DNA from: Oscillospiraceae bacterium
GTDB lineage: Bacteria > Bacillota > Clostridia > Oscillospirales > Oscillospiraceae
DNA: 37,462 bases
Reading direction: 5' to 3'
NCBI GenBank assembly: GCA_017436785.1
Contig: JAFSCK010000052.1
Location: 1 to 37,462 of the forward strand
Numbering within the stretch: position 1 is the stretch's first letter; each line of letters begins with the position of its first letter. The translations under genes and the position numbers were made by a program. Below the pieces are notes generated by a model that ran no database searches, was not told the origin of the DNA, and was given only the letters and a program-made list of their open reading frames with translations. Shown here in pieces: positions 1 through 37,462 of the stretch.

Positions 1-981
1 AAGGCCGGCGAAGTCGACGTCTGCCAGCAGTTCATCGGCAACATCCAGAACCTGTGGCTGGAGGACGGCCTGCCCATCTCCACCTTCTACGAAGAAGCTC
101 CCTACGGCGTCTGCCTGACTATGCCCACCGCATGGTACAACATGAACCTGCCCGTTCTGGCCGAGAATCCCGCTCTGCGTAAGGCCATCGCCATGGCTGT
201 TGACTATGACTCCATCATCGCCAACGCTATGACCAACCAGTCCCCCTCCTTCTCCGATGTACCTCGTTCTCTGTTCAACCCCACCGCCGGTGAGCAGGCT
301 ATGTACGACCAGGCTGCAGTTGCTGATCTGCAGTGGGCCGGCATGGACTACGAAGGCGCCAACAAGCTGCTGGATGACGCAGGTCTGCTGGACAACGACG
401 GCGACGGCTGGCGTGAATACAACGGTGAAAAGATCTCTCTGAACGCTGTCTGCCCCAACGGCTGGACTGACTGGCAGGCTTCCATGGAGCTGGTCGCAGC
501 AGCTGGTGAGAACATCGGCGTTGAGATCACCACCCTGTACCCCGAGTACTCCATCTATCAGACCGTCTTCACCGATCCCGCTCAGGTCGAGTACGCCATC
601 TTCATGTGGTCTCCCGAGGCTGCTTCTCCCTCCAACCCCTGGACCCGTGTCAACCAGTTCATGGGCAAGGACTATGTTGGTGTTTCCAACAACTGGTCCG
701 GCAACTGGGGCCAGTACGTCAACGACGAGGCTGACGCTCTGATCAAGAAGATTCCTCTGACCACCGACGAGGCTGAACTGAAGGCACTGTACACCGAGCT
801 GACCAAGATCTACCTGACCGAGGTTCCCAGCTTCTCCCTGATGTACCGTCCCTCCGTCTTCCACGCTGTTAACGAATCTGTCTGGACCAACTTCCCCTCC
901 GAAGACAACGGCATTCCTCCCATGGACTGCACCGATGGCTACGGCATCGCTGCTCTGTACGCACTGGAACTGGTCGGCTAA
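1..981 (+). CDS. ABC transporter substrate-binding protein, family 5 (3' part)
   Basis: The reading frame is open from base 1 to the TAA at 979-981, so only the C-terminal 326 residues are visible and the signal peptide and start lie outside. The visible part matches the C-terminal lobe of the oligopeptide/dipeptide-type binding proteins (SBP_bac_5): a stretch around NPALRKAIAMAVDYD, then the two-residue-per-turn pattern of a product-like AGLLDNDGDGWREYNGEKI segment that is usual in this family. It is followed by permease and ATPase genes of the same transporter class and by beta-glucan enzymes. Opp-type binding proteins that carry cello-oligosaccharides are established in Thermotoga and Pyrococcus, so a beta-glucoside ligand is a reasonable inference. 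A peptide ligand cannot be excluded from sequence alone. Confidence 0.9.
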   Translation, partial: KAGEVDVCQQFIGNIQNLWLEDGLPISTFYEEAPYGVCLTMPTAWYNMNLPVLAENPALRKAIAMAVDYDSIIANAMTNQSPSFSDVPRSLFNPTAGEQAMYDQAAVADLQWAGMDYEGANKLLDDAGLLDNDGDGWREYNGEKISLNAVCPNGWTDWQASMELVAAAGENIGVEITTLYPEYSIYQTVFTDPAQVEYAIFMWSPEAASPSNPWTRVNQFMGKDYVGVSNNWSGNWGQYVNDEADALIKKIPLTTDEAELKALYTELTKIYLTEVPSFSLMYRPSVFHAVNESVWTNFPSEDNGIPPMDCTDGYGIAALYALELVG

Positions 982-1016
982 TCGGATCCGTAACACAGGT
1001 TAAAACTTAACGCAGA

Positions 1017-1050
1017 GGCCATGCTCCCTCGTGGAGCATGGCCTTTCTTA
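1017..1050 (+). terminator. Intercistronic hairpin after the binding-protein gene
   Basis: A perfect 11-bp stem (GGCCATGCTCC, 1017-1027, with 1033-1043) closes a 5-base loop and is followed by TTTCTT. It sits between the binding-protein stop and the first permease. Such hairpins commonly let the binding protein be made in excess of the membrane components by partial termination and 3'-end protection. Confidence 0.75.
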
Positions 1051-1085
1051 AATTGAAGCCTCTAGAAAAGGAGGAATGGTGCCCC

Positions 1086-2090
1086 ATGAAAGGCTACCGT
1101 AAATATTTTGGTAAAAAAATTCTCTGGTTCGTCATCACCTTTGTTGTCGCTGTTTTTTTGAATTTCTTCCTGCCCCGGCTGATGCCTGCAGACCCTGTTG
1201 CGGCCATTACTGGCAAGCTCACCTCCGGTATTTCCGATGCCTCTGCCGTTCAGGAGGTCTACGAACGGTATGCCGAGGAATTTGGCACCAACAAGCCCAT
1301 CTGGGAGCAATTTGTGATCTTCTGCCAGAAGGCGGTCAAGGGTGACTTCGGCCTGTCCTTCAGCCAGTATCCCCGCAGCGTCAGTGATATCATCGGCAGC
1401 GCCATCGGCTGGACCATCGCTCTGCAGCTGCCCGCCATTCTGGTAGGCTGGCTTCTGGGCAATATTCTGGGCGCACTGGCCGCCTATCTGCGTAAAGGAT
1501 GGGACCGGGTCCTGCTTCCCACATCCCTGTTCCTGAGCAATGTGCCCGCCTTCGGTATGGCCGTGGTCCTGCTGGTGGTGTTCGGCGTTTATTTGAAGAT
1601 TGCACCCATCGCGGGTGGTTATGCATATGATATGATCCCCAACCTAAGCTGGAAATTTATCGCTTCCGTCATCAAGCACTATCAGCTGCCCTTCTGGTCC
1701 ATCGTTTTGGTGTCCATTGGCGGTCAGGCTGTGGGCATGCGTTCCATGTCCATTTATGAGCTGAATGCGGACTACGTAAAATACGCCCGGTTTCTGGGTA
1801 TCAAGGACAGCAAGATCGTCGGCTATGTGTTCCGCAATGCCATGCTGCCTCAGGTCACCGGTCTGGCGCTGTCCATCGGCACCATGATCGGCGGCGCACT
1901 GGTAGCGGAGATCATTTTCTCCTATCCCGGTCTGGGCAGTGCCATGTATGCCGGTGTTACGGCTGCCGACTATCCGCTGATTTCTGCAACGACTCTGATC
2001 ATTACCCTGATGGTTCTGGTGGTTACGTTCCTGCTGGACATTATCTACGGCTTCATCGATCCCAGAGTCAAGGCTGCACAGTTTGACTGA
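1086..2090 (+). CDS. dppB: ABC transporter permease, DppB/OppB type
   Basis: 334 residues. The start is placed at ATG 1086 because AAAGGAGG (1067-1074) precedes it, and an earlier in-frame ATG at 1038 lies inside the terminator hairpin. The protein has the DppB layout: one N-terminal membrane helix (about residues 14-32), an extracytoplasmic segment of about 70 residues, then five more helices and the inner-membrane-component motif near [19 protein letters not shown], which couples to the ATPases. The C-terminus [11 protein letters not shown] is typical of the family. It would form the membrane channel with the next gene product. The name follows the family; the neighbours argue that the substrate is an oligosaccharide rather than a dipeptide. 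Confidence 0.9.
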
Positions 2091-2105
2091 TCGGAGGGAT
2101 CGCAC

Positions 2106-3353
2106 ATGAAAAATACATTGCGTCAAGTCTTCCATTCTCCGAAATTTGTAGCGGGCTTTTCCATCTTTATGGCCATCATCGCCATGATGATCCTCTATCC
2201 CCTGATAAATCCGGGCAATCCTCTGCAGCAGATCGGTGTCGGCACCTTTGCCAAGCCGGGCATCTATGTTTCCATGTATGATGCCACGAAGGTCTCCTAT
2301 GAGACCCTTCGTCTTCCCGATGCGGATGACAACCGCATTGCCTCCCATCTAAAGGATACAGACCGCGTTGCCATGGTCCGTTGGTTCAACACCATGGGCA
2401 TCGACACCACCGGGCTGGATGTTACCGATACGGATGCCCTGCTGGACCTGTGGAGCGAGCACTATGATGAATCCATAAAGCCCAAGGGCATGACCATGGC
2501 AGACAGAAATTATTTCAAGCGCCTGAACCGGGCACTGAAGGAGATTCGTTCTGCCGATACGGTCATTCTGGCGGATACCAACGAAGAAGGCGTGCTGGAG
2601 CAGACCGGAAAGATCTCCAAAACCGACTATGCCCGCGTGGGCAGTGTTGCCAATGTCAAACTGCTGCCGCTGGGTACCGATAACTTTGGCCGGGATGTGC
2701 TGAAGGAGCTGGTGTCCGCCACCGGCACCTCCATCCTGATCGGCATCATCGCCGGCACCGTCGCGACCCTCATCGGTCTGACCTTCGGTCTGCTGGCAGG
2801 CTATATCGGCGGTATCGTGGATGATCTTATCATGTTTATCACCAACATTTTCACCGTGATCCCCTCCTTCGTGCTGCTGATCCTCATTTCCTATTCCATC
2901 GGTCAGGAGCAGCGGGGCGCTGCGGTGGTGGCAGTGGTCATCGGCTTTACCAGCTGGACTTGGACCTGCCGAAGCGTTCGCTCTCAGGTCATCTCTCTGA
3001 GAAACCGGGACCATGTCAATCTTTCTAAGCTTTCCGGCCACAGCCTGCTGCGGATCGTTCTGACGGACATCCTTCCCTACATCGCATCCTATGTGGTCAT
3101 GGCCTTCATCCTTCAGGTCTCCTCCGGCATCCTTTCCGAAGCGCAGCTGTCCCTGCTGGGCTTGGGTCCCAGAACCACGGAGGTTCCCACACTGGGCCTG
3201 ATGATGAACTGGGCTATGCTCTACTCTGCCCACACCAACGGTTCCTGGTGGGCCTATTTCCCTGTGATCCTGACCATTACCCTCATCTCCTTCTCCCTGA
3301 ACCTGATGAACACCGGTCTGGACCAGGTATTCAATCCCACCCTGAGAGACTAA
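2106..3353 (+). CDS. dppC: ABC transporter permease, DppC/OppC type, with a large insertion
   Basis: 415 residues, against roughly 280-310 in ordinary DppC proteins. GGAGGG at 2094-2099 sets the ATG at 2106. After the first membrane helix (about residues 15-33) there is a hydrophilic stretch of some 130-150 residues (about 45-185) before the conserved [13 protein letters not shown] motif (about 187-199), which normally follows the first helix closely. The remaining helices and the coupling motif (around [20 protein letters not shown]) are intact, and no stop or frameshift interrupts the insertion. By topology the extra segment would lie outside the membrane, facing the binding protein. It has no resemblance I can name. 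It is the partner of the preceding permease. Confidence 0.88.
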
Positions 3354-3363
3354 GGAGGACGCT

Positions 3364-4371
3364 ATGGGAAAGGTAATCTTAGAGGTTAAAAACCTCAAAA
3401 CCAAATATGTCACCCGTTTCCACGAGGACGTCTACGCGGTAGACGGCGTGTCCTTCACCATTGAGGAAGGAAAATCTCTGGGCATTGCCGGCGAATCCGG
3501 CTGCGGCAAGTCTACGCTGGCCCTGTCCCTGATGGGCTACTATTTCCCGCCCCTGCACTATATCAGCGGCGAGATCATCATCGACGGCAAGAACATCTCC
3601 GGCATGAAGCCCGACGATGTCCGCAAGACCATTCTGGGCTCGGAGATCGCCTATATCCCGCAGGCCGCCATGAATGCCCTGAATCCCACCCAGAAGATTA
3701 TCCGCTTCGTGGAGGATGTCATCCGGGCCCACGACCCTAAAGCCGACAAGAAGGAGATCCGCAAGCTGGCAGAGGCCCGCTTTGCAGAGCTCGGTCTTCC
3801 CGCCTCCGTGCTGGATAAGCACGCCGTGGAGCTGTCCGGCGGCATGAAGCAGCGTACCGTCATCGCCGTTTCCACGATCCTGAATCCCAAGGTCCTGATC
3901 GCAGATGAACCCTCCTCCGCGCTGGACGTTACCTCGCAGAAAATGGTCATTAAGATGATGCGCCAGCTGATGGAAAAGGGCTATGTCAAGGCCATGCTGT
4001 TCATCACCCACGAGCTGCCCCTGCTGTATAACGTCACCGACGACATCATGGTCATGTATGCAGGCCAGATCGTGGAAAAGGGCAGTGCAAAGGAGATGGT
4101 CTTCGATCCTACCCATCCCTACTCCCACGGCCTGATGAACTCCATTCTGGTCCCCGAAGAGGGCACCCGGGGCCACAAGCTCCCCGCCATCCCCGGTACA
4201 CCTCCCAACCTGAAGAAGCCCCCTGCTGGCTGCCGCTTCGCCGAGCGCTGCAAGTATGCCCGCCCCGAGTGCCGCTATACTGGCATCCCCGAAAAGAACT
4301 TCGGAGATGGCCGCATGTACCGGTGCCTGCTGGGTGTGGATGAACTGAAGGAGGTCTACAGCCATGAGTGA
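3364..4371 (+). CDS. dppD: ABC transporter ATPase, DppD/OppD type
   Basis: 335 residues, translated from ATG 3364 with AAGGAGG overlapping the previous stop. Walker A is GESGCGKST (residues 43-51), the signature is LSGGMKQR (from residue 157), and Walker B is VLIADEP with the acidic pair at D181-E182. The C-terminal oligo_HPY domain carries the cysteine set [14 protein letters not shown] plus a later RC, which in this subfamily can bind an Fe-S cluster. It energises the importer with the next gene product. The reading frame overlaps the next one by 8 bases, a sign of translational coupling. Confidence 0.93.
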
Positions 4372-5215
4372 AGATAGAATCGTAGCAAGCAAGGACTATA
4401 CCAATGCCCCTCTGTGCCTGTCGGGCCGGGGCGTTACCAAGGTCTTTGGCATGGGCGATAAGAAGACCGTTGCCGTTGACCATGTGGATTTTGATTTCCA
4501 TGTGGGCGAGTTCGTTTCCATCGTCGGCGAGTCCGGCTCCGGCAAGACGACACTGTCCAAAATGCTGCTGGGCCTGCTGAACCATACCGAGGGCGAGATC
4601 CTCTTCATGGGTCAGCCCCGGGACATTTCCTCCGGCAGAAAGAAAAAGGAATACTGGCAGGGCATTCAGGCCATCTTCCAGGACCCCTTCTCCTCCTTCA
4701 ATACCTTCCAAAAGATCGACAACGTGCTGCTGGACTGCATCCACATGCGCGGCGGCAAGCACCTGCCTAAGGAAAAGAAGATCGAAATGATGACAGAGGC
4801 CTGCTCCTTCGTCAACCTGAAATTCGCGGAGCTGACCAATAAGTATCCCTTCGAGCTGTCCGGCGGCCAGATGCAGCGTCTGATGATCGCCCGCATTTTC
4901 CTGCTGAAGCCCAAGATCCTGCTGGCCGACGAGCCCACCTCCATGGTGGATGCCTGCTCCCGTGCCACCATTTTGGATATGCTGCTGCAGCTCCGGGATG
5001 AGACCGGCATGACCATCATCTTCATCACCCACGACATCGGTCTGGCCTACTATATTTCCGATACCGTCTACATCATGGAGCACGGCAAGTTCGTGGAATT
5101 TGGCAAGGCAGATGAGGTCATCCTGAATCCTAAGGCCGCCTATACCAAACGCCTGATCAGCGACGTTCCCAAGATCCACGAGGAGTGGGATCTTTCTACC
5201 GTGGAACTGCTGTAA
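4364..5215 (+). CDS. dppF: ABC transporter ATPase, DppF/OppF type
   Basis: 283 residues. The start at ATG 4364 lies within the end of the preceding ATPase gene, with AAGGAGG at 4347-4353. Walker A is GESGSGKTT (residues 55-63), the signature is LSGGQMQR (from 165), and Walker B is [12 protein letters not shown]. The protein ends soon after the ATP-binding domain, without the cysteine-containing oligo_HPY tail seen in its partner; short DppF proteins of this kind are common in sugar-linked members of the family. No terminator or promoter separates it from the GH3 gene that starts 25 bases further on, which ties the transporter to the glycoside hydrolases in one transcript. Confidence 0.92.
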
Positions 5216-5240
5216 CACTTTTTGACAAGGAGCGACGATC

Positions 5241-7511
5241 ATGGATATTAAAGCGCTGATTTCTCAGATGACCCTTGAGGAGAAGTGCGGACTGCTGTCC
5301 GGTCATGATTTCTGGCACACCAAGCCCATCGAGCGCTTGGGGATTCCTGCCTGTATGGTTTCCGATGGTCCTCACGGCCTGCGCAAGCAGGATATGGAAG
5401 CTGACCATTTAGGCATGAACGACTCCATCGAAGCCGTCTGTATGCCCGCCGCCTGCGCCACTGCTGCCTCCTTCGACCGGGATCTGATCTACCGCATGGG
5501 CGAAGCCATCGGCAGCAGCTGCCAGCATGAACGCTTAAGCGTAGTGCTGGGCCCCGCCGTGAACATCAAGCGCAGCCCCCTGTGCGGCAGAAACTTTGAA
5601 TATTTCTCCGAGGACCCCTATCTGGCAGGTGAAATGTCTGCCTCCTTCATCAACGGTGTCCAGAGCAAAAATGTGGGCACCTCCATCAAGCACTTCGCCG
5701 CCAACAATCAGGAGCACCGGCGTATGAGCTCCTCCTCCAATGTGGACGAGCGGACGCTGCGGGAGATCTACTTCCCGGCCTTTGAGACCTCTGTGAAGAA
5801 GGCCCAGCCTTGGACGGTGATGTGCTCCTACAACCGGATCAACGGCGTTTACGCCTCGGAGGATCCTTGGCTCCTGACAGAGGTCCTTCGGGATGAATGG
5901 GGCTTCGAGGGCTATGTGGTCTCCGACTGGGGCGCAGTCTCTGACCGTGTAGAGGGCGTTGCCGCAGGTCTGGATCTGGAAATGCCCGCCTCCGGCGGCC
6001 ACAACGACCGCAAGGTCATGAAAGCCGTTCAGGACGGCCTCCTGCCCGAAGTCGTGGTCGATCAGGCTGTGGAGCGGATCCTGCGCATCAATTATAAGTA
6101 TCTGGAAAACGCCAAGCCCGAAACACCGTGGGATAAGGAAGCCGACCACCTGCTCTCCGCAAAGATTGCCGGGGACTGCATGGTCCTGCTGAAAAACAAC
6201 GGTGTTCTGCCCCTGAACAAGACAGACGATATCGCCTTCATCGGTGAATTTGCTGTCAAGCCCCGGTTCCAAGGCGGCGGCTCCAGCCACATCCATTGCT
6301 TTAAGACCACTTCCGCACTGGAAGCTGCGGAAGGCCTGCATATCACCTACGCACAGGGCTATTCCGTAAAGGATGACGTGGCCACGCCCGAAATGATCGC
6401 GGAGGCCGTGGAGGCTGCCCGGAACGCAAAGGTCGCAGTCATCTTCGCAGGTCTGCCCGATTCCTATGAGTCCGAGGGCTATGACCGGACCCACATGGGC
6501 ATGCCGCCCTGTCAGAACGCCCTGATCGAGGCCGTCGCAGCCGCCAACCCCAACACCGTGGTGGTGCTTCACAACGGTTCTCCTGTGGAAATGCCTTGGG
6601 TAGACAAGGTCGCCGCTGTGCTGGAGGCTTACTTAGGCGGTCAGGCAGTGGGCATTGCCACAGTCAACGTGCTCTTCGGCGATGTCAATCCCTGCGGCCG
6701 CCTGCCGGAGACCTTCCCCAAGAAGCTCTCGGACAATCCCTCCTACCTGTACTACGGCGGCGAAGGCAATGAGGCCGACTACCGGGAAGGCATCTTCGTA
6801 GGCTACCGCTACTATGACAAGAAGGATATGGAGGTCCTCTTCCCCTTCGGTCACGGTTTGAGCTATACCACCTTTGCCTACTCCAACCTGCGGCTGAGCG
6901 CATCCGAGATCACAGATCAGGATACGCTGACCGCCACCGTTACGGTGAAGAACACCGGCCTGCGCGCAGGCAAAACCGTCGTGCAGCTTTACACCGGGCG
7001 CAAGCAGTCTGACGCTGTGATCCGGGCAGACCGGGAGCTGAAGGGCTTTGAAAAAGTGGAGCTTCAGCCCGGTGAGGAGAAGGACGTTTCCTTCCTGCTG
7101 GATAAGCGTTCCTTCGCCTACTGGAACGATGAGATCGGCGACTGGCATGTGGAATCCGGCCGCTACAACATTGAGATCGGTCAGTCCTCCCGGGATCTGG
7201 TCCTCAGTGCAGGTGTTGAGATCCGCTCCACCGTGAAGATCCCCACCTATTACACCATGGACACCATTTTCATGGATCTGATGGCAGATCCCGCTGCAGT
7301 GGAAGCACTGGGTCCCATTCTGGATGCCATTAAAAAGGCCCTGACCCCCGGCAGTGAGGATACCTCCGAAGCTGCTGCCGAGGCCATCACCGCGGAGATG
7401 AATCTGGCCATGATGAACTACATGCCTCTGCGGGGCATCCTGTCCTTCGGCGGCGGTGCCATTCCCCCGGAGGCTGTGGAAGCCATCCTTGACAAGCTGA
7501 ATAACGCATAA
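5241..7511 (+). CDS. Beta-glucosidase, glycoside hydrolase family 3
   Basis: 756 residues with AAGGAG at 5227-5232 before ATG 5241. There is no signal peptide, so it acts in the cytoplasm on imported sugars. The GH3 N-terminal barrel shows the substrate-binding KH at 150-151 and the nucleophile aspartate D229 in GYVVSDWGAVSDR. The GH3 C-terminal alpha/beta domain follows (about 310-540), then a fibronectin-III-like domain (about 585-660) and a C-terminal extension of about 85 residues rich in Ala/Met, as seen in clostridial relatives. Its expected reaction is removal of terminal non-reducing beta-D-glucose. Position between the transporter and cellobiose phosphorylase supports a beta-glucan role; beta-xylosidase activity is possible within this family. 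Confidence 0.93.
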   Translation: MDIKALISQMTLEEKCGLLSGHDFWHTKPIERLGIPACMVSDGPHGLRKQDMEADHLGMNDSIEAVCMPAACATAASFDRDLIYRMGEAIGSSCQHERLSVVLGPAVNIKRSPLCGRNFEYFSEDPYLAGEMSASFINGVQSKNVGTSIKHFAANNQEHRRMSSSSNVDERTLREIYFPAFETSVKKAQPWTVMCSYNRINGVYASEDPWLLTEVLRDEWGFEGYVVSDWGAVSDRVEGVAAGLDLEMPASGGHNDRKVMKAVQDGLLPEVVVDQAVERILRINYKYLENAKPETPWDKEADHLLSAKIAGDCMVLLKNNGVLPLNKTDDIAFIGEFAVKPRFQGGGSSHIHCFKTTSALEAAEGLHITYAQGYSVKDDVATPEMIAEAVEAARNAKVAVIFAGLPDSYESEGYDRTHMGMPPCQNALIEAVAAANPNTVVVLHNGSPVEMPWVDKVAAVLEAYLGGQAVGIATVNVLFGDVNPCGRLPETFPKKLSDNPSYLYYGGEGNEADYREGIFVGYRYYDKKDMEVLFPFGHGLSYTTFAYSNLRLSASEITDQDTLTATVTVKNTGLRAGKTVVQLYTGRKQSDAVIRADRELKGFEKVELQPGEEKDVSFLLDKRSFAYWNDEIGDWHVESGRYNIEIGQSSRDLVLSAGVEIRSTVKIPTYYTMDTIFMDLMADPAAVEALGPILDAIKKALTPGSEDTSEAAAEAITAEMNLAMMNYMPLRGILSFGGGAIPPEAVEAILDKLNNA

Positions 7512-7524
7512 TACCCATCCAGTC

Positions 7525-7554
7525 CGGAGGGCCCTCCGGGGCCCTCCGTTTGTT
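7525..7554 (+). terminator. Intercistronic hairpin between GH3 and GH94 genes
   Basis: A 10-bp GC-rich stem (CGGAGGGCCC, 7525-7534, with 7539-7548) with a four-base loop and a short TTTGTT tail. Both flanking genes point the same way and the next gene has no visible promoter, so partial termination or RNA processing is more likely than a full stop. Confidence 0.65.
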
Positions 7555-7581
7555 ACCAACCCCCTTTCCGGAGGATAGAAT

Positions 7582-10002
7582 ATGCAGTATGGATATTTTG
7601 ACGATAAAAAACGAGAATATGTGATCGAAACCCCCGCAACGCCCCTGCCATGGATCAATTATTTGGGCAGTCAGGAGTTCTTCTCTCTGATCAGCAACAC
7701 GGCTGGCGGCTACTGCTTCTACCGGGACGCAAAGCTTCAGCGGCTGCTGCGCTACCGCTATAACAACGTTCCCGCGGATGTGGGCGGACGATTTTTCTAT
7801 ATCAAAGAGCACGGCAAGGCCCCTTGGAGCCCCACCTTCCATCCCATGGATGTGGAGCTGGACCGCTACCGCTGCCGTCACGGCATGGGATATACGGTTT
7901 TTGAGACGGCTAAGGACGGTCTTGCCGCGGAGCTGACCTTCTTCGTTCCCATCGGAGAAAACTGCGAGGTCCAGCGTGTGGTCCTGAAAAATGAAACAAC
8001 GGAAGAAAAAAGCCTGCGTCTGACCGCCGCAGTGGAGTGGTGCCTGTGGAACACCGTGGACGACTCCACCAATTTCCAGCGGAACCTGAACATCGGTGAA
8101 CTGGAAGTGGAGGGCAGTGTCATCTACCACAAGACCGAGTACCGGGAACGCCGGGACCATTACGCCTACTACGGGGTCAACGCTCCCATCGCAGGCTTTG
8201 ACACCGACCGGGATTTCTTCTTGGGACGCTTCGGTAATTTCGGAAAGCCGCAGGCCATCCTGACCGGCAGGACCGGCGATTTTGTGGCCCACGGCGGCGC
8301 GCCCATGGCTGCTCTTGCACTGGATGTGACCTTGGCCCCGGGAGAACAAACCTGCTTCCTCTTCGTTCTGGGCTACAGTCAGAATCCCCGAGACCAGAAA
8401 TTCCTCTCCCCCGGCATTATCCGCAAGGACACCGCCTACCGGGTACTGGAGAAATTCTCCACAAATGAAGCCGTGGATGCCGCGCTTGCAGAGCTTGCCG
8501 CTTACTGGGCAGACCTGCTGAGCATCTACACGCTGGAAAGCGCTGACAAAAAGCTGGACCGGATGGTCAACATCTGGCATCAGTATCAGTGCATGGTCAC
8601 CTTCAACATGAGCCGCAGCGCCAGCTATTTTGAATCCGGCACCGGCCGCGGCATGGGCTTCCGGGATTCCTGTCAGGACCTGCTGGGCTTCGTCCACATG
8701 GCACCGGAGCGCGCCCGGGAGCGGATCATCGATATCGCCTCCATCCAGTGGGCTGACGGCTCTACCTATCACCAGTATCAGCCTCTGACCAAGCGGGGAA
8801 ACAACGACGTGGGCAGCGGCTTCAATGACGACCCCCTGTGGCTGGTGGCCTGTACCTACGCCTACCTCTGCGAGACCGGCGACTGGTCCATTCTGGAGCA
8901 TCCTACGCCTTTTGACAACGTTCCCGGCAGCGAAGCGCCGCTGATGGAGCATCTGCGCCGCAGCGTCCGCTACACCATGACCCACAAGGGTCCCCACGAT
9001 CTGCCGCTGATCGGCCGGGCAGACTGGAACGACTGCCTGAACCTGAACTGCTTCTCGGAAGAGCCCGGTGAAAGCTTCCAGACCACCGGTCCCAGCGAAG
9101 GTCCCGTAGCCGAGTCCGTGTTCATTGCCGGCATGTTTGTGCTTTACGGCGGGCAATACGCCGAGCTGTGCCGCAGACTGGGACTGGATGCAGAGGCAGC
9201 AGAGGTGGAGGCCGCCATTGCACAGATGACTGCCGCCGTCAAGACCGCAGGCTGGGACGGACAGTGGTTCCTCCGCGCTTACGACGCTTATTCCGATCCT
9301 GTGGGCAGCCACACCTGCGAGGAGGGCCAGATCTTCATTGAGCCGCAGGGCATGTGCGTCATGGCCGGCATCGGCGCAGAGGATGGAAAGGCCATCCAGG
9401 CGCTGGATTCCGTCCGGGAGCGGCTGCTGGGCAAATACGGCGTAGAATTGCTGGCTCCCTGCTACACGGTTTACCACAAGGAGCTGGGCGAGATCACCAG
9501 CTATCCCCCCGGCTATAAGGAAAACGGTTCCATCTTCTGCCATAACAATCCTTGGATCTCCATTGCGGAAACGGTAATGGGCCGGGGCGACAATGCCTTC
9601 GATATTTACAAGCACACCTGTCCCGTCTATCAGGAGGAGGACAGCGATATCCGCCGGGTAGAGCCCTATGTCTATGCCCAGACCGTAGCTGCCCGGGCCT
9701 CCTTCGACGAAGGTGCCGCCCGAAACAGCTGGCTCACCGGCACCGCTGCTTGGACCTTCGTCAATATCAGCCAATATATTCTGGGCATCAAGCCCTCTCT
9801 TGACGGACTGGCGGTCGATCCCTGTCTCCCGCAGGAGCTGCAGGAATACTCCGTCATCCGCCGCTACCGTGGTGCAATCTACCACATCCATGTGAAGCAG
9901 ACCGGCACTCCCGGCCTGTGGGTGGATGGCGCCGCTGTAGACGGAAGCTGCATTCCCCTTCACGAGGATAAGCGCGAATATCATGTGGAGGTAACGGTAT
10001 GA
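7582..10002 (+). CDS. cbp: Cellobiose phosphorylase, glycoside hydrolase family 94
   Basis: 806 residues, start ATG 7582 after GGAGG. From the first residues (YGYFDDKKREYVI, PWINYLG, SNTAGGYCFYRDA) through WHQYQCMVTFNMSRSAS and GRGMGFRDSCQD, the protein follows the clostridial cellobiose phosphorylases (about 811 residues) nearly without gaps. The segment GRADWNDCLN holds the expected catalytic acid, probably D484. The enzyme splits cellobiose with phosphate into glucose 1-phosphate and glucose in the cytoplasm, saving one ATP per disaccharide. The neighbouring GH3 and GH1 enzymes offer parallel hydrolysis. Specificity for cellobiose over longer cellodextrins rests on similarity to the short cellobiose enzymes rather than the roughly 1000-residue cellodextrin phosphorylases. 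Confidence 0.93.
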   Translation: MQYGYFDDKKREYVIETPATPLPWINYLGSQEFFSLISNTAGGYCFYRDAKLQRLLRYRYNNVPADVGGRFFYIKEHGKAPWSPTFHPMDVELDRYRCRHGMGYTVFETAKDGLAAELTFFVPIGENCEVQRVVLKNETTEEKSLRLTAAVEWCLWNTVDDSTNFQRNLNIGELEVEGSVIYHKTEYRERRDHYAYYGVNAPIAGFDTDRDFFLGRFGNFGKPQAILTGRTGDFVAHGGAPMAALALDVTLAPGEQTCFLFVLGYSQNPRDQKFLSPGIIRKDTAYRVLEKFSTNEAVDAALAELAAYWADLLSIYTLESADKKLDRMVNIWHQYQCMVTFNMSRSASYFESGTGRGMGFRDSCQDLLGFVHMAPERARERIIDIASIQWADGSTYHQYQPLTKRGNNDVGSGFNDDPLWLVACTYAYLCETGDWSILEHPTPFDNVPGSEAPLMEHLRRSVRYTMTHKGPHDLPLIGRADWNDCLNLNCFSEEPGESFQTTGPSEGPVAESVFIAGMFVLYGGQYAELCRRLGLDAEAAEVEAAIAQMTAAVKTAGWDGQWFLRAYDAYSDPVGSHTCEEGQIFIEPQGMCVMAGIGAEDGKAIQALDSVRERLLGKYGVELLAPCYTVYHKELGEITSYPPGYKENGSIFCHNNPWISIAETVMGRGDNAFDIYKHTCPVYQEEDSDIRRVEPYVYAQTVAARASFDEGAARNSWLTGTAAWTFVNISQYILGIKPSLDGLAVDPCLPQELQEYSVIRRYRGAIYHIHVKQTGTPGLWVDGAAVDGSCIPLHEDKREYHVEVTV

Positions 10003-11339
10003 GTCATTTCCCGAAGGATTTTGTATGGGGCGTCGCCTGTGCTTCCTATCAGTGCGAGGGTGCCTGGAACGAGGACGGAAAGGGACCCAATATCTGGGAC
10101 GATTTCTGCCATGATGTCACCTATGAATATGTAAAAAACCGGGATACCGGCGATGTGGCCTGCGACAGCTACCACCGGTTCCGGGAGGATGTGGCCCTGA
10201 TGAAGGCCCACAACATTCAGGTCTACCGCTTTTCCATCAGCTGGGCCAGAGTCATTCCCGATGGCGAAGGGGAAGTCAATGAAAAGGGCCTGCAGTTTTA
10301 TGACGATCTGGTGGAGGAGCTGCTGGCCAATGGCATCGAGCCTTGGATCACCCTCTACCACTGGGATCTTCCCAGCGCCCTGCAGAACAAGGGCGGCTGG
10401 CTGAACCGGGATCTGGTGGAGATCTTTGGCCGCTATGCCGCCATCATCGCAGAGCGCTTCAAGGGCCGCGTGCAGCGCTTTATGACCTTGAATGAGCCCC
10501 AGTGCATCGCCCAGTGCGGCTATCAGAACGGCAACCACGCCCCGGGACTGAAGCTGGGAGAGGAAAAAGTCGCGCTGGTTTATCACAATCTGTGTCTGGC
10601 CCACAGCGAAGCCCAGCGGCGCATCAAGGCCATCTGCGGCGACGATGTGAAGGTGGGCGCGGTGCCCTGCGGCACCCTTGCCTATCCGGAAACAGATACC
10701 CCCGCAGGACGGGAAGCCGCCTATCATGCCAGCTTCGATCTGCGGCAGGGCTGGAACTTCAACATTTTCCTAGACAGCCTGATCCTGCACCGCTATGATG
10801 ATTCCGCTTCGGAAGGCTACAAGCGCTTTGCTGCCACCATCGACCCTGCCGACTGGGAGCTGATGGAAACACCGGATTTCTTAGGCCTGAACATCTATCA
10901 GGGATTCATGGTGGATGAGCAGGGCCGGGAGATCAAGCGGTATCCCGGCTTCCCCCTGACGGCCTGCAAGTGGGGCATCACCCCGGAGGTCATGCGTTAC
11001 GGACCCCAGCATATCTACCGCCGCTACGGCCTGCCTATGTACATCACGGAAAACGGCCTGAGCTGCAACGATGTGGTCTATCTGGACGGTAAGGTCCATG
11101 ACGCAAAACGCATCGATTTCCTGAACCGCTACCTGCTGGAGCTTGGAAAGGGCATCGCCGACGGTGCGCCGGTTCTGGGTTATCTGCAGTGGAGTTTTCT
11201 GGATAATTTTGAGTGGAGCGAAGGCTACAATGAGCGCTTCGGCCTGATCTATGTGGATTACCGCACCTGCCAGCGGATCCCGAAGGATTCCGCTGCTTGG
11301 TACGCAAAGGTCATCGAGACCAACGGCGAGAGCCTATAG
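9999..11339 (+). CDS. Beta-glucosidase, glycoside hydrolase family 1
   Basis: 446 residues. The start ATG 9999 overlaps the preceding stop (ATGA), and GGAGG at 9987-9991 lies inside the end of the GH94 gene, so translation is probably coupled. The family signature is complete: N-terminal FPKDFVWGVACASYQCEGA, acid/base E166 in TLNEP, and nucleophile E351 in ITENG. It has no signal peptide. It hydrolyses beta-glucosides with retention of configuration. There is no PTS component nearby and none of the phosphate-binding features were recognisable, so plain beta-glucosidase is preferred over 6-phospho-beta-glucosidase. It is the last gene of the operon. Confidence 0.93.
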   Translation: MSHFPKDFVWGVACASYQCEGAWNEDGKGPNIWDDFCHDVTYEYVKNRDTGDVACDSYHRFREDVALMKAHNIQVYRFSISWARVIPDGEGEVNEKGLQFYDDLVEELLANGIEPWITLYHWDLPSALQNKGGWLNRDLVEIFGRYAAIIAERFKGRVQRFMTLNEPQCIAQCGYQNGNHAPGLKLGEEKVALVYHNLCLAHSEAQRRIKAICGDDVKVGAVPCGTLAYPETDTPAGREAAYHASFDLRQGWNFNIFLDSLILHRYDDSASEGYKRFAATIDPADWELMETPDFLGLNIYQGFMVDEQGREIKRYPGFPLTACKWGITPEVMRYGPQHIYRRYGLPMYITENGLSCNDVVYLDGKVHDAKRIDFLNRYLLELGKGIADGAPVLGYLQWSFLDNFEWSEGYNERFGLIYVDYRTCQRIPKDSAAWYAKVIETNGESL

Positions 11340-11355
11340 TCCGCCCACAGTCCCG

Positions 11356-11399
11356 TAAGGAGGACAGCTATGAAACGCGCTTCCCCACGAAGCGCATAG
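11356..11399 (+). other. Orphan ribosome-binding site and nine-codon frame
   Basis: A good TAAGGAGG (11356-11363) sits 6 bases before an ATG (11370) that opens only nine codons (MKRASPRSA, then TAG at 11397-11399). It lies directly after the GH1 gene and before the terminator. It could be the start of a further operon gene whose body was lost by deletion, or chance. I see no continuation of the frame elsewhere nearby. Confidence 0.3.
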
Positions 11400-11422
11400 C
11401 GCACCGTTTCCCATAAAATACC

Positions 11423-11460
11423 AAAAGGGGCTGTTGCAAAACAACGCAACAGCCCCTTAA
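11423..11460. terminator. Bidirectional terminator between convergent genes
   Basis: An 11-bp stem (GGGGCTGTTGC, 11427-11437, with 11446-11456) flanked by an A tract on the left and TTAAATT on the right. It lies between the GH1 gene and the convergent HD-GYP gene and can serve both. Confidence 0.8.
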
Positions 11461-11547
11461 ATTATGGAATGGTCTGCATCCTACGGATTCTATCGATAGA
11501 TTCCTGTATTTTGCTGCAAACCCTTTTACTCTGGAAGCCGCACCCTG

Positions 11548-12246
11548 TCAGGTGCCTGTGTGGATGGCGTGATAGACCTGATGGATGGCCGCTCTGTTTC
11601 TGACGAATTTTTCTACTACCTTGGCATCAAAGTGGATGTCCCGGTTCTTTTGGATATAGGAAAAGGCGGTATCAAAATCCCAGGATTGCTTATAGGGCCG
11701 CTCGGCGGTCAGAGCATCAAATACATCGGCCACCGCCACAATCTTGGCCGGCAGGGAGATCTCCTCCCTCCGCAGCCCCAGATAGCCGCTGCCGTCTATC
11801 CGCTCATGGTGCTGCAGCGCCACCTCGGCAGCCAGCTGAAACACCGGGCCATCCCATTGGGACAGTATCTGGCTGCCCAGCGGACTGTGGAAGCGGATCT
11901 GTGCAAAGGCTTCCTCATTCAGCCTGCCGGGATCAAAGAGGATGGATTCCGGGATCTCCAGCTTACCGATATCATGAAGCAGCGCCGCGCAGCTGATCCG
12001 GTGGGTCTGCTCCGGGTCGTAGCCCATAATGCTGCAAATGACCCGGGTATATTCCGCCACATGCTGCATGTGACCGTTGGCCGTGTTGCATTTGCGGTCG
12101 ATGCGGTGGATCAGCGCTTCCTCAAAGCCCAAACCTGCCATGACCCCGAAGAAGTCATCAAAATGCAGCTCCTGCTTTTTACCTGCGCTTTTCCTGCGAA
12201 TGGGAAATACGGAAGGATGGGATGAGAAAAAGGCCTTTTTACACAC
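11548..12246 (-). CDS. HD-GYP domain protein, probable c-di-GMP phosphodiesterase
   Basis: 232 residues. The start is GTG at 12246-12244, eight bases after GAGGGG; a TTG at 12252 is in frame but lies only two bases after the GAGGGG, too close to be used. The HD metal pair is H91-D92 in LLHDIGK, and the diagnostic HHExxDGxGY is present at 146-155, followed by ADVFDALTAERPYK. The residue after GY is leucine (L156) instead of the usual proline. No membrane segment or sensor domain is visible, so it is a minimal cytoplasmic enzyme expected to hydrolyse c-di-GMP. Upstream are a repeat copy and then a c-di-GMP-I riboswitch on the same strand, which makes feedback by the substrate likely. Activity rests on the intact motifs only. 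Confidence 0.9.
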   Translation of the reverse strand: MCKKAFFSSHPSVFPIRRKSAGKKQELHFDDFFGVMAGLGFEEALIHRIDRKCNTANGHMQHVAEYTRVICSIMGYDPEQTHRISCAALLHDIGKLEIPESILFDPGRLNEEAFAQIRFHSPLGSQILSQWDGPVFQLAAEVALQHHERIDGSGYLGLRREEISLPAKIVAVADVFDALTAERPYKQSWDFDTAFSYIQKNRDIHFDAKVVEKFVRNRAAIHQVYHAIHTGT

Positions 12247-12260
12247 AGTCAATTCCCCTC

Positions 12261-12422
12261 TAATACTAATTTTTGATTAAATACTTTAATCAAAAAGGCA
12301 TTGCATTCGCGCTGCCGATTCTGTTATTTTTGAAATGAAAATAACAGAATCCCGTCTCATATGATTCTTATATTAAAAACTTCAAGACTTCATCTTAAAG
12401 TTTTTAATTAAGAATCAGTATA
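12261..12422 (+). repeat. 162-bp MITE-like repeat, copy A
   Basis: One of three copies of exactly 162 bp (others at 16592-16753 and 17556-17717). Ends are TAATACTA at the left and CAGTATA at the right, which are imperfect inverted repeats of each other and continue for about 25-30 bp. Internally it folds into three hairpins: an outer TTGATTAAA/TTTAATCAA, a central GATTCTGTTATTTT/AAAATAACAGAATC, and a right-hand stem. The unpaired CCCGTCTCATATGATTCT is conserved in all copies. There is no coding capacity. This copy is the most diverged and lies in the leader between the riboswitch terminator and the HD-GYP start. Confidence 0.85.
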
Positions 12423-12428
12423 AAAAAC

Positions 12429-12475
12429 AAAAAAGCTGCAAACACACGCGGAATGCTTCCGCGTATCTTTGCAGC
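12429..12475 (-). terminator. Riboswitch expression-platform terminator, HD-GYP leader
   Basis: On the minus strand a 17-bp stem (GCTGCAAAGATACGCGG with its partner, one mismatch and one G-U pair) with a 7-base loop, followed by six T, G, six T. It starts within the last bases of the c-di-GMP aptamer, so the two structures compete for a few bases. Confidence 0.88.
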
Positions 12476-12543
12476 CGGTCAATCATACGAAGGTTTCGTT
12501 TAGACACCTTGGCTTTGCGTCGCAGCCTTTCGGCTGGTTTGCC
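12474..12543 (-). promoter_or_regulatory. c-di-GMP-I (GEMM) riboswitch upstream of the HD-GYP gene
   Basis: Read on the minus strand, the 70-nt aptamer has the class I hallmarks in order: GGCAAACC, a P2-type stem closed by a GAAA tetraloop (CAGCC GAAA GGCTG), GACGCAAAGCC, then the tetraloop-receptor strands CTAAACGAA and TTCGTATGA around a short loop, and a closing ACCGGC that can pair with GCCAAGGT. A terminator follows at once. The downstream gene is a c-di-GMP phosphodiesterase. Class I ligand specificity is established for this fold. Whether ligand turns the gene on or off cannot be decided by eye, because the aptamer and terminator share only about two bases. Confidence 0.92.
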
Positions 12544-12558
12544 ATTTTACTTGGTTAC

Positions 12559-12587
12559 ATTATACAAGGCCAGCCCGTTTTTGTCAA
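12559..12587 (-). promoter_or_regulatory. Consensus promoter for riboswitch and HD-GYP gene
   Basis: On the minus strand TTGACA (12587-12582), 17 bases, TATAAT (12564-12559): a perfect sigma-A consensus. Transcription would start near 12552, just before the aptamer. Confidence 0.88.
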
Positions 12588-12594
12588 GATTATC

Positions 12595-12623
12595 TTGCCA
12601 AAACGATTTTTAGCCTTTATAAT
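12595..12623 (+). promoter_or_regulatory. Promoter for the EAL/GGDEF gene
   Basis: TTGCCA (12595-12600), 17 bases, TATAAT (12618-12623). It is back to back with the riboswitch promoter, the two -35 boxes being only 7 bases apart, and about 60 bases before the EAL/GGDEF start. Confidence 0.75.
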
Positions 12624-12681
12624 AACATCATTATATGTGGTATTATGCCCTTTTGTGCAAAAAGAAAAGGAGGACACGCCA

Positions 12682-15600
12682 ATGGCTGTCAGTGATTCAC
12701 GGGACCCGCTGCTGGAGCAATGGCTGGAGGAGCTGGCCTTTCTCAGCAATGAAGCGGACGCCGTTCTATATTTATGGGGTCCTTCTCAGGATGCGCTGTA
12801 TCTGACCGGCCCGGTGGAGGAGGTTTTCCATCTTTCCGTCCCCGCTAGGACCTTCTGCTCCAAGGCGATGTTCGAGCAGCTTCTTGGTCCGGATGCCAGT
12901 CAGGCCTTGCATCAGGATGCCGCAGCCCTGCTGTCCGGACAAACGGCGATCTGCCGCCGGGAGCTTCTGCTGACCACCCCGGAGGGAAGCACCCTATCCC
13001 TCCATGCGGTCAGCAAGCGCCAGCACCATGACTCCCCGTGGGTCCTGACCCGCCTTTCCGGTGCCCCGGATTTTTTCACCCCGGCGGAGGAGGCAGAGGC
13101 ACCCCCCCTTGTGAAGGCCATGCGGGAAAGCGTGACCCGGAACTGTGAGGGCTTCTTCCTCCTGTTCCAGCCCCAGATCGAGTGTGAAAACTATGAGCTC
13201 CATGGTCTGGAGGCACTGCTGCGCTTTCGCTCTGCAGAGCTGGGCATCGTGCCTCCCAATGAATTTATTCCACTGCTGGAATCCACCGGACTGATCGTTC
13301 CCGTGGGGCATTGGGTACTGAAAACTGCCATAGAGCACTGTGCCCGCTGGCGGGCCCATCTGCCGGAGCTGCATATCAGCGTCAATGTGTCCTACCTGCA
13401 ATTCCGTCAGCCGGGCTTCGGAGCTCAGGTATTGGAGCTGCTGGAAAAAAACGGCCTGCCCGGCTCCGCGCTGACGCTGGAGGTCACAGAAAGCATGCAG
13501 CTGCAGGACCACCGGTATTTCAACCGGGTATTCTCCCGGCTCCAAAAGCAGGGCGTTCAGATCTCCATCGATGATTTCGGCACCGGCTATTCCAGCCTCA
13601 GCTATCTGAAGCTGTTGTCCATCAACGAGGTCAAGATCGACCGCTGCTTCATCTCCCGGATCCAGCACAGTGCCTACAACTTCCGTCTGGTCAGCAATAT
13701 CATCGAGCTGGCCCGCAGTGCCCAGATCCAAGTCTGCTGCGAGGGCTTGGAAACAGAGGAGGAATTTGCGGTGCTCCACGAGCTCCATCCCCATCTGATT
13801 CAAGGCTACTTATTCGCTAAGCCCTATGATGCGGAGCAGTTTGTGCGGCGCTTTATCGACAGCACCAACGAGGAATTTGCCCAGCGTCAGCAGCGCCAGG
13901 ACTACTACCGCAGCCTTGCCCACCGGGATAATTCCCACACCCTGAAGATCGAGGAGCAGGAGCGGCTCAGTACCATCGTCGATGGCATGGAGGAGCTGGT
14001 ATACGTCCGGGATCTGGAAAATTATGACCTGCTGTATATGAATGCCGTAGGCCGGGAAATGACGGGCATCTATGACTATAAGGGACGCAAATGCTATCAG
14101 GTCCTAGTCGACCGGAAGACCCCCTGCGATACCTGTACTGCTGCCTGTCTGAATCTGCAGACCTATCAGGTCCAGGAGCGGTGGAACGACTACCTTCAGC
14201 GCCATTTCATGCTGAAAGAGAAACTGATCTACTGGCGCGGAAAGCTGGCAGGTCTGGCTGTGGGTATTGACCTGACGGAAAAAGAAATCACCAGCCAGCG
14301 CTTGCAGGAGCAGCTGGAGTTTAAGCAGAATATCGAAGACTGCACCAAAATGCTGCTGGAGGAGACTGACCTGCAAAAAGCCATCAGCGGTCTGCTGCGG
14401 ACCATCGGCGAATTTTACGATGCCGACCGGGCTTATCTGTTCGAGCTGCAGGATAACCGTCAATTCTGGGACAACACCTACGAATGGTGCGCCAGCGGAG
14501 TCAAACCCGAGATCGACTTTTTGCAGGATGTGCCCATTTCCACTACCAAACGGTGGATGGAGCTGTTCCGGATGGGTGAATCCATCATCATCGATGACAT
14601 TGAAGACATCAAGGAAGCTTCCCCTGAGGAATACGAGACCCTTGCCGTGCAGAACATCACCCACCTGATCGTGTCCCCGATCTGGCACGATCAGCGGGTC
14701 ATCAGCTTTATCGGTGTAGACAACCCCGGAAAACATCTCCACGATGTCGGCCATGTACAGACCATCTCCCTGTTCCTTGCGGACCGCATCCTGAAGGACC
14801 GGACCAAGGACCGGCTGAAGGAGCTTCTGAACCTACATTACAGCGATATCCTGAAGACCACCCAGCTGGGCCTGTGGGTCATCCGTCTGAGCAAGGACGG
14901 CAGCCGGGCGGAAATGTACGCCGACCAGACCATGCGCAGTGTCCTTGGCATTCGGGAGCCTCTGACCCCGGAGAAATGCTATCACCACTGGTACAGCCGA
15001 ATCAAGGACGGTTATTTTCATTATGTCAACTACTCCGTCCAGAATATGATCAACACCGGCCACACGGTGGAGCTGAGCTATACATGGAACCACCCGGAAA
15101 AGGGCGAAGTCACCGTCCGTTGTCTGGGCACCCGGGTGGAGGATATGGGGGATATGATCTGTCTGGAGGGCTATCACCGGGAGATCAATCAGGTGGACCG
15201 ACCCCATTTCCTTCCTGACGAAAAGAGCATTATCTTTGAATACAACAAGGACAAGCGCTCCATATATTTCCATAACAGCCGTGTGCCTCTGGCAGGCACC
15301 GGGGAGAAGGAAGAGGACTTCCCCAACTGCTGGCTCCGGCAGGGCATCGTCCATCCCCATTTCCTCCGGCGCTTTGCCGCTATTTTCTCCGATATCAGCA
15401 GCTGTCCAGAGTTGGAGGGCGAGGAGCTTCTGCTGAAAACCGCAGAAGGTACCTATGAATGGTTTAAAATGAAGACTCACTATCTGGGCGACAGCCAGCA
15501 GGATGCCAAAACCATGGTAGTCATTCTGGACCCGGCCAAGCAGGAGCGGGCCATGGAGCTGGAATTTTTACGGCAGAAGGATTTCTACCGGGCCATCTTG

Positions 15601-16473
15601 TCGGAAAGCATCGCCTACGCAGAGATCGATATGGAAAGCCACGAGATTTTGGCTGCCGGCGGCCTGTGGGGACCCTGCCAGAAGCAGGGGCAGGACTACC
15701 TGAACAATCTGCTGCAATGCGCAGAACTGACCGCCTACCCCGAGGACGCCGCCGCCTATTGCCGCTTCCTGTCGGAGGAAACCCTGAGCAGGGTCATGGC
15801 CGCCGGGAAGGACCGGGAAAAGATCCAGCTGCGGTGCTTTGTAGCCGGACAGCTGCGGTGGGTGGAGCTGACAGGCCATGTGTTCCGGGATCAGCTGACG
15901 GAGAATGTTTATGCCCTGCTGTATGTTCAGGACATCGATGCCCGAAAGCAACGGGAGCTGGAACAGGAAAAGGCCGCCACCCGAGATCCCCTTACGCAGT
16001 TATTCAACCGCAGTGCGTTCCAGAAGGAAGTTATGGAGCACATTGCCCGGTCCCGGTCGGACACTGCCGGCGCACTGGTGATCTTGGATCTGGACAATTT
16101 CAAGCCCATCAACGATACCTACGGCCACGCCGAGGGCGACCGGGTGCTGCAGCAGCTGGCAGACGTATTGATGACCACCTTCCGCCGGAAGGACCTGATC
16201 GGCCGTTTTGGCGGCGATGAGTTCCTGATCTTCCTGAAGGACCTGTCCGACAAGGATGTCATCGACCGCCGCATGCAGGAGCTGCGCCGAAACCTGCTGA
16301 CCGCAAACCACCATGGCTGCACCTGCAGCGCAGGCATCACCTTCGTTCGCCGGAAGGATTTCCACTACGAAACCTATCTGAAAGAGGCCGATCACGCCCT
16401 ATACCAGAGCAAAAAGCAAGGTAAGAACACCTACAGCTATGCAAGCCCCATGGGCTGTCCGTCCGGAAAATGA
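12682..16473 (+). CDS. Multi-sensor c-di-GMP turnover protein, EAL-PAS-GAF-PAS-GGDEF
   Basis: 1263 residues from ATG 12682, preceded by AAAGGAGG; the frame is open further upstream but that part overlaps the divergent riboswitch. Order: a PAS-like N-terminus (about 20-120), EAL domain (about 145-395), a PAS domain with cysteines C482, C485 and C489, a GAF domain (about 550-700), two or three PAS-like segments (about 715-1080), and GGDEF (about 1095-1250). EAL residues are intact: E177-A178-L179, DDFGTG at 297-302, K318 and E354. The GGDEF motif is canonical (1177-1181) with an inhibitory I-site RRKD at 1168-1171. Both activities look possible. No membrane helices are seen, so signals are probably cytoplasmic. 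Placing EAL before GGDEF reverses the common order. Confidence 0.92.
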   Translation: MAVSDSRDPLLEQWLEELAFLSNEADAVLYLWGPSQDALYLTGPVEEVFHLSVPARTFCSKAMFEQLLGPDASQALHQDAAALLSGQTAICRRELLLTTPEGSTLSLHAVSKRQHHDSPWVLTRLSGAPDFFTPAEEAEAPPLVKAMRESVTRNCEGFFLLFQPQIECENYELHGLEALLRFRSAELGIVPPNEFIPLLESTGLIVPVGHWVLKTAIEHCARWRAHLPELHISVNVSYLQFRQPGFGAQVLELLEKNGLPGSALTLEVTESMQLQDHRYFNRVFSRLQKQGVQISIDDFGTGYSSLSYLKLLSINEVKIDRCFISRIQHSAYNFRLVSNIIELARSAQIQVCCEGLETEEEFAVLHELHPHLIQGYLFAKPYDAEQFVRRFIDSTNEEFAQRQQRQDYYRSLAHRDNSHTLKIEEQERLSTIVDGMEELVYVRDLENYDLLYMNAVGREMTGIYDYKGRKCYQVLVDRKTPCDTCTAACLNLQTYQVQERWNDYLQRHFMLKEKLIYWRGKLAGLAVGIDLTEKEITSQRLQEQLEFKQNIEDCTKMLLEETDLQKAISGLLRTIGEFYDADRAYLFELQDNRQFWDNTYEWCASGVKPEIDFLQDVPISTTKRWMELFRMGESIIIDDIEDIKEASPEEYETLAVQNITHLIVSPIWHDQRVISFIGVDNPGKHLHDVGHVQTISLFLADRILKDRTKDRLKELLNLHYSDILKTTQLGLWVIRLSKDGSRAEMYADQTMRSVLGIREPLTPEKCYHHWYSRIKDGYFHYVNYSVQNMINTGHTVELSYTWNHPEKGEVTVRCLGTRVEDMGDMICLEGYHREINQVDRPHFLPDEKSIIFEYNKDKRSIYFHNSRVPLAGTGEKEEDFPNCWLRQGIVHPHFLRRFAAIFSDISSCPELEGEELLLKTAEGTYEWFKMKTHYLGDSQQDAKTMVVILDPAKQERAMELEFLRQKDFYRAILSESIAYAEIDMESHEILAAGGLWGPCQKQGQDYLNNLLQCAELTAYPEDAAAYCRFLSEETLSRVMAAGKDREKIQLRCFVAGQLRWVELTGHVFRDQLTENVYALLYVQDIDARKQRELEQEKAATRDPLTQLFNRSAFQKEVMEHIARSRSDTAGALVILDLDNFKPINDTYGHAEGDRVLQQLADVLMTTFRRKDLIGRFGGDEFLIFLKDLSDKDVIDRRMQELRRNLLTANHHGCTCSAGITFVRRKDFHYETYLKEADHALYQSKKQGKNTYSYASPMGCPSGK

Positions 16474-16492
16474 TCGCGCAGTTTCCTTCTGA

Positions 16493-16606
16493 AGCTCCCC
16501 CATCCCCGGCTATCCCATCTCCCAGATCGAAGACTATCTGGACAGCGTCCTTCCCATGCTGGATGCCAAATATGCCCAGATGGCCGCAAATTATACTGAT
16601 TCTTAA
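16493..16606 (+). pseudogene. Probable gene remnant ending in repeat copy B
   Basis: A frame open from 16493 encodes a protein-like tail (PGYPISQIEDYLDSVL, then PMLDAKYAQMAANY) that is offset by one base from the preceding gene. Its last three residues and its TAA lie inside the MITE-like repeat. No start codon or ribosome-binding site precedes it. This looks like the fragment of a coding region cut by the repeat, but I cannot name a parent family. Chance coding-like sequence is the alternative. Confidence 0.35.
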
Positions 16607-16753
16607 TAAAAAGCTTTAATTCGCAGAATTGAAGCTTTTTATATGAGAATCATATGAGACGGGATTCCGTTATTTTATTCTCAAAATAACGGAATCGGCA
16701 GTGCCGAAGGCAATGTCTTCTTGATTAAAGAATTTAATCAAGAAATAGTATTA
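16592..16753 (-). repeat. 162-bp MITE-like repeat, copy B (inverted)
   Basis: Same element as copies A and C but in the opposite orientation, starting TATACTG and ending AGTATTA. It is very close to copy C (few differences by eye) and carries the same three hairpins and conserved centre. It lies downstream of the EAL/GGDEF gene and overlaps the end of a gene remnant. Confidence 0.88.
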
Positions 16754-16764
16754 ACGATCTCATC

Positions 16765-16797
16765 AAAACCGGTAGAGCCTACGCTCTACCGGTTTTT
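16765..16797. terminator. Bidirectional terminator
   Basis: A 14-bp stem (AAAACCGGTAGAGC, 16765-16778, with 16783-16796) with a CTAC loop and A and T tracts built into the arms. The stop codon of the minus-strand ferritin-like gene lies inside the stem. Confidence 0.82.
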
Positions 16798-17250
16798 CTG
16801 CGGCCAATCCTCCATCCCCAGCAGTTCTGTCAGGAGCAGGCAATGTCTTGCCTCCCGGTCGGATAAGAGGCGGAAGACGGCGCCATACTGGGCCTCTGCC
16901 GAGCGGGACAGGTAATCTGTCATACAGCGTCGGGTCTTGTGGTAGCTGGCTTCCAGCAGACGGGCAGACGGTTCTCTGGTGGGATTCCAGAGCTTCAACA
17001 CCTCCTCCCGGCTGCCGGAAAGGCGGGCTATGCCCTTCAGCGCCGCGGCGTTGGCCATTTCCCCTTCGTACAGCTGCCGCGCCAGCTCCCGCCTGCGCCC
17101 TGACAGCATCCCCATCAGCTGATGGAAGCTGGCTGCCAGCTCCATGGCTGTCATTTGGAGCCGCTGCAGCTCCATGCCGGAGGATTCCTCCTGCCGCTGC
17201 AGGACCCGCTGCCAGACCTGCTGTTCCCTGTTCGGATGATCGTTTTCCAT
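16786..17250 (-). CDS. Small ferritin-like/rubrerythrin-like helical protein
   Basis: 154 residues; GAAGGGAG lies eight bases before ATG 17250. The sequence is mostly helical, with two long amphipathic segments: about 25-75 (ELQRLQMTAMELAASFHQL, then ELARQLYEGEMANAAALKGI) and about 95-150 (LLEASYHKTRRCMTDYLSR, then YGAVFRLLSDREARHCLLL). Spaced E/H residues (ELAASFHQL, YEGEMA, REARHCLLL) recall the ferritin-like di-iron fold of small clostridial rubrerythrin relatives, but a complete ExxH pair set cannot be assigned. Function is unknown. An unfused overlapping frame of similar length on the same strand lacks a usable start and is not favoured. Confidence 0.65.
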   Translation of the reverse strand: MENDHPNREQQVWQRVLQRQEESSGMELQRLQMTAMELAASFHQLMGMLSGRRRELARQLYEGEMANAAALKGIARLSGSREEVLKLWNPTREPSARLLEASYHKTRRCMTDYLSRSAEAQYGAVFRLLSDREARHCLLLTELLGMEDWPQKNR

Positions 17251-17311
17251 ACAAACCGCTCCCTTCTATCCTCAGTATAGTCGGCAGGAGGCGGTTTTTT
17301 GCGAAAATTTT

Positions 17312-17353
17312 TTCGAGAAAGTGCTTTTCTTTCTCGAATATTTGTGCTATAAT
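17312..17353 (+). promoter_or_regulatory. Candidate lexA promoter with inverted-repeat operator
   Basis: A perfect 10-bp inverted repeat, TTCGAGAAAG (17312-17321) and CTTTCTCGAA (17329-17338), precedes an extended -10 box TGCTATAAT (17345-17353). No good -35 box is present, as often with extended -10 promoters, and the inverted repeat overlaps that region. The next plus-strand gene is lexA, 380 bases on, beyond two inserted repeats. The repeat differs from the GAAC-N4-GTTC type box known from Bacillus LexA. Confidence 0.5.
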
Positions 17354-17387
17354 CAAGGAAAGTGCAAATTAAATTCATAGGGCGCAT

Positions 17388-17525
17388 GTAGGGGCGGTGT
17401 CCCCGACGCCCCGATCCAAAATCCGACCTCGATGGGCGGATTTTGGAAATCCATTCCGTGAAAGAAGGATTTTGCTCCATTGAGAAGCAAAATTTTTTCG
17501 GGGCGTCCGGGAGGCCGCCCCCTAC
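17388..17525. repeat. GC-rich 138-bp inverted-repeat element in the lexA leader
   Basis: The ends GTAGGGGCGG and CCGCCCCCTAC plus the adjoining GACGCCCCGA and TCGGGGCGTC form imperfect terminal inverted repeats of about 27 bp. Inside are two further hairpins, TCCAAAATCCG/CGGATTTTGGA and TTTTGCT/AGCAAAA. It has no coding content. It is a single copy in this window, so its repeated nature is inferred from its structure. Confidence 0.65.
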
Positions 17526-17555
17526 AGGGTCTCGTGAAACACTCATTTCCCTGCC

Positions 17556-17717
17556 TAATACTATTTCTTGATTAAATACTTTAATCAAGAAAACATTGCC
17601 ATCGGCACTGTCGATTCCGTTATTTTGGGAATAAAATAACGGAATCCCGTCTCATATGATTCTCATATCAAAAACTTCAATTCTACGAATTAAAGCTTTT
17701 AATTGAGAATCAGTATA
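17556..17717 (+). repeat. 162-bp MITE-like repeat, copy C
   Basis: Same orientation and length as copy A and nearly the same sequence as copy B. Its last base directly abuts or overlaps the lexA ribosome-binding site (AAGGAGG from 17717), so the element forms the whole proximal leader of lexA. Confidence 0.88.
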
Positions 17718-17730
17718 AGGAGGAATTTCC

Positions 17731-18306
17731 ATGCCCAGAACCAGCAACAAAGCAGAGCTTATTATGGATTATGTCAACCAATTCATTCAGGAGAATGGCT
17801 ATTCCCCCTCTGTCCGGGAGATCGGTGCGGCGGTGGGACTTCGGTCCACTGCCTCCGTCAGCTACCATCTGCAGGCGCTGCAGGATAAGGGCCTGCTCCA
17901 ATCCCCCGGTGCCAAGGGCCGCAAGCGGGCACTGGTCACTGGTGTGCGCCCCGGCCAAATCCCGGTGGTGGGTCTGGTGACGGCAGGTATGCCCATTCTG
18001 GCGGTGGAAAATCAGGAGGGCACCATCCCTTGGGCAGAAAGCGGCTGCTTCGCCCTGCGGGTCCGGGGCGACAGTATGATAAACGCCGGCATTCTGGATG
18101 GCGACAAGGTGGTGGTCCGGCCCCAGCAGAGCGCTGACAATGGCCAGATCGTGGTGGCACGGATCGACGACGAAGCCACCGTCAAACGGCTGCTGCGGAA
18201 AAACGGTGAGATCTGGCTCATGCCGGAAAACGAGAACTATCCCCCCATCGACGGCACCTATGCAGAGATCCTCGGCGTGGTCCGGGGCGTGGTCCGGGAA
18301 TATTGA
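17731..18306 (+). CDS. lexA: LexA repressor (SOS regulator)
   Basis: 191 residues; AAGGAGG lies seven bases before ATG 17731. The winged helix-turn-helix spans about 1-65 (YSPSVREIGAAVGLRSTASVSYHLQAL in two blocks). The self-cleavage bond is A85-G86 in VTAGMP, and the catalytic dyad is S115 in GDSM and K152 in ATVKRL, so RecA-stimulated autocleavage should work. It represses DNA-damage genes. A start-proximal promoter is absent because two repeat elements occupy the leader; the nearest candidate promoter is at 17345-17353. No other SOS gene is visible in the window. Confidence 0.97.
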   Translation: MPRTSNKAELIMDYVNQFIQENGYSPSVREIGAAVGLRSTASVSYHLQALQDKGLLQSPGAKGRKRALVTGVRPGQIPVVGLVTAGMPILAVENQEGTIPWAESGCFALRVRGDSMINAGILDGDKVVVRPQQSADNGQIVVARIDDEATVKRLLRKNGEIWLMPENENYPPIDGTYAEILGVVRGVVREY

Positions 18307-18390
18307 ATCGCGGAAGCCACTGACACCAGAATGCGAAGAAGTCCTGTCCCGTCTTGTGTAAATCGTAATTTATTCGCACTGGCACGGAAG

Positions 18391-18436
18391 TGCCCAAAGC
18401 CTTCCCCCGGGGGAAGCCTTGGCGATTCCACGCCGG
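18391..18436. repeat. GC-rich palindromic intergenic segment
   Basis: The 209-base gap between lexA and the LacI terminator holds no gene. It contains a perfect 16-bp palindrome CTTCCCCCGGGGGAAG (18401-18416) embedded in a REP-like context (GGCACGGAAGTGCC just before it is also self-complementary). It may be a degraded interspersed repeat; only one copy is in view. Confidence 0.4.
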
Positions 18437-18474
18437 CACGTTAAATTCCCATTGGGCAATGTCTTTATCTGCGA

Positions 18475-18511
18475 AAAAGCTCCCATCCTTTTTTGAAGGA
18501 CGGGAGCTTTT
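18475..18511. terminator. Bidirectional terminator between lexA and lacI-family gene
   Basis: Stem AAAAGCTCCC-TCC (from 18475) with GGA-GGGAGCTTTT (to 18511), one mismatch, A and T tracts on both sides. It starts four bases after the LacI-family stop on the minus strand. Confidence 0.85.
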
Positions 18512-18515
18512 GCCA

Positions 18516-19526
18516 TTATTCAGCCTTAATCTCCTTCACGGAAGAGCCCTCCAGCAGGCCGCCGGGGACCAGGATCCGGGCGGGCTGGGTGATCTTGGGG
18601 TGTTCGATGAGCTGGATCAACCTTTCGGCAGCGATGCGGCCCAAATGCTGCGCATTCTGACTGTAAGTGGTCAGCCGCAGAAGTCTTGCCAGATGGATGC
18701 CATCGTAGCCCACAGCGGAGATATCCTCGGGGATCCGCAGTCCCGCCTCGGTGATGGCATTCAGGCCGCCGATATAAGAATAGTCATCGGGGAAGATGAT
18801 GCAGGTGGGCCGGTCCGGCAAGGCCAGCAGCTCCCGGGTGGCTTCGGCGCACCGGTTGGGATCGTGGTAGACGCATTCCCGGATGTATTCCTCCGGGATC
18901 TTCAGGCCCAGCTTTTCGCATGCCTGCCGGAAGCCTGTAAGGCGGTTATGGGTAACGGTGGTCTTCTCTCCATGGAGGAAGGCGATCTTTCGGTGGCCCT
19001 TCTGATAGACATAATGCACCAGCGTTTCCAGTCCGCTGGTATTGTCGGACATTACCGCCAAACGGTTGCTGAACGCATGGTCAATGGTCACCATGGGCAG
19101 CCGGCTTTCTGCCAGCTCCTGAACCTGTGGGTCATTAAAATCAATGCAGGCAACCACTACGCCATCCACGCCCCGGTAGAGGCAGTGCTGCAAATAGCTG
19201 GTGGGCCGTCCGCCTACATTGTGGTTGATAAAGGTGATGTCGTAGCCATGATTTTCCGCTTCCACCTTAAAGCTTTCCAGCAAGGAGGAAAAATATTCAT
19301 GATCCAGACCGCTGCGGCGCTCGTCTACAAGCAGCACACCCAAATTATAGGTACGGTTGGTCTTCAGGGCTCTGGCAGCAGCGTTGGTCATGTAGCCCAT
19401 TTCCTTTGCCGTCTGCTCAATGCGGCTGCGGGTCTCTTCTCCGATGTCCGGCTGACCGTTCAGGGCCTTACTGACCGTGGCTACGGATACGCCGCACCTC
19501 TGGGCGATGTCTTTCATGGATACCAT
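18516..19526 (-). CDS. LacI/GalR-family transcriptional regulator
   Basis: 336 residues from ATG 19526, with GAGG eight bases upstream; an in-frame TTG six bases earlier is too close to the GAGG. The N-terminal helix-turn-helix is typical (MKDIAQRCGVSVATVSKALNG), followed by the hinge and a periplasmic-binding-protein-like sensor domain (about 60-335). The ligand cannot be read, but family members sense sugars. It is monocistronic with its own promoter and a perfect ATCGAT-centred palindrome over the start of transcription, so autoregulation is likely. Its targets in this window are not evident; the beta-glucoside operon promoter lies outside. Confidence 0.92.
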   Translation of the reverse strand: MVSMKDIAQRCGVSVATVSKALNGQPDIGEETRSRIEQTAKEMGYMTNAAARALKTNRTYNLGVLLVDERRSGLDHEYFSSLLESFKVEAENHGYDITFINHNVGGRPTSYLQHCLYRGVDGVVVACIDFNDPQVQELAESRLPMVTIDHAFSNRLAVMSDNTSGLETLVHYVYQKGHRKIAFLHGEKTTVTHNRLTGFRQACEKLGLKIPEEYIRECVYHDPNRCAEATRELLALPDRPTCIIFPDDYSYIGGLNAITEAGLRIPEDISAVGYDGIHLARLLRLTTYSQNAQHLGRIAAERLIQLIEHPKITQPARILVPGGLLEGSSVKEIKAE

Positions 19527-19554
19527 AGGCAATTCCTCATTTTCACAGGATTCT

Positions 19555-19602
19555 TAATCGATTACGCACCTTCAATATATCCTGCTTTTTGAAAAATAGC
19601 AA
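19555..19602 (-). promoter_or_regulatory. lacI-family promoter with overlapping operator
   Basis: On the minus strand TTGCTA (19602-19597), 17 bases, TATATT (19579-19574), followed by the palindrome TAATCGATTA (19555-19564) about ten bases downstream of the -10 box. A central CG inside an A/T-flanked palindrome is the usual LacI-family operator form. Confidence 0.72.
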
Positions 19603-19702
19603 GAATTTTTTGTATCCCCACAGCAACACACCGGAATTTTGGCAAAGGTGTACATTGCCTCTGCGGATAATTAGCGAAATTGTATACTTGTGTACCAAAT
19701 AA

Positions 19703-19735
19703 ATGCAGCCCTCCCATGATCCGGGAGGGCCGCAT
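19703..19735 (-). terminator. Terminator of the polysaccharide operon
   Basis: Stem ATGCGGCCCTCCC/GGGAGGGCTGCAT on the minus strand (one mismatch/wobble) followed by TTATTT, seven bases after the radical SAM stop codon. Confidence 0.82.
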
Positions 19736-19742
19736 GAAACCT

Positions 19743-20930
19743 TTAGGCTTTCTTCATCTGTTCGGCAATGTCCGCATCTACGATCTCTTCGCCGGTTTTG
19801 TCCGCCAGCTGCTCCCGGGAGCGCTGGGACAGGCCGTCGTTGACGATGGCATGGAGGTCGCAGGTGCTGCAGCGGTCCAGCGCTTCCTTGGTGACTTTGC
19901 CATCCCGGTAGTCCCGGACGATCTTATTCTCGTACATGGAATACTTCTTCTTTTTAAAGAACCGCAGGAACTTATGCCGGATGACCCACAAAGCGGGCAC
20001 CCAGATGTACTTGTGCATGGCGGGAGAAACAGAGCCGATCATCCAGCAGTTGCGGTCGCAGTGACGGACCTTGGCCCGGACCGTCTCGGCTTCCTTGCTG
20101 TTCCATAGCTCCTCCCAGCTCTGCCGGTTCAGATTGCCCATGACCTCCTTCTCCTTGGTGCCGTTGCAGGGCATCACATCGCCGTAGGGGTCGATGAAGA
20201 AGGTATCGAAGCTCATGTCGCAGGGCAGCAGCCGCTTCTGAGAATAGATATAGTTGATGAGGCCGTGGTTGAAGTAGGCCCGGAACCACTTCTTGGGGCT
20301 GTTGGAACTCAGCAGCTCGTTGATGAGGTTCTCAAATTCCTGCGCAACCATAGGACGGTCGTGGATGATGTTCTTGGCCTCCACAAAGTAGAAGGAGTTA
20401 TGCAGGGAGGCGGTCGCAAATTCCATGCCCATCTCATCGGAGATCTTATACAGGGGCACCAGATCCTTGCAGTTGCAGTCCTGCACGGTCATACCGAAAC
20501 CCACGTCCTTCATACCCATGGCCACCAGCTTCTGCAGGGTGGTGTAGCCCCGGTTGTAGCCGTCCTCCAGACCGCGGATGGCATTGTTGGTGGCTTCCAG
20601 ACCCTCGATGGAGATACGGATGCCAATATCCGGAAATTCCTTGCACAGGTCCACGATCCGGTCGGTGAAGAAGCCGTTGGTAGAGATGACGATGCGGTCA
20701 CTTTTCTTTTTCAGCTCCCGGACGATCTCCTTCAGGTCTTCCCGAATGAAGGGCTCGCCGCCGGTGATATTGGTAAAATACATGGGCGGCAGCTTTCGGA
20801 TGGTTTCCAGAGAGATCTCCTCCTCCGGGCGGGAGGGGGCCTTATAGCGGTTACACATGTTGCACCGGGCATTGCAGCGGTAGGTGACGATCACCGTACC
20901 ATTCAGCTTTTTTTCATTTTTCTGATTCAT
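19743..20930 (-). CDS. Radical SAM protein with SPASM-like C-terminal cysteines
   Basis: 395 residues; GAGGAG lies seven bases before ATG 20930. The radical SAM CxxxCxxC is CNARCNMC near residue 19, with the SAM-binding GGEP (NITGGEPFIRED) and ISTNG following. The C-terminal half has the cysteine pattern of SPASM-type proteins (LPCDMSF, VMPCNG, RHCDRNCW) and an additional CSTC near the end, so one or two auxiliary Fe-S clusters are expected. A short hydrophobic stretch (KYIWVPALWVIRHKFLRFF) separates the two cysteine groups. It is the last gene of the polysaccharide operon, sixteen bases after a glycosyltransferase. Its substrate is unknown; modification of the glycan or its carrier is an inference from position, and no peptide substrate gene is visible. 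Confidence 0.88.
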   Translation of the reverse strand: MNQKNEKKLNGTVIVTYRCNARCNMCNRYKAPSRPEEEISLETIRKLPPMYFTNITGGEPFIREDLKEIVRELKKKSDRIVISTNGFFTDRIVDLCKEFPDIGIRISIEGLEATNNAIRGLEDGYNRGYTTLQKLVAMGMKDVGFGMTVQDCNCKDLVPLYKISDEMGMEFATASLHNSFYFVEAKNIIHDRPMVAQEFENLINELLSSNSPKKWFRAYFNHGLINYIYSQKRLLPCDMSFDTFFIDPYGDVMPCNGTKEKEVMGNLNRQSWEELWNSKEAETVRAKVRHCDRNCWMIGSVSPAMHKYIWVPALWVIRHKFLRFFKKKKYSMYENKIVRDYRDGKVTKEALDRCSTCDLHAIVNDGLSQRSREQLADKTGEEIVDADIAEQMKKA

Positions 20931-20945
20931 GGGGCTTCTCCTCTT

Positions 20946-22154
20946 TCACATGGTTCCTTCATAGATCTTCATGAGCTTTTCGCAGTATTCCTCCAGCGTG
21001 TCAAACTGGATCTGCTGGCAGTTATCTGCATAGCGCCGGGTCACTTCGGGATTTTCCCAGAGATACTGAATTTTTTCCCGCAGGGCCTGTTCGTCGGCAC
21101 TGGCAAACAGCTCTCCGGTCCTGCCGGGCTGGATCAGCTCCGGAATGCCGCCGATGTAGGCGCCCAGCACCGGTGTTCCATACATCTGGCTCTCCATGAC
21201 GGAGAAGGGGCAGTTTTCGTACCATTCCGAGGGGTAGATGCTGAAACGGGCCTCCCGGATCAGGGTTTCCAGCGCTTCGCCGGACTGGAAGCCTACGTTT
21301 TGAATATTGGGTACGGAAGTCAATTCCTCTGCCAGAGGACCGGTGCCGGCAAAGACAAAGGAGATCTGGGGCAAGGAACGGCAGACCTTCAGCAGCGTGC
21401 CGATGCCCTTTTCCTCAGAGAAGCGGCCAAAGTAGAGGACATAGTCCTTCTTCTCCGTCTTCTTCCACGGCACCCGGTTGATGAAGTTATGCAGGGCGAT
21501 GGTTTTGCCTGCAAACAGGGGGTTGGTATCCATTTTGGACTTCATAAAGTGGGAGCAGCAGATGATGGCATCGATGTGCCGGTAGACCTTGTTAGCCTTC
21601 CAGAAATAGGCCTCCGTCATGCCGATGAGGCTCTTTGCCTTAGAGCCGTGGATGCAGCTGCCCTTGAGGCAGTTTGCAAATTTGCCGCCCACACATTTTT
21701 CGCAATTTTCGTGGGTGTTGGGATTGCTCATCATGTGATTGGGGCATACCAGTTGGTAATCGTGGGCCGTGAAAACGATGCGGCACCGCGTTCCCACTTC
21801 CCTTTCCCACTTGCGGACCTCCAGAATCACAGAGGGGGTCAGCTGATAGTTGAAATTATTCAAATGCACCACATCAGGGCCAAAATCCTCCAGCACCTGA
21901 CGGATCTTTTTTCTTGCTTCGGTGGAGTAGATGGTCTTCAGAGGATAGGTCAGCTTGGAGAGCTTGGACCCACCGTGAAAATCCATGTTGGAGGTATAGG
22001 CCTCCACCCGGTTGCCCACACAGCGCTTGGGGTGCTCCATGCCGAAATACTGGACCTGATGGCCCTGTTCCTTCAGATAGGCACCCAGCCGGAAAATGTA
22101 GGTTTCCGAACCGCCGTTGGGGTGCAGAAACTTGTTTACCATTAAAATCTTCAT
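20946..22154 (-). CDS. Glycosyltransferase family 4
   Basis: 402 residues. ATG 22154 overlaps the previous stop as ATGA, and GGGAG precedes it, so it is preferred over an in-frame GTG at 22166. The GT-B fold is clear: an N-terminal acceptor domain with the glycine loop PNGGSETY, and a C-terminal donor domain with FGRFSEEKGI and the nucleotide-sugar segment ECP-type region YENCPFSVMESQMYGTPVLG. A cysteine-rich stretch (CPNHM, CEKC, NCLKGSC) at about 135-170 is a feature of a subgroup of these enzymes and may bind metal. It adds a sugar to the lipid-linked repeat unit at the inner face of the membrane. Donor and linkage cannot be predicted. Confidence 0.9.
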   Translation of the reverse strand: MKILMVNKFLHPNGGSETYIFRLGAYLKEQGHQVQYFGMEHPKRCVGNRVEAYTSNMDFHGGSKLSKLTYPLKTIYSTEARKKIRQVLEDFGPDVVHLNNFNYQLTPSVILEVRKWEREVGTRCRIVFTAHDYQLVCPNHMMSNPNTHENCEKCVGGKFANCLKGSCIHGSKAKSLIGMTEAYFWKANKVYRHIDAIICCSHFMKSKMDTNPLFAGKTIALHNFINRVPWKKTEKKDYVLYFGRFSEEKGIGTLLKVCRSLPQISFVFAGTGPLAEELTSVPNIQNVGFQSGEALETLIREARFSIYPSEWYENCPFSVMESQMYGTPVLGAYIGGIPELIQPGRTGELFASADEQALREKIQYLWENPEVTRRYADNCQQIQFDTLEEYCEKLMKIYEGTM

Positions 22155-23302
22155 ACGCGGCTGCACTCCCTGTTATCATATAGGTCCAGTGTCCGGTCTA
22201 CGATGGTTTCCCATTGGAATCTGTCGCAAATGTAGTCCGCAGCCCCGGCCTTGTATTGGGCTACGGCTTCAGGGCTGTCGCACAAGCCCTGCAAGGTATC
22301 CCGCAGCGCCTGTACATTGCCTGCGGGGAAGGAAATGGCCTTGTCCTCCACCGCCTCGGTGCATTCGCTGATGTCGGAGGTCAGGCAGCAATTTCCGTAG
22401 CTCATAGCCTCCAGCAGGCTCAAGGGCATCCCCTCCACATCAGAGGGAAGGGTGTAGATATAGGCATTGCTGTACAGCTCTTCCAGCAGCTGTCCTTGCA
22501 CGAAGCCGGTAAAGAGGATCCGGTCATCACCTTCGGCCATGGCCCGCAGCTCCTGGAAGAACGCGTCGGTGTCGCTGGAGCCGCCGGCGATCACCAGTTT
22601 TTTATCGGTCTTCACCTGCCGGAAGGCAGAAACCAGATACCGCAGGCCCTTTTCCGGCACGATCCGGCCAAGGAAAAGGATGTATTCGTCCTTTTTCAGA
22701 CCATATTTTTCCGTAATCAGGGAGGCCTGTGCGATCTGCGGTCTGGTGACACCGTTGGGGATGAAGACGGTTTCCCGGCCATAGGTGCTGCGGAAGTATT
22801 CCTGAACGCCTTTGCTCAGGACGATGATCTCGTCCGCCCAGCGGACGGCAACTTTTTCTCCGAAGAGGATGTAGGCCCGGGCAAATTTGCCCCATTTGGG
22901 CCGCTGATGGTCCAGACCGTGGACAGTGGCAATGCACCGCTTGCCGAATAGCTTCGGCAGCCACAGCATGGCGCAGGGACCCTCGGCATGGAAATGTACC
23001 GTGTCGAAGCCGCCGAACAGGGTCCGGAAAGCACCGGTGACAGAGGCGGTCATGGCTTCGACGCCCCGGTAATTCAGGGCAAAGACCGTTTCCAGCTTTA
23101 CGCCCTTAAATTCCTTTCTGGGGCCGGTATCAAATTCCTTACCGCTGACATGGTGTCCCTTTCGGTTGAGGCAGGTCACTTGATGGCCCCGGGCGGCCAT
23201 CCGGGTGCTGAGCTCCTCTACCACGATCTCGACTCCGCCCTCCCGGGAGGGGATCCGCTTGTGGCCCAGCATGACAATGTTCCGCTTTTTCTCCGCATTC
23301 AC
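22151..23302 (-). CDS. Glycosyltransferase family 4 with DUF1972-type N-terminus
   Basis: 383 residues. The start is GTG 23302, with GAAGGA six bases upstream; no in-frame ATG lies nearby. The N-terminus MLGHKRIPSREGGVEIVVEE matches the DUF1972-type acceptor domain found in rhamnosyl- and galactosyltransferases of capsule loci. The donor domain contains LGRIVPEKGL and SDVEGMPLSLLEAMSYG. It is cytoplasmic or peripheral to the membrane. The stop overlaps the next start by four bases, giving translational coupling with the second GT4. It acts with the neighbouring transferases in building the repeat unit. Confidence 0.9.
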   Translation of the reverse strand: MNAEKKRNIVMLGHKRIPSREGGVEIVVEELSTRMAARGHQVTCLNRKGHHVSGKEFDTGPRKEFKGVKLETVFALNYRGVEAMTASVTGAFRTLFGGFDTVHFHAEGPCAMLWLPKLFGKRCIATVHGLDHQRPKWGKFARAYILFGEKVAVRWADEIIVLSKGVQEYFRSTYGRETVFIPNGVTRPQIAQASLITEKYGLKKDEYILFLGRIVPEKGLRYLVSAFRQVKTDKKLVIAGGSSDTDAFFQELRAMAEGDDRILFTGFVQGQLLEELYSNAYIYTLPSDVEGMPLSLLEAMSYGNCCLTSDISECTEAVEDKAISFPAGNVQALRDTLQGLCDSPEAVAQYKAGAADYICDRFQWETIVDRTLDLYDNRECSRV

Positions 23303-23337
23303 AGCAATTCCTTCTTTCCTATCTCCGGGGCCGGGCC

Positions 23338-24390
23338 TTAAAAACGGATGCCCAGCTTACATTGCAGGCGGTAGACCTGCGCGTACCAGATGATCTTCCA
23401 GACGTTCTTCTGCTCATAGGCCTTAAAGACCTTCCGGTAGAAGCCGGTGATCTCCATTTTACTTGTGTCGATACCGGCGGTGATCTTTTTGGCATCCTCA
23501 TTTTGGAAGCAGAACTCCAGATTTTTCCGGCTTCTGCCAGCGAAAATGTCGTTGAGCTTGCCCACATATTTCAGTGAGCCGGTCATGAGAATGACATACA
23601 GCCGATGGTACATCAGCTGCACCACCATATCCTCCCGGCCCTTTTTTCTCAGGATCTCGGTGAGGTAATCGTACATCCAGACGTATTTTTTGAAGTAGGT
23701 GGGGCTGATCTCAGAGATCATGGACGCAGGGCGCCAGCGGTAGTGGTAGAAGCAGCGCTCCTGATACAGCTCTACGCTCTTGGCATCGATGATGCAGGGA
23801 TAGGTGCAGGCCATGTCCTCGCCCAGAGAGATCTTTTCGTCAATGGGCTCCAGATTGGTCATCAACAGCTCCCGCTTGAACCACTTGTTCCAAACCACAG
23901 GGAAAATGCCGGGCTTGTACAGCTCGCCGGAGTAGATCATCTTCTGGCGCAGCTGTTCTAAGTCCTCGCCCTCGTAATAGCCGGGAGCTTGGACCGTAAA
24001 GTAGCGGGTAACATCGCCCTTCCGGTCATAGAAGAAGTCGGTGATGATGACATCTGCCCCCCGGGCATCCGCCAGTGCCTTCATGGTGGCGTACATCTCC
24101 TCATCGATCCAGTCATCGCTGTCAACGAAGGTGATGTACTGGCCCTGCGCGATCCGGGCACCTGCCTTTCGGGCGCTGACCAGACCGCCGTTGGGTTTAT
24201 GGATCACACGAATGCGGTCATCCTTTGCTGCGTAGGTATCACAAATCTCCGGACACTTGTCCGGAGATCCGTCATCCACCAAAATCAGCTCCAAATCCCG
24301 GAAGGTCTGGGCAAGGATACTTTCAATACACTGCGCAAGATAAGGCTCTACCTTATAAATGGGAACGACTACGCTTAAATAGGGCTTCAT
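23338..24390 (-). CDS. Glycosyltransferase family 2
   Basis: 350 residues. ATG 24390 overlaps the polymerase stop (ATGA). The GT-A fold is shown by LSVVVPIYKVEPYL at the N-terminus, ILVDDGSPD, and the metal-binding DxD in FVDSDDW near residue 93. The family is that of WcaA/EpsJ-like transferases that add hexoses to polyprenyl-linked intermediates. The C-terminal third is helical and basic and lacks membrane helices. It is the first of three transferases in the operon. Confidence 0.92.
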   Translation of the reverse strand: MKPYLSVVVPIYKVEPYLAQCIESILAQTFRDLELILVDDGSPDKCPEICDTYAAKDDRIRVIHKPNGGLVSARKAGARIAQGQYITFVDSDDWIDEEMYATMKALADARGADVIITDFFYDRKGDVTRYFTVQAPGYYEGEDLEQLRQKMIYSGELYKPGIFPVVWNKWFKRELLMTNLEPIDEKISLGEDMACTYPCIIDAKSVELYQERCFYHYRWRPASMISEISPTYFKKYVWMYDYLTEILRKKGREDMVVQLMYHRLYVILMTGSLKYVGKLNDIFAGRSRKNLEFCFQNEDAKKITAGIDTSKMEITGFYRKVFKAYEQKNVWKIIWYAQVYRLQCKLGIRF

Positions 24391-25646
24391 AATTCTGCCT
24401 CCCGAATCGTTTCTTGGTCAATAAATTCTGCTGCGCAGGAAAGGATCACAGTGAACAGCGCGGTATTCAGGTAGAAGTAGCTGTAGGTATTGTCCGTTAA
24501 GTAAGTAAAGTAGCAGTACAGCAGGGCGCTGAAGGTCATCAAGGCACACTGCGCGCCCCGCTTCCGGCAGAAATGCCGGACCCGGAAGAAGAAATTGCTG
24601 AACAGCCACACCAGATATCCCCAGAAGCCCAGCTCCACATACAGTTCCAGGAAAATGTTGTGCAGGCGGCGGATCTGGGTCAGCTTCTGAATTTCCTCAG
24701 AAGCAAGCCACTCCACGGTATAACCGAGGCCGAAGCCTTTAAACAGGGGGGAGAAGCTGTAGTATTCGTCGATCAGGTGGATCAGGGTGATACGGCCCAT
24801 GGTGTCGATGTTATAGCGCTGGGCCAGATATTCATATACGCCGGTCTTAATAGCCAGGATGTAGAGCAGGGCGAAGCCGATCAGTCCCAGCGATAGGAAT
24901 TGCAGCAGCCGCTTTCTGCTGTCCTCTTTGAAGAACCGGCACAGCAGTACCACCACCAGTGCCACGGCGATGCCTGCCAGCGCAATACGCTTCAGGCCCA
25001 CGGCGAAGAAGAAGCAGGCCGCCAGCAGATACCAGCCCCGGTGGGGCACCGGCCGGTTCTTGATGAGGTAATACAGCAGATACAAGCCAATGGCAAAGGT
25101 CAGGTCATTGACCTCCACGGCTACCATGGTGCCGCCGGATACCATACCAAAGCTGCGGACCAGCGTCCACAGGTCCTTCAGGAAGACCCCGATACCATGG
25201 ACCAGAATGTGCCTGTTGATCAGGATCAGCAGATTGGCAGCGATCATGGCACCAAACTGCAGTCCCACGGCTTTTCTGCCGAAGACCAGCACCACACACA
25301 GCGACAGCATCAGCGAAAGCAGCTGGTACAGCACATCGGACAGGCCGGTGCTGATGACATCGGAGGAGACCCGGTGGAAGACCCACAGCACCATGGATAC
25401 CAGCAGGGTCAGCAAGGCAGGCACGCTCAGAGTCAGGGCGTCCTTGCCCAGCTGTCCCAGCATTCCCACGTTGGGTCTTGCCAGAAATCCGAAGACGCAC
25501 AGGAAGAGGATCCCCAGTGCAAGGGCATATTTGGTCATCAGGTTGAAGCTGCCCAGAGGGATCACCTCTTCGGACAGGTAGAACATTGCGGTGGAAAGTG
25601 CAAAGACGAGAAGCATCAGCACTTTATTCTCTTTTCTTACTTCCAT
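24387..25646 (-). CDS. Wzy-like polysaccharide polymerase, O-antigen ligase-type membrane protein
   Basis: 419 residues. ATG 25646 is chosen because GAGAGG lies seven bases before it; the frame extends to an upstream TTG without a ribosome-binding site. About ten to eleven hydrophobic segments run through the protein, with a larger outside loop of roughly 70 residues at about 275-345 that contains RITLIHLIDEYYSFSPLFKGFGLGYT and RRLHNIFLELYVELGFWG. The latter matches the HN-x-xLE/Y-x-ELG signature of Wzy_C/O-antigen ligase proteins. It would join repeat units at the outer face of the membrane. Position next to two Wzz-like proteins supports polymerase over ligase. Confidence 0.85.
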   Translation of the reverse strand: MEVRKENKVLMLLVFALSTAMFYLSEEVIPLGSFNLMTKYALALGILFLCVFGFLARPNVGMLGQLGKDALTLSVPALLTLLVSMVLWVFHRVSSDVISTGLSDVLYQLLSLMLSLCVVLVFGRKAVGLQFGAMIAANLLILINRHILVHGIGVFLKDLWTLVRSFGMVSGGTMVAVEVNDLTFAIGLYLLYYLIKNRPVPHRGWYLLAACFFFAVGLKRIALAGIAVALVVVLLCRFFKEDSRKRLLQFLSLGLIGFALLYILAIKTGVYEYLAQRYNIDTMGRITLIHLIDEYYSFSPLFKGFGLGYTVEWLASEEIQKLTQIRRLHNIFLELYVELGFWGYLVWLFSNFFFRVRHFCRKRGAQCALMTFSALLYCYFTYLTDNTYSYFYLNTALFTVILSCAAEFIDQETIREAEL

Positions 25647-25689
25647 GCTGACACCTCTCTTTCCTTTGCATGGCAATTATAATAGAAGA

Positions 25690-27516
25690 TCATGCCTTGG
25701 TTCCGGCATTCTTGGCCTGATTCAGCCGGGTCATGGCTGCGGACAGCAGCTGACGGACGAAGAAGACCTGATCTTCCTGAATGCTGCTGTAGCCGCTTTC
25801 AAACTGGATGGTATAGGGCATGTCGGCAGTGCGGCTGGCCAGCGCGATCTTCAGCTGGTTCATGGCAGCTTCCATCTGCTTGCTGTTCATGTCCTCTGCA
25901 AAGACCAGATACTGTCCGGCACCGTTGTTGCCCACGAACACGGCATCGGAGGGAACGAAGATCTGGGTCAGGACACCGGCGAAGGTGCGCATCATCTCGT
26001 CGCCGGTCTTGCGGCCGAGACGCTCATTTTCCTGACGCAGATTGGTGATCCGCAGGGCAGCGCAGGCGAAATCGCCGGTGAGCATGGCCTGCTTCTTGTT
26101 CTCGATGTAGCGGTCACACTTGGCCCGGTTGGGCAGACCGTCCACCTTGTCGGTGAAGGCGTAATAATCAATAATATCTTCCACACGGCCGAAGAAGATG
26201 GCACCAACACAGCCCACCACGCCGAAGATCAGCACGAGGAAGGCGGTATACAGTCCAACGGGCAGCCGTTCGGTAACGCCAACGCTGTTGAGGATGGCAA
26301 CATTCTCTGCGCCCAGATACTCGTTATACTCGTCGTTGGTCACATCCAGGATCTGGTACAGGCCGGTGAGCTTGGCAGCCAGTGCCTCGATCTGGGCCTT
26401 GGTGTCGGCCAGCTGCTTTTCAGTGGACACGGCGGGAGCATTTTCGTAGACGCTCAGCACATAGGTGTTGTAGGCCTGATCGATGAGATTGTCCTCGAAG
26501 CGGTTGCGGTTATAGATGTAGCTTTCCATCAGCTCATCATATTCTGTGGTCTGATCCACACCGATGCGGTAGGTGCCGTCCTGAGAGGTGTGGTAGTAGC
26601 CCTGCAGCTCATCGAGGATATACTCGTGGGTGATATTGGTGTTGTCGGAGCCGCTCATCAGAAGCACATAGGACTCGATGATCTTTAGGATGTAGTCGGT
26701 CTGCTCCTTGTTGACGGTGTTGCTGATGCTCAGAGAGTTGTTTCTGTTGTGGTACTTTGCCAGCAGCACATCCCGGTCGATGGTGATCTTCTGGCTCAGG
26801 ATCTGAGAGGCCAGCTGAGGCACTTCCACATTCCGGATAAATTCAAATTCCCGGTGCAGGTCGGAGAAGGCGTAGCCGGTAGCGTGGGAACGGAAATCAG
26901 GGGTGCTGTTGTTCTTCTTCACCAGCAGAGTCAGCACATTCTCCAGAGAAGCGTCGATAACCTCCAGCATTTCGATATAGTCGTAATTCTTGCTGTAGAT
27001 ATCATCGATGCCGTTGGTGCCGCCCTCTTCATTGACATGGTTCTGACCGTAGTAGACGGTGTAAACGTCAAGGATCTCATTGAGCACGGTACGGGCGTAT
27101 TCCTTGCCGTACTCCACACCGGTGGTGAACTCCACCAGATAGCGGACGGGATAGATCTTGTACTCGATGCCCTTTTCCAGCTGGGCTTCCTGCATCAGCA
27201 GCTCCTCATCCTCAATGAGGGGAGTGATGGTGATGGCATCGCGGATGCTGTCCATGTTGTACTCAGCGTGGCCCAGATTTGCCATGGCCTGAGAGACCAC
27301 CTGAGAGGACCGCAGCTCATCTACGTTGATGCTCTTGCCATCGGGAGCCTTGCCGTCATTGGCAGTGGGGTTGGTATATTCGATCATGGTGGAAGCGGTG
27401 TACTTCTGCATTTCCTGCTGCATGAAGCCGTAGCACAGCAGACCCATCAGCAGGGAGCAGGCAACGATAATGGCGCAATACTTTTTCAGATAGCGCATGA
27501 TCTGGAACTGTTTCAT
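25690..27516 (-). CDS. Wzz-like chain-length protein fused to a degenerate GGDEF domain
   Basis: 608 residues; AAGGTG lies seven bases before ATG 27516. Layout: membrane helix (about 14-31), a long extracytoplasmic helical domain (about 35-415) as in Wzz/capsule co-polymerases, second membrane helix (about 420-443), then a cytoplasmic domain (about 450-605) with the GGDEF-family opening DGLPNR (459-464) and the core ALRITNLRQENERLGRKTGDEMM. Where GGDEF should stand the sequence is GAGQY (532-536), and the I-site arginine is replaced (VPSD), so neither synthesis nor classical I-site binding is expected. The usual bacterial tyrosine kinase partner is absent here. A signalling or nucleotide-responsive role of the tail is inference. 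Confidence 0.85.
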   Translation of the reverse strand: MKQFQIMRYLKKYCAIIVACSLLMGLLCYGFMQQEMQKYTASTMIEYTNPTANDGKAPDGKSINVDELRSSQVVSQAMANLGHAEYNMDSIRDAITITPLIEDEELLMQEAQLEKGIEYKIYPVRYLVEFTTGVEYGKEYARTVLNEILDVYTVYYGQNHVNEEGGTNGIDDIYSKNYDYIEMLEVIDASLENVLTLLVKKNNSTPDFRSHATGYAFSDLHREFEFIRNVEVPQLASQILSQKITIDRDVLLAKYHNRNNSLSISNTVNKEQTDYILKIIESYVLLMSGSDNTNITHEYILDELQGYYHTSQDGTYRIGVDQTTEYDELMESYIYNRNRFEDNLIDQAYNTYVLSVYENAPAVSTEKQLADTKAQIEALAAKLTGLYQILDVTNDEYNEYLGAENVAILNSVGVTERLPVGLYTAFLVLIFGVVGCVGAIFFGRVEDIIDYYAFTDKVDGLPNRAKCDRYIENKKQAMLTGDFACAALRITNLRQENERLGRKTGDEMMRTFAGVLTQIFVPSDAVFVGNNGAGQYLVFAEDMNSKQMEAAMNQLKIALASRTADMPYTIQFESGYSSIQEDQVFFVRQLLSAAMTRLNQAKNAGTKA

Positions 27517-27533
27517 AACGCTTCACCTTCCTT

Positions 27534-28922
27534 TCATACTACAGATTTTGTGCGTTCCTTCTTGCCGGGTCTGGCTTCCATGTGGCTTGCCGCCACATAG
27601 CTGGCCATTGCTGCGGCAAACAGAAGGGAAAGGATCGCACCGTCCTTCACAGCCATCAGGCTCTTTGCGGAAGGCTCCTTGATGGAGGTGCTGACATAGC
27701 CATTGCGGGTCGTATCGATATAGTCATCGATCAGGTCCTTTGTCTGCTGGGCCAGAGACAGCAGCTCGACCTTCAGCGCTTCGATCATCTGATCGGCAGC
27801 AGCCTTGGCAGCCCTTGCCTCAATGGCCTCCACCTGCGCGCTGGCATACTTGTTGTTCTGGATGGTCTCCTGCAGCTCGGTAGCCTTTTCCAGTGCATGG
27901 TCTGCTTCGTTGGCGAAGTAGTCAACACCGATCTTGGTCCGGGACATGTAGTACTGCAGCTGGGAATCGGTGCTGGGCACCAGCACGATGCGGGCCATCT
28001 GCTCGTCGTACAGGTCGATGGCCTCCAACCGGACGTTGTAGGCAGCCATTTCCTTCTGATACTCCTGATCCAGCAGCATGTTGCTGTAGGCGATCCGCAT
28101 GGTGTAGGGAGCATCGTTCTTAGACAGGCCGTTTTCCAGTGCGAAGGCATGGTAGCGCTCCAGCTCCACGTTCTGGAAGTTCCTGATCTTCTCAGACAGG
28201 GAGGCAAAGGTCTCGCCGGTAGTCTCGCTGCGGAAGGCGGGGGCCTCCAGATTGTAAGTAGTCAGATAGTAGTTCAGGTGCTCGGCATTCATGTAGAAGT
28301 AATCTTCCATGTCCAGATAGTCGATCTGGTCGATCTCCTCCAGACTCAGATCCAGAATGGAGGTATTCTCTGCATACTCCTCCACGAAGGCTTCGGTGAA
28401 CACCTCTGCCAGCGTATTCAGCAGCACATGGCCGTCGATGCCGGTGGCCAGCAGCTTGTCGTTGCAGATCACTGTATACTCGGTGGAGATGTTCAGCTGT
28501 GTCTGGTTCACGCCCTTGGAATCAAAGACGGAGGACAGCTCCAAGCAGGAGGCCAGCTCGGCGGGGGTGATATCGAAGCCTGCCTTGGCGATGACCTTCT
28601 CCAGAATGTCCTCGGAGATCAGCTTGGATTCGTTGAAGCGGGTCTGGTTGGGGTTCAGGCCCTCGGCAGCTTCCTCATAGTTGAACTTCACGTTCAGCTT
28701 GGGCAGGCTGCTGTTCACCAGATACTGGCTGCCGCAGAACATACCGAAGAACAGTGCCGCACACACTAGGATCGCTACGGCGCGGGTCTTCAGATGCTGC
28801 AGGCCATATCTGAGCTTACCGCTCTTTTTCTTGCCATTGAGGAAGAACTTGACCGCTGCACCCAGTGCCAGCAGCACGATCAGGCCCTTCAGGACGATGT
28901 CTGCGTATTGCATAATGACCAT
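27534..28922 (-). CDS. Wzz-like chain-length/export protein
   Basis: 462 residues; GGAGAGG lies five bases before ATG 28922. Hydrophobic segments are at about 8-27, 47-68 and 425-447, enclosing an extracytoplasmic helical region with coiled-coil character (DYFANEADHALEKATELQET and following Ala/Glu/Lys-rich turns). The sizes and order resemble Wzz/YveK co-polymerases, but the extra N-terminal helix pair and a short basic tail (RPGKKERTK) without tyrosine-kinase features are unusual. It pairs with the next, GGDEF-fused Wzz-like protein, and the two may form a hetero-oligomer around the polymerase. Confidence 0.75.
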   Translation of the reverse strand: MVIMQYADIVLKGLIVLLALGAAVKFFLNGKKKSGKLRYGLQHLKTRAVAILVCAALFFGMFCGSQYLVNSSLPKLNVKFNYEEAAEGLNPNQTRFNESKLISEDILEKVIAKAGFDITPAELASCLELSSVFDSKGVNQTQLNISTEYTVICNDKLLATGIDGHVLLNTLAEVFTEAFVEEYAENTSILDLSLEEIDQIDYLDMEDYFYMNAEHLNYYLTTYNLEAPAFRSETTGETFASLSEKIRNFQNVELERYHAFALENGLSKNDAPYTMRIAYSNMLLDQEYQKEMAAYNVRLEAIDLYDEQMARIVLVPSTDSQLQYYMSRTKIGVDYFANEADHALEKATELQETIQNNKYASAQVEAIEARAAKAAADQMIEALKVELLSLAQQTKDLIDDYIDTTRNGYVSTSIKEPSAKSLMAVKDGAILSLLFAAAMASYVAASHMEARPGKKERTKSVV

Positions 28923-28953
28923 AAATACCTCTCCATTCTTTCAACCATAATTT

Positions 28954-29802
28954 CTATGGGTTATTTTCACTGATGATGTCGATAAAGGCCAGCTCCGGCC
29001 GGTTATTGATCCGGGGGATCTTGTGGCCGCTGCCCATGCCCCGGGATACGAAGATCGATGCGTTTTCCAACCGGTACATTCCCTGACAGTATTGGGGAAA
29101 GAGTCCATGCTTTACGGAATACAGGCCTCCCAGACCGGGGATCTGGATCTGGCCTCCATGATAGTGGCCGCATATCCCAAGATCCATGGGGATATCTGCC
29201 AATATCTCATAATACAGGCTGGGAAAGTGGGAGATCAGCAGCTTGAAGGCATCGGTTTCCTTTTCCCAAAAACGGTCTAGGAAAGTTTTTCCGTGTTTTT
29301 CGTAATTTTCTTCACTGACGGCGGTGCCGCCGATGTAAAATTCCGTATCTCTCACGGTGATCCGATGGCTGTCATTGATAAGGACGCAGATCCCGGCCTC
29401 CCGCAGCGCTTCATGCAAAGGGATGCCGCTTGCATAGATCAGGGTCCCCTCGTGGTTGCCCAGACCGTAGAACACCGGGGCGATCTCCTGCAGGGCCTTG
29501 CACAGGTCCACCACAATGTCCGTTCTCGTTTCAAAATAGTTGACCATGTCTCCGGCCATAAGGATCAGATCCGGCTTTTGGCTGCGGATCTCTTCGATCA
29601 GATCTGCATTTTTCTCGCCGTATTCCCGGTTATGCAGGTCTGCCAGAACCGCCAGCCGGATGGTTTCTCCGGGCGGGAGCTTTGCAGATGGGAGCTGGTA
29701 GAAGGTGACCTCCAATTCCTCGGAGGCAAAACACAGAACCAGCGCGGCAAGGGCCGCCAGCGGGATCAGAAGCGCTGCAAGGATCCGTTTTCTGATACCC
29801 AT
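28954..29802 (-). CDS. Membrane-anchored calcineurin-type metallophosphoesterase
   Basis: 282 residues from ATG 29802; the ribosome-binding site (AGTGGGTG) is weak. A single hydrophobic N-terminal segment (about 8-27) either anchors it or is a signal peptide, with the catalytic domain outside. The metal motifs are complete: ADLHN (D55, H57), GD at 84-85, GNHE at 115-118, ISHFP, and GHYHGGQ. This is the YkuE/YaeI-like group; substrates in that group are mostly unsettled. As the first gene of the operon behind the c-di-GMP riboswitch it may remove phosphate from a lipid-linked intermediate or recycle carrier, but that is inference. Confidence 0.88.
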   Translation of the reverse strand: MGIRKRILAALLIPLAALAALVLCFASEELEVTFYQLPSAKLPPGETIRLAVLADLHNREYGEKNADLIEEIRSQKPDLILMAGDMVNYFETRTDIVVDLCKALQEIAPVFYGLGNHEGTLIYASGIPLHEALREAGICVLINDSHRITVRDTEFYIGGTAVSEENYEKHGKTFLDRFWEKETDAFKLLISHFPSLYYEILADIPMDLGICGHYHGGQIQIPGLGGLYSVKHGLFPQYCQGMYRLENASIFVSRGMGSGHKIPRINNRPELAFIDIISENNP

Positions 29803-29907
29803 CACCCACTTTCTTTTTCGTGCTGCCTCTGTTGATTCTGCACAAAAACATACCTGTAATTATAATTTATTTCCACGCAAGTGTCAGCCAAATTCCAGAA
29901 AAGGAAC

Positions 29908-29952
29908 AAAAAAACGGCTGCAATGGTGCATTTTCATGCACGATTGCAGCCG
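29908..29952 (-). terminator. Riboswitch expression-platform terminator, polysaccharide operon
   Basis: On the minus strand a 17-bp stem starting CGGCTGCAAT with a single C-C mismatch and a GAAA loop, followed by seven T. It shares four bases with the closing strand of the aptamer and lies about 106 bases before the first gene. Confidence 0.9.
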
Positions 29953-30018
29953 GTCGGTCATGCGAACATTTCGTTTAGACACCTGAGCTTTGCGTCTTGA
30001 CCTTTCGGTCAGTTTGCC
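29949..30018 (-). promoter_or_regulatory. c-di-GMP-I (GEMM) riboswitch heading the polysaccharide operon
   Basis: The same 70-nt architecture as the first riboswitch on the minus strand: GGCAAAC, a stem with GAAA tetraloop (TGACC GAAA GGTCA), GACGCAAAGC, receptor strands CTAAACGAA and TTCGCATGA, and a closing ACCGGC. Between the two copies the stems change by compensating substitutions (CAGCC/GGCTG against TGACC/GGTCA), which supports the fold independently. It should tie expression of the eight-gene operon to cellular c-di-GMP. Confidence 0.92.
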
Positions 30019-30033
30019 AATTATTATATAACA

Positions 30034-30062
30034 AGGATATCATAATAACCAGAAATTGTCAA
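30034..30062 (-). promoter_or_regulatory. Promoter of the polysaccharide operon riboswitch
   Basis: On the minus strand TTGACA (30062-30057), 17 bases, TATCCT (30039-30034) with an upstream TGA giving an extended -10. Transcription would begin just ahead of the aptamer. It starts only about 24 bases after the stop codon of the ABC ATPase, with no terminator between. Confidence 0.78.
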
Positions 30063-30085
30063 GACTTTTTTGGGGCACAGCGATC

Positions 30086-31162
30086 TTACAGAACGTGGAT
30101 ATTTTCCTTCTCAAAGGAGACCCATGCGGTATCGCCTACGGCGTAGATCTTCTTGTTTCTGGGGTTATAGTCCGTGATCTTCACCAAGGTATCCCCTACC
30201 ATAACATGATAATTCTGGTAGGAGCCCATGAAGCAGGAAACGATGACCTTGCAGGGCAGCACACCGCTGTCTGCCAGCACGGCGGATTCCGGCCGCAGCA
30301 CCAGCGTGCAGTCCTTGCCCTCCGGCAGGTCGGAAACACCCACCACAGGAACTGCATGGCCCTCCACGGTGACGGTGCCGCAGTCGCCATTCTTGCCGGA
30401 CAGCTTGCCCTTCAGGAAGTTTGCCTCGCCGATGAAGTCCGCCACAAATTCGCTGGCAGGATGGTAATAGATCTCCTGCGGGGTGCCGATCTGGGCCACC
30501 ACGCCCTTTTCCATAATGATGATCTGGTCCGACAGGGCCATGGCCTCGGACTGGTCGTGGGTGACATAGATGGCGGTGATGCCCGCCTCCTGCTGGATGC
30601 GGCGGATCTCGGTGCGCATGGTGACGCGGAGCTTGGCATCCAGATTGGAAAGGGGCTCGTCGAACAGCAGCACGCCGGGCTCCAGCACCAGCGCCCGGGC
30701 CAGCGCAACACGCTGCTGCTGACCGCCGGACAGCTGGTTGGTCATGCGCTCCTCCATGCCCTCCAGACCCACCAGTGCCAGAATCTTCGTTACCTTTTCC
30801 CGGATGGTGGCCTTATCCAGCTTACGCAGCTTCAGACCATAGGCAACATTGTCGAAAATATTGTAGTGGGGCAGCAGGGCGTAGCTCTGGAACACCATGG
30901 CGGTATCCCGCTTGTTGGGGGTCAGGGCATTGATGGCCTCGCCGCCTAAGTAGATCTCACCCTCATCGGGGCTTTCAAAGCCGGCGATCATGCGAAGGGT
31001 GGTGGTCTTGCCGCAGCCGGAAGGGCCCAGCAGGGTGACGAAGGAACCGGGGGCGATCTCCAGAGAGGTATCCTTTACCGCGTAGAAATCCTTGCCCGTC
31101 TTGGGGTCCTGATAAATTTTGGAAATATGGTCAAGGCGTACGCCCTTTTTCTCTTTAGCCAA
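30086..31162 (-). CDS. ABC importer ATPase, AfuC/FbpC/PotA type
   Basis: 358 residues. The start is TTG 31162, nine bases after AAGGAGG; another TTG at 31171 touches that site and is not usable. Walker A is GPSGCGKTT (residues 46-54), the signature LSGGQQQR, Walker B LLFDEPLSNLD, and the H-loop VTHDQSEA. The C-terminal TOBE domain (about 270-355) is of the kind that gates iron, polyamine and phosphonate importers. It begins one base after the permease stop, whose codons contain its ribosome-binding site, so the two are coupled. It energises the importer with the next two gene products. Confidence 0.92.
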   Translation of the reverse strand: MAKEKKGVRLDHISKIYQDPKTGKDFYAVKDTSLEIAPGSFVTLLGPSGCGKTTTLRMIAGFESPDEGEIYLGGEAINALTPNKRDTAMVFQSYALLPHYNIFDNVAYGLKLRKLDKATIREKVTKILALVGLEGMEERMTNQLSGGQQQRVALARALVLEPGVLLFDEPLSNLDAKLRVTMRTEIRRIQQEAGITAIYVTHDQSEAMALSDQIIIMEKGVVAQIGTPQEIYYHPASEFVADFIGEANFLKGKLSGKNGDCGTVTVEGHAVPVVGVSDLPEGKDCTLVLRPESAVLADSGVLPCKVIVSCFMGSYQNYHVMVGDTLVKITDYNPRNKKIYAVGDTAWVSFEKENIHVL

Positions 31163-31163
31163 A

Positions 31164-32879
31164 TTAGTCAACCTCCTTGAGTTTCCGGCTGGTTCCGAAA
31201 TACTTGATAAACAGGTTCATCAGCAGCACCGAGCCGTAGGTAATTGCGATCAGAATGGTGGCAAAGGCACAGGCGATGCCGTAGGAGCCCTTTTCCGCAA
31301 ATTCGTTGATCTGCACGGTAATGAGCAGGAACTGAGGCGTCACCAGCAGGATGATGGCGGAAATGGCGGTGATGCTGCGGACGAAGGCCGTGACAAGACC
31401 GCTGAGGAAGGAATCCTTGATGAGGGGCAATGTCACGGTCATAAAGACCTTAAAGCTGTCAGCGCCCATATCGTAGGCAGATTCCTCGATGCTCTTGTCG
31501 ATCTGCCGCAGGGCAGAGATGCCGCTGCGGGTACCGGTGGGAAGGCTGCGGACCACGAAGACGATGATCAGAATGGCGGCGCTGCCGTAAATACCCTGCA
31601 GGAAGCCGGTACCGAAGACACCGTTGACGAAGCCCCGGATGTAGCCGATGCCGAGCACCGTGCCGGGGACCGCCATGGCCAGCATGGAGACAAATTCAAT
31701 GAAGCCCTTGGCCTTGAATTTCCGCTTTACCACCAGATAGGAAATGATCATGCTGAGCAGGGCTGTAATGGGAGCCGAGGCCAGCGACAGCAGGAAGGAA
31801 TCCCGGAAGGCCTTGAAGCCCTTATACTTTTCAAAGACCCGGACGAACCAGCGGGTGGTCAGGGTGAAATCGTAGCCCCAAGTCTTGAACAGGGCACCGA
31901 AGGGCACGCAGACATACATCATCACCACGAACAGGGCAATGAGGGAGCACAGCACCGTCAGGGGGATGGTGACGGACTTGTCCTCAATGAGCATTCTGGC
32001 CCGGGAGGCCTTGCCGGTGAGGGTGGCAGCGGTCTTGGCTTCCAGCACATATTTCTGCACCAGATACATGGCCAGCGTAATGGTCAGCAGCACCACGGCC
32101 ATGGCGGCGGCGCCTTCTTTATCGTAAGCGCCGGTAATCTGCAGGTAAATGGTGGTGGCCAGTGTATCGTAGGAGCCGCCGATGATCATGGGGTTAGCGA
32201 AGTCGGCAATGGACTCGATAAAGGTCACTAGGAAGGCGTTGCCCAGACCCGGCAGGATCAGAGGCAGCGTCACGTCAGAAAATACCCGGAACCGGGAAGC
32301 GCCCATATCCCGGGCAGCCTCCTCCAGAGAGGGATCGATGTTTTTCAGCAGGCCCTTGAGCATCATGTAGCACACCGGGAAGAAGGTCAGGGTCTGGACA
32401 ATGGTGATGCCCCAGAAGCCGTAAACACTGTTGTCATAGATCTTCAGCAGATACCGGGTGATGATGCCGGCCTTGCCGAAGAGCATGATCATGGATAAGG
32501 AAAGCACAAAGGGCGGAGAGACAACAGGCAGCATGGAGACTACCTGGAACAGTCCTCCCATAAATTTACTGCGGACCTTGACGTATACCTCCACATAGGC
32601 AAACAGCAGGCCCAGAATGGTGGAGAAGATACCCACCGCGAAGCCCACCTTTAAGGTGTTGGTAATGGCGGTCCGGAAGGTGTGCATCCCAAAAATCCGC
32701 TTGAAAATATCCAGCGTCAGGCCGGTCTCCTTGCCGTAAACGCTGTCCACCAGCAGCACTGCCAGCGGATACAGGATAAATAACGACAGAAATGTAATGA
32801 GAACCACGATGGTGGTGACCATGATGGGGTCAGCCAGCAATTTTTTGCGGTCCAGCGCCGCGCTCTGGCGTGTTGCCAT
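31164..32879 (-). CDS. ABC importer permease, fused two-domain AfuB/FbpB type
   Basis: 571 residues; AAAGGAGG precedes ATG 32879. Two homologous permease halves of about six helices each are joined in one chain, each with its coupling motif: EEAARDMGASRFRVFSDVTLP in the first half and EESAYDMGADSFKVFMTVTLP in the second. This fused form is the rule in ferric-ion, 2-aminoethylphosphonate and AfuABC sugar-phosphate importers. The ligand is not determined by the permease. Confidence 0.93.
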   Translation of the reverse strand: MATRQSAALDRKKLLADPIMVTTIVVLITFLSLFILYPLAVLLVDSVYGKETGLTLDIFKRIFGMHTFRTAITNTLKVGFAVGIFSTILGLLFAYVEVYVKVRSKFMGGLFQVVSMLPVVSPPFVLSLSMIMLFGKAGIITRYLLKIYDNSVYGFWGITIVQTLTFFPVCYMMLKGLLKNIDPSLEEAARDMGASRFRVFSDVTLPLILPGLGNAFLVTFIESIADFANPMIIGGSYDTLATTIYLQITGAYDKEGAAAMAVVLLTITLAMYLVQKYVLEAKTAATLTGKASRARMLIEDKSVTIPLTVLCSLIALFVVMMYVCVPFGALFKTWGYDFTLTTRWFVRVFEKYKGFKAFRDSFLLSLASAPITALLSMIISYLVVKRKFKAKGFIEFVSMLAMAVPGTVLGIGYIRGFVNGVFGTGFLQGIYGSAAILIIVFVVRSLPTGTRSGISALRQIDKSIEESAYDMGADSFKVFMTVTLPLIKDSFLSGLVTAFVRSITAISAIILLVTPQFLLITVQINEFAEKGSYGIACAFATILIAITYGSVLLMNLFIKYFGTSRKLKEVD

Positions 32880-32913
32880 CAGCAGATTCCTCCTTTCGGA
32901 AAACGAAGAAACG

Positions 32914-32943
32914 CGGGGGATGGAGGCGATCCTCCATCCCCCG
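32914..32943 (-). terminator. Intercistronic hairpin after the binding-protein gene
   Basis: A perfect 13-bp stem (CGGGGGATGGAGG, 32914-32926, with 32931-32943) and a four-base loop; the minus-strand tail is CGTTTCTTCG. As in the first transporter operon, a hairpin separates the binding-protein gene from the membrane components. Confidence 0.7.
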
Positions 32944-32968
32944 TTCCGTGGGTTATGTAATTGGGAAC

Positions 32969-34117
32969 TTACTCAGTCTTGAAACGGTCGTCGGCGCTGT
33001 CGCCCAGTGCGGTGAAGACTTCTTCCACGTAGGTGGTGATGTTATTCTTAGCATCCTCGAAGTCATAGTCCATGACGTTCTCGGGATCCAGACCGAACTC
33101 GGTGGCGATGGCGGGCTGGGTAGCGTTGTCGATGACCAGGAACTGGTAGGAACCGTTGTCCTGTGCCAGATTGACGCAGTCGGGGCTCAGAGCGAACTCG
33201 ATCCACAGCTTGGCAGCATTGGGATGCTCACAGCCCTTGAAGATGGCGGTAGCGCCGATCTCGTAGGAGGTGCCGGAGGAAGGAATGATGAGCTCTACGT
33301 TGCCGTAGCCGTTGTCCACGATCTGGGTGATGCCGTCATGCAGGAAGCCGATGCCGATGACACACTCACCGGTACCAACGTTCTTGGAGGGGCCGGAGCC
33401 GGACTTGGTGTAAACATGGATGTTCTTATCCAGATCCACCAGATACTGGATGCCTTCGTCGTGGCCGTACTTCTGGATCATGGTGTTGATGACCAGCTTG
33501 GCAGTGCCGGAGGTGTTGTAGTTGGACAGCCAGATCAGGCCCTGATATTCGGGCTTGGTCAGATCGGCCCAGTCAGCGGGCTTTTCCAGACCCATGCGCT
33601 CCAGCTCATCAACGTTGACCATGAAGCCCAGGATGCCCTTGTAGATGCCGTACCAGTAGCCGTCGGCGTCGCGGTAAGCCTGACCCAGCAGGTGGGAAGC
33701 GTTTTCGGCCTCGTAGGCCTCCAGAAGGCCCTCAGCAGCGCAGACATTGTAGGGGTCGGTGGTGCCGCCGAACCAGACGTCACCGGAGGGGTTGCCGGCT
33801 TCTTCTTCCACCTTGGACTGAACTTCGCCGGTGGACAGACGCTGATACTGGACCTCGATGCCGTACAGCTCCTGGAACTTCTCGCAGGCGACTGCCAGAT
33901 ATTCCTCTTCGCAGGAACCGTAAACCACCAGAGTGCCCTCAGCCTGAGCGTCAGCGATCAGCTGGTCCATGTAGGAAACTTCAGCAGCTTCGGTCTCGGC
34001 AGGTGCTGCGGGAGCAGCGGGAGCTTCGGTAGCGGGTGCCTCTTCCTTGGCGCCGCAGCCTGCAAACAGGCCCAGAACCATCACCAGAGAAAGCACGATA
34101 GCAAGCAGCTTTTTCAT
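32969..34117 (-). CDS. ABC importer substrate-binding lipoprotein, AfuA/FbpA type
   Basis: 382 residues; GGAGG lies nine bases before ATG 34117. The lipoprotein signal has the lipobox LFAGC (C21), followed by an Ala/Pro/Glu linker to about residue 50. The domain is a type 2 periplasmic-binding fold with GTLVVYGS, GDVWFGGTTD, YTKSGSGPSKNVGTGECVIGIGF and GATAIFKGCEHPNAA, close to iron(III)-family binding proteins. The paired tyrosines that chelate ferric iron in FbpA are not obvious. AfuA of the same family is known to bind hexose phosphates, so iron, phosphonate and sugar phosphate all remain open. Confidence 0.92.
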   Translation of the reverse strand: MKKLLAIVLSLVMVLGLFAGCGAKEEAPATEAPAAPAAPAETEAAEVSYMDQLIADAQAEGTLVVYGSCEEEYLAVACEKFQELYGIEVQYQRLSTGEVQSKVEEEAGNPSGDVWFGGTTDPYNVCAAEGLLEAYEAENASHLLGQAYRDADGYWYGIYKGILGFMVNVDELERMGLEKPADWADLTKPEYQGLIWLSNYNTSGTAKLVINTMIQKYGHDEGIQYLVDLDKNIHVYTKSGSGPSKNVGTGECVIGIGFLHDGITQIVDNGYGNVELIIPSSGTSYEIGATAIFKGCEHPNAAKLWIEFALSPDCVNLAQDNGSYQFLVIDNATQPAIATEFGLDPENVMDYDFEDAKNNITTYVEEVFTALGDSADDRFKTE

Positions 34118-34158
34118 TTGTTAAAACCTCCATCTTTTTAATGCTTGTCAGCAATTTG

Positions 34159-34187
34159 ATTATACAGCTTCAACAATGGGATGTCAA
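34159..34187 (-). promoter_or_regulatory. Promoter of the AfuABC-like operon
   Basis: On the minus strand TTGACA (34187-34182), 17 bases, TATAAT (34164-34159), a perfect consensus about 40 bases before the binding-protein start. Confidence 0.88.
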
Positions 34188-34225
34188 CAAAAAACGACCG
34201 CTTTATCTATATTTTACAACCTTCT

Positions 34226-34281
34226 GCCCCATTCTTTGGTAAATGCTTCCATTTGCAATTTACGCACAAACAATGTGGGGC
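34226..34281. promoter_or_regulatory. Nested inverted repeat upstream of the AfuABC-like promoter
   Basis: Outer arms GCCCC-ATT-TTTG and their complement enclose inner arms GGTAAATGC/GCAATTTAC-like and a central AAATG-CTTC-CATTT. It lies between the LysR stop and the -35 box. It may be a LysR-type binding site or an RNA hairpin ending the lysR transcript, but no T tract follows it on the minus strand. Confidence 0.35.
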
Positions 34282-34287
34282 GGGATC

Positions 34288-35163
34288 TCAGGACCCTTCC
34301 CGCATGGATTTTACAAGGATCTCCACGAAATCCCAGACGGGGGGTTCCAGCCATTTGTCGTAAAGGATACACATATACAGGGCTTGATGCCAGTTTTTCA
34401 GAGGCACGAACCGGATACCGGGCCGGCTCGAAACGCATTTGTCCGGAATGAAGGCAATGCCCACACCCGCCGCCACCAGATCCAGCGCGGACTGGGCCGT
34501 ATCTACGGTGCAGATCACCTTCTCGTCCGCCGGCGCACCGGTGGTCCATTCCTTGAAGCTCTTTGCCACATTGTAATTAAAAACGATCTGGGGCTCATGC
34601 ACCACGGAATTGGGATCGATGCATTCGCTGTCTGCCAGCGGATGGTCCTCCGGAAGGGCCACATAAAAATCCCGCTGATTCAGCTTCCGGAAGTGCAGGC
34701 TCCGGTCCCGGTCCGTGGAATCCACGATGGCCATGTCCAGCTTTTCCTGCCGCACCAGATCCATCAGACTCTCCGCAGAGCTTTCCGTCAGGTGAAAGCG
34801 GATGCGCTGGTTATCGCGGGCATACTGGGCGATCTCCTTCGCCACAAGGCCCTCCAGCGTACCGGAAACGACTCCCATACGGATCACCACCGGGGCGCTG
34901 AGCTTGCTGTCCCGGAGCATCAGTGATGCGCTGTGCAGCTCCTTCAAGGCAGCATCCACCTTTTCCTGATAGAACTTTCCCTCATCCGTCAGGCGGATGT
35001 TGCGGCCCGTTTTCTCAAAGAGCTTCACGCCGCCCAATTCGTTTTCCAGATTGTGGATGGCGCTGCTCAGGGAGGGCTGAGAGATACCCAGCCGGGCTGC
35101 CGCAACGGTATAATGCTCCACCTGAGCCAGAACGGAAAAATAGCGCAGTACATTGTAGTTCAT
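34288..35163 (-). CDS. LysR-family transcriptional regulator
   Basis: 291 residues; GGAG lies about ten bases before ATG 35163. The N-terminal winged helix-turn-helix (about 1-60: YTVAAARLGISQPSLSSAIHNLE) and a two-lobe effector domain (about 90-285) are intact, including the typical start VVIRMGVVSGTLEGLV of the first lobe. It sits directly upstream of, and on the same strand as, the AfuABC-like operon and likely controls it. The effector may be the transported compound. A 19-bp inverted repeat between its promoter and start suggests autoregulation. Confidence 0.92.
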   Translation of the reverse strand: MNYNVLRYFSVLAQVEHYTVAAARLGISQPSLSSAIHNLENELGGVKLFEKTGRNIRLTDEGKFYQEKVDAALKELHSASLMLRDSKLSAPVVIRMGVVSGTLEGLVAKEIAQYARDNQRIRFHLTESSAESLMDLVRQEKLDMAIVDSTDRDRSLHFRKLNQRDFYVALPEDHPLADSECIDPNSVVHEPQIVFNYNVAKSFKEWTTGAPADEKVICTVDTAQSALDLVAAGVGIAFIPDKCVSSRPGIRFVPLKNWHQALYMCILYDKWLEPPVWDFVEILVKSMREGS

Positions 35164-35181
35164 ATGGAAATCTCCGATATA

Positions 35182-35232
35182 TTATAGATTCTTCCTATAA
35201 ATAAAAAATACCAACATTATTGGTTTTGTCAA
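35182..35232 (-). promoter_or_regulatory. lysR promoter with ATAG-N7-CTAT inverted repeat
   Basis: On the minus strand TTGACA (35232-35227), 16 bases, TATTTT (35210-35205), followed at 35200-35182 by TTATAG-N7-CTATAA. The repeat contains the T-N11-A spacing of LysR-type binding sites and lies at or just after the expected transcription start. Confidence 0.55.
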
Positions 35233-35248
35233 TAGCGGATATTATAAT
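35220..35248 (+). promoter_or_regulatory. Candidate rex promoter
   Basis: TTGGTT (35220-35225), 17 bases, TATAAT (35243-35248) on the plus strand, overlapping the divergent lysR promoter. The roughly 135-base leader to rex holds no gene and no structure I can name. Confidence 0.55.
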
Positions 35249-35391
35249 TAGCTCGATCCTTATCAAAAAGGGCTTTGGGCCCTGTATGCAAAGCGGAACA
35301 GGACCATTTCCGTAGTTCGGGATGGCCTCAGGAGATCTGTCCTCCGGCTCGAAGGTGTTCCCCAGCGTACGCAATACAATGGAGGGAAACC

Positions 35392-36015
35392 ATGGAACCG
35401 AATATCATCTCAAAAAAGCTGCTGAAGCGGCTGCCCGTCTACCTGAATTACCTGAAGACTCTGCCGGAAACCTGCGAGAACGTATCCGCCGCCGCCATGG
35501 CCCGGGATCTGGGCATGGGAGATGTGCAGGTCCGCAAGGATCTGGCCAAGGTATCCCATACAGGCCGCCGCAGGACCGGGCGGTCCCGGATACAGCTGAT
35601 CCGGGACATCGAAGCCTTTCTGGACTTCGCTGCGGAAGCCGGCACCATTGTCGTTGGGACCGGCAAGCTGGGACAGGCCCTGCTGGATTACAGCGGTTTT
35701 GAAAATCCCGGGCTGAACATGATGGCAGGGTTCGATATCTGCCCCCCTGCAGAGCAAACCAGCACAGGCAAGCCCATCTACCCCATGAACCGCTTGGAAA
35801 CCTTCTGCCGTCATTACGATGTCCACATCGGCATCATTGCCGTTCCCGCCCAGAGCGCGCAGGCCATCTGCGATGCGCTGGTGGCCTGCGGTGTTCAGGC
35901 CATTTGGAACTTTGCTCCCGTTCATCTGAAGGTGCCGGAGCATGTGGTCATCCAGAATGAAAATCTGGCAGTATCCCTGACCTCCCTGCGGCTGCAGCTG
36001 AGATCCAAAAACTGA
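35392..36015 (+). CDS. rex: Redox-sensing transcriptional repressor Rex
   Basis: 207 residues from ATG 35392, with GGAGGG six bases upstream; the frame continues 39 codons further up without a ribosome-binding site. The winged-helix domain covers about 1-75 (TCENVSAAAMARDLGMGDVQVRKDLA) and the Rossmann domain has VVGTGKLGQAL (G89, G91, G94), where most Rex proteins read GxGxLG. Rex represses fermentation and hydrogen genes until NADH rises. A convergent gene for an NADH-linked flavoprotein follows, a typical target class. No TTGTTAA-N4-TTAACAA site is visible before rex itself. Confidence 0.95.
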   Translation: MEPNIISKKLLKRLPVYLNYLKTLPETCENVSAAAMARDLGMGDVQVRKDLAKVSHTGRRRTGRSRIQLIRDIEAFLDFAAEAGTIVVGTGKLGQALLDYSGFENPGLNMMAGFDICPPAEQTSTGKPIYPMNRLETFCRHYDVHIGIIAVPAQSAQAICDALVACGVQAIWNFAPVHLKVPEHVVIQNENLAVSLTSLRLQLRSKN

Positions 36016-36023
36016 TCCCTCTC

Positions 36024-36053
36024 ATGGCGGTCCTTTGGACCCGCCATTTTTTA
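36024..36053 (+). terminator. rex terminator
   Basis: ATGGCGGTCC, a TTT loop and GGACCCGCCAT (one bulged base) followed by TTTTTT. Confidence 0.88.
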
Positions 36054-36062
36054 CGGAAGAAC

Positions 36063-36090
36063 GGGCCGCAGAGCAGATGCTTTGCGGCCC
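36063..36090 (-). terminator. Hairpin downstream of the nuoF-type gene
   Basis: GGGCCGCA at 36063-36070 pairs with TGCGGCCC at 36083-36090, extended inwards by AGC/GCT. On the minus strand the tail is only GTTCTT, so termination is probably partial. Confidence 0.6.
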
Positions 36091-36106
36091 GCATAATTTT
36101 GCCAAA

Positions 36107-37462
36107 TTACTGCTTGGAGATGGCGCCGAACTTACAGGTGGCGATACAGGCACCGCACTTGACGCACTTGGCTGCATCAATGGTCAGCGCAGGCTTTTTC
36201 TTGCCGGGGGCCACATAGTCGGTCTTGGAGATGGCATCTGCGGGGCACTGACGGGCGCACATGCCGCAGCCGATGCACTTATCCTTGTCGATGACATAGC
36301 TCATCAGGTTCTTGCAGACCTTGGCGGGGCACTTCTTATCCACAACATGGGCGATATATTCCTCACGGAAATGCTTCATGGTGGACATGACGGGGTTGGA
36401 AGCCGTCTGGCCCAGTGCGCACAGGGAGCCGGTCTTGATGAGGTTGCTGATCTCCTCCAGCTTATCCAGATCCTCCAGCGTGCCCTTGCCCTCGGTGATC
36501 TTGGTGAGGATCTCCAGCATACGGCGGGTGCCGATGCGGCAGGGGGTGCACTTGCCGCAGCTTTCGTCACAGATGAACTCCATGTAGAACTTGGCAACGT
36601 CCACCATGCAGTTGTCCTCGTCCATGACGATGGCGCCGCCGGAGCCCATCATGGAGCCCTTGGCCACCAGATTGTCGAAGTCGATGGGCTCATCCAGGGC
36701 AGCTGCGGTCAGACAGCCGCCGGAGGGACCGCCGGTCTGGATGGCCTTGAACTGCTTGCCGTCGGGGATGCCGCCGCCGATGTCGTAGATCAGCTCCCGC
36801 AATGTGGTGCCCATGGGGATCTCCACCAGGCCGACGTTGTTGACCTTGCCGCCCAGAGCGAAGACCTTGGTGCCCTTGCTCTTCTCGGTGCCGCAGGAGG
36901 CGAACTCCGCCGCGCCCTCGCGCAGGATGTAGGGAACACAGGCCAGCGTCTCGACGTTGTTGACGATGGTGGGCTCATCCCACAGACCTTTCACAGCGGG
37001 GAAGGGAGGACGGGGACGGGGCATACCGCGCTTGCCCTCGATGGAGTTCAGCAGGGCAGTCTCCTCGCCGCAGACGAAGGCGCCTGCGCCCAGACGGATG
37101 TGGGCCTGGAAGCTGAAATCGGTGCCCAGGATGTTCTCACCCAGGATGCCAGCCTCGTTCATCTGCCTGATGGCATTGCGCAGACGATTGACAGCGATGG
37201 GATACTCGGCGCGGACGTAGAAGTAGCCCTCGGATGCGCCGATGGCGTAGCCGGCGATCATCATGCCCTCGATGACGGCATAGGGGTTGCCCTCGAGGAT
37301 GGAGCGGTCCATGAAAGCGCCGGGGTCGCCCTCGTCACCGTTGCAGACCACATACTTCTGATCGGAGACGGAATTCTTGGCAAACTGCCACTTGCGGCCG
37401 GGGGGGAAGCCGCCGCCGCCGCGGCCGCGGAGGCCGGAGGCCAGGATCTCGTCGATGACCTG
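36107..37462 (-). CDS. nuoF: NADH-binding flavoprotein subunit, NuoF/HndC/HydB type (5' truncated by window)
   Basis: The frame runs off the right edge; 451 C-terminal residues are visible of an expected 590 or so. The FMN loop [11 protein letters not shown] lies at the window edge, followed by [13 protein letters not shown] and the NADH region, [13 protein letters not shown], and the 4Fe-4S motif [20 protein letters not shown]. The C-terminus adds two ferredoxin clusters, [12 protein letters not shown] and [11 protein letters not shown]. This combination is found in electron-bifurcating hydrogenase and related NADH-ferredoxin complexes of clostridia rather than respiratory complex I. The N-terminal 2Fe-2S domain and partner subunits would lie beyond the window. 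Convergence with rex fits NADH-dependent control. Confidence 0.93.

Follow-up and report, generated by a model that had tools for sequence, protein, structure and literature searches.

What can a GGDEF-family domain that has lost its GGDEF motif do at the cytoplasmic end of a Wzz-like polysaccharide co-polymerase? In the known systems that pair a PCP-2 co-polymerase with a BY-kinase (Wzc; CapA/CapB and CpsC/CpsD), two membrane helices lie around an outer domain, a regulatory module stands in the cytoplasm at the C-terminus, and Wzy and glycosyltransferases adjoin, all of which is shared by the protein described here (PCP-B). In those systems, however, the module is a kinase, whereas the PCP-B family carries a GGDEF or EAL tail and comes with a second, paralogous PCP in tandem. 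According to the accessible text of PMC12004946, the kinase is believed to control the cycling of co-polymerases between oligomeric states, and pseudokinases have been proposed to replace the kinase as scaffolds. The window, that is, the whole stretch of 37,462 nucleotides that was analysed, has the following features.

11548..12252, minus strand: HD-GYP-like protein (Pfam HD_5, 4.5e-33), behind the second riboswitch
12467..12553, minus strand: second c-di-GMP-I riboswitch (68.4 bits)
12682..16473, plus strand: EAL-PAS-GAF-PAS-GGDEF protein whose GGDEF, I-site and EAL motifs are all intact; probably starts at an ATG
19735-19703: terminator-like hairpin after the radical SAM/SPASM gene
19743..20930, minus strand: radical SAM/SPASM protein (Pfam), final gene of the operon
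20946..22166, minus strand: family 4-type glycosyltransferase (Pfam)
22151..23302, minus strand: family 4-type glycosyltransferase (Pfam)
23338..24390, minus strand: family 2 glycosyltransferase (Pfam)
24387..25676, minus strand: Wzy / O-antigen ligase-like polymerase (Pfam Wzy_C, 8e-10)
25690..27516, minus strand: PCP-B (608 aa, stop included), a Wzz-like co-polymerase whose GGDEF tail is degenerate
25693..26187, minus strand: PCP-B tail (residues 444-608), GGDEF-family domain with GAGQY at the catalytic site and N497 and D506 kept
26182..27516, minus strand: PCP-B residues 1-445 with TM1 (10-28), predicted extracytoplasmic domain and TM2 (425-443)
27534..28922, minus strand: PCP-A, tail-less paralogue of PCP-B, 462 aa
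28954..29805, minus strand: calcineurin-like metallophosphoesterase (Pfam Metallophos, 7e-13), first gene of the operon
29908..29952, minus strand: hairpin and U run, read from the sequence, with its 5' arm overlapping the 3' strand of the aptamer
29942..30028, minus strand: c-di-GMP-I (GEMM-I) riboswitch aptamer ahead of the PCP operon (61.9 bits)

Operon, host contig and riboswitches

PCP-B is encoded by an uninterrupted open reading frame, the third gene of a tight minus-strand run in which the metallophosphoesterase, PCP-A, PCP-B, the Wzy-like polymerase and three glycosyltransferases are followed by the radical SAM/SPASM gene (19743-20930), which closes the exopolysaccharide operon, and by a hairpin. 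The operon had been annotated from the start as being under a c-di-GMP riboswitch, and this was borne out by the aptamer at 29942-30028. Both aptamers of the window pass the Rfam gathering score of 35 bits. Each shares part of its 3' strand with the 5' arm of a strong hairpin that leads into a U run, so that ligand binding should prevent termination and both riboswitches appear from this overlap to be ON switches. The hairpin at 29908..29952 is not among the sites listed by the terminator consensus scan.

The host assembly is 91.4% complete and 7.34% contaminated, and the counts of domains and riboswitches describe this assembly. At E <= 0.001, it holds two GGDEF matches, one EAL match and two c-di-GMP-I matches, all on the contig of the window, and the product of 12682..16473 is both the sole EAL match and the sole canonical GGDEF match. 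Whether the contig might be a contaminant was therefore considered. The contigs vary in GC content, from 0.49 to 0.585 in the 14 readable ones of 15 sampled, and the window has 0.558. The GH94 gene of the window is 84% identical to that of a genome of the same genus, so at least that part of the contig fits the genus. The outer domain of the co-polymerase was found in only 1 of 101 genomes of the genus, the window's own, and the co-polymerase is thus accessory or acquired. Next to the c-di-GMP genes, an oligopeptide-type ABC transporter and GH3, GH94 and GH1 enzymes are encoded at 121-11339, perhaps a set for the uptake of beta-glucan oligosaccharides. The listed TTG start of the EAL-GGDEF frame crosses the complement of the riboswitch (12469-12684), and the ATG at 12682 is the likelier start.

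The outer domain is Wzz-like

Hydropathy places the membrane helices of PCP-B at residues 10-28 and 425-443, and given the usual topology of co-polymerases, residues 30-420 would lie outside and residues 444-608 inside the cell. The name of Wzz-like co-polymerase that the protein had been given stands in part. The two helices and a profile comparison speak for it: when the PCP-B domain profile was aligned by hhalign with that of 14 proteins encoded beside BY-kinases, all 14 of which match Pfam Wzz, the probability was 91% (only residues 4-105 aligned; E 9e-7, one comparison), and that of an unrelated control pair was 0.2%. Pfam Wzz itself, however, matches PCP-B below threshold (residues 5-60, E 0.048, 14.4 bits against a cut-off of 25.5) and reaches E <= 0.1 in only 4 of 24 family members, the best at 0.012, so the claim is weaker than was made. 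Since the match to the kinase-partnered Wzz proteins covers residues 4-105 only, these comparisons make "Wzz-like" the right label for PCP-B and "Wzz by Pfam" the wrong one. The span between the helices is also longer, about 395 residues in PCP-B versus roughly 140-175 in the kinase-partnered proteins compared, and the sequence of the outer domain found only chance-level matches among solved structures, with no Wzz of the PDB among them. PCP-A and PCP-B are paralogues, homologous by profile at E 5e-21 (one comparison), and PCP-A reached 53% in hhalign with the same kinase-partnered profile.

The tail is a GGDEF domain that has lost its motif

Pfam GGDEF (PF00990) matches residues 453-606 of PCP-B at E 3e-11 (43.8 bits, cut-off 23.8) and was matched in all 24 family members, and the tail profile matches solved diguanylate cyclases (best E 3.9e-10). 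As described in the first-pass annotation, the DGLPNR opening is present and G532-A-G-Q-Y536 stands at the GGDEF site. For comparison, we aligned 49 distinct GGDEF tails, namely those of 27 G-numbered genomes, the window and 24 scan relatives, less three identical ones; L007, L018 and L025 (split or partial) and L011, L022 and L027 (identical to others) were left out. In none of the 49 was the GGDEF motif of an active diguanylate cyclase found, and none has Arg at the I-site position or an RxxD in the 16 residues upstream of the motif, so the reading of a GGDEF-derived tail devoid of both sites holds for all the aligned tails. The motif most often reads GNGSF (20 tails) or GAGQY (16), and its third residue is Gly in 45 tails, Asp in three and Lys in one.

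What remains of the pocket is uneven. N497, which we take to be the canonical guanine-contact Asn, with roles for it and for D506 carried over from PleD, is kept in 48 of 49 tails, and D506 in all 49. The first metal-site Asp is kept in 19 tails, and the phosphate-contact Lys/Arg positions vary. Because the former two are conserved and the latter variable, the base-recognition half of the pocket is, as judged from the alignment, kept and the metal and phosphate half decayed. Other conserved positions are specific to the tails: R444 and L590 are invariant (49/49), and R444, D447, Y451 and D468 form a near-invariant set. In seven of nine close pairs, the dN/dS of the tail is 0.056-0.255 (two pairs were saturated), and the purifying selection on the tail is close to that on the rest of PCP-B.

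The architecture recurs in gut and rumen Clostridia

A scan of genome contigs gave 27 relatives. With the window's own genome counted, a class-wide sample of 391 genomes had the outer domain in 52, and a phylum-wide sample of 398 had it in 5. Tail types were assigned by profiles among the followed-up members: those with GGDEF tails are 594-663 aa from stop to stop (one has 884), those with EAL tails 732-788 aa, and tail-less ones 449-514 aa. PCP-A adjoins PCP-B in 25 of 27 scan loci, the exceptions being L025, which starts inside PCP-B, and L018, in which PCP-B is truncated. The PCP-B architecture is thus found again in a number of gut and rumen Clostridia, and since relatives share it, a sequencing join, the artefact that might have explained the fusion, is ruled out. 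Among individual loci, L119 (11666-14317) encodes a PCP-B with some 270 low-complexity residues, rich in Lys, Ser and Asn, behind its degenerate GGDEF tail, the PCP-B frame of L007 (7980-9872) is split into two ORFs and stands outside the counts, and a T-box leader (75-275 in L018) flanks a related cluster.

Tail-bearing clusters keep company with c-di-GMP genes

A cluster was scored as positive if, within 9.75 kb of PCP-B, a separate ORF had a match to the canonical GGDEF, EAL or HD domain of the window. Such a gene was found near 18 of 27 GGDEF-tail, 10 of 13 EAL-tail and 6 of 20 tail-less clusters, that is, 28/40 with tails versus 6/20 without (p 0.005), and in none of 20 BY-kinase regions (12.8-19.5 kb) of the same genomes (p 1e-7), where the p values are guides, the genomes being related, the spans uneven and many contigs short. 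The BY-kinase regions were taken one per genome, the window's own and 19 of tail-bearing genomes, from 33 genomes with an over-cut-off match, and an adjoining Wzz was verified in 14 of the 20. The spans of L138-L150 had been cut unevenly around known riboswitches or GGDEF neighbours; G120, G002, G206 and G046 had first been noticed through a nearby GGDEF gene, and only G002 was positive in the count. G515, G714, G465 and three extra phylum-wide matches stand outside the count, and L031-L038 are represented by other loci of the same genomes. EAL proteins of the clusters' own are frequent, with intact catalytic positions in four of four aligned. In 39 of 40 tail-bearing clusters, a gene for a YaeI-like metallophosphoesterase is no more than 3 kb away from PCP-B, and the product of this gene may belong to the polymerisation machine.

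BY-kinases (TIGR01007 over cut-off) are present in 33 of 41 genomes, and none was found within 100 kb of PCP-B on the same contig in any of the 41, the contigs often being shorter than 100 kb; G293 is the only genome with one on the PCP-B contig, about 101 kb away. PCP-B accordingly has no fused or adjacent BY-kinase, the feature by which PCP-2a and PCP-2b proteins are recognised, and the tail lies at the position of the PCP-2 kinase, in agreement with the earlier view that it occupies the kinase's place.

The riboswitch is a less constant neighbour. None of the 27 scan loci reaches the Rfam c-di-GMP-I threshold within a flank of at most 8 kb, which rules out a riboswitch beside every Wzz-GGDEF gene; L027 and L028 have one 10-13 kb from the locus, and that of G603 lies downstream of PCP-B. 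Scans of at most 82 candidates per tail-bearing genome and 127 per tail-less genome, which give lower bounds and are not quite alike, found a c-di-GMP-I site anywhere in at least 16 of 40 tail-bearing and at least 14 of 21 tail-less genomes, and no more than 13 kb from PCP-B on the same contig in at least 10 of 40 and at least 3 of 21, respectively (p 0.51); of the sites themselves, at least 10 of 28 and at least 3 of 27 are linked (p 0.055). A special linkage of the riboswitch to tails is not established. Thus, where the first-pass annotation proposed a search for Wzz-GGDEF proteins next to GEMM-I riboswitches, the architecture does recur among Clostridia, with a genomic link to c-di-GMP genes, but the riboswitch is not its general neighbour.

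A sister clade carries EAL tails

In 13 genomes, the same co-polymerase has an EAL domain at the place of the tail. All 13 EAL tails retain ten residues of the pocket (Q, E, R, N, E, D, K, E, Q, P); the second E of ExxE is kept in none, the second D of DDFG in one and the first E of EGxE in three. The EAL tails are probably catalytically dead judging from these motifs, and we go no further because the kept positions presumably include metal ligands and the tails of G603, G419 and G074 (loci L141, L139 and L157) are close to canonical. In a tree of 69 outer domains made by a quick method, the GGDEF rows lie on one side of a branch with support 95 and the EAL rows on another branch with support 99, and one clade of 36 sampled rows bears tails throughout. 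Two changes of tail type suffice on this tree, which has long branches and whose root is not known, and two gains from a tail-less ancestor are its simplest reading. A Wzy-like gene, with the window's Wzy as the query, was found in all 27 GGDEF-tail clusters and in none of the 13 EAL-tail or 20 tail-less clusters, and the sister group may therefore serve another polymerase. A short HD-GYP-like gene (about 200-230 aa) stands at one end of nine of the 13 EAL-tail clusters (L138, L140, L142-L144 and L153-L156).

Proposed role of the tail and alternative readings

We propose, at a probability of about 0.5 and from sequence comparisons, that the tail takes the place of the kinase as an input without catalysis, that it probably binds a guanine nucleotide, and that it links polymerisation to c-di-GMP signalling. 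High c-di-GMP would turn the operon on through the riboswitch, and the dead GGDEF domain would stand in for the tyrosine kinase that drives the cycling of co-polymerases elsewhere. Acting post-translationally, the tail would bind a guanine nucleotide in the former substrate pocket (N497, D506), c-di-GMP being the likeliest ligand and GTP the next; binding would change the pairing of tails and hence the PCP-B/PCP-A oligomer, and the altered oligomer would change the length or amount of the polymer made by Wzy. Ligand, oligomer effect and polymer effect are predictions in this scheme. A nucleotide input tied to c-di-GMP is the most economical reading because two unrelated c-di-GMP folds stand at the same place, both with catalytic decay and kept pockets, in clusters rich in c-di-GMP genes. 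With the I-site lost, the GGDEF tail would have to bind at its old active site, which is unusual, and in sequence terms this loss argues against the usual mode of a c-di-GMP receptor. Moreover, with no I-site in any of the 49 tails and no conservation of the phosphate-contact Lys/Arg, the tail may bind nucleotides weakly or not at all.

If the tail bound no nucleotide, it could instead dock onto the GGDEF or EAL protein encoded nearby, whose cyclase or phosphodiesterase would then act locally at the polymerase. The lost I-site and the tail-specific near-invariant residues fit such a role, as do the frequency of intact EAL proteins in the same clusters, the reported ability of a GGDEF domain to be an interaction module (PMC9061725) and the scaffold role proposed for the pseudokinase EcpK (PMC12004946), but docking leaves unexplained both the high conservation of the two guanine-contact residues and the pocket-preserving EAL domain of the sister clade, and we regard it as rather unlikely. 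The kept base-contact residues are presumably also those for the substrate GTP, and the tail might thus sense GTP, as a measure of cell energy or of the guanine pool, rather than c-di-GMP. There is a precedent in the GEDEF domain of CC3396 (PMC4823724), yet the metal-site Asp is kept in just 19 of 49 tails, the phosphate contacts vary and the surroundings point to c-di-GMP, which makes GTP sensing improbable. That the tail is a functionless relic could be argued from the universal loss of the motif and the existence of tail-less members, but purifying selection close to that on the rest of the protein, the invariant residues and the clade of 36 rows that all bear tails make it very improbable. 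Equally hard to credit is an unusual remaining catalysis: three tails read GSDQF and 19 have Asp at the first metal position, but the two acidic motif residues never occur together in the 49 tails, and 45 have Gly at the third position.

Relation to known systems

Taking the GGDEF and EAL tails together, we tentatively suggest, at somewhat less than even odds, a further class of Wzz-type co-polymerases, in which the tyrosine kinase would have given way to c-di-GMP receptor domains, recruited once as a degenerate GGDEF and once as a degenerate EAL domain, and one messenger would control both the expression (riboswitch) and the polymerisation (tail) of a given exopolysaccharide. The EAL domain of FimX serves as a receptor, and a use of this kind may be shared by the sister clade. 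The EAL domains of LapD (PMC4823724) and FimX (PMC3527489) resemble the sister-clade tails but are not fused to a co-polymerase. The co-polymerases with EcpK/EpsV and HfsB/HfsA also work independently of phosphorylation with a dead enzyme module, which in their case is a kinase on a separate protein of Gram-negative bacteria (PMC12004946). In Alg44, a c-di-GMP receptor domain is likewise placed on a co-polymerase, but the domain is PilZ and the machine is synthase-dependent alginate production, not a Wzz-type PCP (PMC8461298). PelD and BcsE regulate exopolysaccharide production by a degenerate GGDEF domain, with an intact RxxD I-site that binds c-di-GMP and is missing from PCP-B tails, and with other machinery (PMC8461298). 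In CC3396, too, a dead GGDEF domain serves as an allosteric input for a nucleotide, but its motif is far less altered and it controls an EAL domain in the same protein (PMC4823724).

Direct action of c-di-GMP on exopolysaccharide machines is described for PilZ domains (BcsA, Alg44), I-site GGDEF domains (PelD, BcsE) and PgaCD (PMC8461298, PMC12220298). In their accessible portions, a 2025 review of capsule chain length mentions c-di-GMP twice, both times for synthase systems (PMC12220298), and the review PMC8461298 treats cellulose, alginate, Pel and PNAG, with the word Wzx absent. No description of a Wzz-GGDEF or Wzz-EAL fusion was found in the literature naming both GGDEF and Wzz, including the accessible text of PMC6851124, in a search of largely open-access papers. 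If our reading is true, the family would supply direct c-di-GMP control of Wzy-dependent polymerisation in gut and rumen Clostridia, and the same genomes would hold two parallel systems, one with BY-kinases and no c-di-GMP genes around them, the other of tail-type clusters accompanied by such genes. The tails are also a natural test of what a GGDEF pocket can do after the loss of catalysis and of the I-site.
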